Source: Thermosynechococcus sp. (GTDB taxonomy: Bacteria; Cyanobacteriota; Cyanobacteriia; Thermosynechococcales; Thermosynechococcaceae). From it: a stretch of 64,000 bases of DNA. Where the stretch lies: assembly GCF_025999095.1 (NCBI RefSeq), contig NZ_AP024678.1, positions 713,527 to 777,526 of the forward strand, read 5' to 3'. Positions 1-64,000 of the stretch are shown here, in pieces (the first letter of the stretch is position 1; every line of letters begins with the position of its first letter). Under the pieces are notes generated by a model, which saw nothing but the letters and a program-made list of their open reading frames with translations, had not been told where the DNA came from and searched no databases. Both the position numbers and the translations under genes were made by a program.

Positions 1-345
1 ACCGCTATTGCTGGAGATACGATTACGGTTACCCCTGCTGTGCAAGGCTATCGGGGTGCTGGCACGCGCGTTTATGCCCGCTGTCGGATTCAGCCCAATG
101 AAACCGACGGAATTGATGGCGGGTTTGCTGCCTACCTGCAAACCCTCCTCCCCCTCTTAAATAGCAGTAACAACAGCCGGCCAATCCTGAACGACACCTT
201 TACCTTGACCCGCACACCGACAATCCGTCCTCAAGCGCCCTTCCAAACTTTGGAGCTGGCCTATTCTGTCCGCGATAGCCAGAATCGCACTGTTGCTCAG
301 CTTTCCACAGAGGTAGTGCCAAATGCATTTTTCCGCTGCCCCTAG
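1..345 (+). CDS. Pseudopilin-like protein, C-terminal end (partial)
   Basis: The frame is open from the first base, so this is the 3' end of a gene that starts outside the window. About 114 residues are visible and end at TAG 343-345. They carry no membrane segment or catalytic motif; the segment looks like the exported globular end of a pilin-like protein. The stop lies 23 bases inside the next gene, which is a type IV pilin-like protein, and a third one follows. The arrangement suggests a pseudopilin operon such as the cyanobacterial hps cluster, where this would be an HpsB-like member. That assignment rests on context only. Confidence 0.6.
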   Translation, partial: TAIAGDTITVTPAVQGYRGAGTRVYARCRIQPNETDGIDGGFAAYLQTLLPLLNSSNNSRPILNDTFTLTRTPTIRPQAPFQTLELAYSVRDSQNRTVAQLSTEVVPNAFFRCP

Positions 346-835
346 GCTCCAACAGGGCATGACCCTGATTGAAATTCTGATTGTTTTGACGGTGGCCATC
401 ATTTTAGCGCTGGCTGTAACCCCTAGCTTTCTCTATTGGCTAGAAACACAACGGGTCAACCAGGCCCTTGACAGCTTAGAGGGGGCCCTGCGAGAAGCGC
501 AGCGAGAAGCAATGCGGCGCAATCAAACCTGTCGGGTGGCAATTAATACTGGTGTCAATCCCCTCATTGGCGGCGAGCCTCCCGAATGTCTGCCCAATGG
601 TCCGCGCCAACTACACCATGTGACCCTGCGTCGCAATGATGGAACTGCCTCGGTGCGGTTTGGCTTTCAGGGGCGCACCAGTAGTACCGGTACCATTGTG
701 ATTGCTTCGACCAATCAGCCGACCCTTCAACGCTGTTTGGTGGTCTCCCTAGGGTTGGGCATCATGCGCACCGGCAACTACGTTGAAACCGACACCACGG
801 GCACAACTGCCGAGAACTGTCAAGCACGCAACTAG
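323..835 (+). CDS. Type IV pilin-like protein (GspH/FimT family)
   Basis: The 170-residue protein has a class III prepilin signal: a short leader, then G-M-T-L-I-E at residues 12-17 with the conserved Glu at +5, then a hydrophobic helix to about residue 37. A GspH/FimT-like globular domain follows, with several cysteines that could form disulfides outside the membrane. It would be processed by prepilin peptidase PilD and built into a pilus or secretion pseudopilus. It overlaps the gene before it by 23 bases and lies 12 bases before the next pseudopilin, so all three are probably cotranscribed. An earlier or later start near residue 12 is possible, but this ATG gives a normal leader length. 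Confidence 0.8.
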   Translation: MHFSAAPRLQQGMTLIEILIVLTVAIILALAVTPSFLYWLETQRVNQALDSLEGALREAQREAMRRNQTCRVAINTGVNPLIGGEPPECLPNGPRQLHHVTLRRNDGTASVRFGFQGRTSSTGTIVIASTNQPTLQRCLVVSLGLGIMRTGNYVETDTTGTTAENCQARN

Positions 836-847
836 GGAGGCAGAAAG

Positions 848-1507
848 ATGCAGGGCTGGCGCACAGGCAATCAAGGCTTTACCTTGACGGAGTTACTGGT
901 GGCGGCTGCCGTTGGCGGTATCGTGGTGGCCATGAGCGGTTGGGCAATGGTGGCCATTTTGCAAAACAACCGCCGCGTTGAAGAGCAGGCAATTACCCGC
1001 ATGAACCTGAGCCGCGCCTTGGATTTTATTTCCGACGACATCCGCTCAGCAATTCGTATCTCAACAACAGCACCCAGCGATTGGACAATTCCCAGTGGTG
1101 GCTACCAGTTGGTAATGTTTATCGAAAAACCGGCGGACAATCTCGAGGAGCAGGAGAATGGTCAATTAGCCTCAACAACTCGTGTGGCCTACTACACTCG
1201 CCCCAAGACGAGTAATGTGGTGTGGCGAGGCCCTAGGATTCTCTATCGCCAGAAAATTGGCGATTCGACCCCCAATGCCCTCATTGACGGTATTGCCAAC
1301 ACCAGCCCCACCTGCGCCAATACCTTGCCCAACGCAACCGATAGTGGTACCGACAAAGGAGGGTTTCGGGTCTTTGTGCAGCACAACCGCAACGTCAAGA
1401 TCTGTCTTGCGGGTTTGGTGGAGTCAACGGGCATGGTTTACGAAGCCGCAACCCTGGCGGCGGTGCGATCGGGATCGGCAACCCCTACTCCCCCGGCGGG
1501 ATCGTAG
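848..1507 (+). CDS. Type IV pilin-like pseudopilin (HpsC/PilW-like)
   Basis: A 219-residue prepilin-like protein preceded by the ribosome site AGGGAGG. The leader ends G-F-T-L-T-E-L (residues 10-16), with the hydrophobic helix to about residue 39 and a large globular domain holding Cys residues near 153 and 186. The N-terminus matches the PilW/GspJ type of minor pilin. In cyanobacteria the protein following a FimT-like gene is often HpsC of the polysaccharide secretion pseudopilus; that name is inferred from context. It is the last gene of the cluster: a gap of about 145 bases with HIP1 sites separates it from carB. Confidence 0.75.
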   Translation: MQGWRTGNQGFTLTELLVAAAVGGIVVAMSGWAMVAILQNNRRVEEQAITRMNLSRALDFISDDIRSAIRISTTAPSDWTIPSGGYQLVMFIEKPADNLEEQENGQLASTTRVAYYTRPKTSNVVWRGPRILYRQKIGDSTPNALIDGIANTSPTCANTLPNATDSGTDKGGFRVFVQHNRNVKICLAGLVESTGMVYEAATLAAVRSGSATPTPPAGS

Positions 1508-1652
1508 CCCTAGGCATGTGAGTAAATCCTAACAGCGATCGCCCTTAAAGCCGGATAGATCGTCATTTTCTGCTCCCCCAGACAGGCGCGATCGCAAGCG
1601 GGAGTGTAGGATAGGGAAGGTGTCATTCAAACTGGTTGGCTGCACTGTCCCT

Positions 1653-4600
1653 ATGCCTCGTCGTACTGATATTTCAAAAATTCTCATCATTGGCTCGGGT
1701 CCTATTGTGATTGGTCAAGCCTGTGAATTTGACTATTCGGGCACCCAAGCCTGTAAGGCATTGCGCGAGGAAGGGTACAAGGTGGTCCTGATTAACTCCA
1801 ACCCCGCCACCATCATGACGGATCCCGAGATCGCCGATCGCACCTACATTGAACCGCTGACGCCAGAAATAGTGGAAAAGGTAATTGCTGCCGAACGCCC
1901 CGATGCCCTGCTGCCCACAATGGGCGGACAAACGGCGCTGAACTTAGCGGTGGCCCTATCAAAATCGGGAGTGCTGGATCGCTATGGGGTGGAGTTGATT
2001 GGCGCCAAATTGTCCGCTATTGAGATGGCTGAGGACCGCAAGCTCTTTAAGGAGGCCATGCAGCGCATTGGTGTGGCGGTGTGTCCGTCGGGCTTGGCCA
2101 ATACCCTCGAGGAGGCGCGGGCGATCGCCCAAGAGATTGGGGTTTATCCCCTGATTATTCGACCGGCCTTTACCCTAGGGGGCACTGGGGGTGGCATTGC
2201 CTACAACCAAGAGGAATTTGAAGACATTGCCGCTGCCGGTCTCGATGCCAGTCCGGTCTCGCAAATTCTCATTGAGCAGTCCCTCATTGGCTGGAAAGAA
2301 TACGAGCTAGAAGTGATGCGCGACATGGCCGATAACGTGGTCATCATCTGCTCCATTGAGAACCTCGACCCCATGGGCATCCACACCGGCGACTCGATCA
2401 CCGTCGCCCCGGCCCAAACCCTGACGGACAAAGAATACCAGCGGCTGCGGGATGCCGCCATCAAAATTATTCGTGAAATTGGTGTAGAGACCGGCGGCTC
2501 GAACATTCAGTTTGCCGTTAACCCCGAAACTGGGGAAGTGATCGTCATTGAAATGAATCCCCGTGTGTCCCGTTCTTCGGCCCTGGCCTCAAAGGCAACA
2601 GGCTTTCCCATTGCCAAAATCGCCGCAAAATTGGCTGTGGGCTATACGCTGCCGGAAATCCCCAACGACATTACCCAAAAAACTCCCGCCAGTTTTGAAC
2701 CCACGATTGACTATGTGGTGACCAAAATTCCCCGCTTTGCCTTTGAAAAGTTTCCCGGCTCGCCGCCCGTCCTCACTACCCAAATGAAGTCGGTGGGTGA
2801 AGCCATGGCCATTGGCCGCACCTTCCAAGAGTCTCTGCAAAAAGCCCTGCGATCGCTGGAAACAGGTCGAGCCGGCTGGGGGTGCGATCGCCCCGAAAAA
2901 CTCCCTAGCCTTGAGCAACTGCGGGGGAAACTGCGCACGCCAAATCCAGAGCGTATCTTTGCCATTCGCCACGCCTTCCTCTTGGGGATGACCGTTGAGG
3001 AAGTTTATGAACTAACGGCCATTGATCCCTGGTTTTTGCGGCAGATGCAGGGACTCCTAGAAACAGAAAAATTCCTTAAGCGCAGCAAACTGGAGCAACT
3101 CACGGCCGATGATCTCTGGCGGATCAAGCAACAGGGCTTTAGTGATGCCCAAATTGCCTACGCTACGAAAACCACCGACGATCAGGTGCGGGCCTATCGC
3201 CAATCCCTGGGTGTTGTTCCCGTCTATAAAACTGTAGACACCTGTGCTGCCGAGTTTGAGGCCTATACTCCCTACTACTACTCCACCTACGAGCGACCTC
3301 TGGAGCAAATTAACCCCGATAGCGGCGATGTTGAATTGCTGCCTCCCGAATCGGAAGTGCGGCCCCCCCGCAAGCCGCGGGTGATGATTCTTGGCTCAGG
3401 GCCAAACCGCATTGGCCAAGGAATTGAATTTGATTACTGCTGCTGCCATGCTGCCTACGCCCTGCGGGCCGATGACTATGAAACCATCATGGTCAACTCC
3501 AACCCTGAAACGGTTTCTACTGACTACGACACCAGCGATCGCCTCTACTTTGAACCCCTGACCAAGGAAGATGTCCTCAACATTATTGAAGTGGAGCGCC
3601 CCGTCGGCATCATTATTCAGTTTGGCGGTCAAACCCCCCTCAAGCTGGCGTTACCCTTGCAACGGTACCTTGAACAGCAGGGCGATCGCCTCGGGACCCA
3701 AATCTGGGGCACTTCACCTGACTCCATTGATATTGCTGAAGACCGCGAACGTTTCGAGAAAATTTTGCGGGAGCTCAACATTCCCCAACCCCCCAACGGC
3801 ACTGCTCGCAGTTATGCCGAAGCCCTGAGCATTGCCCAGCGGATTGGCTATCCAGTGGTAGTGCGCCCCAGTTATGTGCTTGGTGGTCGGGCGATGGAAA
3901 TTGTCTATTCCAATGGAGAACTGGAACGCTATATGAACGCAGCGGTGCAGGTGGAGCCAGAGCGACCCATCCTCATTGATAAGTATCTGGAAAATGCAAT
4001 TGAAGTAGATGTGGATGCCATTGCCGATGCAACGGGCAGCGTCGTGATTGGTGGGATTATGGAACACATCGAGCAAGCCGGGATTCACTCTGGGGATTCT
4101 GCCTGTAGCTTGCCCACCCAATCGCTGTCTCCTGCGGTTTTGGAGACCATTCGCACCTGGAGTATTGCCCTTGCTAAGGCGCTCAAAGTGGTGGGGCTGA
4201 TGAACCTGCAGTTGGCAGTACAAGGGGAACAAGTCTATATTTTGGAGGCCAACCCGCGGGCCTCTCGGACGGTGCCCTTTGTCTCGAAGGCGATTGGTAT
4301 TCCCCTGGCTAAAGTTGCTGCTCGGCTGATGTCAGGGAAAACCCTCGCGGAACTCAATTTCCTCAATGAGAAGATTCCCAACCATGTCGCTGTCAAGGAA
4401 GCTGTGCTCCCCTTTGAAAAATTTCCTGGTACCGATACGGTGCTAGGGCCAGAGATGCGCTCCACGGGTGAGGCCATGGGGATTGATATGACCTTTGGGG
4501 CGGCCTATGCCAAGTCCCAACTGGCGGCCAATCAAAGGTTACCTTTGCAAGGAACCGTTTTTGTGTCGATGAGCGATCGCGACAAAGCGGCAATTGTGCC

Positions 4601-4955
4601 CGTGGTGCAGGCGTTGCAGTCGCTTGGCTTTCGGATTATGGCCACTGAAGGAACCCGCAATGCCTTGCTTGAGGCAGGGCTGAGCAATATAGACCTCATC
4701 CTCAAGCTCCATGAAGGGCGTCCCCATGTCCTCGATGCCATTAAAAACGGGCAAATTCACCTGATTCTGAATACACCCTCCGGTCAAGAAGCCCGTACCG
4801 ATGCCCAATTGATTCGTCGCACTGCCCTTGCCTATAAAATTCCGATTGTGACAACGATCGCCGGTGCGAAGGCGACAGCTGCCGCCATTAAAACCCTGCA
4901 AACCTCAACCCTAGGGGTACGGGCCCTTCAAGACTACCATCGGGCAGAATGCTAA
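1653..4955 (+). CDS. carB: Carbamoyl-phosphate synthase, large subunit
   Basis: Makes carbamoyl phosphate from bicarbonate, ammonia (delivered by the CarA glutaminase) and two ATP, feeding arginine and pyrimidine synthesis in the cytosol. The protein of about 1100 residues shows the expected internal duplication. The first carboxyphosphate half starts with the [17 protein letters not shown] signature near residue 15. The second, carbamate half repeats it as [17 protein letters not shown] near residue 590. ATP-grasp signatures ([18 protein letters not shown] and EANPRASRT) follow in each half, and an MGS-like allosteric domain ends it. The frame opens upstream at GTG 1620, but ATG 1653 starts directly at the conserved MPRRTDI and is preferred. 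The stop overlaps the next gene by 7 bases. carA is not nearby. Confidence 0.97.
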
Positions 4956-5182
4956 ACATTGGTTTTGGCAATTACGTCTCACCGCAGCGCCTGCTGGCGA
5001 TCGTGAGTCCTGACTCTGCCCCGATCAAACGCCTGATTCTTGAGGCACGGCAGCACCATCATCTCATTGATGCCACCCACGGCCGGCGAACCCGTGCTGT
5101 GCTGGTGCTGGATGGCGAGATGATTGTCCTTTCTGCCCTACATCCTGAAACCCTAGTGGCACGCCTCAGTTCACTCGCCTAA
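4949..5182 (+). CDS. RemA-like regulatory protein (DUF370)
   Basis: A 77-residue protein with the full DUF370/RemA pattern: NIGFGN at residues 3-8, [11 protein letters not shown] at 18-28, and [17 protein letters not shown] near 40-56. In Bacillus RemA is a ring-forming DNA-binding activator of matrix genes; the role in cyanobacteria is not established. It overlaps the end of carB by 7 bases, so it is probably translationally coupled to it. It also overlaps the convergent ileS 3' end by 17 bases. Confidence 0.85.
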
Positions 5183-8090
5183 CCACGGTGTGAAAGGGGC
5201 AACGTCCCCCTAGCGAAAGCTGATCATCTAAAATTTCCCTTGCAGGGCCGCTTTCACAACGATCGCACAACTGGGGATGCAAGGCGGATTGTCCCACACT
5301 TTCAGAATAATTCCAGCAGCGGACGCATTTCTGACCTTGGGCATGGCCAACGCCAATCCATAGCCCCTCCGCTTCAAGAACATAGGGCACGTCCACCGCT
5401 TGTCGTTGCGGCATCAGCTCCACCTGAGACACCAAGAAGAGATAGCGCAGTTCATCCACCCCATTACCCCTGAGGGCATCATTGGGATTCATCTGCGCCA
5501 GGCGATCGCGCCATTCAGAGTCGGCAATGTAGAGCCACACTTTTGCCTCCAGGGAAGAGCCAATCAGCTTTTCGGTGCGGGCTTTTTCGAGCACCTTGTT
5601 CACTTCGAGACGCAATTGCCGCAGGTGTTGCCACTCATTAGCTAGCTCCGGATCGCGCCACTGGGCCGGAAGCTGTACCCAACCGCTTTGAAACACTGAA
5701 AGATAGGGGGTTTTGAAGGGTAAATGCTGCCAAATATCCTCGGCTAAGTGGGGGAGCACTGGGGCAATGGCACGGGCTAAGTTTTGAACGGCAATGGCAA
5801 GTACGGTTTGACAACTGCGGCGGCGATCGCTCGTGGCGGCACTGATGTACAACCGATCCTTGGCAATATCGAGATAAAAGTTCGAAAGATCAACAACACA
5901 AAGATTTTGAATAGTTTGGAAAAAGCGATAGAACTGAAAGCTATCAAAGGCCGCCGTCACTTCACTAAAGACTTCGTGCAGTCGATGCAGCATATAGCGA
6001 TCCAAGGCCGGCAGTTGAGCATAGGGAATGGCATCCTGATCGGGGTTAAAGTCGTGGAGATTCCCTAGGAGAAAGCGAGCCGTGTTACGAATCTTGCGAT
6101 AGACGTCCGCCAACTGCTTGAGCATGTTTTTGCCAATGGGCACATCATCGGTATAGTCCACCGAGGAAACCCACAGGCGCAGCACATCGGCACCGTAGGC
6201 AGGGGCTTGCTTTTGGTCTTTGCCCCCCTCAATCACTTCGCGGGGATCCGTGACATTGCCGAGGGACTTGCTCATTTTTCGCCCCTGCTCATCAAGAACA
6301 AAGCCGTGGGTGAGCACCGCCTTATAGGGGGCTTGGCCCTTGACGGCCACCCGTGTCAGCAGTGAGGATTGAAACCAGCCGCGGTGCTGATCGGAGCCTT
6401 CGAGGTAGAGATCTGCCTGCTGATCGCCGAGAACCGCTGCCCAAGAAGATCCAGAGTCAAACCAGACATCCATGGTGTCGGTGCCCTTTTCGTAGCGATC
6501 CGCTTGATCGCGCAGGGATTCGGGAAGCAATTCCGCAACGGAGAGTTCCCACCAAGCATCGGACCCGCGATCGCGAATAATGGCTTGCACATGGGCAATG
6601 GTTTCTGCCGTGAGCAGGGGTTCCCCGGTTTCTTTGTCATAAAAGACGGGGATGGGCACGCCCCAACTGCGCTGCCGCGAGATACACCAATCGGACCGCT
6701 CCGCCACCATTGCCGTAATACGGTTTTCCCCTTGGGCAGGAATCCACTTCACCGCAGCGATCGCCCTGAGTGCCGCATCCCGAAAGCCCTCAACGGAAGC
6801 AAACCACTGCTCCGTGGCGCGGAAGATAGTGGGTTTCTTTGTCCGCCAGTCATAGGGATACTTATGCACATAGGGTTCCTCCTTCAGGAGCGCCCCACAC
6901 CCTTGCAACGCCGCAATGACCGCTTCATTGCCTTCCTGGAGAACATTGAGACCGGCAAATGGTCCTGCTTCCGCCGTAAAGCAACCATTCTCATCCACGG
7001 GTGATAGGATGGGCAAACCATAGCGCTGACCGACGGCATAGTCCTCTAAGCCGTGACCGGGGGCGGTGTGCACTAGACCGGTGCCCGATTCTGTGGTCAC
7101 ATAGTCACCCCCAATCACAATCTTGCCCTCGCGTTCAAAGAGGGGATGGCGATAGCGTGTGTTTTCCAGGTCAGCCCCTTTGGCAGTGGTCACCACCGTT
7201 AGGGTGTGACCAAGGGTATGACTCAGCCGCTCTACAAGCTCCTTGGCCACAATTAAATACTTGTAGCGGCCACTGGGCTTCACCTCCACAAGGGCATAGG
7301 TGAGATCGGGATTGACACTCACAGCCAAGTTGGCAGGAATCGTCCAAGGCGTTGTTGTCCAGATGGCAACCCCCAATTTCCCTAGGGCGTTGTACCAAGC
7401 CTTGGCTAGCCCCTGGGGTAGCTCAATCACCTCAAAGGCGGCGTAGAGACTGCGGGAGGTGTGACCTTCGGGATATTCCAGCTCGGCCTCGGCAAGGGCA
7501 GTTTTTGAGCTGGGACTCCAGTGCACCGGTTTCAGGCCGCGATAGATATAGCCCCGCAGCACCATTTCACCAAAGACACCAATTTGGGCGGCCTCATAGT
7601 CGGGGGTAAGTGTCAGATAGGGGTGCGCCCAGTCGCCCCAAACCCCATAGCGCTGGAAGCTCTGCTTTTGTTCGGCGACGGTTTTGAGGGCAAATTCCTT
7701 GGCCTGTTGGCGCAGAGTGAGGGGCGTTAGCTGAGCCCGCTGTTCCGGTTTCAGGTGTTGCAGCACCTTGAGTTCAATGGGTAGGCCGTGGCAGTCCCAG
7801 CCGGGGCGGTAGTGAACTTTGCGTCCCCGTAGGAGTTGGTACTTGTTGATGATGTCCTTGAGAATTTTATTGAGGGCATGGCCAATGTGCAGAGCGCCAT
7901 TGGCGTAGGGGGGGCCATCGTGGAGGATAAAGACTTCGCCCGGATTGGTTTGCTGGAGGGTTTCATAGATTTGGTGCTGTGCCCAAAAGGCCTGCAATTG
8001 GGGCTCCCGTGTCGCTGCATTTGCCCGCATTTCAAACGTGGTTTGCGGCAAGTTGACAGTGTCTTTGTAGTCGGGGGTTGCATCAGTCAT
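5166..8090 (-). CDS. ileS: Isoleucyl-tRNA synthetase
   Basis: Class I aminoacyl-tRNA synthetase charging tRNA-Ile. The 974-residue protein has the HIGH motif at residues 68-71, the KMSKS loop ([10 protein letters not shown], near residue 610), an editing CP1 insertion between them and an anticodon-binding C-terminal half. It ends in a zinc-knuckle with two CxxC pairs (CVRC and CDRC), as in the bacterial eubacterial-type enzyme. It is transcribed opposite to its neighbours: its 3' end overlaps the RemA-like gene by 17 bases, and its start faces ruvX with only 90 bases between, so the two divergent promoters must be packed there. Confidence 0.97.
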
Positions 8091-8180
8091 GGGTGGGTAC
8101 AGCGGCGTATGATCGTTTCAGGGCAAGAAAAACTGGGCAATGGATTCAATTGTAGGGGAACTGTTCTGATTCACTCAAGG

Positions 8181-8636
8181 ATGATTTCCGTTCTCGGTTT
8201 GGATCTGGGGCGCAAGCGTATTGGTGTGGCTGGGTGCGATCGCCTGGGGCAGTTGGCCACGGGCATTACAACAATTTATCGCCGCAATTTTGCCAGTGAT
8301 GTGGCACAGCTGCGGCAGATTTGCCAAGAGCGAGGGGTGGAAAAGTTAATTGTGGGCTTGCCCTACACCCTTGATGGTCAATTGGGTTCCCAAGCCCGCC
8401 AGGTGCAGCATTTGGCGGAAAAAATTGGCGCGGCCTTAAATTTGCCGGTGGAATACGTAGATGAGCGCCTTACCTCCTTTCAAGCGGAGGAAATCCTTAA
8501 ACAACGCCGGCGATCGCCCCGTCAGCACAAGGATTTAGTGGATCAAATTGCGGCTGCCTTGATTTTGCAACAGTGGCTCGATGCCCGCTTGCAAAGCGAA
8601 AGATCAACACTGCCCCCCGCGGACCCGCCGCGATAA
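8181..8636 (+). CDS. ruvX: Putative pre-16S rRNA nuclease YqgF/RuvX
   Basis: RNase H-fold protein of 151 residues starting MISVLGLDLGRKRIG. It carries the first catalytic Asp in LGLDLGRKRIGVA, the conserved VGLPYTLDG segment near residue 58, and DERLTS near residue 95. YqgF processes the 5' end of 16S rRNA in E. coli and is nearly universal in bacteria. The frame is open much further upstream, but that part overlaps ileS antisense; ATG 8181, after CAAGG, fits the family N-terminus. An AT-rich tandem repeat follows the stop. Confidence 0.9.
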   Translation: MISVLGLDLGRKRIGVAGCDRLGQLATGITTIYRRNFASDVAQLRQICQERGVEKLIVGLPYTLDGQLGSQARQVQHLAEKIGAALNLPVEYVDERLTSFQAEEILKQRRRSPRQHKDLVDQIAAALILQQWLDARLQSERSTLPPADPPR

Positions 8637-8637
8637 C

Positions 8638-8669
8638 TGATAATTAATTTATTTGATAATTAATTTATT
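8638..8669 (+). repeat. AT-rich 16-bp tandem repeat after ruvX
   Basis: Two perfect head-to-tail copies of TGATAATTAATTTATT start two bases after the ruvX stop, followed by a third partial copy (TTATTAATTT). It is the most AT-rich spot of the surrounding 10 kb and lies between convergent genes. It could be part of a bidirectional terminator, but no clear GC-rich stem is visible. Confidence 0.75.
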
Positions 8670-8717
8670 TTATTAATTTGTGTATTCCCAAATTACTGGG
8701 CATGATCCACAACTCAG

Positions 8718-9380
8718 CTACCATGCACGGGGTCGAAAGTGCGGATCATTGAGAATCACCACCCCGTCTCCCGACTGTGCCAATACAAACAAACCCTGCC
8801 GATAGGCATAGCGAGCTACCTCAGGTGGCACAATCATCCCCGCCACTGCTCCCAAGAGTCTGGTGCCGCGATACTGGTGAGCCAAACGACGAAATTTGGC
8901 AATGCGCTCTAGATGCTCATCCACATCCCCTTGGCTCAGTTTCGTTTTTACCTCGACGAGAACCGCTTCATCTGTATTGACCACCAGCAGATCAACTTCT
9001 AAACTCTCGTTGCCATCTTGCAGAATGACATCGCTGTAAAGTTGAGAGACGGCAATCCCTCGACTTTGAAATAAACGTAGTACCGCGGGTCGTACCTGCC
9101 ATTCCACGAATTCTCCAAGCCGATTGCCCAGTTTTCCCAGTTGCTGGTTGAGTTGACGAGCCTCTTCCCGCAGCAATTGCTCCGTTTTTTGGAAACGTCG
9201 GTCAGTCTCCTGAAATCGCCGGTCTGTTTCTTGAAATCGCCGATCCGTTTCTTGAAAGCGGCGTTCGGTTTCTTGAAAGCGGCGTTCCGTTTCTTGAAAG
9301 CGACGTTCGGTTTCCTTTTGAGCTTCTAACAGCTCCCCTAATAATCGCCAAACATCTTCAGGGGTGTATGCCTTTGTCAT
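8718..9380 (-). CDS. DUF3782-type protein: coiled-coil repeat plus PD-(D/E)XK-like domain
   Basis: A 220-residue protein with two parts. Residues 20-70 are about seven heptad units of the form RRFQET(D/E), which predict a continuous coiled coil; a second helical segment (LREEARQLNQQLGKL) extends it. Residues 90-215 form a compact domain with a nuclease-like core: an Asp in LEVDLLV, then LVEVKTK 14 residues later, the D-x(n)-E-x-K pattern of the PD-(D/E)XK fold. This matches the cyanobacteria-rich DUF3782 family, whose function is unknown. The gene stands alone between convergent ruvX and a divergent cysteine lyase. Nuclease activity is inference from the motif. Confidence 0.8.
   Translation of the reverse strand: MTKAYTPEDVWRLLGELLEAQKETERRFQETERRFQETERRFQETDRRFQETDRRFQETDRRFQKTEQLLREEARQLNQQLGKLGNRLGEFVEWQVRPAVLRLFQSRGIAVSQLYSDVILQDGNESLEVDLLVVNTDEAVLVEVKTKLSQGDVDEHLERIAKFRRLAHQYRGTRLLGAVAGMIVPPEVARYAYRQGLFVLAQSGDGVVILNDPHFRPRAW
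9182..9312 (-). repeat. Coding 21-bp tandem repeats inside the DUF3782 gene
   Basis: About six 21-base units (plus-strand form close to CGGCGTTCGGTTTCTTGAAAG) run in tandem and encode the RRFQET(D/E) heptads. The units are nearly but not fully identical, so the copy number could vary among strains by slippage without breaking the frame. Confidence 0.8.
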
Positions 9381-9529
9381 TGCTTGATTGATGGGACTAA
9401 ATTTACTGGGCCTTGCTTGAAAGCTGCGCAGCTTGAGTGAGGAAATGAAAAGGGGACTGAGGAAACATCTTTTATCTTAAATCCTTTGCGGTAGCATCTA
9501 TCTATCACTTTTCTTTGAAATAACTCTCA

Positions 9530-10696
9530 ATGGACCTAGAGACACTGCGCGCCTATCATGACACCTACCCTGCCCTACTGAATAAGATCTACCTCAACTA
9601 TGGGGGTCAAGGGCCGCTGCACCAAGACACCTGGCAGGCCATTATCCAGAGCGATCGCCACATCCAAGAACAGGGTCCCTTTGCCAATCGCGTCTTTCCG
9701 TGGCTGAGTCAACAACTGCACACCCTGCGCGCCGCACTGGCACAGCTTTTGGGAACAACTCCAGAAACCATTGCCCTCACGGATTCGGTCACCACTGGCT
9801 GCAACATTGTTCTCTGGGGCATCAACTGGCAGGCAGGGGATCATTTGCTGATTTCCAACTGTGAGCATCCGGGGGTAGTGGCGATTACCGAGCAATTGGC
9901 GCGGCGATTGGGGGTGGTTGTGGATCGGGTCGCCTTTTGGCCGTGGTGTGACGATGAAGTAGCCGCCATTGAAGCCCAACTCCACCCCCGCACCCGCTTG
10001 GTCGTCCTCAGTCACTTGCTGTGGAATACAGGGAAACTTTTGCCCTTGGAGAGGATTGTTGACGTTTGCCACCGTCGCGGCATCCAGGTCTTGGCGGATG
10101 GCGCCCAAACAGTGGGGATGGTGCCCCTAGATTTACCAGCCTTGGGGGTGGACTATTATGCCTTTACGGGACACAAGTGGTGCTGTGGCCCCGCGGGACT
10201 AGGAGGGCTCTATATTCGGCGCGATCGCCTAGCCCCATTGGAACCCACCTTTATTGGCTGGCGCAGCATTCATCAGACCCGTGATGCCCAACCGGCGGGC
10301 TGGAAGGAGGATGCCAGTCGCTTTGAGGTGGCCACAACCGCCTTTTCCTTGGTACCGGGGCTAATTACTGCCCTGCGGGTGCATGATCAATGGGGGACCC
10401 CCCAAGGGCGATATGAGCGCATTTGTCAGCTCAGCCATCACCTCTGGCACCAGTTACGGGGTATGGTGGGTTTGACCTGTCTTAGTCCTGTGCCACCACC
10501 GTCCGGCTTGGTAGCCTTTCAGCTGGCCAATGGTCAGCATCGCCAATTGGTACAAGACCTTGAGGCAGCGAATATCTTGGTGCGGGAATTGCTCTATCCT
10601 CCCTCGGTGCGTGCCTGTGTCCATTACTTTACGCTGCCGCAGGAGTGCGATCGCCTGGTGAGTGCCCTCAAGCAGTGGATGCAGGCAAATCCCTAG
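9530..10696 (+). CDS. Class V aminotransferase, cysteine/cystine lyase (C-DES-like)
   Basis: PLP enzyme of 388 residues. The PLP lysine lies in AFTGHKW (K216), with the cofactor-binding Asp in VLADGAQ (D190). Specific stretches, LNYGGQGPL near residue 22, VTTGCNIVLWG near 88, LSHLLWNTG near 160 and IGWRSI, match the L-cysteine/cystine C-S lyase C-DES of Synechocystis as I recall it, more closely than NifS/SufS. C-DES breaks cystine to give a persulfide usable for Fe-S cluster assembly. ATG 9530 follows a weak ribosome site. The stop overlaps the convergent purN stop by 4 bases. Isopenicillin-N-epimerase-like annotation is the usual automatic alternative. Confidence 0.85.
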   Translation: MDLETLRAYHDTYPALLNKIYLNYGGQGPLHQDTWQAIIQSDRHIQEQGPFANRVFPWLSQQLHTLRAALAQLLGTTPETIALTDSVTTGCNIVLWGINWQAGDHLLISNCEHPGVVAITEQLARRLGVVVDRVAFWPWCDDEVAAIEAQLHPRTRLVVLSHLLWNTGKLLPLERIVDVCHRRGIQVLADGAQTVGMVPLDLPALGVDYYAFTGHKWCCGPAGLGGLYIRRDRLAPLEPTFIGWRSIHQTRDAQPAGWKEDASRFEVATTAFSLVPGLITALRVHDQWGTPQGRYERICQLSHHLWHQLRGMVGLTCLSPVPPPSGLVAFQLANGQHRQLVQDLEAANILVRELLYPPSVRACVHYFTLPQECDRLVSALKQWMQANP

Positions 10697-11340
10697 TCTC
10701 TGTGCCCCTGCTGTGCCGCAATCATAGCGATCGCCTGCTTGAGAATGCGATGCTCCTGGACTTGAATGCGGGCATGGAGGGTTGCAGGGGTATCATCGGG
10801 AAAAACGGGCACCGCTGCCTGAACCAAAATTGGCCCACTATCCACTTCCTCCGCCACCAGATGTACCGTACAGCCCGTAATCTTGACGCCGGCAGCAAGG
10901 GCCTGCTCAACGGCATGCAGCCCGCGAAAACTGGGCAGCAAACTAGGATGTAGGTTAATCACCCGCTGAGGATAGGCATTCAGCAGTACCGGTGTAACAA
11001 TACGCATCCAACCGGCCATGACCACCCACTCTACTGCATGGGCCTTGAGGGTTTCGACGATGGCGGCATCCAGACTTTCACGGTCGGGGTAGTGGCGATG
11101 GTTAAGGAGAACGCTAGGAATTTGCCACTGTTTTGCGCGCTCGGCCACAAAGGCGTTGGGATTGTTGTAAATCAACACTTGAATCTGGGCAGCTAGTTCA
11201 CCAGCGGCGATCGCCGCCGCAAGGGCAGCAAAATTGGAGCCACTCCCGGAGGCCAACACTCCCAATCGCAGGGGGCGGCAAGGGGGGGTATTTTCGGGTG
11301 CCGCTGGCACAACAAGAGCCTCACTCGACATGATGGGCAT
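10693..11340 (-). CDS. purN: Phosphoribosylglycinamide formyltransferase
   Basis: Third step of purine synthesis: transfers a formyl group from 10-formyl-THF to GAR. The 215 residues include the phosphate-binding LASGSGSNFAAL near residue 29 and the catalytic HPSLLPSFRG near residue 130 with its invariant His. The N-terminal 20 residues before RLGVLASG are an unusual extension; a start at a later codon is possible. The start overlaps the 3' end of the ctp protease gene by 20 bases on the same strand, so the two probably form an operon. Confidence 0.95.
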   Translation of the reverse strand: MPIMSSEALVVPAAPENTPPCRPLRLGVLASGSGSNFAALAAAIAAGELAAQIQVLIYNNPNAFVAERAKQWQIPSVLLNHRHYPDRESLDAAIVETLKAHAVEWVVMAGWMRIVTPVLLNAYPQRVINLHPSLLPSFRGLHAVEQALAAGVKITGCTVHLVAEEVDSGPILVQAAVPVFPDDTPATLHARIQVQEHRILKQAIAMIAAQQGHRD

Positions 11341-12556
11341 GACGGATTTTGCTGCTCAATAATTCTAAAGCCTTGGCCACCATTGGATCCGTAGGTCGTG
11401 CCACCAAGTTAGGATTGAGGCGCAATTCCAAATCACTACTAGGATCGACCGTCACCAGCACATCAGGAGTGATGCCCGCCCCTGTAATATCCCGACCCTT
11501 GGGCGTCAGATAGCGCGCCACCGTCACCAGGAGGGCAGACCCATCCCCCAGTTCATGAACCGCTTGGACGCGCACCTTACCAAATGTAGGCGTGCCCACA
11601 ACCACTGCCCGCCCCTGATCCTGCAAAGCACCCGCCAAAATTTCACTGGCACTGGCGGAGGCCCGATTCACTAAAACCACAAGGGGCAACTGAGTCAAGG
11701 CACGTTGGCGGGCACGAATCGTCTCTTCCCGCTGGTTTTGTTGAATGCGCACGATCACCCCAGCATCCAGCCATTGGCGGCTAATTTCAATCCCGGCTTC
11801 GAGCAGTCCGCCCGGATTATGGCGCAAATCCAGGATGAAGCCTTGCACCTTCTCCCGTTGCAGGATTGCGATCGCCTCTTGCATCTGTTGTTGGGAGCGG
11901 CTATTAAAACCACTGAGGCGGATGTAGCCCACACGGGGAGGGTTGAGGATTTGAAAATGCACGGTGCGGGGAATCTCGCCAGCGCGCGTCAGTTCAACAC
12001 TAAAGGGTTGGGGCCTGCCCTCACGGCGCACCAGGAGATGCAACTTACTGCCCGCCGGCCCCCGCAGCATCAATGTGGCCCGCTCCAATGTCAAGCGATC
12101 GCTACTACGACCATTGATGGCTAGAATTTCATCCCCCACCTTTAGATTGGCCTTAGCGGCCACCGACCCCGGTTGAATGGCCTGAATGCGAAAGAGTTCT
12201 CCCGACTCCCCGAGGGCAAGCCCCACATCCACCTGCTGGCCTTGGGTTTGCAGGAGCAATTGACGGTACTCTTGAGGGGGCAGAAAGCGGGTATAGGGAT
12301 CATTGAGACGGACAAGGGTTTGCTGAATCACCCGATAGGCAGCCTGGCGATCGCCATAGGATTGGGAGAGCAATTCCTGACGCAGGGCCTGCCAGTCAAG
12401 ACGATTAAAGCTGCGATCTAGATAGCTTCTATAGATAATTTGCCATGCCTCATCCACCAAGGCCTTGGGGGCATCCTTAAGCGTAGAAGTGCCCGCCAGC
12501 GCTGGCGACATTCCCAATAGCGCAACACCCACTCCCAGAAGTGCCCAGTGTTTCAC
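11321..12556 (-). CDS. ctp: Carboxyl-terminal processing protease (S41 family)
   Basis: Periplasmic or lumenal serine protease. From GTG 12556 the product (about 411 residues) starts with a clean signal peptide (MKHWALLGVGVALLGMSPALAG). It continues with a PDZ domain (around GLALGESGELFRIQAIQPGS and VGDEILAINGRS) and the S41 core with the catalytic Ser in NRASASASEILAGAL and the Lys in TFGKVRVQ. The frame is open to 12646, but those codons run through the upstream porin terminator and would bury the signal peptide, so the GTG start is chosen. In cyanobacteria CtpA matures the D1 protein and paralogues CtpB/CtpC exist; which one this is cannot be told here. Confidence 0.88.
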   Translation of the reverse strand: MKHWALLGVGVALLGMSPALAGTSTLKDAPKALVDEAWQIIYRSYLDRSFNRLDWQALRQELLSQSYGDRQAAYRVIQQTLVRLNDPYTRFLPPQEYRQLLLQTQGQQVDVGLALGESGELFRIQAIQPGSVAAKANLKVGDEILAINGRSSDRLTLERATLMLRGPAGSKLHLLVRREGRPQPFSVELTRAGEIPRTVHFQILNPPRVGYIRLSGFNSRSQQQMQEAIAILQREKVQGFILDLRHNPGGLLEAGIEISRQWLDAGVIVRIQQNQREETIRARQRALTQLPLVVLVNRASASASEILAGALQDQGRAVVVGTPTFGKVRVQAVHELGDGSALLVTVARYLTPKGRDITGAGITPDVLVTVDPSSDLELRLNPNLVARPTDPMVAKALELLSSKIRHAHHVE

Positions 12557-12605
12557 CCGCCAAATCCATCTAAAACGCCTCGCCCCTATTCTATCGTTGC
12601 CCCAT

Positions 12606-12632
12606 AAAAAAATCCCCCTCACGGGGAGGGGG
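12606..12632 (-). terminator. Rho-independent terminator after the porin gene
   Basis: Read on the minus strand, a perfect 7-bp stem (CCCCCTC with GAGGGGG, 5-base loop) is followed by ATTTTTTT. It lies 14 bases after the porin stop and just upstream of the ctp start, so it separates the two transcription units. Confidence 0.85.
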
Positions 12633-12645
12633 AAAGGAGAGGGCA

Positions 12646-14400
12646 CTAGAAGCTAAACGTCGTGCGGATAGCACCCACAACAATGGCATCGTTATTTGCG
12701 TTGCTGTTGGGGTTAAAGATGGCAATGACCCCCGGCGTCACCGAGATATTCTTGGAGACGGCAAAGCGGTAAAAGCCCTCTAGGTGATAGGAGTTAAAGC
12801 GAGTGTAGCTTTCTCCAGGAACACCCGGGACATTGGTAATACTAATGAGCTGCGGCGGCTGACCAAAGACCAAGCCCGCCAAGTCACCCTTGCGCCAGAG
12901 GTCTGGCGAAGCAAAGGTAATAGCCCAGTTGACGATCTCCGCTTCGCGCCGTGGTCCTGCCAGTCGCACCTGATAGACGTTGGCGTAGCCAGCCCAGCCT
13001 GCCAGATTCAACTGCTTAATCGGCCGGTAGGTAAACTGGAAACCCACTGAATCAGCCGCCTGAGCAGCCACACCAATACCAAGATTAAGAGGATTCGCTG
13101 CAGAGCGCGCAAGCGAACTCCCTGTACCCCCAAAGGGATCTAAACCGTAGGAGTGGACGTAGGTGACCCCGAGGGCTAAATTCTTAATGGGTTGAACATC
13201 CACCTGCGCCAGAGCCGCATAGGCACCGTCAAAGAAGCCATTCAAACCATTGTTAAGGGTTGGATCGGGATTATTTGCATTTGGGGCAAGGTAGCCCACG
13301 TTAAGGGTAACGCCCGTACCGCGCTCTTTGTTTTGTAGAACGTTGTACTTAAAGGTCACGCCCGCCGCATTGGCAGCGTTGCCTGCGCGGTAGATGGGGT
13401 TAAAGCGACCAAAGCGAGACAGGGCACCGGTGTCACTGGATTGCAGGAAGGGATTGAAGTTGTTGATGTTATCGTTGAACTCACCCCCAACAAAGTCAAG
13501 GATCATCTGACCCCGAGAGGTGACTGGGAAGCTGTAGAATGCCTTTTGTAGCTCGAATGCGTTATTGTTGTTGCCATCGTAGCTAAGGCGGCCCATGTTA
13601 GTGAGCATCACTTGTGAGTAGGGAGTAATATTAGCTGCCTGCAACCGCAACCGCAGACGGTCTTTGCCGTAGAAGCTGGTATCAAAGTTCAGGCGTACCC
13701 GTGTGTTGGCAACGGGGTTGGTTGGAGCATTTGGTGCAGGCCCAGGAGCACCAGGACGTAGTGCCGCCGTGTCTGGGGTCAACACATCTGAAATGTTGAA
13801 AATGACCGTGGCATTGAGTTTTGTGAGGGTCGCAAATTGCCGTGCTTCCAACTGCGCAGTACGAGCCTCCAGCTTATCTACCCGACCGCGCAGGGTCGCC
13901 AGTTCAGCCTTGAACTCATCCATCAGGCGCTGCAGGGTGGCAAGGTCTTCCTTGGTGGCAAAGCGATCGCTGATTACATCCAAGCAGGCGTTCAAGGCCG
14001 CAGCCATTTCGTAGCGCGTGGCCGCCCGATTACCCCGGAAGGTGCCATCGGGATAGCCGGCAATACAGCCATATTTCTCTACCAGTGACGCCAGGGCTTG
14101 GTAGGCCCAATCAGTGGGGCGCACATCCGACAGTTGGCTGACAGAGGTCACTTGCCCCATCCCTTGGGGTGTGCTGCCGGTTCCTTCTTCCAGGGCCGCT
14201 ACTGCAGGCACAGACATATCGGAGCGGCGGCCTTGGGCAACCCATGGGGTGCCTGTCGATTCCGTCCTCTCCCCTGGGGTTGGTAACTGAGCTGTGCTGA
14301 CGTTGGTTGTAGGAGTATCAGCGGCTGTCGCCGAGCCAGCAACGATTCCTAATAGCAACAGCGGAGAGGTGAAAAACAACCTCGAAAAATAGCGGGACAT
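12646..14400 (-). CDS. SLH-domain outer membrane porin (OprB type)
   Basis: Major cyanobacterial outer membrane channel of 584 residues. It starts with a signal peptide (to about residue 26) and a low-complexity Ser/Thr/Pro linker. An SLH domain near residues 88-150 (DVRPTDWAYQAL, GYPDGTFRGNRAATRYEMA) anchors it to peptidoglycan-linked polymer. A short coiled coil (FKAELATLRGRVDKLEART) precedes a beta-rich OprB domain that ends in Phe (TTFSF), as beta-barrel proteins do. Similar cyanobacterial proteins (SomA/SomB, and Slr1908-type porins linked to iron uptake) transport ions. The 5' leader has two AAGGAG-like elements before the ATG. A strong terminator follows. Confidence 0.93.
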   Translation of the reverse strand: MSRYFSRLFFTSPLLLLGIVAGSATAADTPTTNVSTAQLPTPGERTESTGTPWVAQGRRSDMSVPAVAALEEGTGSTPQGMGQVTSVSQLSDVRPTDWAYQALASLVEKYGCIAGYPDGTFRGNRAATRYEMAAALNACLDVISDRFATKEDLATLQRLMDEFKAELATLRGRVDKLEARTAQLEARQFATLTKLNATVIFNISDVLTPDTAALRPGAPGPAPNAPTNPVANTRVRLNFDTSFYGKDRLRLRLQAANITPYSQVMLTNMGRLSYDGNNNNAFELQKAFYSFPVTSRGQMILDFVGGEFNDNINNFNPFLQSSDTGALSRFGRFNPIYRAGNAANAAGVTFKYNVLQNKERGTGVTLNVGYLAPNANNPDPTLNNGLNGFFDGAYAALAQVDVQPIKNLALGVTYVHSYGLDPFGGTGSSLARSAANPLNLGIGVAAQAADSVGFQFTYRPIKQLNLAGWAGYANVYQVRLAGPRREAEIVNWAITFASPDLWRKGDLAGLVFGQPPQLISITNVPGVPGESYTRFNSYHLEGFYRFAVSKNISVTPGVIAIFNPNSNANNDAIVVGAIRTTFSF

Positions 14401-14578
14401 AACACTTGACTCCTTCCACTCCTTACACTCGTGGGTAAAGCAATTCCTGGCCCTTCAAGTCACACTAGCAGCTTGAGGACGATTATTTCCTATCGCGGGA
14501 AACAACCCTTTACGCTTTGTAGTTTAGCAGTGTGCTCTTGAGTGAGAGGTTGTCTGAAGGTTAAGAGTCGTTTAATTT

Positions 14579-16255
14579 TTAGGGCTTGGATGAAGTTCTT
14601 GGCGCTTCCGAACGATTCCAGCCAGTGGCCACCGATTGGCCGATGCTCTGTAAAATTCCGCGACCAATGAGTCCCAAGCCACGGCCAATCACTTGCGTCA
14701 AGAGATAGACGACTCCTCTACCTAGCCAAGCGACCACTGCCCGCACTGGCGGCGCCAAGGCATCGCGAGCTTCCAAGGCTAAGGTGAGGGCGTAGGGAAT
14801 CCCCTCCAATTGCAGTAGCTCCTGTTGGCGCGGCACGGTCAGCGCCAGTTCCTGAATGCCCCGCTGTGTCAGCCGCAGCAATACCAGCCGACTTTCAAAG
14901 ATGTTTTGGGGTTCCTTGACCCAGCACTGCCAGCGGTAGTGCCAAGAGAGGGCATTGCGAAAGCGCTCCAGTTCTCGTATGGAAGCAAATTGCGGCTGAA
15001 AGAAGGTTTGCTGCACAACCTCGCTGTAGCAGCACCGATTTAGTAGTGGATACACAATCCCATTGGCCACTGTGAGCAACCAATGATCCAACAGGGCATC
15101 GAGGATCTCGAAGGCGGCAGCGGTGCCATAGCGGTAGGTCTGCTGATGGAGGGTGAGGGGCTGTTGCACCAGTAAATGAGCCAGCATCTCGGCTACGAAG
15201 GGGATCCGCTTCAGATACATGCTGACCACGGTTTCCCTTTCTATGAGCAATTGCTCAATGAGGTCGGCGTCACTGCCGAGGGCAAAACGATAGGGACGAA
15301 AAAACTCCCGCAGGCTCTGCTCCCACAGGTCTTGTAGTAGGGGGTTGCCCCGCTGGTGCAGAAATTCAATAGTGGGCGGTGTCGCTTGTAAAGTGCGCAC
15401 CAGCAGATCCCACTGCCGCAGGATAGTGTAGAGCAGTTCCCGCCGCTGTTGGAGGATGAGCACCTCTAGCTCCAAAGGCTGCGATGTTAGGTTCAACAGA
15501 TCCGACTGCAGCCGCTGTAAGCAGCGATCCACCAGTTGGGAAATGATTTCAATTTGCGGCCGCCCAGGGGACACCACCGGCCTAGGGGGTGTTTGACTCG
15601 GCTGTGGCAGGAAACGGGACACCAACCAGCGGGCAGCACGAATTTCTCGATGGCGACCTTCACACACAAGCCGTTCCAGGGGCGACAGGCTCGCCCGACC
15701 TAGATGCTGATCCAACGCCTGTAACCATGCCTCCATTTCCGCCAGTCCCTGCTGCAGAACCTGATACCGCCAACGATCCCAGGGATTGGGAAACAGCACA
15801 CTCAAAGGCGGCTTCGGGGGCGTTACTGTGTGAACGATTTCCCCTTGGGCAATGGCCAGAATTCCCGCCAACAGCTCACTCAGCGCTGTATTGCGATGGT
15901 AAAGGCCTTCGACACCCGCCTGGTGAGCAAGGGAGACCAACTCGAGGGCGGCAGGTCGAATGGTGAGAATGATTCGCAGGGCAGGATAGTGCTGCTTCAA
16001 CCACTGCCACAGCCAGGGAGTAGTGGCATCATTGACCGTGAGTTGGGCATCACAGAGAACAATCCAAGGCGCGCGTTCCTCATTGAGAGGTGTGTTTTCC
16101 AGATATGTGATCAGGCCGTGGCTATCGTGAAAGACCAGCGGCTCAATTCCCAACTGCTGTCGGATGCCTGTCCAAAGGCCAAGACGGACAACATCTTCCC
16201 CTTCAACAATCATTAGGCCAAAATGAACGGAGGCATCAGCAGTGACAGCGGTCAT
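14579..16255 (-). CDS. DUF3685 (Ycf55-like) protein with receiver-like N-terminus
   Basis: A 558-residue cyanobacterial protein. Residues 10-125 have the alternating pattern of a response-regulator receiver (FGLMIVEGEDVVRLGL, then WIVLCDAQL, then LAHQAGVEGLYHRNTAL). The first acidic pair is VEGED, but the usual Lys of the last strand is replaced (YHRN), so phosphorylation is doubtful. The remaining 400 residues are helical and match what I recall as DUF3685, the family of plastid Ycf55. No catalytic motif is visible. The ATG is 20 residues before the first strand. It is a single-gene unit between the porin promoter region and a 305-base gap. Function unknown. Confidence 0.75.
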   Translation of the reverse strand: MTAVTADASVHFGLMIVEGEDVVRLGLWTGIRQQLGIEPLVFHDSHGLITYLENTPLNEERAPWIVLCDAQLTVNDATTPWLWQWLKQHYPALRIILTIRPAALELVSLAHQAGVEGLYHRNTALSELLAGILAIAQGEIVHTVTPPKPPLSVLFPNPWDRWRYQVLQQGLAEMEAWLQALDQHLGRASLSPLERLVCEGRHREIRAARWLVSRFLPQPSQTPPRPVVSPGRPQIEIISQLVDRCLQRLQSDLLNLTSQPLELEVLILQQRRELLYTILRQWDLLVRTLQATPPTIEFLHQRGNPLLQDLWEQSLREFFRPYRFALGSDADLIEQLLIERETVVSMYLKRIPFVAEMLAHLLVQQPLTLHQQTYRYGTAAAFEILDALLDHWLLTVANGIVYPLLNRCCYSEVVQQTFFQPQFASIRELERFRNALSWHYRWQCWVKEPQNIFESRLVLLRLTQRGIQELALTVPRQQELLQLEGIPYALTLALEARDALAPPVRAVVAWLGRGVVYLLTQVIGRGLGLIGRGILQSIGQSVATGWNRSEAPRTSSKP

Positions 16256-16560
16256 GGGCGTTTGGGTAGGACTTGGTTGGGGTTAGCGGAAGGACGATCC
16301 AGATATTGACCGACTAGCTGCGCCGTAACAATTGTCACAGACACCCGACCAGACCGGAGGGTATTGCATGCTAGCCGGTTTTTGGGCTGCGTCGGCTTCT
16401 AAGGTGAGATAAGGTGAGATGTCTAACCCCTGTCTCCAATAGCATAGCTAGCGTGGTTCCCTGCAAGGCAATAGTTCAATCCTAAGCACTCACTAGGCAG
16501 GATGGCTATCTCCACGGTCTGCGATAGGCTATACTGCTAGGGCTGTGGGGTTCGCTAACC
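16256..16560. other. Intergenic region between divergent genes
   Basis: Gap of 305 bases between the divergent DUF3685 and 16561 genes. It contains a perfect 10-bp tandem repeat (AAGGTGAGAT, 16401-16420) and a TATACT at 16530-16535 that could be the -10 element of the gene at 16561; no convincing -35 hexamer is seen. No RNA gene or ORF is supported here. Confidence 0.6.
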
Positions 16561-17574
16561 ATGGAGCCAACTGCTGAGTTTACGCTGCCCATTCCTGGGG
16601 CAGATGCCCCTCTTTCTGAGGCGGAATTTCTCCAACAGGTGCGCCAGGCATGGCAGGTGTGTGAGCGTTTTGACCTGCAAACGGAGATTTGGCGCGGCCA
16701 AATTTTACGGGCGGTCCGCGATCGCTATCGCCGTCAAGGAGATGAGCGGGGCATTGGCTTTCGGCAGTGGCTCCAAGAACAGGGGGTGACCAAGCGCCGT
16801 GCCTCTGCTTTGATCCAGTTGGCCGATCGCGCCGATGAGCTACTCAAGGTGCATCCCCTGCCTGCGGCAGCCCTCTCGCGCTTTAGTAAACGCGCCTTTT
16901 TGGCGACAGCCGCCGCCGATCCCCAGGTTCAGGCCCTGATTACAGAAGCGGCCGCCGGCGGCGATCGCATTACCCACCGCGAAGTTCGCCAACTGCAGGA
17001 GGAATGGACCGCCCTCCACGCCGAGGTATTGCCGCCCGTGGTGCGCCAAAAGGCCAGCGATCGCACCCTTGCCCCCCGCTACGTCGCCCCCTTGGTTAAA
17101 GAGTTAGAAAAGCTTCCCCCCCAGCAGCAGCAGGAACTCTCCCAGGCCCTGGCTAGCGACCCCCGCCTAGAAACGGTTAAGGAAATTACTGCCACCGCTC
17201 GCCACCTCAGTCGCTACCTGGAAACTGCCCCCCAAATCCAAGCCCTCAGGGGTCAACCCATTGATCTTGAGCAAGTCCTGATTGAAGCCCAGCGTCTAGG
17301 GCAGCTCCAAACCGTGGTGGCTCTCCTCCAGCAAGCTGCACAACTGGAAAGCGCAATTGCCCGCCTCTATACCACCTGGCAGCGTGTCAGTCATTTGAGC
17401 GATCGCCTTTACCAAGAATCGGGTGCCAGCACGCCGCAATTACAGGCGCTATTAGAGGCCCTGGATTTCCTCTCTGGCGATATCGTGCAAATTGACTTGG
17501 CGGGACAAACCGTTAAAGTACATATCTTTTCTGAGGGTGAAACTCGTGGTCCCAATTCTCCCCCTGAATTCTAA
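16561..17574 (+). CDS. Conserved hypothetical cyanobacterial protein, DUF3102-like N-terminus
   Basis: A 337-residue soluble protein rich in Gln, Leu and Ala. Residues 20-95 resemble the helical segment of DUF3102/plasmid-type proteins: a long helix with WRGQILRAVRDRY, then FRQWLQEQGVTKRRASALIQLAD, which reads like a helix-turn-helix. The rest is predicted helical and coiled (LPPQQQQELSQAL; VALLQQAAQLESAIA). No enzyme motif is visible. A DNA-binding or scaffolding role is possible but only inferred. It starts at ATG 16561 and has its own upstream gap; sqdB follows after about 90 bases. Confidence 0.65.
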   Translation: MEPTAEFTLPIPGADAPLSEAEFLQQVRQAWQVCERFDLQTEIWRGQILRAVRDRYRRQGDERGIGFRQWLQEQGVTKRRASALIQLADRADELLKVHPLPAAALSRFSKRAFLATAAADPQVQALITEAAAGGDRITHREVRQLQEEWTALHAEVLPPVVRQKASDRTLAPRYVAPLVKELEKLPPQQQQELSQALASDPRLETVKEITATARHLSRYLETAPQIQALRGQPIDLEQVLIEAQRLGQLQTVVALLQQAAQLESAIARLYTTWQRVSHLSDRLYQESGASTPQLQALLEALDFLSGDIVQIDLAGQTVKVHIFSEGETRGPNSPPEF

Positions 17575-18819
<1,245 letters not shown>

Positions 18820-18825
18820 GCTGTG

Positions 18826-19662
18826 ATGACTCCCTATGCTGTAACGGCGTCTTGGTTGGCTGAGCATTTGGCAGATCCAACCCTTGTGATTGTGGACTGC
18901 CGCTTTGACCTTATGGACCCCCAGCGGGGACAGCAGGACTATGCTCAAGCCCACATTCCCGGTGCCTACTATCTCGACCTAGAGCGGGATTTATCGAGCC
19001 CGCGGCAGCGCCATGGGGGGCGCCATCCCTTACCGGATCCGCAACAGTTGGCCACACGGCTCAACCAAATGGGGGTGACCCCCGAAACACTAGTGGTGGC
19101 CTATGATGATTCGCGCTTTGCCTATGCTGCTCGCTGCTGGTGGCTCTTGCGCTGGTTGGGGCACGATCGCGCAGCAGTCCTCGATGGCGGCTATGGCGCC
19201 TATGTTGCAGCCGGCTACCCGACAACCGCTGAGGTTCCCCCTCCGCGGCAGGGCAACTTTAAGCCCCGTCCGCATCCTGAGTGGGTGGTGGATCGTGCTG
19301 CTGTGATGGCTGCTCAAGGCGACCCTCAGACGGTGATTGTGGATGCCCGCGAACCGCGGCGCTATCGCGGTGAAATTGAACCCATTGATCCGATAGCGGG
19401 TCATATTCCCGGAGCGGTAAACTATCCATGGCAGGCCATCACCAATGCGCAGGGGCGACTCAAATCGGTTGCGGAACTGCAAGCCCACTGGCAGCCCTTG
19501 GCTGGGGCTGAGCAAATTATTGTCTATTGTGGATCGGGGGTGACGGCCTGCGTGGACATTTTGGGGCTGGCGATCGCTAGCCTGCATCAAACCAAGCTCT
19601 ATGCAGGCAGTTGGAGCGATTGGTGTTCCTATTTGACGGCACCTGACAACCCTTCGCTATGA
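18826..19662 (+). CDS. sseA: Thiosulfate/3-mercaptopyruvate sulfurtransferase
   Basis: Tandem rhodanese of 278 residues: an inactive N-terminal domain (VDCRFDL, HIPGAYYLDLERDLS) and an active C-terminal domain with the loop CGSGVTAC carrying the catalytic Cys near residue 227. It moves sulfane sulfur from thiosulfate or mercaptopyruvate to an acceptor. The CGSGVTA loop is typical of the mercaptopyruvate (SseA) type. ATG 18826 is preceded by an in-frame GTG (18823) that could also start. It follows sqdB by 6 bases; a role in supplying or removing reduced sulfur around sulfolipid synthesis is inference. Confidence 0.9.
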   Translation: MTPYAVTASWLAEHLADPTLVIVDCRFDLMDPQRGQQDYAQAHIPGAYYLDLERDLSSPRQRHGGRHPLPDPQQLATRLNQMGVTPETLVVAYDDSRFAYAARCWWLLRWLGHDRAAVLDGGYGAYVAAGYPTTAEVPPPRQGNFKPRPHPEWVVDRAAVMAAQGDPQTVIVDAREPRRYRGEIEPIDPIAGHIPGAVNYPWQAITNAQGRLKSVAELQAHWQPLAGAEQIIVYCGSGVTACVDILGLAIASLHQTKLYAGSWSDWCSYLTAPDNPSL

Positions 19663-19690
19663 TAGCCTAAGCCCTCTTCCTCACTTGGCT

Positions 19691-20287
19691 ATGGAACGTC
19701 TTCCCGGTAATGCCCCGCCGCCGTCCCATCGAGGTCCTACCCAACCTCTCCACCGTCTTGGCCGTGAACTGCAACGCTTTGGCTGGATTGGTTTTTGGAT
19801 CCAGGTGGTCCTTGGCTTTGTCTCGCTGTTGATTATTATTATTGTTATCTTTAGCCGCCAATTTAATATCAATCGTCCGCAAAACGGCATGAACAGTCCC
19901 ACACTGGGCTTAGTGTTGGCGATTATTGGTCTAGTGTTTTTAGGTGTGAGTATTTACTGCTGCTATCGCTATCCGCAACTGGGCCGACGCTTGGATGATC
20001 CAGAAAAACGCCCGACCAAGGAGCACGTGCTCCGCAGTTTGAATATTGGTCTGTGGGTAAATATCGCCGGCATGATTTTTACTGTGGCCGCCGCAGAGTG
20101 GAATGTAGGGATGTTATTACTCAAGGTGCTTTCCATTCCCCAGGGGGCAGCGGTCTATGCCACTAATGTATTGATTGAGCCGTTGGAGATTTTTGTGATT
20201 CAGGCGAAGGTGAACACGATTGCTGCTCAGTTGACGGGTATTATTGTGGCCCTGTGGTTGTTGCGCTGTGTGCGCCGTCCAGTGTGA
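19691..20287 (+). CDS. DUF3611 family membrane protein
   Basis: A protein of about 198 residues with four predicted membrane segments: WIGFWIQVVLGFVSLLIIIIVIF, LGLVLAIIGLVFLGVSIYCCY, IGLWVNIAGMIFTVAA, and LTGIIVALWLLR at the end. The N-terminal RLGRELQRFGWIGFWIQ and the loop around RRLDDPEKRPTKEHVLRSL fit the cyanobacterial and plastid DUF3611 family. Function is unknown. Start chosen at ATG 19691 rather than the TTG six bases upstream. It lies 24 bases before pyrF in the same direction. Confidence 0.8.
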   Translation: MERLPGNAPPPSHRGPTQPLHRLGRELQRFGWIGFWIQVVLGFVSLLIIIIVIFSRQFNINRPQNGMNSPTLGLVLAIIGLVFLGVSIYCCYRYPQLGRRLDDPEKRPTKEHVLRSLNIGLWVNIAGMIFTVAAAEWNVGMLLLKVLSIPQGAAVYATNVLIEPLEIFVIQAKVNTIAAQLTGIIVALWLLRCVRRPV

Positions 20288-20311
20288 ATTGTCTGAGGAG
20301 ATCCACGAGAC

Positions 20312-21016
20312 TTGTTGAATTCTCAAGAGGCGGTTGCCGGCAAAATTATTGTGGCGTTGGATGTGCCCAATTTGGAGGCAGCGATCGCCACTATCCACAG
20401 GCTGCCCCAAGTGCAATTTTGGAAAGTGGGGTTAGAACTCTTTTGTGCCAGTGGGCCGATTATTCTTGATGTCCTCAAGGATCAGGGGAAGCGTATCTTT
20501 CTCGATCTCAAGCTTCATGATATTCCCAATACGGTAGCAGCCGCCGCACGAGCGATCGCCCCCTATGGCGTGGACTTTGTAACCATCCACACTGCCACTG
20601 GCTTAGTCGGTCTGAAAAGTGCTCAGGCAGCTCTCGGGGAAAGTGCCACTCAACTCATCGGTGTCACATTGCTCACCAGCATTGGCGCAGACACCCTGCA
20701 GCAGGAACTCCAAATTCCCCTTGATCCGGCCACCTATGTAGAGCGCATGGCTAATCTTGCCCATCAAGCAGGACTGGCGGGCATTGTCTGCTCACCGCAG
20801 GAAGCCGCACGGGTAAAACAACGCTGGGGAGAGGATTTCTTGAGAATTTGTCCGGGGATTCGCCCCCTTGGCAGCGCAACGGGAGATCAAGCGCGATCGC
20901 TGACGCCTCATGCCGCCTTTGCTGCCGGTGCCTCTTACCTTGTCATTGGCCGCCCGATTTTACAAGCAGCGGATCCCGCCGCCGCCTTTGATGAAATTTG
21001 CTGCAGCCTTGTTTAA
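20312..21016 (+). CDS. pyrF: Orotidine 5'-phosphate decarboxylase
   Basis: Last step of UMP synthesis. The 234-residue TIM-barrel protein carries the catalytic D-x-K-x-x-D motif in LDLKLHDIPNTV near residues 68-79 and the phosphate-binding GIRPLGSATGDQ and RPI segments at the end. The start is TTG 20312 after TGAGGAG; no ATG is available before the first beta strand, so the rare start is well supported. Sits close behind the DUF3611 gene. Confidence 0.95.
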   Translation: MLNSQEAVAGKIIVALDVPNLEAAIATIHRLPQVQFWKVGLELFCASGPIILDVLKDQGKRIFLDLKLHDIPNTVAAAARAIAPYGVDFVTIHTATGLVGLKSAQAALGESATQLIGVTLLTSIGADTLQQELQIPLDPATYVERMANLAHQAGLAGIVCSPQEAARVKQRWGEDFLRICPGIRPLGSATGDQARSLTPHAAFAAGASYLVIGRPILQAADPAAAFDEICCSLV

Positions 21017-21067
21017 GCGATTTACAAAAGCCTGTAAATCAAGATATAATTAAAAGCTACTGAACTA

Positions 21068-21139
<72 letters not shown>

Positions 21140-21210
21140 TTGTTCGTTGCCAGTTGCACGTTATAAGATGAACTGCATTGAACTTCACTAGATGGGTTGA
21201 GGACTGTGCC

Positions 21211-21543
21211 ATGGGTACCCCAATTCCGCCGATTCAGCTTCCCCCCTGTGGTGACTGCACTGCGGATGCGGAATGGCTGGAGGCAGCCCTTCTCAACTGG
21301 CTCAATACCGAGTATTTACCGGAAGCTGTGAATCTGGCGATCGCCCAGCGAGCGGCTCAAGTGTACCGCCGTCAGCGGTTGGAAGGGGAGCACGATCTTG
21401 GGGGCATTCTCTTGGCCTTGGTTACGGAGTTGCAAGAGTTTGATTTTTCCCAAAGCTTCTACAGCGAGTTTGCGGTCGCCAATGCGGTGAGTGATCTGCT
21501 CCTGCGGCGACTGGGCATTGAACCCTGCTGTGGGGTGGGCTAA
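21211..21543 (+). CDS. Conserved hypothetical protein
   Basis: A 110-residue acidic protein with no membrane segment. The middle is helical ([51 protein letters not shown]). Cysteines occur near both ends (PPCGDC and PCCGVG). I do not recognise a family. ATG 21211 is chosen over an upstream TTG that lies close to the tRNA. The stop overlaps the convergent glmU stop by 4 bases. Coding potential is supported by codon pattern and tight packing only. Confidence 0.6.
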
Positions 21544-22889
21544 GCTTTGGGTTCCCAGTTGGGTTTGACCACTTGACGACAGCGGGCAATGACAAGGGCG
21601 TTATCCGGTACATCTTCTGTCACTGTCGAACCCGCCGCTACTGTGACATTCTCACCAAGGGTCACGGGCGCCACTAAAACAGTGTTAGCCCCTGTCTTGG
21701 TGCCGCTACCAATATGGGTGGGGTGTTTGCGGACACCATCGTAGTTGGCGGTGATTGTGCCTGCCCCGATATTGACGCGATCGCCCAAGGTGGCATCCCC
21801 CAGATAGGACAAATGGGACGCCTTGGTGTCACTGCCCAACTGCGCTTTTTTGAGCTCCACAAAATTGCCAATGCGACAGTGATCGGCAACCACGCTTTGC
21901 TGGCGGATGTGGGCAAAAGGCCCCACTTGGGTATCCTCGCCAATCTCACTGTCGCTAATCACCGCATAGCGAGCGGTTACCCGTTCGCCAATGACACTAT
22001 TTTCAATCAAGGTGCCAGGGCCAATAATGCTGCCACTGCCAATACGGGTTTGGCCGCGCAGGTGAGTTTGGGGTTCAATCACCACATCCGGTGCGAGCTC
22101 AACGGTATCCTCAATCGTGATACTGGCCGGATCAATTAGGGTCACCCCCGCTTGCATCCAAGCTTTTTTGATTCGATTTTGGAGCACTTGATAGGCTGTT
22201 GCCAACTGCACGCGATCGTTGACGCCCAAAATCTCCTCATAGTCTTCCACGTCCACCGCCATCACGGGACTTAGGGCATTGACGGCATCGGTGAGGTAGT
22301 ATTCCTGCTGATCATTATTGGACTGGAGATGGGGCAACACAGCAGCGAGTTGGGGCCAATGGAAACAATACACCCCAGCATTAATGCGGCGGTTTTGCTT
22401 TTGGGCGGTGGTGCAGTCACGATCCTCAATAATTTGCTTCAGCATATTCTGACTGTCGCAAATCACGCGGCCATAGCCTTGGGGGTTGGGAATTTGTGCC
22501 GTTAAAATGGTGGCCGCATTGTTGTGTTTCTGGTGAACTGCAAGCAAGTGTGCCAGTGTTTGGCCACGCAATAGGGGCACATCGCCATTGAGCACCAAAA
22601 GATGGCCTTCATAGTCCTTGAGGTAGGGCAAAAGCTGCTGCACAGCATGACCTGTTCCCAACTGTTCCCGCTGTTCGACAAATTCCACGTCGGGCCGATC
22701 CGCTAAAGCAGCACGGACAGCGTCTCCCCCATAGCCAATGATCACAAACTGCCGTTGCGGTTGCAGCGATTGAACTTGGTGCAAAACCCAGCCCACCAGC
22801 GATCGCCCACCTAGGGGATGGAGAACTTTTGGCAGTGAGGATTTCATCCGTGTGCCTCGTCCTGCCGCTAAGACTGCCACAATGACCAT
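21540..22889 (-). CDS. glmU: Bifunctional UDP-GlcNAc pyrophosphorylase / GlcN-1-P acetyltransferase
   Basis: Supplies UDP-GlcNAc for peptidoglycan and lipopolysaccharide. The 449-residue protein starts with the nucleotidyltransferase signature [17 protein letters not shown] (residues 6-22), followed by the uridyl-binding domain ([17 protein letters not shown]). From about residue 250 it is a left-handed beta-helix of hexapeptide repeats with the acetyltransferase residues in [17 protein letters not shown]. The frame opens 46 codons earlier, but ATG 22889 is the conserved start. Confidence 0.96.
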
Positions 22890-23100
22890 GGATTTGTTGT
22901 GCCTCAATGAGCAAAGGGATGGCGAACTAGCACTCCTGGGGGGAAGCAGCCCAGCATCAGCGCCATGCACAATTGGAGTATACCAAGGTTGCGGTAGCCA
23001 AAGATAGCAGCCCCACGGGCGAGTCAAGGCGCCCAGGATGAATCAACTGTACCAAAATCCAGTAAGGTTGATGCAGTAGTTGACGAGTCACTCACAGTCC

Positions 23101-23829
23101 ATGACCGCTTCAAAATCAACCAAGCGACCTGTCCCCTTGGCGGCTCAGTTCCTAAAACTGGTGGGAATGATCCTACTCCTCACCTTTTTGGTCGAGTGGG
23201 GTATTCTCTTTATTACTCCCCAGTTCAATAACAGCCAGTGGCAACTCACGGTTGTCAACCAATTCATTGAGCGCGGCGCCACCCCCTTGATTGGCTTTGT
23301 CTTTATCTACACTGGCTTTTGGATTCAAGCGGTCTCTGGGAGTGCTACGCAGCCGGAGCCCGGGGAACCTGCCCTGAAGGATTGGCGATTTTGGGTCTTT
23401 GTCCTCTCCAGTTTGCTGGGATTGCTGTGCCTGCTGGGGATTCCTCTCTACCTATCCATTACAGGCCAAATTACGGAACAGGCGGTCAACCAAATCAATC
23501 AAGAGGCGGCACAGGCAGAAATTCGGGTGGAGCAGGAACAGCAGCAAATCAAACAACTGGCCAGTAGCGGTCAATTGCAGCAACTCCTGAAAAGCAATCA
23601 ACTGCCCCCCGATCAACGGGCAATTCTTGAGCAGTTACAAAAAGACCCCCAAGCCCTCGAGAAACAAGCGGGTCAGGCACGGGAGCGCATCCGCACTCAA
23701 CAACAGGAGGCGGTCAATCGGGCGCAACAGGAAGCTTTTTTGAATCGTCTAAGGGTAGGCATTCGTAGTTTTCTCTTGGCAGTGGGCTTTATTACCATTG
23801 GTTGGAGTGGTCTGCGCGAGCACCGCTAG
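23101..23829 (+). CDS. HpsJ-family membrane protein
   Basis: A protein of about 242 residues with four membrane helices: near residues 17-40, 60-80 and 100-125, plus one at the C-terminus (FLLAVGFITIGW). Between the third and fourth lies a long Gln/Glu-rich soluble helix (residues 135-215) predicted to be a coiled coil. The architecture matches the family annotated HpsJ, first linked to hormogonium polysaccharide in Nostoc; in a unicellular host the role is unknown. ATG 23101 preferred over TTG 23080. The next gene follows after 37 bases. Confidence 0.75.
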   Translation: MTASKSTKRPVPLAAQFLKLVGMILLLTFLVEWGILFITPQFNNSQWQLTVVNQFIERGATPLIGFVFIYTGFWIQAVSGSATQPEPGEPALKDWRFWVFVLSSLLGLLCLLGIPLYLSITGQITEQAVNQINQEAAQAEIRVEQEQQQIKQLASSGQLQQLLKSNQLPPDQRAILEQLQKDPQALEKQAGQARERIRTQQQEAVNRAQQEAFLNRLRVGIRSFLLAVGFITIGWSGLREHR

Positions 23830-23866
23830 GCGTTGTTACCATTGCCACCTACCTGAGGAGTGAAGT

Positions 23867-25036
23867 ATGGTTTACCTCATCGTGCGTTGGCGCCTTCTGT
23901 CGCAGTCGGTGGGTCTTGGCTGTTTGATCAGCTTGCTCCTACCACTGACGGCCGCAGCAGTGGAATTGCGGGTTGCGGTTTTGGAGCGGGTGCATCAAGT
24001 AACAATGGGTAGCTCCACCCCAGCGCAATTGCGGGATGAGGCGGGTCGGGTCCTGACAGTGGCACCGCAGCAGCGTATTACCGCCGTCCTCACAGGGGCT
24101 GGCGTACAAGCAGGGGGTGTGCGTGGCCGGCAAGTTTTCCTCGAACCTCGAGACAATGGCCTCGTGCGAGTGGGCGATCGCTGGTATCGCGGGCGGTTGC
24201 AATTGGTGAGTACCAATGAGGGGATTCTCGCCATCAACCTTGTGGATTTAGAGGAGTATCTGCCCAGTGTAGTGGGTAAGGAAATGTATCCCTCCTGGCC
24301 GCTAGAAGCCCTCAAAGCCCAAGCAGTGGCCTCCCGTTCTTTTGTTCTCTTTCGGCGCGATCGCGAACGCCGTCGGCCGGGCAGCCTTTTTGATGTCGGT
24401 GCCACCGTTACTCATCAGGTGTATGGGGGGGTAAGTTCAGAAACCGCCAGTACCCTAGCCGCCGTTGCCGCTACCCGCGGTCAAGTGCTGACCTACAATG
24501 GCCGAATTATTGAAGCGCTCTTTCATGCCTCCTCTGGCGGGCACACAGAAAATTCAGAAGACGTTTGGCAAACGGTGATTCCCTACCTGCGCGGTACCCC
24601 TGACTTTGACCAAGTCTTCCCCAACTTTCAATGGACGGTTCGTTTTACAGCCGCACAACTGCAACAACGCCTCCCCGGTATTGGTTCAATTGTTGCTTTG
24701 CGCCCGCTGCAGCTGACGCCCCAAGGCCGGATTCTGTCAATGCAAATTCTCGGTACTGCTGGCAGCCGCACTATTTCCGGCAGTGAACTCCGGCGCGTGT
24801 TGGGACTGCGCAGTACCCTACTGACGATTAGGCCAGAATATGGCAATGTGGCCAGTCAAAGGGCTCAAAGTGTGCCAGTGGCCTTTACAATTACTGGACG
24901 GGGTCACGGCCATGGCCTGGGCATGAGTCAATGGGGTGCCTACGGTATGGCATTGCAGGGTTACACCTACGACCAAATTTTGGGGCATTATTACCAAGGC
25001 GTTACATTGAGTGTATTGGACACAACTCAGCGTTGA
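23867..25036 (+). CDS. SpoIID/LytB domain protein
   Basis: A 389-residue exported protein: signal peptide to about residue 33 (LLLPLTAAAV), a beta-rich N-terminal region, then the SpoIID core with VVGKEMYPSWPLEALKAQAVASRSF near residue 130, SSGGHTENSEDVW near 225 and the conserved GRGHGHGLGMSQWGAYGMA near 345. SpoIID of Bacillus is a lytic transglycosylase acting on denuded peptidoglycan; non-sporulating cyanobacteria keep homologues thought to remodel the cell wall. The catalytic Glu is likely the one in GKEMYP. Preceded by TGAGGAG. Confidence 0.9.
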   Translation: MVYLIVRWRLLSQSVGLGCLISLLLPLTAAAVELRVAVLERVHQVTMGSSTPAQLRDEAGRVLTVAPQQRITAVLTGAGVQAGGVRGRQVFLEPRDNGLVRVGDRWYRGRLQLVSTNEGILAINLVDLEEYLPSVVGKEMYPSWPLEALKAQAVASRSFVLFRRDRERRRPGSLFDVGATVTHQVYGGVSSETASTLAAVAATRGQVLTYNGRIIEALFHASSGGHTENSEDVWQTVIPYLRGTPDFDQVFPNFQWTVRFTAAQLQQRLPGIGSIVALRPLQLTPQGRILSMQILGTAGSRTISGSELRRVLGLRSTLLTIRPEYGNVASQRAQSVPVAFTITGRGHGHGLGMSQWGAYGMALQGYTYDQILGHYYQGVTLSVLDTTQR

Positions 25037-25088
25037 CGAGCTTGATGCCCCTCGCCTATGCTGCCCCTAGTGGTATGGGGTCAAGGTT

Positions 25089-25727
25089 GTGGTCTTAACA
25101 CTCTATTTCTTGCGCCATGGGCAAACTAGCTTTAGTCGCGCCAATGCCTACTGTGGAGAACTGGATCCACCCTTGACGGATGCTGGCCTAGCAATGGCTG
25201 AAGCTTTTGCTGAGCACTATGCCCAGTTGCCTTGGCAGGCAGTCTTTGTCAGCCCAATGGTGCGAACTCGAACCACAGCACAGCCCCTGTGCGATCGCCT
25301 GGGTCTCCAGATGCAGATCCGCGACGGTCTGCGGGAAATTCACTATGGTCAGTGGGAAGGCCTCTCCCCCCAAGAGGTAAATGCCAAGTTTCACGATGAC
25401 TATGTGCGCTGGCTGGCGGATCCGGGCTGGAATGCCCCCACGGGCGGTGAGCGGGGGATTGACATCTACCACCGCAGTAATGCCGTCCTCTTAGAAATTG
25501 AACGGGAGTATCCCGACGGCAATGTGCTGCTTGTTTCCCACAAAGCCACCATTCGGATTATGCTCTGTGGTCTGCTTGGGATTGATGTGGGACGGTTTCG
25601 CGATCGCCTTGCTGCCCCAGTGGCCAGTGTCAGTATTGTGGAATATACCTCCCGTGGACCACTGCTCCTTGCCCTGGCGGAGCGATCGCACCTGAGTCCA
25701 GAGTTGCGCCAGTTGCCGGGCACCTAA
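25089..25727 (+). CDS. Histidine phosphatase family protein
   Basis: A 212-residue phosphoglycerate-mutase-fold phosphatase. It has the phospho-His motif FLRHGQT near residue 8, the second Arg in SPMVRTRTTAQPL near 57, the Glu in REIHYGQWEGL near 83, and the second His in VSHKATIR near 153. Substrate unknown; cyanobacterial members range from phosphoserine phosphatase to cobalamin-type phosphatases. The start is GTG 25089, directly before the first strand. Stands alone between the SpoIID gene and the convergent frr-pyrH operon. Confidence 0.88.
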   Translation: MVLTLYFLRHGQTSFSRANAYCGELDPPLTDAGLAMAEAFAEHYAQLPWQAVFVSPMVRTRTTAQPLCDRLGLQMQIRDGLREIHYGQWEGLSPQEVNAKFHDDYVRWLADPGWNAPTGGERGIDIYHRSNAVLLEIEREYPDGNVLLVSHKATIRIMLCGLLGIDVGRFRDRLAAPVASVSIVEYTSRGPLLLALAERSHLSPELRQLPGT

Positions 25728-25739
25728 CCTATACGGTAC

Positions 25740-26288
25740 CTATACGGTCATAATATCCTTTTCTTTTTCGGCAAGGAGGGCGTCAATTTTGCCGATGTAC
25801 TTGTCGGTGAGCTTTTGCACTTTCTCTTGCAAATCCTTGACTTCATCTTCGGTGAGTTCTCCGGCTTTACCCGCCTTTTTGATGTGGTCAATGGCATCGC
25901 GGCGGATGTTGCGAATGGCAACTTTGCCCCCTTCAGCAATTTTGGCGGCAGTTTTCACCAATTCTTTGCGTCGCTCCGTGGTCAAGGGGGGAATGTTGAG
26001 GCGGACGCTAGAGCCATCATTGTTGGGCGTCAACCCCAAGTCAGAGAGTTGAATGGCTTTTTCAATGCTGGCCAATGTGGAGCGATCGTAGGGCTGAATC
26101 AAAATCGTGGTCGCATCGGGGGTGGAGATATTGGCCAAGGAGCGCAGGGGAGTTTCAGTGCCGTAGTAGTCCACCATGACCCGGTCTAATAACGCCGCGT
26201 TGGCGCGACCCGTGCGAATGCTATTGAAGTCATGCTGGGTTGCTTCAACCGATTTTTGCATCCGCTCTTCGACATCAGCTAATTTCAC
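25740..26288 (-). CDS. frr: Ribosome recycling factor
   Basis: Splits the post-termination ribosome together with EF-G. From GTG 26288 the protein has 182 residues, the normal family length, with the signatures [21 protein letters not shown] and the C-terminal [20 protein letters not shown]. The upstream in-frame codons are rejected because GTG 26288 has a strong ribosome site (GGAGGCTCCT) and the correct length. It overlaps the pyrH 3' end by 14 bases: the conserved pyrH-frr operon. Confidence 0.95.
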
Positions 26289-27003
26289 AGGAGCCTCCAA
26301 CCATCGTACCAATGGGTTCCCCAATCAACGCGCGGTAGATGTTACCGGCTGTTTCTAAGCTAAACACAATAATGGGGATATCATTATCTTTACACAGCGC
26401 GATCGCTGTACTGTCCATCACCGCCAAGTTATGGGTGAGGGCGTGGGTGTAGGTGAGACTACGGTAGCGACGCGCGTTAGGATTTTTGTGGGGATCAGCG
26501 TCATAGACGCCATCGACCTTAGTGGCTTTGAAGATCACTTCGGCATCAATTTCGGCAGCGCGCAGGGCCGCGGTTGTGTCCGTGGTAAAAAAGGGATTGC
26601 CTGACCCTGCCCCAAAGATCACCACCCTTCCCTTTTCTAGGTGACGAATGGCACGGCGGCGAATATAGGGTTCGGCCACCTCCTGCATGGCGATCGCAGT
26701 TTGCACTCGTGTGGGCACATTCATCTGTTCAAGGGCATCCTGAAGGGTCATGGCATTCATAACCGTGGCAATCATACCGATGTAGTCTGCGGTTGCCCGA
26801 TCCATGCCAGCAGCCGCTCCTTTCATACCACGAAAGATATTGCCACCCCCCACCACAATGGCGGTTTGCACTCCCGCCTGCACCACCTGAGCGATTTCAC
26901 TGGCAAATGCCTGCACCACTTTTGGATCAATGCCGTAGTTCAGGTTGCCCATGAGGGCTTCACCGCTCAATTTGAGCAATACGCGGCGATATTTAGGATT
27001 CAT
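26275..27003 (-). CDS. pyrH: Uridylate kinase
   Basis: Phosphorylates UMP to UDP. The 242-residue amino-acid-kinase-fold protein starts [14 protein letters not shown], has the glycine loop [10 protein letters not shown] near residue 54, [17 protein letters not shown] near 132 and [12 protein letters not shown] near 160. First gene of the pyrH-frr operon; its own upstream region (27004-27055) abuts tRNA-Arg, which is on the same strand. Confidence 0.96.
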
Positions 27004-27055
27004 TGCGAGGATTCTTGCACTCCAATACGCTCCCCATCAACGATAGCAGGTTAGA

Positions 27056-27129
27056 CGCGCCCGGTTGGACTCGAACCAACGACCAATCGCTTAGAAGGCG
27101 AGTGCTCTATTCCGCTGAGCTACGGGCGC
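27056..27129 (-). tRNA. tRNA-Arg (anticodon TCT)
   Basis: On the minus strand a 74-nt cloverleaf: acceptor GCGCCCG/CGGGCGC, D arm GCTC/GAGC, anticodon loop CTTCTAA (anticodon TCT) and T arm GTTGGTTCGAGTCCAAC. It reads AGA and AGG codons. The outermost anticodon-stem pair is a mismatch. No CCA encoded. It lies upstream of pyrH on the same strand. Confidence 0.94.
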
Positions 27130-27188
27130 ATTTTTCAATATTTTCCCACACGGCATAAGCTGAAGATAATATCTGGCTAGTTAGGACG

Positions 27189-27884
27189 ATGCCGATGGAT
27201 CTAACTTCTCCGCCTTCTCGTTTGCTTTTGGTCTGCGCTGACAACCACTTGTCGCAACGCATGGGGCAAGACCTTCAGGCAGCGGGTTACGATCCAGTGA
27301 TTGCGACAACAGAAAAAGAATGTCACTTGGCCTGTGCTGAATGGCAGCCTGCCTTGATTATCATGGACCGCTATTTGGGACGGCTCAACAGTATGGAGTT
27401 GTGCCAGCAGCTGCGTCAGCAGGGGATCAGTCTGCCAATTCTACTAATGCTGGAGAGCGATCGCCTCGAAGATCGGGTCGCTGTCCTGGAGTCAGGGGCT
27501 GATGATTATCTATTGCTGCCCTACAGTCCCAAGTCTTTTCTCCAGATGATTCAGCTCTACCTGAAGCCACCGGTGACCCAAAGTGAGGTGTTGCGATTTG
27601 ATAATTTGACCCTCGATTTATTGACGCGGCGAGCAGAGCGCAATGGGCGCATAATCGACCTTACGATGAAGGAGTATGAACTGCTGAAGTTTCTCATGGA
27701 GCACCCCCGCGAAGTCCTCACCCGTGAGCAAATTTTAGAAAACGTCTGGGGCTATGACTTTTTGGGTGAATCCAACGTCATTGAAGTCTATATTCGTTAC
27801 CTGCGGTTAAAGATTGAACCCGATGGTGAAAAACGGTTGATTCACACAGTGCGAGGAGTGGGCTATGTTCTCCGTGAAGCCTAA
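27189..27884 (+). CDS. OmpR-family response regulator with degenerate receiver
   Basis: A 231-residue DNA-binding regulator. Residues 10-125 form a receiver domain with the phospho-acceptor position kept (D60 in LIIMD), but other pocket residues are changed: the acidic pair reads C-A-D-N at 16-19, the conserved Thr is Leu88, and the conserved Lys is Leu110 in DDYLLLP. Residues 135-229 are a classic winged-helix OmpR output domain (LTMKEYELLKFLMEHPREVLTREQILENVWGYDF). This pattern recalls NblR, the phosphorylation-independent cyanobacterial regulator of phycobilisome breakdown and stress survival, but identity is not proven. The 3' end overlaps the DUF192 gene by 20 bases. Confidence 0.85.
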   Translation: MPMDLTSPPSRLLLVCADNHLSQRMGQDLQAAGYDPVIATTEKECHLACAEWQPALIIMDRYLGRLNSMELCQQLRQQGISLPILLMLESDRLEDRVAVLESGADDYLLLPYSPKSFLQMIQLYLKPPVTQSEVLRFDNLTLDLLTRRAERNGRIIDLTMKEYELLKFLMEHPREVLTREQILENVWGYDFLGESNVIEVYIRYLRLKIEPDGEKRLIHTVRGVGYVLREA

Positions 27885-28377
27885 GTTACGCTGGCTGGTT
27901 CTGGGATTGGTGACGTTGGGGTTCCTCCTAGGGTGTCAAAACCTGAGCCAAGGGGATCCAGCAACCCCGCCTCCAAGGGTTGGCGGCATTCCCCAATATC
28001 TACCGATTACGGCCAAGGCGCGCATTCACGATACCTGGATTCAATTGGAAGTGGCGCGCACGCCAGCCCAGCAGCAGTTGGGCTTGATGTTTCGCCCAGA
28101 ATTGCCGGGCGATCGCGGCATGCTGTTTCCGATGGCTGCGCCCCACGTGGCCAGCTTCTGGATGAAAAATTGCCTCATCCCCCTCGACTTGATTTTTCTT
28201 AGGGATGGGAAAGTGGTAGCGATCGCCCCCGCCGCCCCCCCTTGCCCAACCCTCCCTTGCCCCACCTATGAATCTGGGGTTCCCGTGGATGCGGTTTTAG
28301 AGCTGGCGGGTGGCCGCGCCGCTGAATTGGGGCTCAAGGTCAATGACCCTGTAGAGATACAGTACTTGGCGCCTTGA
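27865..28377 (+). CDS. DUF192 family lipoprotein
   Basis: A 170-residue exported protein: positively charged start, hydrophobic segment and lipobox-like LLGC at about residue 29. The DUF192 domain follows (LEVARTPAQQQLGLMFRPELPGDRGMLF near 60-85; FWMKNCLIPLDLIFL near 95-110; VLELAGGRAAELGL near the end). Structure and role of DUF192 are poorly understood. It overlaps the regulator gene by 20 bases and so is probably cotranslated with it. Confidence 0.85.
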   Translation: MFSVKPKLRWLVLGLVTLGFLLGCQNLSQGDPATPPPRVGGIPQYLPITAKARIHDTWIQLEVARTPAQQQLGLMFRPELPGDRGMLFPMAAPHVASFWMKNCLIPLDLIFLRDGKVVAIAPAAPPCPTLPCPTYESGVPVDAVLELAGGRAAELGLKVNDPVEIQYLAP

Positions 28378-28615
28378 GTAACGATCGGGCGTGCTTAACG
28401 CTTAAAAGCATTATCTAAAACATTATCCAAAGTGATTAAATATTTTGTGCTCTAGTTTTGGCCCTAGATCCCGCGGTGGCCTAGCCTCTTCTACCGCCCT
28501 TGGAGCTCCCTCATAGGATTCTCCCATAGAACGATTGGCGCTTTCTCCCCGGAACTTGTTGGGGGGACGTTGCGGCCCTCGTTTTCTAACTATGCTAACT
28601 ATTAACTCGTGTCTT

Positions 28616-31279
28616 TTAGGAGGCGGTGACGGTGGCGCGATCGCCTGTCGCCGCAGGGCTGACTGCACTAAAGGTCAACTCACTACCCACCAAATCCACC
28701 AAAATCGTATCGCCAGGGGTAAAGACCTCCTCCAGAAGCTTCACGGCCAGGGGGTTCTCCAATTCCCGTTGAATGGCGCGCTTTAGGGGACGTGCCCCAT
28801 AGACTGGATCAAAGCCCACCGCCACTAAATGATCGAGCGCTACTGGGGTGAGGCGCAGGTGAATTTTTTGATCCGCAAGGAGTTTTTCCACCCGTCGCAG
28901 TTGAATTTGGGCAATCTGAGCTAGTTCAGTTCGCCCGAGCCCGTGGAAGAGGATCACGTCATCAATGCGGTTGAGAAATTCGGGGCGAAAATACTTTTGG
29001 GCACTTTGGAGCACCCGTTGGCGCATTTCCTCATAGCGGCTGTCATCCCCCGCCAAATCTAAGATATGCTCGCTGCCCAGGTTACTGGTCATAATGATCA
29101 CGGTATTGCGGAAGTCCACCGTCCGCCCTTGGGAATCAGTAATGCGGCCATCATCCAGCACCTGCAAGAGTACATTAAAGACTTCGGGATGGGCTTTTTC
29201 TACCTCGTCAAATAGAACCACGGCATAGGGACGACGGCGGATGGCTTCGGTGAGTTGACCGCCACTGTCAAAGCCAACATATCCCGGCGGTGCGCCAATC
29301 ATGCGGGAGACGGCATGTTTTTCCATGTACTCCGACATATCAATGCGCACCAAGGCATTTTCATCATCAAAAAGGGCTTCGGCAAGGGCACGGGCCAGTT
29401 CCGTTTTGCCAACGCCTGTGGGTCCCATAAAGAGGAATGAACCAATGGGACGGGCAGGGTCTTTCATGCCAGCTCGGGCGCGGCGGATGGCCGCGGCCAC
29501 GGCGGCCACGGCATCGGTTTGACCAATCACCCGCTGATGGAGGACTTGTTCCAGCTGCAGGAGTTTTTGGCGTTCTGAGGCCATGAGTTTTTGCAGGGGA
29601 ATTCCCGTCCACTTGGCAACAATTTCGGCAATGTCAGCCTCGGTGACTTGATCGCGCAAGAAGGTGCCACCTGCGGCCTGAAGTTCCAAAAGTTGTGCTT
29701 CTGTGGCCTCCAGTTCCCGTTGCAGGGTTTCTAAACGACCATATTTGAGTTGCGCGGCTTTGTTGAGGTTGTAGTCCCGCTCTGCTTGCTCAATTTGCAG
29801 CTTCACTTGGTCTTCTTCTTCCTTGAGGCTGTTGATGCGCTCTAGCAGTTCTTTTTCTGCTTGCCAGCGGGCTTGCATAGCCTGTTGTCGCGGTTGCAGT
29901 TGGGCAATTTCTGCTTCGATGCGCTGCAGGCGATCGCGCGTGGCCTGTAGTGGTGCTTGGCTCAAGGGCAGGTTTTCTTCCTGTTTGAGGGAGAGTCTCT
30001 CCATTTCTAGTTGCCGCAGGCGCCGCTCAAGGGCTTCCAGTTCAGCGGGCTTGGTGGTAATTTCCATTTTGAGTTTGGCGGCTGCCTCATCCACCAGGTC
30101 AATGGCCTTATCGGGGAGGTAGCGATCGCTAATATACCGATCCGAAAGCATCGCCGCGGCCACCAATGCCGAATCGGTGATCTTAACGTTGTGGTGAATT
30201 TCATAGCGATCCTTGAGGCCGCGCAAAATGGAGATCGTATCCTCAACACTGGGCTGGCCAATATACACCTGCTGAAAGCGGCGTTCTAAGGCAGCATCTT
30301 TCTCAATGTATTTGCGATATTCATCTAGGGTGGTAGCGCCAATGCAGCGTAGCTCTCCCCGTGCCAACATCGGTTTGAGTAAGTTGCTGGCATCCATCGA
30401 GGAGTTTTGATTGGCGCCGGCACCGACAACCGTATGCAGTTCATCAATAAAGAGGACAATTTGGCCATCGGAATGGGTGACCTCATGGAGCACAGCCTTG
30501 AGGCGATCTTCAAAATCACCGCGAAACTTGGCGCCTGCAACCAGACTCCCGAGATCTAGGGAAATGAGCCGCCGATTTTTCAGGGATTCCGGTACATCCC
30601 CATTGATGATCCGCTGAGCCAGGCCCTCGGCAATGGCGGTTTTGCCCACGCCGGGTTCACCAATGAGAACGGGATTGTTTTTGGTACGGCGGGAGAGAAC
30701 TTGAATCACGCGGCGGATTTCTTCGTCGCGGCCAATGACGGGATCCAATTTGCCTTGGCGGGCGGCTTCGGTGAGATCGCGCCCGTATTTTTCAAGGGCG
30801 GCGTACTTGTTTTCAGGGTTTTGATCTAGGACTTTTTGAGCACCGCGAATGGCTTTGACGGCAGCAGCCAACTGCTCGCGATCGCAATTTAAGGCACGGA
30901 AAAGGCGTTGACCGATCCGGCGATCGCCCACAAAAGCCAGTAAAAGATGCTCAATGGAAATGAATTGATCCCCTTGCTCTTGGCGCAGGCGATCGGCCTC
31001 ATCAAGGAGTGCATCCAAACTACGACCACAGTAGAGTTCGCTGCCTGCGAGAACGCGGGGCTGTTGCTTGGCAAAATCCATCAGCCGCTTGAGCACCCAT
31101 TCGGTGTCAATATCTGCCCGCTCAAAGATCAGTTGCCCTAATCCCTCTTCCCGCAGTAGGGCAATCATGACGTGCTCTGTTTCCAGATATTGGCTGCGAT
31201 ATTCCCGTGCCACATCTTGGGACTTAACAATGGCTTCCCATGCCTTATCAGTAAACTTTGTTGGATCCGTTGGTTGCAT
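28616..31279 (-). CDS. clpB: ClpB disaggregase (AAA+ chaperone)
   Basis: Heat-shock disaggregase working with DnaK. From ATG 31279 it has about 887 residues: a Clp-N domain, AAA-1 with Walker [17 protein letters not shown] and Walker [15 protein letters not shown], the long coiled-coil middle domain (around residues 400-530, rich in Glu/Arg/Leu) and AAA-2 with [16 protein letters not shown]. The N-terminus [17 protein letters not shown] is the cyanobacterial ClpB form. The upstream ATG 31297 would add six residues and is less likely. Cyanobacteria carry two ClpB paralogues; which this is cannot be settled here. No CIRCE element was recognised upstream. Confidence 0.95.
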
Positions 31280-31375
31280 AGTGATAATTGCGGGCAAACC
31301 CCCAGCGACCGTGAATGCATTATGCCATCATCTTCAGTGTAACCAACAGGCCACCACCCCACCCACAGAGATGAC

Positions 31376-32135
31376 TTACAGCGGTGGCAAATAGAGAAAC
31401 TCCCGCAGGAGATTAGCCAATTTTTTCTCGCTGCTATAGTCAGCCCTGTAGCTCCATCGCAGGGGGACTGTGTCGCCAGAGGTCATGTGCACCACGACGC
31501 GAGAGAAACGATCGCCCTCATAATTCTTATAGCTTTCAATGGCAATGTCCCTAATTTCGCGCAAGGGCAATTCCTTGCGAGTGCGGTGGAAAAAATTCCC
31601 ACGGCGAATTGTCAAGGTGCCACTGCCCCGATCTAAATCCAACGCTAAGAGAGGGGCGAAGGAAATTAGACTCATGCCTACAAGAAAGAACACCCCTGCA
31701 ATGATCCCTACTATCCAGCGATCGTCCACACGGGCTGAAAGTTCGGTTTGATTGGGATTCCTTAAGAATTGGTTAATTTGCTGTACCACGGCGGCGCGAT
31801 CGCCCCGCTGTGAGGCAGTATTACCCAATAGGATTGACTTGCCCGCCACTTCAAGAACAACGCCGTACCAGCGATCGCCCTCACTGTCAATGTCCTCCTC
31901 CAAACTTTGCCTGTCGTAGGACAGAAAGAGGAATTTTCACCCGTTCTTGGATTACGAGAGAGGTTGTCGTGGCAATACACTCATAGGGTAGGGTTTGGCG
32001 TTGGCAGTGGATTTCCGCAACTGTAAAGGAGCTTAGTATCAGCAGCGTATGCACAAGAAACATCCCACCCAGAAAATACTCCATCAAGGATCTCTCCCGT
32101 AAGCGCAGATAGTTCGTTTGCGCCAGTCTCTTCAC
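31376..32135 (-). pseudogene. Small membrane protein gene split by a frameshift
   Basis: Two overlapping minus-strand frames look like halves of one gene. The first (32135-31887, 82 aa) starts normally and has one membrane helix (MEYFLGGMFLVHTLLILSS) and a CQRQ segment. It then runs into a stop directly after QAKFGGGH. The second (from about 31903) has no good start but continues as LEEDIDSEGDRWYGVVL. It goes on with a two-membrane-segment domain (IIAGVFFLVGMSLISFAPLLAL) and a PH-like fold (LTIRRGNFFHRTRKELPLREIRDI). Removing one base near 31905 (AAAGTTTGG) joins them. This order (helix, beta domain, DDRW, helix, PH-like repeat) matches a cyanobacterial family I recall but cannot name. A sequencing error is the alternative. 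Located 2 bases after the gene before it, in an operon with the channel gene. Confidence 0.6.
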
Positions 32136-32137
32136 GG

Positions 32138-32665
32138 CTAATCCTCCTGAGAATGTAGAAACAATCCCACGCTTGTTGCTAACTGCTGAAAATTGGGTTC
32201 AATTCGTTGTCCTAAGTACTCTTCAACTACCCGAGCAATCATACTTGCTAAAAAGAAGGGGACACCGGTAATGCGTTTTGGATCAATCCTGAGATGGCCT
32301 CGGCTGGTGATAATCGTTGAATTGCCCACGGCAATGAATTGATTTTCCCCCTGACAGTCAACGGCCTCCGTAAAGGCATGGGGGACAATGCGCCAGCGGG
32401 TAAGATAGTCGCGATCGTCCCAATGGCTATAATCTGTCCAGGAGAGCATCGCCTCACTCAAGAATGCCCGTGCCGCCGCTGGAATTTCCCCGCCACCATG
32501 CCAAACCAAGACCATTTCTAGGGCTTGGGGCTGTTCGTTGCGCGCCTGTACTTCAATTGCCCGCACATTGGGCATCCAGTTCACCAGTTCTGGCAGGCGA
32601 TCGCGATAGGTGCGATAGACAGCGTCGCGGGGAAAGGGTAGCTCGACTTGGGAAGAAATTTCCAT
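32138..32665 (-). CDS. SRPBCC (START-like) domain protein
   Basis: A 175-residue protein with the helix-grip fold pattern of polyketide-cyclase/dehydrase proteins: VELPFPRDAVYRTYRDRLPELVNWMPNVRAIEV at the N-terminus and a C-terminal long helix (FFLASMIARVVEEYLGQRIEPNFQQLA). These proteins bind hydrophobic ligands; the ligand here is unknown. ATG 32665 is chosen because the upstream in-frame ATG lies inside the channel gene. Spaced 4 bases after the channel gene and 2 bases before the split membrane protein gene, so one transcript is likely. Confidence 0.8.
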   Translation of the reverse strand: MEISSQVELPFPRDAVYRTYRDRLPELVNWMPNVRAIEVQARNEQPQALEMVLVWHGGGEIPAAARAFLSEAMLSWTDYSHWDDRDYLTRWRIVPHAFTEAVDCQGENQFIAVGNSTIITSRGHLRIDPKRITGVPFFLASMIARVVEEYLGQRIEPNFQQLATSVGLFLHSQED

Positions 32666-32669
32666 GACC

Positions 32670-34100
32670 TTATTCCCACTGTGGACACTGCCGCGCAATC
32701 ACAACCACGTAGTCCCCCACCTGCAACTCATAGTTCAGCGGTGGATTAATATACGTTTGGCGACGCCCCTCAATGCGACGTTCCACAGCTATCAGGAGCG
32801 CATCGTCCTGCTCCTTAAGGTGGCGTTGCGCATACCAAAAGGTTTTGCCTACCAGCGTTGATGGCAAAGGCAGCCGATAAAATTGGTTCCCCACCTGTAC
32901 CGTCAGCAGCTCCGCAAAGACATCCATCGCCCCTTGATTGCGCACCGCATTGCCAATGAGGTGACCCGCCATTTCATCAGCCACAACCACATCCTCCACC
33001 CCTGCCGCTTGCAGTTGGACATTATTATTGCGATCCAAAAGCTGAGCACAGGTGTAGATTGTCGGATTGAGTTTTTCCATGGTCAGGGCAGCAAGAACAG
33101 TGCGGGCATCGCGGTCTTGATCACTGCGGGGCTGGCTGGTATCCGCCAAGAGAATGGCACGGGAGGCATGGTAAATCTGCACCTTCTCTAAAACGTCAAT
33201 GCGGGTATAGTCTCCCGAATAAAAGTAGAGGCGATTTTGATCCACTGTGCGCAATTCATTCAGGGGCAGCTGTTCCAGTTCAGCAATAATGACAATTGGT
33301 GCATAGCGGGTTTGGGGATCGGTTTGTAACTCCTCCAGCACAAGGGGGGCACTGCGATTCCAGCCGCAGAGAATAATGTGGTTGCGTAACTCATCCAAGT
33401 CAAGGTTCTTAATGCTCATGACCGACTGCAACCGCTGCACCATGAAGGCAGACACCACCCCTGTAAACACGGCAAACAAGGTCAGCCCCGCCAAAACCAC
33501 GACTAGGGTAACGATCCGCCCGGCATGGGTTTGAGGATAGGCACCAATGGGTTCGGCAGACACTAAAGAAAAGAAGCTGTACCACAGGGCATCCCCAAGG
33601 GTCTTAATGTTTGGGTTTGAGGTTCCTTCGATAATATAAAAAGCCAGGCCCCCAAAGAGCATGATCAACACAATGATTAACAGTGCTGAAATTTGGGCAC
33701 CGTAGAGACCAGAAACCTGGGGGGCAATGTAGTGCAGGTTGCGGTTCATCAGAATTGAGGCACGGGGCAGACGCAGCAGTGGCAGCAAACGAAACAGTGT
33801 CCACTGGGGCGGCATGGGGAGAATCGCCACTAGATCAAGCCAGTAGTGGCGGAAAAATCGTTGCTTTTTGCGGGCGATCGCAAATCGTAGGAATAACTCA
33901 ACAACAAAGCACAGCCGCAGGGGTAAATCCAACAGCATCACAAAAAAATTAGGGTACCCGGGCTGTATCCAGAAGAGATCGATAACCACTAAAAGTACCC
34001 ATATTAGAATCAAAACCAGCAGGCTAACTTCTACCTGTGGTGAGTGCAAAAATAGATCAAGCTGCTGTCTCAGCCGGCTTTGTCCCATAGGTGCTGCCAA
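32670..34100 (-). CDS. Ion channel with cytoplasmic TrkA-N/C-like domains
   Basis: A 476-residue protein: four hydrophobic segments in the first 120 residues resemble a voltage-sensor-like module, a pore region lies at residues 140-210, and a nucleotide-binding RCK/TrkA-N domain starts at NHIILCGWNRSAPLVL (about 250). A TrkA-C-like domain with YELQVGDYVVVIA ends it. The overall plan is that of cyanobacterial potassium or CASTOR-like channels. The pore loop reads SFFSLVSAEPIGAYP (177-189) instead of a T-x-G-Y-G filter, so ion selectivity cannot be assumed. Start at ATG 34100 or ATG 34088. First gene of a three-gene unit. Confidence 0.8.
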   Translation of the reverse strand: MAAPMGQSRLRQQLDLFLHSPQVEVSLLVLILIWVLLVVIDLFWIQPGYPNFFVMLLDLPLRLCFVVELFLRFAIARKKQRFFRHYWLDLVAILPMPPQWTLFRLLPLLRLPRASILMNRNLHYIAPQVSGLYGAQISALLIIVLIMLFGGLAFYIIEGTSNPNIKTLGDALWYSFFSLVSAEPIGAYPQTHAGRIVTLVVVLAGLTLFAVFTGVVSAFMVQRLQSVMSIKNLDLDELRNHIILCGWNRSAPLVLEELQTDPQTRYAPIVIIAELEQLPLNELRTVDQNRLYFYSGDYTRIDVLEKVQIYHASRAILLADTSQPRSDQDRDARTVLAALTMEKLNPTIYTCAQLLDRNNNVQLQAAGVEDVVVADEMAGHLIGNAVRNQGAMDVFAELLTVQVGNQFYRLPLPSTLVGKTFWYAQRHLKEQDDALLIAVERRIEGRRQTYINPPLNYELQVGDYVVVIARQCPQWE

Positions 34101-34148
34101 AAGAGAGCATTAAATTCAAATTGGCGCGATCGCCGGCCAATAATGAAC

Positions 34149-34397
34149 CTACGTGGGAATCAGTTCTCCTGGGCGCAGTTTTGCCCACCGTCCCCGTTCT
34201 TCGACAAAACTCGCACAACCGACCACATCCCACTCCAATTGAATTTCTTCCCCTTGGGTGCGGATATTCACATTGATTGTTGGCTCAATCGGCTCAAAGT
34301 CTGGCGTCAGGGTCAAATGGGGCTGCTGATGCTGCGCTTCAACGGCATGATAAGTAGTGCAGCGATCCACCAGGGCGCAGTTAACACAAATACACAT
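34149..34397 (-). CDS. ycf34: Ycf34 family protein
   Basis: An 82-residue protein starting MCICVNCALVDRC with four cysteines near the N-terminus, followed by TYHAVE and PDFEPIEPTI, the Ycf34 pattern. In Synechocystis Ycf34 was reported to bind an Fe-S cluster and affect photosynthetic electron transport. ATG 34397 is preferred over the in-frame ATG seven codons upstream because the family starts MCICVNC. Same strand as menB upstream, 44 bases away. Confidence 0.88.
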   Translation of the reverse strand: MCICVNCALVDRCTTYHAVEAQHQQPHLTLTPDFEPIEPTINVNIRTQGEEIQLEWDVVGCASFVEERGRWAKLRPGELIPT

Positions 34398-34441
34398 GGC
34401 GAACTCTCCCAATGCCACATGCTCCTACTCTAGCGCATCCC

Positions 34442-35278
34442 CTAAGGTCGCCAAGGAAACTGCTGAAAGTTGGGGGGGCGTTTTTCCAAAAAGGCGGTCT
34501 TGCCCTCGGCACTCTCTTGGGTGAGGTAGTACAGCAGCGTTGCATTCCCCGCTAATTCTTGTAGACCGGCCTGACCATCACAATCGGCATTGAAGGCCGC
34601 CTTTAGGCAGCGAATGGCCAAGGGACTTTTGGTGAGAATCTCCTGCGCCCAGCGGATTCCCTCTGCCTCTAGCTCCTCAACCGGCACAACGGCATTCACC
34701 AAGCCCATCGCCAGAGCCTCCTGAGCCGTGTATTGCCGACAGAGAAACCAAATTTCCCGCGCTTTTTTTTGACCCACAATGCGGGCGAGATAACTAGCAC
34801 CAAACCCGGCATCAAAACTGCCCACCTTTGGCCCCGTTTGGCCAAAAATGGCATTGTCTGCCGCAATGGTGAGGTCACAGACAAGGTGGAGCACATGACC
34901 ACCACCAATAGCATAGCCGGCCACAAGGGCAATCACGACCTTGGGTAGGGAGCGAATTTGCCGTTGCAGATCCAGCACATTCAGCCGCGCCACCCCCTGC
35001 TCGTCGAGGTAACCCGCCTCACCGCGAATGCTTTGGTCGCCACCCGCACAAAACGCATACCTACCATCCGTGTGGGGACCTGCCCCGGTGAGCAAGACAA
35101 CCCCAATGGTGGGATCGTTGCGGGCATCCTCAAAGGCCTGACTCATTTCAACAATGGTTTGAGGGCGAAAGGCATTGCGCTTGTGGGGGCGATTAATCGT
35201 AATTTTGGCAATGCCCGTCGTTTTGTGGTAGAGGATGTCAGTGTAGTTGTGAACCTGCTGCCAGTGGACGCTGTCCAT
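34442..35278 (-). CDS. menB: 1,4-dihydroxy-2-naphthoyl-CoA synthase
   Basis: Crotonase-fold enzyme closing the naphthoate ring in phylloquinone (photosystem I quinone) synthesis. The 278 residues include [14 protein letters not shown] near 26, the oxyanion hole segments [11 protein letters not shown] near 77 and [19 protein letters not shown] near 125, and [29 protein letters not shown] near 150, all diagnostic for MenB rather than enoyl-CoA hydratase. The last residues (FQQFPWRP) also match. Divergent from the helicase gene, with 267 bases between. Confidence 0.95.
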
Positions 35279-35545
35279 AAAGTATCATCGCCGAGGTGAA
35301 CCCCCATTGTACCCTGAGAATTCCCGGGTTGAGGGGGGGATAGCATGGCCTAACAATTGACCTCTTCCACCTGTGGCAGTTCCCAAGAGCAAGCCCACCG
35401 ACGGCAACCTGCCAGAAAATGCTTGATGGTCTCTTGCCATGAATTCTTGATAACGGTCCTGCGCTACGAAGGCGCGGGCGGCCGCCAATGGGTTGCCCCG
35501 TAATCCTCAGGTATCATAAAACTCTAGGCACATGGGCATAGCAGT

Positions 35546-37876
35546 ATGATGAGCAGTGATTTTCTCGCAGGACTCAATCCCTCACAGCGGCAGGCGGTAG
35601 AGCACTACTCGGGTCCCCTGTTGGTGGTGGCAGGAGCCGGTTCTGGGAAAACGCGCACGCTCACCTATCGAATTGCCCATTTGATTCGCCATCATCAGGT
35701 AGCACCAGAGAATATCTTGGCGGTGACGTTTACCAATAAGGCTGCCCGCGAAATGAAGGAGCGCCTTGAAACCCTTTTTAGCCAAGAGATGGCCAAGCAA
35801 CTCTACGGCAGAGACTGGCTGGATCTGTCCCCTGCCGAACAGCAGCGGGTGCGATCGCGCGTCTATCACACCTACACCAAGCCCCTGTGGATTGGCACCT
35901 TCCACAGCCTATGTGCTCGACTCCTGCGCTTGGAAATTGAGGCCTATCAACATCCCCAAGGGTATCGCTGGACGCGGCATTTTACAATTTTTGATGAGTC
36001 GGACGTACAAAGCCTAATTAAGGAAATTATTACGGGTGAACTCAATCTCGATGAGCGCAGGCATGACCCGCGCGCTATCCGCTACAAAATTAGCCATGCC
36101 AAAAACCGCGGACTAAGCCCAGATCAATTGGAGCAGGAGCAAAGATCGCCCGCTGGTCGTGTAGCAGCAGAGGTTTATCGTCGCTATGAGGCGGCTCTTG
36201 CCAAGAATAATGCCCTTGATTTTGATGATTTAATTTTGCGAACAGTGCATCTGCTGCAACAGCGCCCTGAGCGTCTTGACTATTGGCATCAGCAGTTCCA
36301 GCATATCCTGGTGGATGAATACCAAGATACCAATCGCACCCAATACGATTTCATTCGGCTGTTGGCCACCAATGGCACCCCCCCTCAACAGTTTCAGAAT
36401 TGGCGCAATCGCTCAATTTTTGTTGTGGGTGATATAGATCAATCCATCTATTCATTTCGCTGCGCCGATTTCACTATCCTGATGAATTTCCAGCAGGATT
36501 TTGGCGATCGCCTACCCGATCAGGATACCCGCACAATGATCAAGTTGGAAGAAAACTATCGCTCCGTCGCCAACATTTTGCAGGCCGCCAATTATCTCAT
36601 TGAGCACAACAGTGAACGCATTGATAAAGTGCTACGTCCCACCAAGGATCCCGGTCCGCCCATTCACTGTGAATGTTGCGACACCGAAGCCGATGAAGCC
36701 TATTTCATTGCCCAACAGATTAAAGCCTTGGGCAGTCAATCCCTCGAACCCCAATGGGGACGGTTTGCGATTCTCTACCGTACCAATGCCCAATCTCGCC
36801 CCTTTGAGGAGGCTTTAGTTCGCGCCAATATTCCCTACACCGTGGTCGGTGGTCTCAAGTTCTATGAGCGCAGGGAAGTCAAGGATATTCTCGCCTACCT
36901 GCGGCTGCTGCAAAACCCTCAAGACACCGTGAGTCTGCGGCGAATTATCAATGTGCCGCGCCGCGGCATTGGCAAAACGACGCTAGAGCGCCTCAGTGAG
37001 GCTGCCCAAACCCTTGGCATTTCCCTGTGGGACTTGATTGCTGATACCGAATCCATGACGCCGTTGGCCGGGCGAGCTAGCCGTGCACTGCAGCAGTTTG
37101 TGACCCTCATGACCCGCCTGCGATCGCTAGTAGACGATATCGAACTGCCCGAACTGGTGAAAACCGTGATTGAAGAGACAGGCTACCGCCGCGAGCTCGA
37201 AAACGAAGGCACCGACGAAAGCTTAGAGCGACTGCAAAACCTGATGGAATTGGTCAACGCTGCCCAGCAATTTAGCGAGGAGAATGCGGAGGCCAGCCTC
37301 AGCGATTTCCTCAACAGTTCTGCCCTCACCTCAGATTTGGATACATTGCAAGAGGGAGAGGGGGTCGTCTCCCTAATGACCTTGCATGCTGCCAAGGGGC
37401 TAGAATTTCCCGTTGTCTTTTTAGTGGGGATGGAACAGGGACTGTTTCCCAACTTCCGCAGTCTCAACGACCCCATGGCCCTAGAAGAGGAACGCCGCCT
37501 CTGCTATGTGGGCATTACCCGTGCCCAGGAGCGCCTCTTTCTGACCTTTGCCCAAAGCCGTCGTCTCTACAATGGCAGGGAAGACACAATACCGTCGCAA
37601 TTTCTGACGGAGCTACCCCCAGAACTGCTCACGGGCAATGTTCAACGCCGCCCTCCAAGGGCCGCTGTCACGCAGGTATCCCCCTCGCAGTTGAGCAGGG
37701 GTGCTGCTTCTCCTTGGCGGGTGGGCGATCGCATTCTCCATCCCGTCTATGGCGAAGGGGAAATTACCCATGTCTTCAATGTGGGAGCGAAACTCTCTTT
37801 GGCAGTTCGCTTTCCGCGACGCGGTCAGAAAGTCGTCGATCCGCGCCTGACCCCCCTTGAGAAGCTCAGCTCCTAA
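35546..37876 (+). CDS. pcrA: UvrD/PcrA-type DNA helicase
   Basis: Superfamily 1A 3'-5' helicase for nucleotide excision and replication repair. The 776 residues have Walker A AGAGSGKT near residues 30-36, motif Ia (FTNKAAREMKERL), Walker B VDEYQDTN near 254, motif III GDIDQSIYSFR, motif IV (ENYRS) and the C-terminal VTLHAAKGLEFPVVFLVGMEQG-like motif V/VI (LMTLHAAKGLEFP, YVGITRAQERL). The end has a Tudor-like PcrA tail (VGDRILHPVYGEGEITHVF). Preceded by a weak ribosome site; a second Met follows directly. It is the last host gene before the island. Confidence 0.93.
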   Translation: MMSSDFLAGLNPSQRQAVEHYSGPLLVVAGAGSGKTRTLTYRIAHLIRHHQVAPENILAVTFTNKAAREMKERLETLFSQEMAKQLYGRDWLDLSPAEQQRVRSRVYHTYTKPLWIGTFHSLCARLLRLEIEAYQHPQGYRWTRHFTIFDESDVQSLIKEIITGELNLDERRHDPRAIRYKISHAKNRGLSPDQLEQEQRSPAGRVAAEVYRRYEAALAKNNALDFDDLILRTVHLLQQRPERLDYWHQQFQHILVDEYQDTNRTQYDFIRLLATNGTPPQQFQNWRNRSIFVVGDIDQSIYSFRCADFTILMNFQQDFGDRLPDQDTRTMIKLEENYRSVANILQAANYLIEHNSERIDKVLRPTKDPGPPIHCECCDTEADEAYFIAQQIKALGSQSLEPQWGRFAILYRTNAQSRPFEEALVRANIPYTVVGGLKFYERREVKDILAYLRLLQNPQDTVSLRRIINVPRRGIGKTTLERLSEAAQTLGISLWDLIADTESMTPLAGRASRALQQFVTLMTRLRSLVDDIELPELVKTVIEETGYRRELENEGTDESLERLQNLMELVNAAQQFSEENAEASLSDFLNSSALTSDLDTLQEGEGVVSLMTLHAAKGLEFPVVFLVGMEQGLFPNFRSLNDPMALEEERRLCYVGITRAQERLFLTFAQSRRLYNGREDTIPSQFLTELPPELLTGNVQRRPPRAAVTQVSPSQLSRGAASPWRVGDRILHPVYGEGEITHVFNVGAKLSLAVRFPRRGQKVVDPRLTPLEKLSS

Positions 37877-38476
37877 ACTCGGCTCATACTCTCCAGCTCT
37901 CGATGTTCAGGTTTGTGACCAATGAGTAGGTTCACCAGCCGTTGAGTTTGTTCAATGAGTTTGTTGACCGAAACGCCTACACTCTGCCCATCCTCTTGAG
38001 TAGTTCAGGTGCAACCTGTCTGTAACATAGGGGATTGGTAGGAGCGGATCAAAACTGGATGGAGTCCTCCCGGGATGGGTCATCTCCTTGGCAATAAACA
38101 AAATTGAGTTTGCGGTCAGTGGCGTGGATCCTGCAGCCATTCGGTATTAGAACTGAATGGGTCCTTTGGGAAGGTAGAGGTGGTAGAGTACGCGTGCTAA
38201 CGCATGGCTACACGGACCTCAAAATGTCCTTCTAGATATCATCTCAAGTTTAAGTTACTTAAGGCAGCGGATAAGCCTCTGAGAAATCAAATACCCTGCG
38301 CTGAACCCACTCACCCCCCGCCTAGGTTACAAACGCGTGTAAATCAGCATGTGTTCACCTAAACCTCTTGATAGTGTTGCCGGATGACTCGTTTCGCAAC
38401 TGGTCATTGCGCCGCCCGACTGCTAGCGTTTCGGCCACCGCGCGGAGTGAGTCGGCTGGAAGCGCGTGTTGGGCGA
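37877..38476. other. Gap at the left edge of the foreign island
   Basis: Six hundred bases without a convincing gene between the host helicase and the first island gene. No tRNA, no obvious terminator hairpin and no direct repeat matching the tRNA-Leu region was found by eye. The last 100 bases (from about 38380) become GC-rich and lack HIP1 sites, so the junction is probably within this stretch, but its exact point is not visible. Confidence 0.5.
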
Positions 38477-39628
38477 TTACTCGATGTTTGCATCTATCTT
38501 TTGCTGCACAAATTCACGTGCCAAATCCAATATCTCCTCGATACTCCTGCAACTATAGTTTGTTCCCATCACAACTTTACGTGCCAAATCCAATATCTTC
38601 TTGATACGCTCCCAACCATAGTTTGTTCCCAGCCACCATCCAGGAACGATTTCAATAGAGTCTCCTTCCACCAAGTGCGGTTTGTTCGGATAGAGTTTCT
38701 GCTTATCACGGGCTATGTATCTCCGTATCCTTCCATGCTTTTCTGATGCAAATCGGTCAAGAAAACCAGGATCAGCTTCCGCCAAAAACTGAAAGACCTT
38801 TACCATGAACTCTTTCGCCGATGCAGCCTCGTACGTCTTGCCTTCAAACACGAATGAAAAACTGCCTGTGGTTCGGGATCGGGAAGTCTGCTTCCGGTTT
38901 TTTGGTGCCCGGCGCATAGCCGTTTGTTGATGCGACGGTATCGGATATGCAGAAACGACACCAAGATGGTGATTCGATTTTAAAAATTCGCTACACAAAT
39001 CCAAATCCGGCCTATAGCCACAGAGATCTTCAACTTTTTCGGCTAATAATTCCAACAACAATGAATCAGGCTCTTCAAGCAAACTCTTCCAAGCTCTTGG
39101 GAGTGTTGCCTCAATTTCTCTACTCCGGGCCACGTTTTGATAATCTGCACGTGCAGATTCTAAAGCTTCGCCAGAACACACTCTTTCATAGTGGAGATAT
39201 CGTTCAAGCCTGCTGACCGCTTCTTCGATCTCACGCTCAAGAAGGTCGAGCTTATATACTCTCCTTTCATCATATCGGCCCTGTTCAGCAGGAAGATAAA
39301 AACTCCACTCTTGTCCATCTGTCAGGACGGCCACTGGAACTCCCGAATGAAAGGCGTATTGGAATAGCTGTCTATCAGCCCCTTCCGAAATGCCAACCCT
39401 CTTGACCTCAATAAATATCAATGGACGAAGGGCCGGATGACAGAGTGCAAAATCGACACGGCCCCCTTCGACCGAGAATTGGGGGACAACTACATTTGTA
39501 TCAAATACGGGCCATCCTAGTTCCTGCAAGATCAGAAGAAGAATTCCCTGGGAAACAGCAGCCTCAGATATAAACTCACCACGCCGGAGACGTTCTCGAA
39601 TCGTTTCTATATGGTTTGAAATTGTCAT
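38477..39628 (-). CDS. Restriction-like PD-(D/E)XK nuclease with HsdR_N-type domain
   Basis: A 383-residue protein. Residues 10-125 look like the type I restriction HsdR N-terminal nuclease fold: helix ISEAAVSQGILLLILQELGWPVFD, then the catalytic core with Asp in GGRVDFALCHPALRPLIFIEVKRVG (D near 58, E-x-K near 73-75), then LTDGQEWSFYLP. The middle is helical with unknown role. The end (about 335-380) contains a near-exact tandem copy of one 21-residue unit (GTNYGWERIKKILDLARKV / GTNYSCRSIEEILDLAREF). The first Met gives the full nuclease domain. It probably cuts or senses DNA, but no partner methylase is adjacent. Confidence 0.7.
   Translation of the reverse strand: MTISNHIETIRERLRRGEFISEAAVSQGILLLILQELGWPVFDTNVVVPQFSVEGGRVDFALCHPALRPLIFIEVKRVGISEGADRQLFQYAFHSGVPVAVLTDGQEWSFYLPAEQGRYDERRVYKLDLLEREIEEAVSRLERYLHYERVCSGEALESARADYQNVARSREIEATLPRAWKSLLEEPDSLLLELLAEKVEDLCGYRPDLDLCSEFLKSNHHLGVVSAYPIPSHQQTAMRRAPKNRKQTSRSRTTGSFSFVFEGKTYEAASAKEFMVKVFQFLAEADPGFLDRFASEKHGRIRRYIARDKQKLYPNKPHLVEGDSIEIVPGWWLGTNYGWERIKKILDLARKVVMGTNYSCRSIEEILDLAREFVQQKIDANIE
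38516..38631 (+). repeat. 53-bp near-identical repeat, 63-bp period, in the nuclease 3' end
   Basis: Copies at 38516-38568 and 38579-38631 (beginning ACGTGCCAAATCCAATAT) are nearly identical and keep the reading frame, so the repeat adds 21 residues to the protein. It looks like a recent in-frame duplication. Confidence 0.85.
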
Positions 39629-39703
39629 TTATACACCTTCTTTTTTACAACTTATTACGAGTATGCTTATTTACGACCGCAAAAACTCGCGCCGCAATTC
39701 GGT

Positions 39704-40000
39704 CTAACAAGTTTCACCGGTTTGTGCCTCAAAAACAATGTCATCCCAAAAACAGTAGTAAAGGTGTGACCACCTTTCATAGATTTTTCTAAAGATGACC
39801 GGGTTATCATCTTCCGATAACGCCAAAGTATCAACTTTGCCCGAGTGCTGTACGCCCGTGGGAAATTCTGACTGCACCAACTGACAATTGAACACTGTTT
39901 CAAGATTCCGTTCGACAAGTATTTGAAGATTTTTCTCAAGTGCAAAATTGAATTACATCAGAACAGGTAACTTTTGATCTGTGATTTCAAATAGTGACAT
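39704..40000 (-). pseudogene. Remnant of a DUF5655/DUF91-like nuclease-type protein
   Basis: From ATG 40000 the frame reads MSLFEITDQKLPVLM, then a TAA stop at about 39953-39955. It then continues in the same frame as FNFALEKNLQILVERNLETVFNCQLV (two parts), EFPTG and GKVDTLALSEDDNPVI. This is the N-terminal pattern of the DUF5655-like / NucS-like putative nucleases (helix, E-K-x-L-Q-x-L-x-E-x-N-L-E, H-x-G-x-x-D-T-L). After PVIF the sequence no longer follows the family, where V-I-I-E-Y-K is expected, and stops at 39704, so most of the protein is gone. One nonsense change plus a 3' truncation make it non-functional. Family recall is by eye. Confidence 0.55.
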
Positions 40001-40299
40001 AGATTTTTCTCAACGATACTTTGATTTTGCAAGGGGCAAGCCAACGCAAGAAACTGTTGAAAAAACCCTTTTTCGCGGAGCGAAGCCTGCCTGGGGTGGC
40101 TAGCGCGGCGGAGTGAGGGGGCATGCCAAGCGGTTGGGGCAGGGATTTTCGGCTAATTCGGCGTCTCAAACACACAGATTTTCCTCACACTATGTACTAG
40201 TGCGTACAGTTTCCATTGTACATCCACTTTCAATTTCGAGTGCAGCCTGAATCGGTTCATGTGTTTGTGAATACAAATGTGCGATGTTCCTCTTGGGTT

Positions 40300-40546
40300 G
40301 AAGGGACTGCAGTCAGGTTTTCCTCAACTCCATCACGAGGGCCTCCTGCGCGGGTGAAAGCCTTTTTTGCAGACGGTGCGCTGTGTGTGGGCGCTCTTCA
40401 AAGGTGGTGCGGTGTTTCCACTTGGACACCGTCATGGGGGAGGTTCCGTAGCGCCTGGCCAGCATGCAATCGAGTCAGAGCTCGCCGCAATTCCCGGCCG
40501 AATCGCGGGCGTGGTGCGAGTGCCCTTTGTGTAGCCGGATGAGCAT
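40300..40546 (-). pseudogene. Decayed IS481-type transposase fragment
   Basis: On the minus strand three frames together rebuild the N-terminus of an IS481/IS3-like transposase. They give a start M-L-I-R-L-H-K, then KGTRTTPAIRPGIAASSDS in a second frame, then LARRYGTSPMTVSKWKHRTTFEERPHTAHRLQ in the first frame (helix-turn-helix), and LSPAQEALVMELRKT ending at TGA. At least two frameshifts and one nonsense codon are present, and the DDE integrase core is missing. No inverted repeats were found. It marks past mobile-element activity just upstream of the defence operon. Confidence 0.55.
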
Positions 40547-40635
40547 GCACTGACCTCCTTAAACCGTCGGACCATGCCCGGAAGCAATCTCAGCTAGGAT
40601 GCTGCGGGCCATCAGGTAACTATGGTGGGAAGATA

Positions 40636-40664
40636 TTGTATAGTCGCCTGCTGCATTGTATAAT
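40636..40664 (+). promoter_or_regulatory. Sigma70-like promoter of the defence operon with direct repeats
   Basis: TTGTAT (40636-40641), a 17-base spacer and TATAAT (40659-40664) form a near-consensus promoter 32 bases before the GTG of the first operon gene. The octamer ATTGTATA occurs twice (40635-40642 and 40655-40662), exactly 20 bases apart, and the block is flanked by TGGGAA and TTTCCCG, an imperfect inverted repeat. The repeats could be a repressor site, which is inference. Confidence 0.7.
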
Positions 40665-40696
40665 TTCCCGCCATATTACAGAGCAACGCAATCGCA

Positions 40697-42373
40697 GTGA
40701 ACGACGGTGACAACAACCTGGCTCCGGGCGACGTCGTCGCGGGCTTGGAACCTTCGGAGCTGGTCGAGATCCAGCGCGTCGCTCCCTTCGGCAATAAGAC
40801 GCTGGTTGAAGGCGTCGGGCTCCAGTCCGGCCGGATGGTGAAGCGGCCTCTGACCGCTGAGGAGCTGGCCGCGCTTGTCAAAGTCCGCGGCCGATTCCGT
40901 ACGTTCGATGGCGATGCCAGCCTCTTCCTCCTCGGCGTCGAGGCCGAGCGCATCCGCATCGCCCATCAGTTCGACCCGCTTTTTGCCGTCAACTCCAGCA
41001 TCGTGGATCCACTGCCTCACCAGGTCGAGGCCGTCTATCGCTATCTTTTGCCCCTTCCCAGAATCCGGTTTTTGCTTGCCGACGATACAGGTGCCGGCAA
41101 GACGATCATGACCGGCCTTTTGATCAAAGAGCTGCTCTTCCGGGGAGTGATCCAGAAGATCCTCATCATCACCCCCGGCGGCCTGACGAAACAGTGGCAA
41201 GAAGAGGAGTTCCAGGAGAAGTTCGGCCTCCACGCGCGGCTGGTGGATCGCGCGTCTTTCCAAGCGGAGCCCGGCCAGTTCTCCCGCAACGAAGAGGGGA
41301 TCTTCGTCACCTCCATCGATTTCCTGGCGCGGAATGAAGGCTGTCTCAAGGCCGCATCGGCAACTCAGTGGGACCTCGTGGTGGTGGACGAGGCCCACAA
41401 GCTCTCGGCCTATGAGTACGGCACCAAGCTCGAGGAGAGTAAACGCTACAAGGCGCTGAAGGCGATCGCCCCCAAGACCGATCATCTGCTCTTCCTCACG
41501 GCGACGCCGCACCGAGGACGAAAGGACACCTTCCGCCGGCTTCTTTTGCTGCTCGATGAGGACCTGTTCCAGAAAGATGAACACGTTGCCGACCGGGTGC
41601 GCGAGCAGGCGGCGCCCTACGGGGCTTCAGGAGCGGAGGATTTCGAGGACGAGTGCCCGATCAGCGAGGCGCGCAACCGCTTCTTCCTCCGCCGGCTGAA
41701 GGAGGAGATGGTGAACTGGGACGGGCAACCCCTTTTCAAGCCGCGCCACACCAAGACGATCGGCTACGACCTCACCCCTGAGGAGAAGACGCTCTACGAC
41801 GCGGTGACGAGCTACGTCCGCTCGAAGCGCAAGGAGGCCAAGGCGAAGAAGAACCGGAACGTTGAGCTGACCCTCATGGTCATGCAGCGGCGGCTGGCCA
41901 GTAGCCTCTACGCAATCACGCGGACGCTGGAAAACCGGCTGCGTGCCCTCAACGAGGTCCTCGCCATCCTGCGGGATCCGCGCCGGTCGGAGGCGGAGAA
42001 GAAGCGGCTTCTGCGGGCACCCTCTGATCTGAGCGACCCACAAGACATCACGGAATACGAAGACCTGACCGAAGAGGAACGCGAGCGGATCGATCAGCGG
42101 ATCTTCCGCTAGGTTCTCACCGATGACCCGGACAAGGTCGAGGAAGAACGGGACGAAGTCGAGCGCCTTTTCCGCCTGGCCGAGGGCCTCAAGGATCACA
42201 CGGAAGCGAAGTTCGCCGAACTGCTCGCCGTTCTGGATTCCTCCGACGTGATCCGCGCGGAGGTTGGCGTAAAGCAGACCCGAGACTGGGGGCTCTGGCG
42301 ATTGGCCGAGCAACGGATGGCGCGCACGCCACCGACTGCACAATTAGCATACACGGGAGGAAGCGATAGATGA
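40697..42373 (+). pseudogene. SNF2/DEAD-type helicase broken by an in-frame TAG and 3' deletion
   Basis: First gene of the operon. From GTG 40697, 471 codons are open. They encode an N-terminal domain, then Walker A in DDTGAGKTIMTGLLIKELLF (131-136), motif Ia-like ITPGGLTKQW, DEAH in VVDEAHKL near 230, and motif III FLTATPHRG. TAG at 42110-42112 stops it. The same frame then continues without any other stop (VLTDDPDKVEEERDEVERLF, AKFAELLAVLDSS) to a TGA at 42371-42373. That TGA overlaps the next gene's ATG as ATGA. The whole C-terminal RecA lobe (motifs IV-VI) is absent, so besides the nonsense codon a deletion after LAVLDSS is likely. A 471-residue N-terminal lobe could still be made. Confidence 0.75.
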
Positions 42374-45300
42374 AAACGGTTCGCGATGCCTGCCAACTCC
42401 AACCCAACGCCCTTTCGATCAAGGTCAGCGACCAGATCGAGCAGCTCGACGAACTGATCGCCGAGGAGCATGACGGGATCGCTTTCTTTGAGCGAACTCA
42501 CATCACGCAGGGCATGCAGGACCTGATCAGCGAGGGCATCGCGCGCCTTGCGGGGGCTTCATCCCAGGCGGTCTTTCATCTCAAACAGGCGATGGGCGGC
42601 GGCAAGACGCACCTGCTCGTCGGTTTCGGCCTGCTGGCCAAACACCCCGCGCTGCGCAGGAAGTATTGCGCGGGGGTGGCGCATATCGATGCCTTTGAAA
42701 GCACTGCGATCGCGGCGTTCAATGGCCGCAACAGTCCAGACCACTTTTTCTGGGGTGAGATCGCCGAGCAGCTCGGCAAGGGCGAGCAGTTTCGCGAGTT
42801 CTGGACTTCTGGCCCGAAGGCGCCGGACGAAAAGGACTGGCTCAAGCTTTTCGAAGGCGACCGGCCGGTCCTGGTCCTGCTCGACGAGATGCCGCCGTAC
42901 TTCCACTACCTGGACACGCAGAAAGTGGGCAACGGTACGGTCGCAGACATCGCCACGCGCGCCTTCGCCAACCTGCTAACCGCCGCGGGCAAGAAAAAGA
43001 ACGTCTGCGTCGTTGTTTCCGACCTGGCGGCAGCCTACGAGACCGGCGGTAGACTTATCAACCGTGCGCTTCAAGACGCACGTGCCGAACTCGGTCGGCA
43101 GGAACGCGCCATCACCCCAGTAGACCTCGCCGCCAACGAGATCTACGACATCCTGCGCAAGCGCCTATTCACCAAGCTGCCCGACAAGTCGGAGATTGAC
43201 GGGATTGCCAGTGCCTACGGGCGCAAGCTTGTCGAGGCGGCCAAGGCCAAGACGACGCATCGCGGCGCTGAGGCGATCGCCGACGAGATAGCGGCCACCT
43301 ATCCCTTCCATCCGCGGTTCAAGAACGTCGTGGCGCTGTTCAAGGAGAACGAGCAGTTCAAGCAAACCCGCGGCCTGCTGGAGCTCGTCTCGCGCCTGCT
43401 CAAGTCTGTCTGGGAGCGCAAGGACAACGACGTCTTCTTGATCGGCCCGCAGCACTTTGATCTTTCCATCCCCGAGGTGCGCGACAAGCTCACTGAGATT
43501 TCCGGCATGCGCGATGTGATCGCCAAGGACATCTGGGACGCCCAGCAGTCCGCGCACGCTCAGTTGATCGACCTTGAGACCGGAAACGATGCGGCACAGC
43601 AAGTAAGCACGCTTCTGCTGACCGCAAGCCTTTCTACTGCGGTCAATGCCGTGAAGGGCCTCACGCGCGAGGAAATGGTCGAGTGCCTAGTGACACCGCT
43701 GCGCGAGCCGTCGGAGTTCCTGACCGCCTTCCAGGAGCTGGAGAAAGCCGCCTGGTACTTGCACCACACGCCCGAGGGCCGCTTTTACTTCGACCGCCAG
43801 GAGAACCTGACCAAGCTTCTGCAGAGCCTCGCCAACGATGCGCCGGAAAACCAGATCGATGAACTGATCCGCCACCGTCTGCGCGAGATGTTCAAGCCGA
43901 CGCGCAAGACGGCCTACGAGGAGGTTCTACCACTGCCGCGCCTTGACGAGGTGGCCGAGCGCGTGCGCCGCGGCCGCGTGCTCGTGATCGTAAGCCCCGA
44001 TTCGAAGATCCCGCCTGCGGAAGTGCAGCGCTTCTTCGAGGGGCTGAGCCAGAAGAACAATCTGCTGGTCCTCACCGGTGACAAGACGGCGATGGGCAGC
44101 GTCGAGAAGGCGGCCCGCCAGCTCTATGCGGCGCAGAAGGCCGACGGGCGTATCCCGAAGGGCCATCCGCAGCGCGAAGACCTCGAGCGCAAGCAGGCGG
44201 CCTACGAGCAGGACTTCAACGCCACGGTGCTCGGGCTCTTCGACAAGGTGCTGTTCCCGATCCAGCGCGCCGGCCGGGAGGCTCAGCTCGCCGCCAAGGC
44301 GCTCGACATGACGCGCGACGCGACCAAGCCCTTCGATGGCGAGGCGCAGATCGAAAAGACCCTGGTCTCCAACCCGCTCAAGCTCTACCTCGATGTCGAG
44401 AAGGACTTCGACGCGATCCGCGACAAGGCCGAGGACCTGCTCTGGCCCGCCGGCCAGGCCGAGACGCGCTGGTCTGATGCCGCCGACCGCTACGCGGAGC
44501 AGGCAGGCATGCCCTGGCTGCCGCCGCGCGGTCTCGACTGGCTCAAGGGCATCGCCATAAACCGCGGCCTTTGGGAGGACCTCGGCAACGGGTACGTGAC
44601 CAAGAAGCCTGCGAAGAAGCGCACTTCGGCCCAAGTCGTGATCGAGCAGGGCCCGGATGACGAGGGGCGCGTGCGCCTGAAGGTCAACCCGGTGCATGCC
44701 GGTCCGGCGCCGCGCATCCACTACGCCGAGGAATCACCGGTATCGGAGTCGAGCCCGGTGCTCAAAGAGAACCCGTTCACGACGAAAGCCTTGCGCGTGC
44801 GCTTTCTCGTCTGCGATCCTTCCGGCCAGTACGAAACCGGCGATCCGGTGGTCTGGCGCAACCGGCTCGTGCTGCGCAATCGGCTCAGCGAGCAAGGCGG
44901 CAAGCGGCTGGTCGAACTCTTCGTCGCCCCACGCGGCGAGATCCGCTACACGCTCGACGGCAGCGAGCCGCGTGACGGCACACGGTACGAAGGGCCCGTC
45001 GAGATCGGCGACGGCGAGGTGCTGCTGCGCGTCTTCGCCACCGCCGGCGACCTCGAGGCCAAGGACGAGTTCCGCTTCCCGGCAAAGGGCAAGAAGGGTG
45101 TGCAGCTCGACGAGACCAAGCCCGCGCGCCTCATCTCCCGCACGGGCCACAAGCTCGATTCGCGAGCTTCGACTTTCGAAGGGCTCAAGCAGGCGGGTGA
45201 CCTGGGCACCCTCTTCGAAAGCGTGACGCTGACCGTCGGCCAGGGCGCGCAGGTCGCGCAGCTCATGGTCGGCGAAATCCAGGTGGAGGCCACCTTTCTC

Positions 45301-45453
45301 ACTCAGATCCTCGAGAAGGTGCTCGACAAGTTCCCGCCGGATGCGCCGATCACCATGAGCTTCCGCAAGGCGCATTTCCAATCGGGGCACGACCTGAAGC
45401 AGTTTTGCGAAAAACTCGGCATTGAGCTTGCCCAAGGGAGCGTCGAGCAGTGA
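42370..45453 (+). CDS. DUF499 ATPase of the defence operon
   Basis: A 1027-residue P-loop ATPase. Walker A is in QAMGGGKTHLLVGFGLLA (GGGKT at 76-80) and Walker B in VLVLLDEMPPY (170-173), with a sensor-like CVVVSDLAAAYE near 220. The middle third is helical. Near 845-905 a small beta domain of chitobiase/Fn3 type (VAPRGEIRYTLDGSEPRDGTRY) is inserted, and a helical C-terminus follows. It matches DUF499 proteins that travel with DUF1156 methylases in defence islands. ATG 42370 overlaps the preceding frame (ATGA) and has GGGAGGA upstream. Its stop overlaps the next GTG (GTGA). It is GC-rich, unlike host genes. Likely a motor or loader for the complex; the exact role is inferred. Confidence 0.85.
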   Translation: MKTVRDACQLQPNALSIKVSDQIEQLDELIAEEHDGIAFFERTHITQGMQDLISEGIARLAGASSQAVFHLKQAMGGGKTHLLVGFGLLAKHPALRRKYCAGVAHIDAFESTAIAAFNGRNSPDHFFWGEIAEQLGKGEQFREFWTSGPKAPDEKDWLKLFEGDRPVLVLLDEMPPYFHYLDTQKVGNGTVADIATRAFANLLTAAGKKKNVCVVVSDLAAAYETGGRLINRALQDARAELGRQERAITPVDLAANEIYDILRKRLFTKLPDKSEIDGIASAYGRKLVEAAKAKTTHRGAEAIADEIAATYPFHPRFKNVVALFKENEQFKQTRGLLELVSRLLKSVWERKDNDVFLIGPQHFDLSIPEVRDKLTEISGMRDVIAKDIWDAQQSAHAQLIDLETGNDAAQQVSTLLLTASLSTAVNAVKGLTREEMVECLVTPLREPSEFLTAFQELEKAAWYLHHTPEGRFYFDRQENLTKLLQSLANDAPENQIDELIRHRLREMFKPTRKTAYEEVLPLPRLDEVAERVRRGRVLVIVSPDSKIPPAEVQRFFEGLSQKNNLLVLTGDKTAMGSVEKAARQLYAAQKADGRIPKGHPQREDLERKQAAYEQDFNATVLGLFDKVLFPIQRAGREAQLAAKALDMTRDATKPFDGEAQIEKTLVSNPLKLYLDVEKDFDAIRDKAEDLLWPAGQAETRWSDAADRYAEQAGMPWLPPRGLDWLKGIAINRGLWEDLGNGYVTKKPAKKRTSAQVVIEQGPDDEGRVRLKVNPVHAGPAPRIHYAEESPVSESSPVLKENPFTTKALRVRFLVCDPSGQYETGDPVVWRNRLVLRNRLSEQGGKRLVELFVAPRGEIRYTLDGSEPRDGTRYEGPVEIGDGEVLLRVFATAGDLEAKDEFRFPAKGKKGVQLDETKPARLISRTGHKLDSRASTFEGLKQAGDLGTLFESVTLTVGQGAQVAQLMVGEIQVEATFLTQILEKVLDKFPPDAPITMSFRKAHFQSGHDLKQFCEKLGIELAQGSVEQ

Positions 45454-46025
45454 GCGAGAAACCTGCCACCGTGGACTTCGGCGCCCCCGAAGGGTTTGGT
45501 GCGCACGTCTTCCGCGTCGAGATCCCGGCCGCGCGCGCGGGCGAGGTCCGCATCGTCGAGGACTACGGCTACCGCGGCAGCGAAGCCGGCATTCCCCGAG
45601 AAGAGGAGCGCGTTGTCCTCGAACGCCGCATCTGGTCCGCAATCGCCGACGTCGCCCGCCGCGAGTTCAACAGCCGTCTGAAGGCCGCGGGCCTCAAGAC
45701 CGGCCGCTGGCACGCAGGCAACAACCTGGTCGAGCGCCTGCTGGGCCGCGAACTCTGCGTCCTCGCCTGGGCCGCGGAGAAGGCGACCGACGCCGAGCTG
45801 CCGGTGATCGGCAGCAAGTGGGCGGCGCTGCGTCCCGAGGAGCGCTGGTGGCTCTTCATGGTGACCGTAGCCGAGGCCGGCCTGCCGGACGACCACGACC
45901 GCGGCTGGCGCCGAGCGTTGCACCTGGCGCTCGCCGACGGCGAGGCGCCCAAGCCGAGCCGCCGTCGCCCGCGCCCCGCCGAGCCGGATCTCCTCGAGTT
46001 GCCGCTTTTCCGGGGGAAGGCATGA
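45450..46025 (+). CDS. DUF3780 protein of the defence operon
   Basis: A 191-residue soluble protein: TVDFGAPEGFGAHVFRVEIP at the N-terminus, YGYRGSEAGIPREEERVVLERRIWSAIADVARREFN (in two parts) in the middle, LEAGxxTGRWHAGNNLVERLLGRELCVLAWA-type segment near 80-105, and a charged Arg/Pro-rich tail. These match what I recall as DUF3780, a family known only beside DUF499 and DUF1156 genes. No catalytic residues are obvious; a bridging or regulatory subunit is plausible. It starts at GTG 45450 overlapping the DUF499 stop, and its TGA overlaps the methylase ATG, so all three are translationally coupled. Confidence 0.8.
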   Translation: MSEKPATVDFGAPEGFGAHVFRVEIPAARAGEVRIVEDYGYRGSEAGIPREEERVVLERRIWSAIADVARREFNSRLKAAGLKTGRWHAGNNLVERLLGRELCVLAWAAEKATDAELPVIGSKWAALRPEERWWLFMVTVAEAGLPDDHDRGWRRALHLALADGEAPKPSRRRPRPAEPDLLELPLFRGKA

Positions 46026-49000
46026 ACCGCGCCGCCACCGAGCACGCCGCCGTCGTGCCGCTCTCGCTTGCCGAGGCGCCCGCCATCATTGAGCGGCTGC
46101 TGCCGGTGCAGAAGCTCTCGGCCGAGGCGTACAAGGAGCAGATGGCGGTGCACGGCAAGACCCTCACCGCCCTCGGCTCCTACTGGAAGGGGCGCAAGCC
46201 GCTGATCCTCGCCAAGGCCTGCGTGCTGGGCTGCCTGCTGCCGGCCACCGACGACCCCAAGCGCGACCTCGAGATCTTCGAGATGCTCATGGGCATGGAC
46301 GAGCGCTCGTTTGCCGCCCGCGCCAAGCGCCGGCCGAAACCGAAGGAGATCCTCGGGAAACTGTCGCTCGCACGCATCCGCGACTACTTCGAAGTCACGC
46401 CCGACGACGCGCTGCCGCAGTCGTCGCCGGTGGACTGGTCCAATCCGGCCTACGCCAAGGCCAAGGTCGCCTGGCGCAAGGACCTTCCTGAATCCGAGCG
46501 TCGCCGGCTCGAGGCGCAGATGCTGCCCAAGGTTCCGTATCGCACGCTCGTCGAAGGGAGTTACCGGCCCGAAGAGGTGCCGGACGTCCACGACCACATC
46601 TGGGAGGAGGTCAACGCGCACCTCGGCACCCAGGCGCGTTCCTTTCCGGAGCTCGTCGAGCAGCTGGGCATCATGCGCTTCGGCCACCGGCCGCGCGTGG
46701 CCGATACCTTCTGCGGCTCGGGGCAGATCCCGTTCGAGGCGGCGCGGCTGGGCTGCGACGTCTACGCCTCCGACCTCAACCCCGTGGCCTGCATGCTCAC
46801 CTGGGGGGCGTTTCACATCGTCGGCGGCACGCCCGAGGCGCGCGCGCAGCTCGAGCGCGACCAGCAGGCGCTGGTCGAGAAGGTGCAGACCGAGATCGAC
46901 CGTTTGGGGATCGAGGAAGACGGCCGCGGCTGGCGGGCGAAGGCGTTCCTCTACTGCGTCGAGGCCCGCTGCCCGCAGACCGGCTGGATGGTGCCGCTGC
47001 TGCCCACGCTCGTCGTGAGCAAGGGCTACCGGGTCATTGCCGAGCTGGTGCCCGACCCGGCGAATAAGCGCTACGACATCGCCATCCGTTCGGGGGTGAG
47101 CGACGCGGAGCTCCAGGCGGCAGAAAAGGGCACGGTGCGCTCCGACGGGCGCGGCCAGGACCCGTACCTGGTGCACACCGTGGACGGGCGCGAGTACCGC
47201 ACCAAGATCTCGACCCTGCGCGGCGACTACCGCAAGCCGGACGGCACCACCGGCAACCGCCTGCGCCTGTGGGAGAAACACGACTTCAAACCGCGGCCGG
47301 ACGATATCTTCCAGGAGCGGCTCTACTGCATCCAGTGGATGCGGCCGAAGGGGTCAGGCAAGAGCTACGAGTACGAGTTCCGCGCCGTGACCGAGGAGGA
47401 CCTCGCGCGCGAGCGCATCGTGGAGGAGTACGTGGCGCAGCACCTGGCCGAGTGGCAAGAGAAGGGCTTCGTGCCCGACATGCGCATCGAACCGGGGGAC
47501 AAGACCGACGAGCCGATCCGCACGCGCGGCTGGACCCACTGGCACCACCTGTTCAACCCAAGGCAGTTGCTGTTGGGGGCGCTGATCAACCGCGAGCGTC
47601 GGGCTGGAGTCAAGTTAATCGTAGCGCAATGCGTCGACTGGAACGCTCGACTATGCACTTGGAATCGGTTTGGAGGCGGTGGCGGGATTGTTCAGCACAC
47701 TTTTACTAATCAGGCGCTTAATACTCTGTTTGACTACGCCTGCCGGGGATTCGCCTACACGCTTGGCTTCCTGGTTCCGAGCTATCGCTCGTTCCCACTG
47801 AACCATGTGGCAAGGACCGTCGCCAACATCTCAGCCGATCAGATCAACGAGCACGTCGACACCTTCATCACCGACCCCCCCTACGGCGACGCAGTGAAGT
47901 ACGAGGAGATCCTCGAGTTCTTCATCGCCTGGCTGCGCAAGAACCCGCCTCCGGAGTTCGCGAACTGGGTCTGGGACAGCCGCCGCGCGTTGGCCATCCA
48001 GGGCGAAGACGAGGATTTCCGCCGCAAGATGGTCGCGGCCTACCGGCGCATGACCGAGTGCATGCCGGACAACGGCCTGCAGGTCATCATGTTCACCCAC
48101 CAGTCGGGCGCCATCTGGGCCGACATGGCGAACATCGTCTGGGCCGCGGGCCTGCAGGTGACCGCCGCCTGGTACGTGGTGACCGAGACCGATAGCGCCC
48201 TGCGCGAAGGCAGCTACGTGAAGGGCACGGTGCTGCTGGTGTGCCGCAAGCGCAAAGGCGAACGCAAGACCACGCGCGATGACCTCGCCTGGGAGATCCA
48301 GGAGGAGGTGGAAAAGCAGGTGCAGGCACTCACGGGCCTCAACCAGGAGGCGCGGGGGCTGTACCGCGACGAGAACGTCTTCGCGGACGCCGACCTGCAG
48401 ATGGCCGGTTACGCCGCGGCCCTGCGTTGCCTGACCCGCTACGCTCGCATCGACGGCCGCGACATGACCACCGAGGCGCTGCGGCCGCGGGTGAAGGGCG
48501 AGACCACCTTCGTGGACGAGCTGATCGCCTTCGCGGTGGACACCGCCAACGGCTGCCTCGTGCCGCAGGGCATCGACCGGCGGCTCTGGGAGAAGCTCTC
48601 GGGCGCCGAGCGCTTTTATCTCAAGATGCTTGACCTCGAAGCACGTGGCGTGCACACGCTCGACAACTACCAGAACTTCGCCAAGGCCTTCAAGGTGCGC
48701 AACTTCTACGCGCTGATGGGCGATCGGCGCGCCAATCACGCGCGGCTCAAAAGCGCCGTCGAGTTCGGCCGCGCCGAGATGGGCGAGGGCTCGGAGCTGT
48801 ACGGTTCGCTCCTGCGCGCCGTGCTCTATGCGCTGATGGAACTGCAACAGGAAGTGGACACCGACCAGGTGCTGGCGCACCTGACGCACAACGTGCCCGA
48901 CTACTACGGCGACCTGACCCAGCGCGAGCGCATCATCGCAGTGGCCGATTATTTGGCTGGTCGGCTGAAGTTCGTGCGTCCCGAAGAGGCGAGCGCGGCG

Positions 49001-49042
49001 CGCGTGCTGGCCGAGGCGGTGCGCAACCAGCGGATTGGCTGA
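46022..49042 (+). CDS. DUF1156 adenine-specific DNA methyltransferase
   Basis: A 1006-residue methylase. The N-terminal DUF1156-like part (LLPVQKLSAEAYKEQMA, ILAKACVLGCLLPATDDP) is followed by motif I for S-adenosylmethionine (RVADTFCGSGQIPFEAARLG, near 227) and the catalytic DPPY of N6-adenine methylases (TDPPYGDAVKYEEILEFF, DPPY at 618-621). The C-terminal half is helical. Motif I precedes DPPY, so it is not circularly permuted. ATG 46022 is chosen because it overlaps the DUF3780 stop; the open frame upstream is a shadow of that gene. It should mark self DNA so that the helicase/nuclease parts act on unmodified phage DNA. The stretch 47600-47790 is visibly less GC-rich than its surroundings. 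Confidence 0.88.
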   Translation: MNRAATEHAAVVPLSLAEAPAIIERLLPVQKLSAEAYKEQMAVHGKTLTALGSYWKGRKPLILAKACVLGCLLPATDDPKRDLEIFEMLMGMDERSFAARAKRRPKPKEILGKLSLARIRDYFEVTPDDALPQSSPVDWSNPAYAKAKVAWRKDLPESERRRLEAQMLPKVPYRTLVEGSYRPEEVPDVHDHIWEEVNAHLGTQARSFPELVEQLGIMRFGHRPRVADTFCGSGQIPFEAARLGCDVYASDLNPVACMLTWGAFHIVGGTPEARAQLERDQQALVEKVQTEIDRLGIEEDGRGWRAKAFLYCVEARCPQTGWMVPLLPTLVVSKGYRVIAELVPDPANKRYDIAIRSGVSDAELQAAEKGTVRSDGRGQDPYLVHTVDGREYRTKISTLRGDYRKPDGTTGNRLRLWEKHDFKPRPDDIFQERLYCIQWMRPKGSGKSYEYEFRAVTEEDLARERIVEEYVAQHLAEWQEKGFVPDMRIEPGDKTDEPIRTRGWTHWHHLFNPRQLLLGALINRERRAGVKLIVAQCVDWNARLCTWNRFGGGGGIVQHTFTNQALNTLFDYACRGFAYTLGFLVPSYRSFPLNHVARTVANISADQINEHVDTFITDPPYGDAVKYEEILEFFIAWLRKNPPPEFANWVWDSRRALAIQGEDEDFRRKMVAAYRRMTECMPDNGLQVIMFTHQSGAIWADMANIVWAAGLQVTAAWYVVTETDSALREGSYVKGTVLLVCRKRKGERKTTRDDLAWEIQEEVEKQVQALTGLNQEARGLYRDENVFADADLQMAGYAAALRCLTRYARIDGRDMTTEALRPRVKGETTFVDELIAFAVDTANGCLVPQGIDRRLWEKLSGAERFYLKMLDLEARGVHTLDNYQNFAKAFKVRNFYALMGDRRANHARLKSAVEFGRAEMGEGSELYGSLLRAVLYALMELQQEVDTDQVLAHLTHNVPDYYGDLTQRERIIAVADYLAGRLKFVRPEEASAARVLAEAVRNQRIG

Positions 49043-49043
49043 G

Positions 49044-51758
49044 ATGAGCGGCATCCGGCGCTTCTCTTCCCGTCGCCAGCGCCTCGATCACGCCTTCCTG
49101 AACGAGAGGCTCAGGGGCGCGCGCGCCTACCGCCGCATCGCCGGCTACTTCCGCAGCTCCATCTTCGAGCTGGTGGGCGAGGAGATCGCACAGATCCCGA
49201 AGGTGCAGGTGGTCTGCAACAGCGAGCTCGACGCCGCCGACCTGATCGTGGCGCGGCATGCGCGCGAGACCGCGCTTAAGGAACACTGGAACCAGGCGGT
49301 GCCTGAAGTCGAGGCGTTGCTGCACCGCAACCGCTACCGGCGGCTGCACGCGCTGCTCACCAGCGGCCGCCTCGAGATCCGTGTGGTGCCCAAGGACCGC
49401 GTCTTCATCCATGGCAAGGCTGGTGTCATCGAACTGGCCGACGGCAGCAAGACCTGCTTTCTGGGCTCGATCAACGAAAGCAAGAGCGCCTTCGCCGAGA
49501 ACTACGAAATCCTCTGGGAGGACCCTTCGCCCGAGGGCGTGGCCTGGCTCGAGGAGGAGTTCGCGGCGCTGTGGGCCGAGGCCTACCCGCTGCCCGAGGC
49601 CATCGTTGAGGAAGTCGAGCGCATCGCCAAGCGCGTCGAGATCCGCTTCGGCGACGCGGCGCCCGCCGAGCTACCTGCCGCGGCGCTCGCCGAGGCGCCC
49701 ATCTACCGCGGCGGCGAGCAACTGCAGCCTTGGCAGCGCTCGTTCGTCACCATCTTCCTGGAACACCGCGAGACCTACGGTAAGGCGCGGCTTTTGCTCG
49801 CCGACGAGGTTGGCCTGGGCAAGACGCTCTCGCTCGCGGCCAGCGCCTTGGTCGCGGCCCTGCTCCAGGACGGCCCCGTGCTGATCCTGTGCCCGGCCAC
49901 CCTCACCTTGCAATGGCAGGTCGAGCTCGCGGATAAGCTCGGCATCCCGAGCATGGTCTGGTCCTCGGCGAAAAAGGTCTGGCTCGACCACAAGGGCCAC
50001 GAGATCCGCACGCGCGGCGCCGAGGACATCGCCCGCTGCCCGGCGCAGATCGCCATCGTCTCCACCGGCCTCATCTTCCACGACTCGGCCGAACGCCAAT
50101 ACCTGCTCGAGCGCAGGTACGGCACCGTGATCCTCGACGAGGCCCATCGCGCCCGCCGCCGCGGAGGCTTGGGCAGCCGCGAGAAAGAACCGAACAACCT
50201 GCTCGATTTCATGTTGCGAATCGGGCCGCGCACGCGACACCTGCTGCTTGGCACCGCCACGCCGATCCAGACCGAGGTGCGCGAGCTGTGGGACCTGCTG
50301 CGCATCCTGAACAGCGACGCCGATTTCGTGCTGGGGCGCGAGGTATTCAGCCGCTGGGCGGACTTCGAGAAGGCGCTCCCCCTAGTGAAGGGTGAGGTGA
50401 ACCCGCCTGACGAGCGCGAGGCCTGGGAGTGGGTGCGCAACCCCCTACCGCCGGCGCGCGAGCACCCCCTGTTCGGGACGCTGCGGCTGCAGCTCGGGGT
50501 CGCCGACAACCACTTCTTCACCGACCGCGGGTTCGGCTCGCTCGGGTTCCTCGAGCAGCAGGCGCTCGCAGAGGCGCTCGCCCCCGGCTTTCTGCAGGAC
50601 CACAACCCCATCGTGCGCCACACGGTCCTGCGTCGCCGCCGCACGCTCGAAGACGCGGGGCTGCTGGAGCGTGTTGGGGTTGACGTGCACCCCGACCCCG
50701 ATGCCCCGCCCGGAACGTACCGGGGTGTCGAATTGCAGGGGCTCGGACTCGTGACCAATCACCCCTTCGATCTCGCCTACCGCGCGGCCGAGGCCTTCAC
50801 CGAGGCGTTGCGCAAGCGCTCGAAGGCGGCTGGCTTCATGAAGACCCTGCTGCTGCAGCGCATCTGTTCGAGCTTTGCTTCCGGCCGCGCCACGGCCGAG
50901 AAGATGCGCCGGCGGGAGCATCTCGAGGACGAGGAAGCGCCGCTCGAGCTCGACGGCATCCTCGAGGGACTGACGAACGAAGAGGCCGCCCATCTCGATT
51001 CGATCATCGCCGAGCTGTCCCGTCCCGAGGCCCGCGATCCCAAGATTGCGGCCGTGAAGTACTTTCTCACCGAGCACCGCACCGAGGGCAAGACCTGGCT
51101 CGAGCACGGCTGCATCGTCTTCAGCCAGTATTACGACACCGTTCGCGCCCTCGCGGCCGAGTTGGCCACCGCGCTCTCCGGCGAGCCCATCGCGATCTAT
51201 GCCGGCGCTGGCAAAAGCGGCATCCACCGCGACGGCGACTTTGCGACCGTGGAGCGTGAGGAGATCAAGGCAGCGGTGCGCAAGCACGAGATTCGGTTGG
51301 TGATCGCAACCGACGCAGCGTGCGAGGGGCTGAACCTGCAGACGCTGGGCACGATGATCAACGTGGACCTGCCCTGGAACCCATCGCGGCTCGAGCAGCG
51401 GCTCGGCCGCATCAAGCGTTTCGGCCAGCGGCGGCAGACGGTGGACATGCTCAATCTCGTCTACCACGACACACAGGACGAGAAGGTCTATGCGGCGCTT
51501 TCGCGGCGCATGAAAGACCGTTACGACATCTTCGGCAACCTGCCGGATACCATCGACGACGAGTGGATCGAAAACGTCGAGAAGCTCGAGGCGATGATGG
51601 ATCAGTACCTGCACTTGCGGAAGCAGGCGCGTGACGCTTTCGAGATCCGCTACGAACGCCAGGTGGATCCAGACAAGAACCGGTGGGAGCTCTGCTCCCG
51701 CGTTCTCGCAAGGCGGGACATCGTGGATGCGCTCTCAACGCCTTGGGATTCTCGATAA
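49044..51758 (+). CDS. Phospholipase D domain + SNF2 helicase of the defence operon
   Basis: A 904-residue two-part enzyme. Residues 1-170 form a phospholipase-D-type domain with the HKD-like IHGKAGVIELADGS (H123, K125) and GSINES. A SNF2 helicase follows: Walker A ADEVGLGKT (257-261), DEAH in VILDEAHRAR (365-368), GTATPIQTE, and in the second lobe EGLNLQTLGTMINVDLPWNPSRLEQRLGRIKRFGQ (read in parts), the Q-R-x-G-R-x-x-R-x-G-Q motif VI. This PLD-helicase combination accompanies DUF1156/DUF499 systems and is functionally reminiscent of DISARM. ATG 49044 lies one base after the methylase stop. Its C-terminus seems complete. Confidence 0.9.
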   Translation: MSGIRRFSSRRQRLDHAFLNERLRGARAYRRIAGYFRSSIFELVGEEIAQIPKVQVVCNSELDAADLIVARHARETALKEHWNQAVPEVEALLHRNRYRRLHALLTSGRLEIRVVPKDRVFIHGKAGVIELADGSKTCFLGSINESKSAFAENYEILWEDPSPEGVAWLEEEFAALWAEAYPLPEAIVEEVERIAKRVEIRFGDAAPAELPAAALAEAPIYRGGEQLQPWQRSFVTIFLEHRETYGKARLLLADEVGLGKTLSLAASALVAALLQDGPVLILCPATLTLQWQVELADKLGIPSMVWSSAKKVWLDHKGHEIRTRGAEDIARCPAQIAIVSTGLIFHDSAERQYLLERRYGTVILDEAHRARRRGGLGSREKEPNNLLDFMLRIGPRTRHLLLGTATPIQTEVRELWDLLRILNSDADFVLGREVFSRWADFEKALPLVKGEVNPPDEREAWEWVRNPLPPAREHPLFGTLRLQLGVADNHFFTDRGFGSLGFLEQQALAEALAPGFLQDHNPIVRHTVLRRRRTLEDAGLLERVGVDVHPDPDAPPGTYRGVELQGLGLVTNHPFDLAYRAAEAFTEALRKRSKAAGFMKTLLLQRICSSFASGRATAEKMRRREHLEDEEAPLELDGILEGLTNEEAAHLDSIIAELSRPEARDPKIAAVKYFLTEHRTEGKTWLEHGCIVFSQYYDTVRALAAELATALSGEPIAIYAGAGKSGIHRDGDFATVEREEIKAAVRKHEIRLVIATDAACEGLNLQTLGTMINVDLPWNPSRLEQRLGRIKRFGQRRQTVDMLNLVYHDTQDEKVYAALSRRMKDRYDIFGNLPDTIDDEWIENVEKLEAMMDQYLHLRKQARDAFEIRYERQVDPDKNRWELCSRVLARRDIVDALSTPWDSR

Positions 51759-51990
51759 TGGGTTTACCAAATCCGGGCGCATGTCCGAAGTCGCTCACCC
51801 TACTGGTCCTGCCACCCTCACTCGCCTGGGGCGAGAACGGTGGGGCGAAGGACGCAGTCCAGGAACGTGTGAAGGCAATCAGCACGCGGTGCGGCGGAAA
51901 GGAGCGGCTGTACCGCAACACGCTCCGCTGTTACGTGAGCGAGAGCAAACACAAGCACAAGAATCGAAGCCGCTAACCGGAGGCAAACCG
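51759..51990. other. Gap between the defence operon and the HEPN module
   Basis: 232 bases with no supported gene. A weak ribosome site (CCGGAGG, ending 8 bases before ATG 51991) serves the next gene. The block around 51800-51840 (CACCCTCACTCGCCTGGGGCGAGAACGG) holds a GC-rich imperfect hairpin (CTCGCC...GGCGAG, 51821-51835) that could be a terminator or attenuator, but without a T-run. Confidence 0.5.
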
Positions 51991-52560
51991 ATGCAGGTCA
52001 ATGAAGTCAACACCGCTTTCGAGATCTTGCTCGAAGAGATCGAGCTAGTCGCCAACCAACTCAACGAAGACGGGGCACAAGCCTTCAAGGAAGGCAATTA
52101 CGATACGGCGCGCCGCGCCATAGAGGAAGCGGATCGTCTCGTGGAGTTCCGCGACAAGGTCAAGGCGCTTCAAAAAGAATGGGCTTCTCTCTTGGCAAGG
52201 ACACCGCAGCGCCCAAAGAAGGCGAGCCGCGAGGTCAAAAGCCGTTTGCCGCGGGGACTTCGTACCCCAGAGGACACCTTTCGCCGCCCTATTCTGGAGT
52301 CGCTCGTCGAGCTCGGTGGAGAAGCCCCGACTGGCAAGGTTTTGGACCTTCTTGAGAAGAAAATGCGCGCCGAGCTGACGAAATACGACCTTCAGCCGTT
52401 GCCATCGGATCCTAAGTCCATTCGTTGGCGCAACACGGCCCAGTGGTGCCGCAATACCCTGGTTCGCGAAGGTTTGATGAAGCAAGATTCTCCCCACGGG
52501 ACTTGGGAGATCTCGGACTTAGGGCGGAAGGCATTGAAAGATGAAAGCCCGATCGCGTGA
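51991..52560 (+). CDS. Mrr_N-type winged-helix protein
   Basis: A 189-residue protein in two parts. Residues 1-75 form a long helical, probably coiled, region (FEILLEEIELVANQLNEDGAQAF, then ADRLVEFRDKVKALQKEW). Residues 90-185 look like the N-terminal winged helix of Mrr restriction proteins: RRPILESLVELGGEAPTGKVLDLLEKKM, then LPSDPKSIRWRNTAQWCRNTLVREGLM and GTWEISDLGRKAL. No nuclease domain is attached. ATG 51991 is preferred over the upstream TTG-opened frame because CGGAGG precedes it and the upstream codons overlap the helicase gene. It overlaps the next gene by 20 bases. It may be the DNA-sensing or antitoxin partner of the HEPN protein. Confidence 0.75.
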   Translation: MQVNEVNTAFEILLEEIELVANQLNEDGAQAFKEGNYDTARRAIEEADRLVEFRDKVKALQKEWASLLARTPQRPKKASREVKSRLPRGLRTPEDTFRRPILESLVELGGEAPTGKVLDLLEKKMRAELTKYDLQPLPSDPKSIRWRNTAQWCRNTLVREGLMKQDSPHGTWEISDLGRKALKDESPIA

Positions 52561-53506
52561 GCTGCTCAACCGCGCCATTGCTGCCATGGTGGCGGCGATT
52601 GATGTGTACAACAAACCCGATTTCCGCTACCGCGCCGAGTCGTTCACGATTCTAGCGCTCAACGCCTGGGAACTTCTGCTGAAAGCCAAATGGCTGGCGA
52701 TGAACAGGAACCGCTTGAGCAGTCTCTACGTGCGCCAGGGAGGTGGCAGTAAGCGGCCGCGATACAAGCGCACGCGTTCCGGAAGCCCGTTCACCCACAG
52801 CGCCGATTACCTGGCAAAGAAGCTCACCGAGCAAAAAGTGCTCGACGAAGCTTGCCGGAAGAATCTGGAAGCGCTCGCAGAGCTGCGCGACACAGTGGTT
52901 CACTTCTATCACAACAGTCCTGAGCTTGCGGAGCGGGTTCAGGAGATCGGCATGGCCACCGTCAAGAACTTCGCCGCGGCTGTGCAGGATTGGTTCAAAG
53001 AGAATCTCTCCCGCTTCAACTTCTATCTCATGCCGCTTTCTTTTGTGGCACCGCCCCGGACGGCGGAAGCCGTGGAGCTAAATAAGGAAGAAAAGGACTT
53101 TCTCCGTTATGTGAACAGGTTGGATAGCGGCGACAGTGACCCCAATGGGAAGTACTCCGTGACGATCAACATCGAGCTGCGGTTCGTCCGCTCCAAATCT
53201 GTATCAGCAAACCCTGTTCGTGTCACCAACGACCCGAACGCTCCGGCTCTCCGCTTGACCGACGAACAAATTCGCGAGCGTTATCCATGGGATTACCGAA
53301 GACTCACAGAAGAATGCAAGCAGCGCTATGCAAATTTCAAAGTCGACAAAAAATATCACCAGCTTCGCAAGTCATGGGAGAGCGATCAGCGATTTGCTCA
53401 TGTCCGGCACTTGGATCCTCAGAAGCCGGAATCGCCGAAAAAGATATTCTACAGTCAGGCGATACTGTCAGAGTTTGATAAGCAATACGAGCCTCGCCTT
53501 ACCTGA
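52541..53506 (+). CDS. DUF3644 HEPN-type putative RNase
   Basis: A 321-residue protein whose N-terminal half is a helical bundle typical of HEPN domains: ELLLKAKWLAMNRN near 43-57 and LAELRDTVVHFYH near 112-124, giving the R-x4-H motif with R116 and H121. DUF3644 was grouped with HEPN families in comparative work on RNase toxins, as I recall. The C-terminal half (LNKEEKDFLRYVNRL, RYANFKVDKKYHQLRKSW) resembles the DUF3644 core and a possible nucleic-acid-binding end. It starts with ATG 52541 inside the winged-helix gene (20-base overlap), so the two are coupled. Probable effector that stops growth after infection; activity is not shown by sequence alone. Confidence 0.75.
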   Translation: MKARSRELLNRAIAAMVAAIDVYNKPDFRYRAESFTILALNAWELLLKAKWLAMNRNRLSSLYVRQGGGSKRPRYKRTRSGSPFTHSADYLAKKLTEQKVLDEACRKNLEALAELRDTVVHFYHNSPELAERVQEIGMATVKNFAAAVQDWFKENLSRFNFYLMPLSFVAPPRTAEAVELNKEEKDFLRYVNRLDSGDSDPNGKYSVTINIELRFVRSKSVSANPVRVTNDPNAPALRLTDEQIRERYPWDYRRLTEECKQRYANFKVDKKYHQLRKSWESDQRFAHVRHLDPQKPESPKKIFYSQAILSEFDKQYEPRLT

Positions 53507-53511
53507 TTCTG

Positions 53512-53634
53512 ATGACCGAACTAGCCGACTACTGCGTCGGCGCAGCGGCGGTGCCGGTGGGAGAGACCACCCTGGCGGATCAGACCGTCTCCTTTACCGC
53601 GCAGGTTACCGACACGGTGCAACGGGTGAGTTGA
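53512..53634 (+). other. Orphan 40-codon frame at the right junction
   Basis: A short open frame (MTELADYCVGAAAVPVGETT, then LADQTVSFTAQVTDTVQRVS) ends at TGA 55 bases before tRNA-Leu. No ribosome site precedes it, and it follows the DUF3644 stop by only a few bases. It could be the surviving 3' end of a host gene cut by the island, or chance. I do not recognise a family. Confidence 0.3.
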
Positions 53635-53688
53635 CAGAATTAAGCCGAACCTAGGATAATAAGAAGTTACTGACTAAAACAATGAGGA

Positions 53689-53772
53689 GCGGAACTGGCG
53701 GAATTGGTAGACGCGCTAGATTCAGGTTCTAGTGTCCGCAAGGACTTCGGGGTTCAAGTCCCCGGTTCCGCA
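53689..53772 (+). tRNA. tRNA-Leu (anticodon CAG)
   Basis: 84-nt class II tRNA: acceptor GCGGAAC/GTTCCGC, anticodon stem CTAGA/TCTAG around TTCAGGT (anticodon CAG), a long variable arm (TGTCCGCAAGGACTT) and T arm CGGGGTTCAAGTCCCCG. No CCA encoded. It is the first host gene after the island; its 5' end faces the island, so the island did not replace its 3' end. Confidence 0.95.
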
Positions 53773-53831
53773 TCTTGGCGAGCCTGCAAAGTACGGTAGG
53801 ATAGAAGCATTGGCTTCTGTGCATTGTCGTT

Positions 53832-54470
53832 ATGGCTTTTTCCTCCATTGCCGTTCGCGAACTCCCCATCTTTCCTTTGCCGGATGTCGTGCTCTTTCCG
53901 GGACGACCACTGCCGCTCCATATTTTTGAATTTCGCTACCGCATCATGATGAATACAATTCTGGAGAGCGATCGCCGATTTGGCATCGTGATGTGGGATC
54001 CGCAAACGGGACGACCAGCCACGGTGGGCTGTTGTGCAGAAGTGCGTCGCTACGAACGGCTGCCCGATGACCGCATGCTCATTGATTCTCTGGGTCAGCA
54101 GCGGTTTCGCATCCTTGACTATGTGCGCGAAAAACCCTACCGCATTGGGCTGGTGGAGTGGATCGAGGATGAACCCACCAGCATTGATCTGCGCCCCTTG
54201 GCCCAAGAAGTGCGTCAACTGCTTGAGGATGTGGTGCGCCTCTCGGCAAAACTGACGGAACAACCCATGGAACTGCCCCCCGATGTGCCCACCGCTGCCC
54301 TGGAGCTGTCCTATTGGATTGCCAGTAATTTTCGCGGTGTCGCTCAGGAGCAGCAACGCCTTTTGGAGCTACAGTCCACCTACGATCGCCTGCTGCGGGA
54401 AGCGGAAATTTTAACCACCACCCGCAATCATTTGGCGGCCCGTACCGTCCTCAAGGAAACCTTCAAATAG
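53832..54470 (+). CDS. Lon-substrate-binding (LON N-terminal) domain protein
   Basis: A 212-residue protein with the Lon N-terminal fold alone: [31 protein letters not shown] near 9-40 and a helical bundle in the second half ([30 protein letters not shown]). No AAA+ or protease domain is attached, so it may be a protein-binding adaptor. Common in cyanobacteria beside ribosomal protein genes. rpmB follows in the same direction after about 80 bases. Confidence 0.85.
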
Positions 54471-54553
54471 GCCATGTCCTTCTCGGCGGAATATGTTACG
54501 CTAGAGGTCTTGCTTATTTTTTGCATCACATTGCCTTGCAGGGGAGAAAACCG

Positions 54554-54790
54554 ATGAGCCGCGTTTGTCAACTAACTGGAAAAAAAGCCAATAACGCCTA
54601 CGCTATTTCCCACTCCCATCGGCGGACCAAAAAACTACAGGAAGTGAATTTGCAATGGAAACGGGTGTGGTGGCCAGAGGGCAAGCGTTGGGTGCGACTG
54701 CGCCTCTCTACCAAAGCCATTAAAACCCTCGAGCGCAAAGGCCTGAGTGCGTTTGCCAAAGAAGCGGGGTTGGATCTTAACAAACTCTAG
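54554..54790 (+). CDS. rpmB: 50S ribosomal protein L28
   Basis: A 78-residue basic protein with the L28 pattern: [20 protein letters not shown], then [20 protein letters not shown] and [21 protein letters not shown] (in two parts). ATG 54554 follows AGGGGAGAAAACCG and matches the family start; an upstream in-frame codon is rejected. Followed by the convergent dipeptidase gene. Confidence 0.96.
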
Positions 54791-54803
54791 GGGTTACCCA
54801 TCC

Positions 54804-55514
54804 TCAGAAATCGATGCGCCCATAGCGAGCGATGATGTCCCGCTGATTAGTCTGTTGCTGCCTTTGCCACGCCCACAACTGATCCCCAAGGGAAAAGTGC
54901 CACCACTCGTTTGGGTGGCGCTGGAAACCGGCATCGCTCATTGCTTGATAGAGAACTTGGCGGCGCTGGGCAAAGCAGGCGGCAGAGGTCCCCTCTGGGT
55001 GGCGATCGTAAAAGTCTGGCAGCGATCGCTCAGAAATTTCGTCAATCGCACCGCCCATCTCTAGGAGGCGGCCTTCCCTATCTGCGAGGGTGAGATCCAC
55101 AGCAGCCCCCGTACTATGGGGCGGTGGTTTTGCCGGGTCTAGGCTGGGCACCGCCCAAAAGCGGTACACCTGTTGCCAAATCTCGGTAGCGATCGCCGGC
55201 TCAAGTTGCTGCGCATCATGCCCCCGTTCTTGACAGAGGGCACTAAAGGTATGCGCCACCATGAACTGCTGTACGGCAATGGGGCGATAGGCATCAAAAA
55301 TTGCCAATTGCCAACCGTGGGGTTTTAGGAACGCTTGGGCCCGCTCCAGGGCGGCAAGAACACCCGAGCGTAACCAAAAGGGGGAGGCTTGGCCATAGGG
55401 AGCACCCAGGGACTGATAGGGATGGGGGTGCAGCTTCAGAAATGAATCGGGAATGGGCACCAAGGGTTCCCCACACTCTTGAATCGGGATACTCGTGTAG
55501 GGCTTATGGGCCAT
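54804..55514 (-). CDS. D-alanyl-D-alanine dipeptidase (VanX-like, M15D)
   Basis: A 236-residue zinc peptidase. FDAYRPIAVQQFM near 93, then the S-x-H-x6-D zinc site in PHSTGAAVDLTLAD near 151-163 and the second site EWWHF near 203-207 are all present. VanX cuts D-Ala-D-Ala; in cyanobacteria it more likely salvages dipeptide from cell wall turnover, with no vancomycin cluster nearby. It has no clear signal peptide. Its start lies 1 base downstream of the psb27 stop on the same strand. Confidence 0.92.
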   Translation of the reverse strand: MAHKPYTSIPIQECGEPLVPIPDSFLKLHPHPYQSLGAPYGQASPFWLRSGVLAALERAQAFLKPHGWQLAIFDAYRPIAVQQFMVAHTFSALCQERGHDAQQLEPAIATEIWQQVYRFWAVPSLDPAKPPPHSTGAAVDLTLADREGRLLEMGGAIDEISERSLPDFYDRHPEGTSAACFAQRRQVLYQAMSDAGFQRHPNEWWHFSLGDQLWAWQRQQQTNQRDIIARYGRIDF

Positions 55515-55515
55515 C

Positions 55516-55920
55516 TTAAGATTTCGCTTCGCGCTCCAGCGCTAGCTCGACTTGCCTAAATTCCTGCTCAAGACGGGCTTTGAGTTTCTCAGGCAGAGGA
55601 CGATTGGGATAGGAACTGTAATGACCCGCCAGGGAGTTGAGGGCGGTTTGCATCGTCATAAAGGAGGAGAGCGATCGCAACGAGTCATCGCGCCGATAGA
55701 GGGCAAAGAAATCATTGAGCTTTTTGCGGGCCTCGGCTTGAGCTGCCTTTTTGTTGGGGTCATTGTCGGGCAGGGCGATCGCTTCCCGCAGGCTACTGAT
55801 CAGGGCAAGGGTATCTTCACGGAAATTGCCCGTTAGCCCCGTGGGCACATTGGCACAGCTGGTCAGTAGTAGTGACACACTTAGGAAAAGCGCGCAAACC
55901 ATCGCCCAAAAACGTTTCAT
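55516..55920 (-). CDS. psb27: Photosystem II assembly lipoprotein Psb27
   Basis: A 134-residue lipoprotein: signal peptide ending in the lipobox LLTSC (Cys near residue 22), then the four-helix Psb27 domain (GNFREDTLALISSLREAIALP, KAAQAEARKKLNDFFALYRRD, SFMTMQTALNSLAGHYSSYP). It sits on the lumen side and binds CP43 of inactive PSII during assembly and repair. ATG 55920 gives the standard lipoprotein signal; an in-frame upstream codon is rejected. The sequence is very close to the Thermosynechococcus elongatus protein as I remember it. The dipeptidase gene follows after 1 base. Confidence 0.97.
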   Translation of the reverse strand: MKRFWAMVCALFLSVSLLLTSCANVPTGLTGNFREDTLALISSLREAIALPDNDPNKKAAQAEARKKLNDFFALYRRDDSLRSLSSFMTMQTALNSLAGHYSSYPNRPLPEKLKARLEQEFRQVELALEREAKS

Positions 55921-56090
55921 ACTCAACCCCAAAACAAAATTAGGTTTTAAGATACCCACGAGGCTAATCTTAGCAAGAATTGGTTACCCTAACCCGGTTC
56001 TGTCCCTGGGAAAAGGACTGTATTTGGGGCATCATGATCTCAGCCATGATAAACGCTAGGTGATCAAGGGGTGCAGACACGCGGTTGGCA

Positions 56091-56591
56091 ATGACAATCT
56101 ACTTTTATCGCGTCAAGGATGCCTACGGCAGTTTTTCCAATTTCTCTCCCCACGGGTTTACCCTAGAGGGCTATTACTGGCCCACAGCAGAGCACTACTA
56201 CCAAGCCCACAAATTCTTTGGCACTCCCCATGAGGCCTTTGGTCATGCTATTCGCATCGCGCCAACCCCTGAGGCGGCTGCCCAACTAGGCCGCAGTGGT
56301 CGCTATCCGGTTCATCCCCAGTGGGATCAGCTCAAACAGGCAGTGATGTGGCGTGCCCTGGTGGCTAAATTTACCACCCATGCCGAGTTGCGGGAACTGC
56401 TCTTGGCAACTGTGGATGAAGAATTAGTGGAGGACTCCCCCGTAGATAGCTATTGGGGCTGCGGGGGCGATCGCCAGGGCTCAAACTACCTAGGACGGCT
56501 GCTGATGCATCTGCGGCACTGTCTGCGCCAAGGGGCAGATCTCCATGTCTTTACTCCCCTGCAGGATTGCCCCTTTTGTCAGATGCCATGA
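56091..56591 (+). CDS. NADAR family protein (YbiA-like)
   Basis: A 166-residue protein with the NADAR fold: FSNFSPHGFTLEGYYWPTAEHYYQAHKF near 17-45 and SYWGCGGDRQGSNYLGRLLMHLR near 122-145. YbiA/RibX-type NADAR proteins hydrolyse the N-glycosidic bond of riboflavin intermediates; others act on ADP-ribosylation. No riboflavin gene is adjacent. ATG 56091 preferred over TTG 56085. The 3' end overlaps the convergent mutL by 13 bases. Confidence 0.88.
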   Translation: MTIYFYRVKDAYGSFSNFSPHGFTLEGYYWPTAEHYYQAHKFFGTPHEAFGHAIRIAPTPEAAAQLGRSGRYPVHPQWDQLKQAVMWRALVAKFTTHAELRELLLATVDEELVEDSPVDSYWGCGGDRQGSNYLGRLLMHLRHCLRQGADLHVFTPLQDCPFCQMP

Positions 56592-58213
56592 CTTTTGCCT
56601 ACCACCCAGTGGCGACGGAAAAAACGGGCAAGGCTAGATTCTTTCAGTTGCAGACAGATAGGGCGACCATGGGGGCAGGTGTGGGGTTGATGGCAGCGAT
56701 ACCACTGATCCACCAAGGTTTGCATTTCCGCAAGGGTGAGGGGCGTTCCGTTCCGAATGGCACTGCGACAGGCAACGGCCACCTTAGCGGCGGTAAGATC
56801 TGCCACTTGGCTGAGTTCAATGAGGGCCGCCGCCACGTCTTGGCGATCGCGCAAAAGAGCGGGCACACTGCGCACTGCCCAAACCTGTGCGCCAAAGGGG
56901 GCGATCGCCAGCCCCCACCCCTGCAAGCGTTGCACTTGTGTTTCCGTGAGAGATTCCAGCAACACCGGCTGCTCTAACTCCACCACCTGCCAATCCGCCT
57001 CAATTTGCTCATAGAGTACCCGCTCGTGGGCGATGTGCTGCTCAATCAGCCAAATGTCCTCGGCGTGCTCGGCAATAATGTACCTGTTGTGCAACTGGCC
57101 AACCACTTTCAGTGCAGGTAGGGAAGTGGCAGGTCCCTTTGGAGAGAACAGGGTTCGATAGCGAGCCGCAGGTTCAGCCGCCTTGAGCACCTGATAGCCG
57201 CTGGCATTATTCAAGGGCGGTGCCGGGCAGGCAAGGAGCTGGCCAATGCGTTCTACCAAGAGGGCTTGCCATTGCTCTGGCTCCCGTAGATAGATCCTGC
57301 GCTTTTGGGGCTCTGCTGACCAGTCGATCGCCCCCGGCGGTAAATGGAGATGGGCAATACACAGGGGAAAGCGCTGCCGCGGGAGGCCGCGTCCAAAAGC
57401 CTCAAGAATCACCTGCTGCCACGAGGGATCACTGTGCAGTTCCACCCAACGGCCATTCACGGCAACCCCTAACCCATCGGGGCGGGGACGATGGTGGCGA
57501 TCCGGCGGTGCCAAGACCAGTTCGATCTGGGCATCACTCATTTGGCGTAGATCTTGAGGATGCAGTTGCGGCATCAGTTGCAGCAGGCGATCGCCCAAAG
57601 ACGCCACCGCCGGCCAGTGACACCACTGTTTGCCATCCTTAAGGAGATACCAAGCCACCTGCGGGAAACAGAGGGCGATTTGCTGAAGCCGCTGCTGTAC
57701 CTGTTTTGGATTTGCTCCCTGCTGACGTTGGGGCCAGTCCTGAAAAATGTGCTCAGCAATCACATGGGTCCCCACGGCCATTCCTAGAGGACGCTGGCTG
57801 CGCACTTGGCCGTGGGCATCATAACTCACTCGCCAACCGCTCTCGGCCTCGCGATGGCGACTGCAAATCGTTAACTGGGCCATTTGTGCCAAACTGTGGA
57901 GGGTTTGGCCGCGAAATCCCAAGGTGGTGATGTCGGCTAATTTCCCACTGGCGGGTAACTTGCTGCTGGTGTAGGGGAGGGCTACTTGAGGGAGATCTGC
58001 CCAGCGAATTCCTTCGCCATTGTCTGTAACCTCAAGGTGCCATGCTGAAGGGCGCCAGTGCAGGTGGATGCGACTTGCGCCAGCATCCAGGGCATTTTCC
58101 ACCAGTTCTTGAACAACCGTGGCCAGGGAGTCGAGGGTTTCAGCAGCCGCGATCGCCCGCTGCATTTCAAGCGGCAACGGGACAACCGTCAGGCCATCAT
58201 TCATGGCAGCCAT
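56579..58213 (-). CDS. mutL: DNA mismatch repair protein MutL
   Basis: A 544-residue GHKL ATPase. VQELVENALDAGAS near 34-48, DNGEGI and TLGFRGQTLHSLAQ near 95 are the ATP-binding motifs. The C-terminal endonuclease motif is present in altered form (LIEQHIAHERVLYEQ instead of D-Q-H-A-x2-E), with the accompanying CPHGRP near the end. Start at ATG 58213 or ATG 58204; either overlaps coaBC's 3' end. It is cotranscribed with coaBC and the DUF2555 gene by overlaps. Confidence 0.93.
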   Translation of the reverse strand: MAAMNDGLTVVPLPLEMQRAIAAAETLDSLATVVQELVENALDAGASRIHLHWRPSAWHLEVTDNGEGIRWADLPQVALPYTSSKLPASGKLADITTLGFRGQTLHSLAQMAQLTICSRHREAESGWRVSYDAHGQVRSQRPLGMAVGTHVIAEHIFQDWPQRQQGANPKQVQQRLQQIALCFPQVAWYLLKDGKQWCHWPAVASLGDRLLQLMPQLHPQDLRQMSDAQIELVLAPPDRHHRPRPDGLGVAVNGRWVELHSDPSWQQVILEAFGRGLPRQRFPLCIAHLHLPPGAIDWSAEPQKRRIYLREPEQWQALLVERIGQLLACPAPPLNNASGYQVLKAAEPAARYRTLFSPKGPATSLPALKVVGQLHNRYIIAEHAEDIWLIEQHIAHERVLYEQIEADWQVVELEQPVLLESLTETQVQRLQGWGLAIAPFGAQVWAVRSVPALLRDRQDVAAALIELSQVADLTAAKVAVACRSAIRNGTPLTLAEMQTLVDQWYRCHQPHTCPHGRPICLQLKESSLARFFRRHWVVGKSHGI

Positions 58214-59418
58214 TCTTGGACAAGGTCAAAAATTTGGTGGGCCAGAATTAACTTTGGTACCTTGGCAAGATGGCGCGATCGCCCCTGCCGATCCAGCACT
58301 ACCGCAGCGTTTTCCACGGTGCCAAAACCACAATCCGCTTGATCTACGGCATTGGCAACAATCACATCCAAACCCTTGCGTTTTAGCTTTTCCTGGGCAG
58401 GCGTGCGAATATCCCCCGTTTGGGCGGCAAAACCAATCAGACGTTGGTGGGGCTGACGCCTTTGAGCCAGCGCTTGCAAAATATCGGGCACCGGACTCAG
58501 GGGTAAGGCCGTAGGCAACTCCGATTTAGGCAGCTTTCCCGACCACTGCTGCGCCGGGCGGACATCGCCAACGGCAGCAGCCATCACCAACCAATCTGCC
58601 TCTGGCCACACCTCTAGGATGGCCTTGAACATTGCTTCGCCGCTCATTGCTTCAATAGCGCGTACCTGCGCTGGGAGCGGCTCGGCGATCGCCCCATGGA
58701 TCAACGTGACCCTTGCCCCGCGATGAAGGGCTGCCCTGGCCAGAGCGATCCCCATTTTGCCCGTTGCCGGATTACCGATGAAACGCACGGCATCCCAATA
58801 TTCCCGGGTGCCCCCGGCGGTAATCAACAGATGCTTCCCCGCTAAGTCTCGCTTGCCGTGGGTATAGGCCAAAGAATCTAAATAGGCAATGATTTCCTGC
58901 GTCTGCGCCATTCGCCCCACACCGACACTGTCACAGGCCAAGCGGCCATAGGCCGGGGGTAAGCAATGATAACGGGGCTGTTGTTGTAGTTGTTGCCAAT
59001 GGGCTTGTACTGTCGGTTGCTCCCACATTGTGGTGTTCATAGCCGGTGCCACCAAGATTGGCATTTGGGAGGCCAGCACCGTACTGGTCAGTAGGTTGTC
59101 CGCCAAGCCCAGCACCAATTTTGCCAAGGTATTCGCTGTCAGGGGAGCAATTAACATCAGGGTTGCCCTTTCCGCCAGCTCAATATGCAGTGGTCGTGGC
59201 GCTTGGGGATGCCAAAAATCCGCATCCGTAAGCACCGATCGCCGGCACAGGGTTGAAAGGGTCAAAGGGGTAATGAACTGCGAAGCAGTCTCCGAAAGGA
59301 TAGCGGAAACCTGCCACCCTGCTTTCACCTGCGTGGAGATCACATCGCAGATTTTATAGGCAGCAATGCCCCCCCCCACCCCCACCAGCAAATGGGGAAC
59401 TGTTCTAGGACTCGTCAA
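58201..59418 (-). CDS. coaBC: Phosphopantothenoylcysteine decarboxylase / synthetase
   Basis: Two-step bifunctional enzyme of coenzyme A synthesis, 405 residues. The N-terminal flavin decarboxylase CoaC (LVGVGGGIAAYK near 12, PLTANTLAKLVLGLADNLLTS near 93, PAMNTTMWEQP near 125) is followed by the CoaB synthetase (LITAGGTREYWDAVRFIGNPATGKMG near 198). Its start overlaps the DUF2555 gene's 3' end by 14 bases and its stop overlaps mutL, so a DUF2555-coaBC-mutL operon is likely. Confidence 0.95.
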   Translation of the reverse strand: MTSPRTVPHLLVGVGGGIAAYKICDVISTQVKAGWQVSAILSETASQFITPLTLSTLCRRSVLTDADFWHPQAPRPLHIELAERATLMLIAPLTANTLAKLVLGLADNLLTSTVLASQMPILVAPAMNTTMWEQPTVQAHWQQLQQQPRYHCLPPAYGRLACDSVGVGRMAQTQEIIAYLDSLAYTHGKRDLAGKHLLITAGGTREYWDAVRFIGNPATGKMGIALARAALHRGARVTLIHGAIAEPLPAQVRAIEAMSGEAMFKAILEVWPEADWLVMAAAVGDVRPAQQWSGKLPKSELPTALPLSPVPDILQALAQRRQPHQRLIGFAAQTGDIRTPAQEKLKRKGLDVIVANAVDQADCGFGTVENAAVVLDRQGRSRHLAKVPKLILAHQIFDLVQEWLP

Positions 59419-59620
59419 AGGCCTCTAAATCCAAAAGATACAGATAGGGCTCCACCAGCTCTGGTCGGTGAAACGCAATAGCACGCAGGAGGTGCCAGTC
59501 TTCGAGGGCGGCAAAGGGGGTGTCGTAGTCATCCTCCTCAAGCCGCCGTGCCAAGGCAGCCACAGCTTCGGGGGTGAGGTGGTCAATATACTCTGGAGAA
59601 TAGTGGTGCGTTGCTGGCAT
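59405..59620 (-). CDS. DUF2555 family protein
   Basis: A 71-residue acidic protein: YIDHLTPEAVAALARRLEEDDYDTPFAALEDWHLLRAIAFHRPEL (read in two parts). I recall this as the cyanobacteria-only DUF2555 family; function unknown. First gene of the likely operon with coaBC, overlapping it by 14 bases. Confidence 0.75.
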   Translation of the reverse strand: MPATHHYSPEYIDHLTPEAVAALARRLEEDDYDTPFAALEDWHLLRAIAFHRPELVEPYLYLLDLEAFDES

Positions 59621-59895
59621 AACCCCTCCTCCCTGACGCCCAGGGCGTAAGCCTTTTATCCATTCCCATTATAGAGCGGTGCGGAAATCCCTATTTCCTT
59701 CAGGGGATATATGTAGTGTCACTGTTGCATCGAGGGGTGTCCTGCCGCAGCCAGAAACGGCCGTTGGCTGCGATAAAAAGCAAAGCTAGGGCACACTAGG
59801 GAATCCAGCAGCTCATCGCCAGTTTCATGCTAGTTCCTTGCCTTGGGAGAGCGATCCCCTCCCTGCTAGGGGGAGCCCAGACCCTGTAGCTGTAA
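59621..59895. other. Intergenic region upstream of the coaBC operon
   Basis: 275 bases holding the presumed promoter of the minus-strand DUF2555-coaBC-mutL operon. Nothing else is recognisable. It grades on the right into an AT-rich stretch (59895-59960) and a decayed gene. Confidence 0.5.
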
Positions 59896-60212
59896 ATGTT
59901 CTTAAAAAATATTGTTAATAAAAATATGTTGTTAAATCTTGTTGAATTCATGCCTGCTCGCAATGACGTTCGCCAAGCTGTAGAACGTGCCAATGGTGGA
60001 TTAACCTGCATCGCGCCGATCAGTTCAGGTATGGTGGTCCTGTGGGCCAAGCCCCCTACGTGGCTAATGCCGACGGTTCCTACACGCTTTGGTTTGTGGG
60101 CTATGGGGTGACAGGTGGTGTGACTGAGGCCGTGCCCAGTGCTGAAATAGCAGCTACGGTGACTCGCGGTGGCCACACCACCATTGGCTACAACGGCCTA
60201 GTCTGCAACTAA
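59896..60212 (+). pseudogene. Decayed small protein gene, convergent with dps
   Basis: The frame starting at ATG 59896 reads NDVRQAVERANGG, and a second frame continues as INLHRADQFRYGGPVGQAP, then YVANADGSYTLWFVGYGVTG, then HTTIGYNGLVCN to a TAA at 60210-60212. The second part has protein-like composition but no start codon, and the junction near 59998 needs a frameshift. The preceding 60 bases are AT-rich. It looks like the remains of a small exported protein gene; I do not recognise the family. The stop overlaps the dps stop. Confidence 0.45.
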
Positions 60213-60685
60213 CTGACCAAACCATCGCCCTTGGCCAAGAACTCCTTGAGGAACCAGCGATGTTTTTGGTGAGTTTGCACCAAGCGGGTGTAGAGATCGG
60301 CAGTACCAATATCACCGGCCTCAGTGGCGATTTCGGCATCTTGGTGCATCTCAGTAATGATCAGTTCATGGTTGGCGATCGCCTCCTCAATCATTTGCTT
60401 GACCGTAAGTTGGCCACTGGAGGGGTTGACTGTTGCTACTTTTAGGTAATCTGCTGGGTCTGCCACGGGTTGGCCATCCAGCATGAGGCTCCGCTCAGCC
60501 AGTTCATCAATCATGGCAAAAACCTCTGACCCCTGTTCTTCAAAAAGCAGGTGTAAATCCCGGAACAGAGGGCCATAGGTCAACCAATGGTACTTTTTGT
60601 AGTTCAAATACATGACCACTGCATTGGCCTGTTCCCGTTTTAGCGTGGTCAGCACTTGCTCTTTCAGCGTTGTGGTTGTACTCAT
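60209..60685 (-). CDS. dps: Dps-family ferritin (DpsA-like)
   Basis: A 158-residue four-helix protein that binds and oxidises iron with peroxide and protects DNA. The ferroxidase region is in KKYHWLTYGPLFRDLHLLFEEQG and VFAMIDELAERSLMLDGQP (near 30-75), and the C-terminal helix HQKHRWFLKEFLA closes the bundle. It resembles DpsA of Thermosynechococcus. The start follows GGAGAC closely. A palindrome within its promoter (see separate entry) suggests repression by a Fur/PerR-type regulator. Confidence 0.92.
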   Translation of the reverse strand: MSTTTTLKEQVLTTLKREQANAVVMYLNYKKYHWLTYGPLFRDLHLLFEEQGSEVFAMIDELAERSLMLDGQPVADPADYLKVATVNPSSGQLTVKQMIEEAIANHELIITEMHQDAEIATEAGDIGTADLYTRLVQTHQKHRWFLKEFLAKGDGLVS

Positions 60686-60728
60686 AGCAGTCTCCTTTGA
60701 CAGTCATTGAACTGTCCTGTCTTACTTA

Positions 60729-60758
60729 ATCATACTCATAATGAGTACGCTTTAGCAA
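60729..60758 (-). promoter_or_regulatory. dps promoter with embedded palindromic operator
   Basis: On the minus strand TTGCTA (plus 60753-60758), an 18-base spacer and TATGAT (plus 60729-60734) form a promoter about 45 bases before the dps ATG. A perfect 15-bp palindrome, TACTCATAATGAGTA (60733-60747), lies in the spacer and touches the -10, where a bound repressor would block RNA polymerase. A Fur/PerR-type factor is the natural guess for a ferritin gene. Confidence 0.7.
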
Positions 60759-60879
60759 TCCCTCAGGGTGCTACTGCCATTCTATTGACATTAAGATGAA
60801 GGTGGTTCTGTGCTGCTTAACAATGCGAGGACAAGCAGCATAACAATGAACTCAATAATTTAGTTTTTTAGCTACTCCT

Positions 60880-61836
60880 ATGGATGCTTCCGCCAATCGC
60901 CCCGAGACCTACGTTCCCCACTTAAACTCGCCAACTCGCTTTGGCGAACAGCAGCTGGGGTTTATGCGTCCCAGTGAGCTGATTTTAGCGGCCCCCACAC
61001 CCCGCTTATTGTTGCACTCAGTTTATATGCAACGTTCAATTGTGTTGGATCAGTTACCTGTTTGGCAAATTGGTCGCAGCAAAGATTGTGATATCGTTTT
61101 GCCCGATCGCTGGTGTTCACGGCATCACCTGCGCATAGAACGCCAACCGGATCACCGTTATTCCTTGACAGATCTGAACAGTATGAACGGCACATTTGTG
61201 GGGAATCACCGCCTCAGTGCTCCCCACATCCTCCGGCATGGCGATCGCATTTCCGCTGGTGAGTCAGAGCTAGAATACATTGACCTGCGGGATGTGGCAA
61301 GTCCTCCCCCCTACACCAATGACTCCCATGGGAGCAAAGGTCAAGTGACGGTGTTGATGACCCATTCTTCCCGTACCCAAGGGGAAATGTGGCGGGAATT
61401 ATTGAACTCCCAAGGTATTTCAACGATTTGGGCAACTTCCCACTTTGAGTTAGAAAAAATCATTGCCCATCTGGAGTCCCTCAACTGCAACATCAACCTC
61501 TTGCTCTTGGATTTGGGAATGCCCAAAACTAATCCCTACGATTTTTGCCGGCAGTATCGCCAGCGCTATCCACAAATGAATGTCATTCTCCTCAGTGGCA
61601 TGCGTACCCGTGTCCATGAATCGGAGTGCAAGTGGGCGGTCAATCAAGGCGCCATGGCACTCTTTGGGGGGTTGCCCCGCGAAAATATGTTTGGGGAGCT
61701 CACGAGCATTACAGAGCGATTGCAAACCATCGCCAAAGCCCTGGGGTGGACCTATTTCAATCCCGAAGCCCTCACCAATACCCTCTTGAAATTGCAAAAT
61801 GCTGTGGATACAGAGATATCGGGGATTGTCCCCTAG
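60880..61836 (+). CDS. FHA domain protein fused to a receiver-like domain
   Basis: A 318-residue protein. Residues 60-135 are a forkhead-associated phosphothreonine-binding domain: WQIGRSKDCDIVLPDRWCSRHHLRI, SMNGTFVGNHRL, HGDRI (conserved Gly, Arg, Ser, His and Asn-Gly positions present). From about 155 a receiver-like fold follows (VTVLMTHSSRTQGEMWRELLNSQG, LLLLDLGMP near 210, NVILLSGMRTR near 235, GAMALFGG), with the acceptor-like Asp but no acidic pair at the N-terminal end (MTHSS) and no terminal Lys. This suggests a Ser/Thr-kinase-linked signalling adaptor. Divergent from dps. Confidence 0.8.
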   Translation: MDASANRPETYVPHLNSPTRFGEQQLGFMRPSELILAAPTPRLLLHSVYMQRSIVLDQLPVWQIGRSKDCDIVLPDRWCSRHHLRIERQPDHRYSLTDLNSMNGTFVGNHRLSAPHILRHGDRISAGESELEYIDLRDVASPPPYTNDSHGSKGQVTVLMTHSSRTQGEMWRELLNSQGISTIWATSHFELEKIIAHLESLNCNINLLLLDLGMPKTNPYDFCRQYRQRYPQMNVILLSGMRTRVHESECKWAVNQGAMALFGGLPRENMFGELTSITERLQTIAKALGWTYFNPEALTNTLLKLQNAVDTEISGIVP

Positions 61837-61904
61837 AACCGCTGCACGGATGAGTGAGCAGTGCTACAGTCAGTGGAAGTAGTGTTTTCAGCAGATGGCG
61901 AACA

Positions 61905-64000
61905 TTGGTTGTCACAACGTCACAAATTAGTGCCCTTGATAAATCCCTAGGGCGTCTGGAGTGGCCACGTCTATGTCAGCAGTTGGCAACGTTTGCTTCG
62001 ACAAAGCGGGGTATGCGTCAGCTTCAAGGGGGAGACCTCCTAGGGGGTACCCAAGCGGCCAGTCAAGTGCTGTTGGCGCAAACTGCCGAGGTGATTGCCC
62101 TAGAAACGGTACACCAAGTGCGCTTAGATTTCAGCCAAGTCACGGATATTGAACCTGCCCTGGCGCGACTGGATCATCAGGGCTGTTTACAAGGCACGGA
62201 ATTGCTGGCGATCGCCCACCTGTTGAGTGCTGCGCGGCAGCAGCGGCGTCAAATTGAGGAGCACGCGCAACTCAGTGAGCTCCAACAACTGGTGGCGGGT
62301 GTCCGCACCTATCCTGAGGTGACGCAGGAAATCTACCGCTGCATTACCGATCAAGGGCAAGTGAGCGATCGCGCCAGTCCTGAGTTGGCGCAAATTCGCC
62401 AGCAGCAACGGCAATGCCGCGCCCAGATCCAGCAGCAGCTTCAGCAGATTCTGCAGCAGCGAGCAGGGGCGATTCAAGAGGCAGTGGTTACCCAACGGCG
62501 CGATCGCTATGTGTTGGCGGTCAAAGCTACCCACAAAGATCAGATTCCGGGCATTGTCCACGATCTCTCCGCCAGTGGAGCCACCCTCTACATTGAGCCC
62601 CAGGAAACCATTGACCTGCAAAACCGCCTGCAACAACTGACCCATCAAGAAGCGGAGGCAGAACGTGCCATCTGTCAGGCCCTCTCCGAACAGTTAGCTC
62701 GCATCAATGATGATCTTTGGTATGTCTTTGATGTCGTTACAGCGCTGGATATGGCCGTTGCTCGTGCCCACTACAGTCTCTGGTTGCAGGGGAATCCACC
62801 ACAGTTTGTGGGTGAGACGCGCTTGCACCTAAAGGCATTGCGGCACCCCCTTTTGGTTTGGCAACAGCACCATGAACAGGGGCAGCCAGTGGTTCCCATT
62901 GATATTGAATTACAGCCAGCCACAAAGGTGGTGACCATTACAGGCCCGAATACAGGCGGAAAAACGGCAACCCTAAAAACATTGGGATTGGCTGCCCTCA
63001 TGGCCAAGGCGGGGTTGTATGTGCCGGCGGCAGCCCCCGTAGAGTTGCCTTGGTTTACAGGCATTTGGGCAGACATTGGTGATGAGCAGTCCCTTACCCA
63101 AAACCTGTCCACCTTTTCTAGCCATATCTGCAATATCCGCGATATTCTCACGGAGCTGGAGGTCGCAGGCGGCAATACACTGGTGCTTCTGGATGAAGTG
63201 GGGGCAGGCACGGATCCCAGTGAAGGCACCGCCCTGGCGATCGCCCTGTTACGCTATCTGGCAGAGCACGCCAGTCTCACCTTTGCCACCACCCACTATG
63301 GTGAGCTCAAGGCCCTCAAGTACCAAGACAGGCGCTTTGAAAATGCCGCCGTTGAGTTTGACGAGAAAAGCCTTGCGCCCACCTATCGCTTGTTGTGGGG
63401 CATGCCGGGACAATCCAATGCCCTGGCGATCGCCGAGCGGTTGGGGCTATATCCCAGCATTGTTGAGGCGGCCAAGGCCCTTCTCAGCAGAGATAGCAAC
63501 AGTGTCAATGAGATGATCAGGGGGCTAGTGGCTCAGCGCCAGGATCAAGAGGCCAAAACCACAGCGGCAGCGACCCTGCTGCGCGATACCGAAGCCCTCT
63601 ACCAGGAAATCGCCACAAAGGCGCAGGAACTACGACAGCGCCAGCAGCAGTTGCGTCAGCAACAGGAGGAACAGGTACGCACTGCCCTCCATCAAGCTCA
63701 GCAGGAAATTGCCAAAATCATTGCCCAACTGCAACGCGCCAACAGTCCGGAACAGGTACAAGCCGCTCAAACTGCCTTGGCGCAGATTGAAAAAACCTAC
63801 CTACCACCCCCCCCGCCCGCTGGCTTTATTCCTCAACCGGGCGATCGCGTGCGTCTACCCCAATGGCAACAGGTGGGTGAAGTCCTCAGTGTCAGCCAGC
63901 AGGGGGATATTGTCGTCCAAGTGGGTTCCGTGAAATTTACTGTGCCACCCCACGCGGTCGAGTCCCTTAAGGGGGAACCCGTACACCCGCCGTCTAAGCC
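61905..64000 (+). CDS. mutS2: Endonuclease MutS2 (partial, runs off the window)
   Basis: About 698 codons are visible and no stop is reached by 64000. The protein starts near TTG 61905 (no ATG in range; the exact start is uncertain) with ISALDKSLGRLEWPRLCQQL, has the MutS2 core region and coiled parts, the Walker A TGPNTGGKTATLKTLGLA near 345, LLDEVGAGTDPSEGTALA near 430 and FATTHYGELKALK near 463, then a long helical clamp rich in Gln and a KOW-like GDRVRLPQWQQVGEVL. The Smr nuclease domain would lie beyond the window. MutS2 acts on recombination intermediates and, in some bacteria, on collided ribosomes. Confidence 0.9.
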   Translation, partial: MVVTTSQISALDKSLGRLEWPRLCQQLATFASTKRGMRQLQGGDLLGGTQAASQVLLAQTAEVIALETVHQVRLDFSQVTDIEPALARLDHQGCLQGTELLAIAHLLSAARQQRRQIEEHAQLSELQQLVAGVRTYPEVTQEIYRCITDQGQVSDRASPELAQIRQQQRQCRAQIQQQLQQILQQRAGAIQEAVVTQRRDRYVLAVKATHKDQIPGIVHDLSASGATLYIEPQETIDLQNRLQQLTHQEAEAERAICQALSEQLARINDDLWYVFDVVTALDMAVARAHYSLWLQGNPPQFVGETRLHLKALRHPLLVWQQHHEQGQPVVPIDIELQPATKVVTITGPNTGGKTATLKTLGLAALMAKAGLYVPAAAPVELPWFTGIWADIGDEQSLTQNLSTFSSHICNIRDILTELEVAGGNTLVLLDEVGAGTDPSEGTALAIALLRYLAEHASLTFATTHYGELKALKYQDRRFENAAVEFDEKSLAPTYRLLWGMPGQSNALAIAERLGLYPSIVEAAKALLSRDSNSVNEMIRGLVAQRQDQEAKTTAAATLLRDTEALYQEIATKAQELRQRQQQLRQQQEEQVRTALHQAQQEIAKIIAQLQRANSPEQVQAAQTALAQIEKTYLPPPPPAGFIPQPGDRVRLPQWQQVGEVLSVSQQGDIVVQVGSVKFTVPPHAVESLKGEPVHPPSK

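Follow-up and report, generated by a model that had tools for sequence, protein, structure and literature searches.

A Type-2 BREX-related (BR) system is defined by a DUF499 protein, a DUF3780 protein, an N6-methyltransferase and an HKD/PLD-helicase (PMC12839542). Its DUF499 component is an AAA+ ATPase that often carries FnIII-like domains before the C-terminus, and a SNF2 helicase gene of the kind that stands upstream of the operon studied here is not included in the published definition (PMC12839542). The helicase of the Hma or Type-1 BR systems is HmaA (PMC8565338, PMC12839542). Here we compare both kinds of system with a defence island in a 64,000-nucleotide stretch of Thermosynechococcus DNA (the window), in which the front end of an HmaA-type gene directly precedes a DUF499 operon. 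An earlier note had read this gene as the inactivated first gene of that operon.

Integrity of the DUF499 operon

The operon consists of four core genes followed by two accessory genes:

42370..45453, plus strand: DUF499 AAA+ ATPase, 1027 aa, intact, the true first gene of the operon (domain and NCBIfam matches)
45450..46025, plus strand: DUF3780 protein, 191 aa, intact (PF12635, NF042961)
46046..49042, plus strand: DUF1156 DNA methyltransferase (DPPY), intact, start codon uncertain (NF042963, motif)
49035..51758, plus strand: PLD-nuclease/SNF2 helicase fusion with both lobes, 907 aa, intact (PLDc_2, NF042964)
51759..52560, plus strand: Mrr_N-domain protein, accessory, in an ORF that opens at 51631, start uncertain (domain match)
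52541..53506, plus strand: DUF3644 protein (PADLOC PDC-S19), accessory (domain and PADLOC match)

All four core genes passed the cut-offs of the NCBI curated equivalog models NF042961-NF042964, with matches covering nearly the full length of each gene. The DUF499 protein scored 1525 bits against a cut-off of 1200 (NF042962) and has a beta-sandwich (Fn3_assoc/CHB_HEX_C_1) at residues 848-894 of its C-terminal part. The DUF3780 protein, encoded by a stand-alone gene, scored 231 bits with PF12635 and 227 bits with NF042961 (cut-off 200). The methyltransferase reached 1365 bits (NF042963, cut-off 1000) and has the DPPY motif conserved in its relatives; it is a predicted N6-adenine methyltransferase. 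The PLD-helicase, with PLDc_2 and two helicase lobes, reached 1230 bits (NF042964, cut-off 1100). The DUF499 ATPase, stand-alone DUF3780, DUF1156 methyltransferase and PLD-helicase of the published definition are thus all present, and we identify the operon from these matches as a Type-2 BR system with every core component full length. The statement in the earlier note that the downstream genes are intact is borne out.

By analogy with the published system (PMC12839542), and as judged here from sequence, the methyltransferase would mark host DNA, the DUF499 ATPase and DUF3780 would recognise unmarked DNA, and the PLD-helicase would degrade it. The operon is predicted to work with its own first gene; for the upstream helicase remnant we predict no role in this mechanism, except perhaps in lending its promoter region.

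The nuclease motif of the PLD-helicase (49035-51758) reads HGKAGVIE, followed by GSxNE; the last residue of the HKD motif differs in all eight copies compared. The Mrr_N and DUF3644 genes (51631-53506) were undetected by tblastn in other DUF499 loci and look like locus-specific accessories.

The truncated helicase gene and its family

Upstream of the operon, three adjoining segments were distinguished:

40697..42112, plus strand: helicase stump with an SNF2/HmaA-type lobe 1, 471 aa, ending at TAG (motifs, domain and PADLOC matches)
42113..42253, plus strand: codons 473-519, the part of the gene that follows the TAG, with homology to the linker that leads to lobe 2 (profile and homologue alignment)
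42254..42369, plus strand: junction zone with the breakpoint to the DUF499 cassette, no significant match (profile search)

The frame starts at GTG 40697, meets a TAG at 42110-42112 after 471 codons and continues for 86 more codons to a TGA at 42371-42373, which overlaps the ATG of the DUF499 gene at 42370 (ATGA), as first described. Seventeen relatives, full-length or long, were combined into a profile whose alignment (462 bits) covers codons 7-519 continuously and spans the TAG, which is codon 472. The nearest intact relative that the search turned up is a protein of 1,136 aa from a different class within the phylum; it aligns with codons 8-519. Because homology runs across the TAG to codon 519, the coding sequence beyond the nonsense codon is real and more than an open frame, in agreement with the earlier description of it as coherent and protein-like.

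Codons 520-558 (about 42254-42370) gave no significant match in the profile search; a multiple alignment pairs them with the start of lobe 2, a pairing to which the profile search lends no support. Since homology is significant only to codon 519, we place the breakpoint between about 42254 and 42369. A GGAGG at 42356-42360, inside this zone, precedes the DUF499 gene, and the junction DNA had no match among DUF499 loci that would mark it as a recruited DUF499 leader.

The 471 residues of the stump hold an SNF2-type first lobe (SNF2-rel_dom, 2e-19; ResIII; DEAD) with the motifs GAGKT, DEAH and TATP. The domain search found neither Helicase_C nor NOV_C, so that lobe 2 and the C-terminal domain are absent. 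Well-covered relatives have two lobes and open frames of about 1,090-1,260 aa, and same-length, one-lobe homologues, which the earlier note had named as an observation that would refute its reading, did not appear among them; a single lobe is therefore not what is normal for the family. A single base change cannot account for the lost lobe 2, as the gene remains truncated beyond the TAG. By comparison with these relatives the stump is a truncated SNF2 helicase gene, inactivated as the earlier note held, and the alignments support two separate lesions, the nonsense codon and the removal of 3′ sequence that includes lobe 2, much as had been proposed. An SF2 helicase that lacks lobe 2 does not couple ATP hydrolysis to translocation, and helicase function would thus be lost in any case. 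Relocation of lobe 2 within the genome was considered and rejected: the sole other match to the stump was the PLD-helicase of the operon (31%), the query being lobe 1 and blind to an isolated lobe 2.

The best PADLOC match of the stump was HmaA (337 bits, positions 7-452 of 1176), followed by DrmD (216 bits) and BrxH (195 bits). The lower DrmD score speaks against DISARM, and the matches listed for the operon genes include neither DrmB nor DrmC. On plasmids of Meiothermus and Thermus thermophilus, relatives of the stump adjoin DUF1156 and Swt1/HEPN (DUF499-type) genes, which is the Hma arrangement; those of T. oshimai and of G001, the closest in the same genus, have no recognised HmaB or HmaC directly beside them. 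These matches assign the stump to the HmaA/Type-1 BREX-related helicases, a different kind from the system of the DUF499 operon. The stump has the HmaA-type lobe 1; the place of HmaB and HmaC is taken by a Type-2 BR cassette, and we therefore file it as a relic and not as a member of an Hma system.

The uvrD/tRNA-Leu island and constraint on the stump

Comparison with sister species delimits the island in which both the stump and the operon lie:

37862..53626: defence island between uvrD and tRNA-Leu (comparison with sister species)
37877..41991, plus strand: left part of the island in common with the sister species G002, including the leader and stump codons 1-431 (about 91% nucleotide identity)
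53517..53626: right end of the island in common with G002; the chromosome shared across the genus resumes at about 53627 (sister-genome comparison)
53689..53772, plus strand: tRNA-Leu(CAG), the right-hand landmark

The left flank is uvrD (35546-37876). In five sister species uvrD and tRNA-Leu adjoin, separated by no more than some 340-580 bp of unrelated DNA; their homology to the window stops at 37860-37874 and resumes at about 53616-53630. The interval is thus a defence-island insertion site in the genus, empty in these five species, and the cassettes at this site differ between the window and G002. No relevant paper on Thermosynechococcus defence islands was found in the literature. An integrase-type element was rejected, as there are no terminal repeats between the two island ends. 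The G+C content is 0.626 in the stump and 0.64-0.675 in the core cassette against 0.54-0.55 in the flanks, which marks stump and cassette as imports.

Two further observations concern the left part of the island. In G002 the counterpart of a 383-aa ORF with an HSDR_N-like region (38477-39628, minus strand) consists of two ORFs, 219 and 207 aa long, and the dN/dS is 0.48; this appears to be a second restriction-type gene in decay. The leader of the stump, in common with G002, resembles by eye a degraded helix-turn-helix (transposase-like) fragment at 40400-40560 on the minus strand. A promoter scan returned one promoter-like site, also on the minus strand, and is uninformative on transcription of the operon.

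G002 carries an island at the same site with the same flanks and, at about 91% nucleotide identity, the same stump. The match extends up to 41991 and begins again at 53517; what matches in the interval is limited to short helicase and methyltransferase stretches. The G002 stump (L101:11013-12440) tracks that of the window to codon 431, continues with RMGRIQRYGQ and ends after 475 codons. This decapeptide is a scrap of lobe-2 motif VI (its score was reached by 1 of 5,000 shuffles), and the in-frame fusion of codon 431 to motif VI is the trace of an internal lobe 2 deletion. Only 22 nt further on lies a separate, complete HmaA of 1,173 aa, 40% identical to the stump and followed by HmaB and HmaC genes, which together form a complete Hma system. 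The remnants are complementary: the window keeps linker codons 432-519, absent in G002, and G002 keeps the lobe 2 scrap, absent in the window. The ancestor therefore probably had a longer gene with both. Taken together, the common ancestor probably possessed a full-length, two-lobe gene, of which each lineage broke its own copy, and the downstream DNA was exchanged.

Over codons 1-431 the dN/dS between the window and G002 is 0.22 (bootstrap 0.14-0.33), compared with 0.14 for uvrD and 0.04-0.23 for other intact neighbours, and the shared part differs by one in-frame 3-nt indel. Four of the 86 residues invariant in intact relatives are changed in the window stump, which is similar to intact divergent relatives, and seven of the 86 in G002, including D129N in motif I. 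The low dN/dS means either that truncation happened recently or that lobe 1 remains in use. If an intact gene has a dN/dS of about 0.15, we estimate from the upper bound of 0.33 that neutral drift can have lasted no longer than about one fifth of the time since the split.

Retention of the one-lobe protein in both species with a function of its own, such as that of a DNA-binding or regulatory fragment, would agree with this constraint, with the open frames of 471-475 aa in both species and with the intact lobe-1 motifs in the window. However, the two copies end at different codons, the G002 copy combines D129N at an invariant motif-I residue with a scrambled lobe-2 scrap, the nonsense codon of the window lies within homologous sequence of a family whose members are two-lobed, and recent truncation explains the low dN/dS equally well. 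We consider a retained product very unlikely. Less probable still is that lobe 1 serves as a working, fixed adaptor for a swappable BREX-related cassette (Type-2 here, Type-1 in G002). The TAG hinges on a single base, with one genome per species compared, and could in principle be a sequencing or assembly error, or be read through. However, a sense codon at this place would leave the gene truncated all the same, as homology ends short of lobe 2. The genome consists of one contig, and G002 provides an independent case of a broken copy; we regard an artefactual or suppressed TAG as very improbable.

A probable relic, the proposed trigger and likely cassette turnover

To place the stump relative to the operon, 64 loci were fetched by DUF499 similarity, 41 of which had more than 3.5 kb of sequence upstream of DUF499. 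None of the 41 (DUF499-DUF3780-DUF1156-PLD-helicase) has a relative of the stump upstream of DUF499, the weak matches in four DUF499 loci being the downstream PLD-helicase. DNA directly upstream of DUF499 showed no conservation among the DUF499 loci. DUF499 genes mostly start with ATGAA regardless of the upstream sequence, so that chance alone would give roughly one in three open upstream frames an ATGA ending, and the overlap is consequently weak evidence of coupling. The 41 loci rule out that such a helicase regularly belongs to the DUF499 operon; as far as such comparisons reach, the stump is not its first gene and the operon begins with DUF499.

That the helicase was the true first component, or trigger, of the DUF499 system, lost by mutation with the other genes intact, fits a defence-type helicase directly upstream on the same strand with an ATGA overlap, but is highly improbable given its absence from 41 of 41 testable loci, a published definition without such a gene (PMC12839542), the operon's own two-lobe PLD-helicase and the presence of the stump in G002 without a DUF499 operon. 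The suggestion that the operon had lost its trigger is likewise unsupported by the complete core and by the operon-bound relatives of the stump, which sit in Hma/Type-1 BREX-related operons.

We consider it very likely that what survives in the stump is the front end of an earlier defence system of another kind, and that the present operon has lost nothing. The island would once have held an Hma-like (Type-1 BREX-related) system whose first gene encoded an SNF2 helicase with two lobes and roughly 1,100-1,200 aa. From about codon 519 to near tRNA-Leu, a complete Type-2 BR cassette bringing DUF499, DUF3780, the DUF1156 methyltransferase and the PLD-helicase, then the Mrr_N and DUF3644 genes, would have taken the place of this system, or the old DNA would have been deleted at about the time when the cassette arrived. 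The TAG would be a further lesion in the relic gene, which would now be only a long 5′ leader of the operon, and the old gene's promoter region, common to G002, may serve the new operon. We infer replacement rather than stepwise deletion and insertion. An Hma-like ancestral system is most likely, although the neighbours of the G001 and T. oshimai relatives argue against it. The dN/dS of 0.22, near that of uvrD, argues against a long-dead relic, as it leaves no room for long free drift. No donor sequence with this junction was found, and the recombination event itself is unseen; homology in the right flank combined with an illegitimate join inside the helicase would fit. Such homology-facilitated illegitimate recombination is described in PMC3240628 for naturally competent bacteria.

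The relic reading corrects the labelling of an intact defence operon as broken. It also provides a two-species snapshot of one chromosomal site that swaps whole BREX-related systems and keeps the front end of the discarded one. Such stumps inflate helicase counts and may mislead automated defence-system callers into hybrid or incomplete systems.

Overall, the locus is ordinary in kind, but as an example of defence-cassette turnover it is unusually clear. Compared with HmaA of the Hma/Type-1 BR systems (PMC8565338, PMC12839542), the stump is alike at positions 7-452 and in the lobe-1 motifs of the family, but is without lobe 2, the C-terminal domain and the HmaB and HmaC partners. The Hma system of G002 shares its island, flanks and left-hand stump with the window, and has intact HmaA, HmaB and HmaC where the window has the Type-2 BR cassette. 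Compared with the published Type-2 BR system (PMC12839542), the operon has the same four genes in the same order and at full length; the locus differs in the unrelated helicase stump upstream and the Mrr_N and DUF3644 genes downstream, and its nuclease motif is HxKxxxxE instead of HxKxxxxD, as it is in the seven other members compared.
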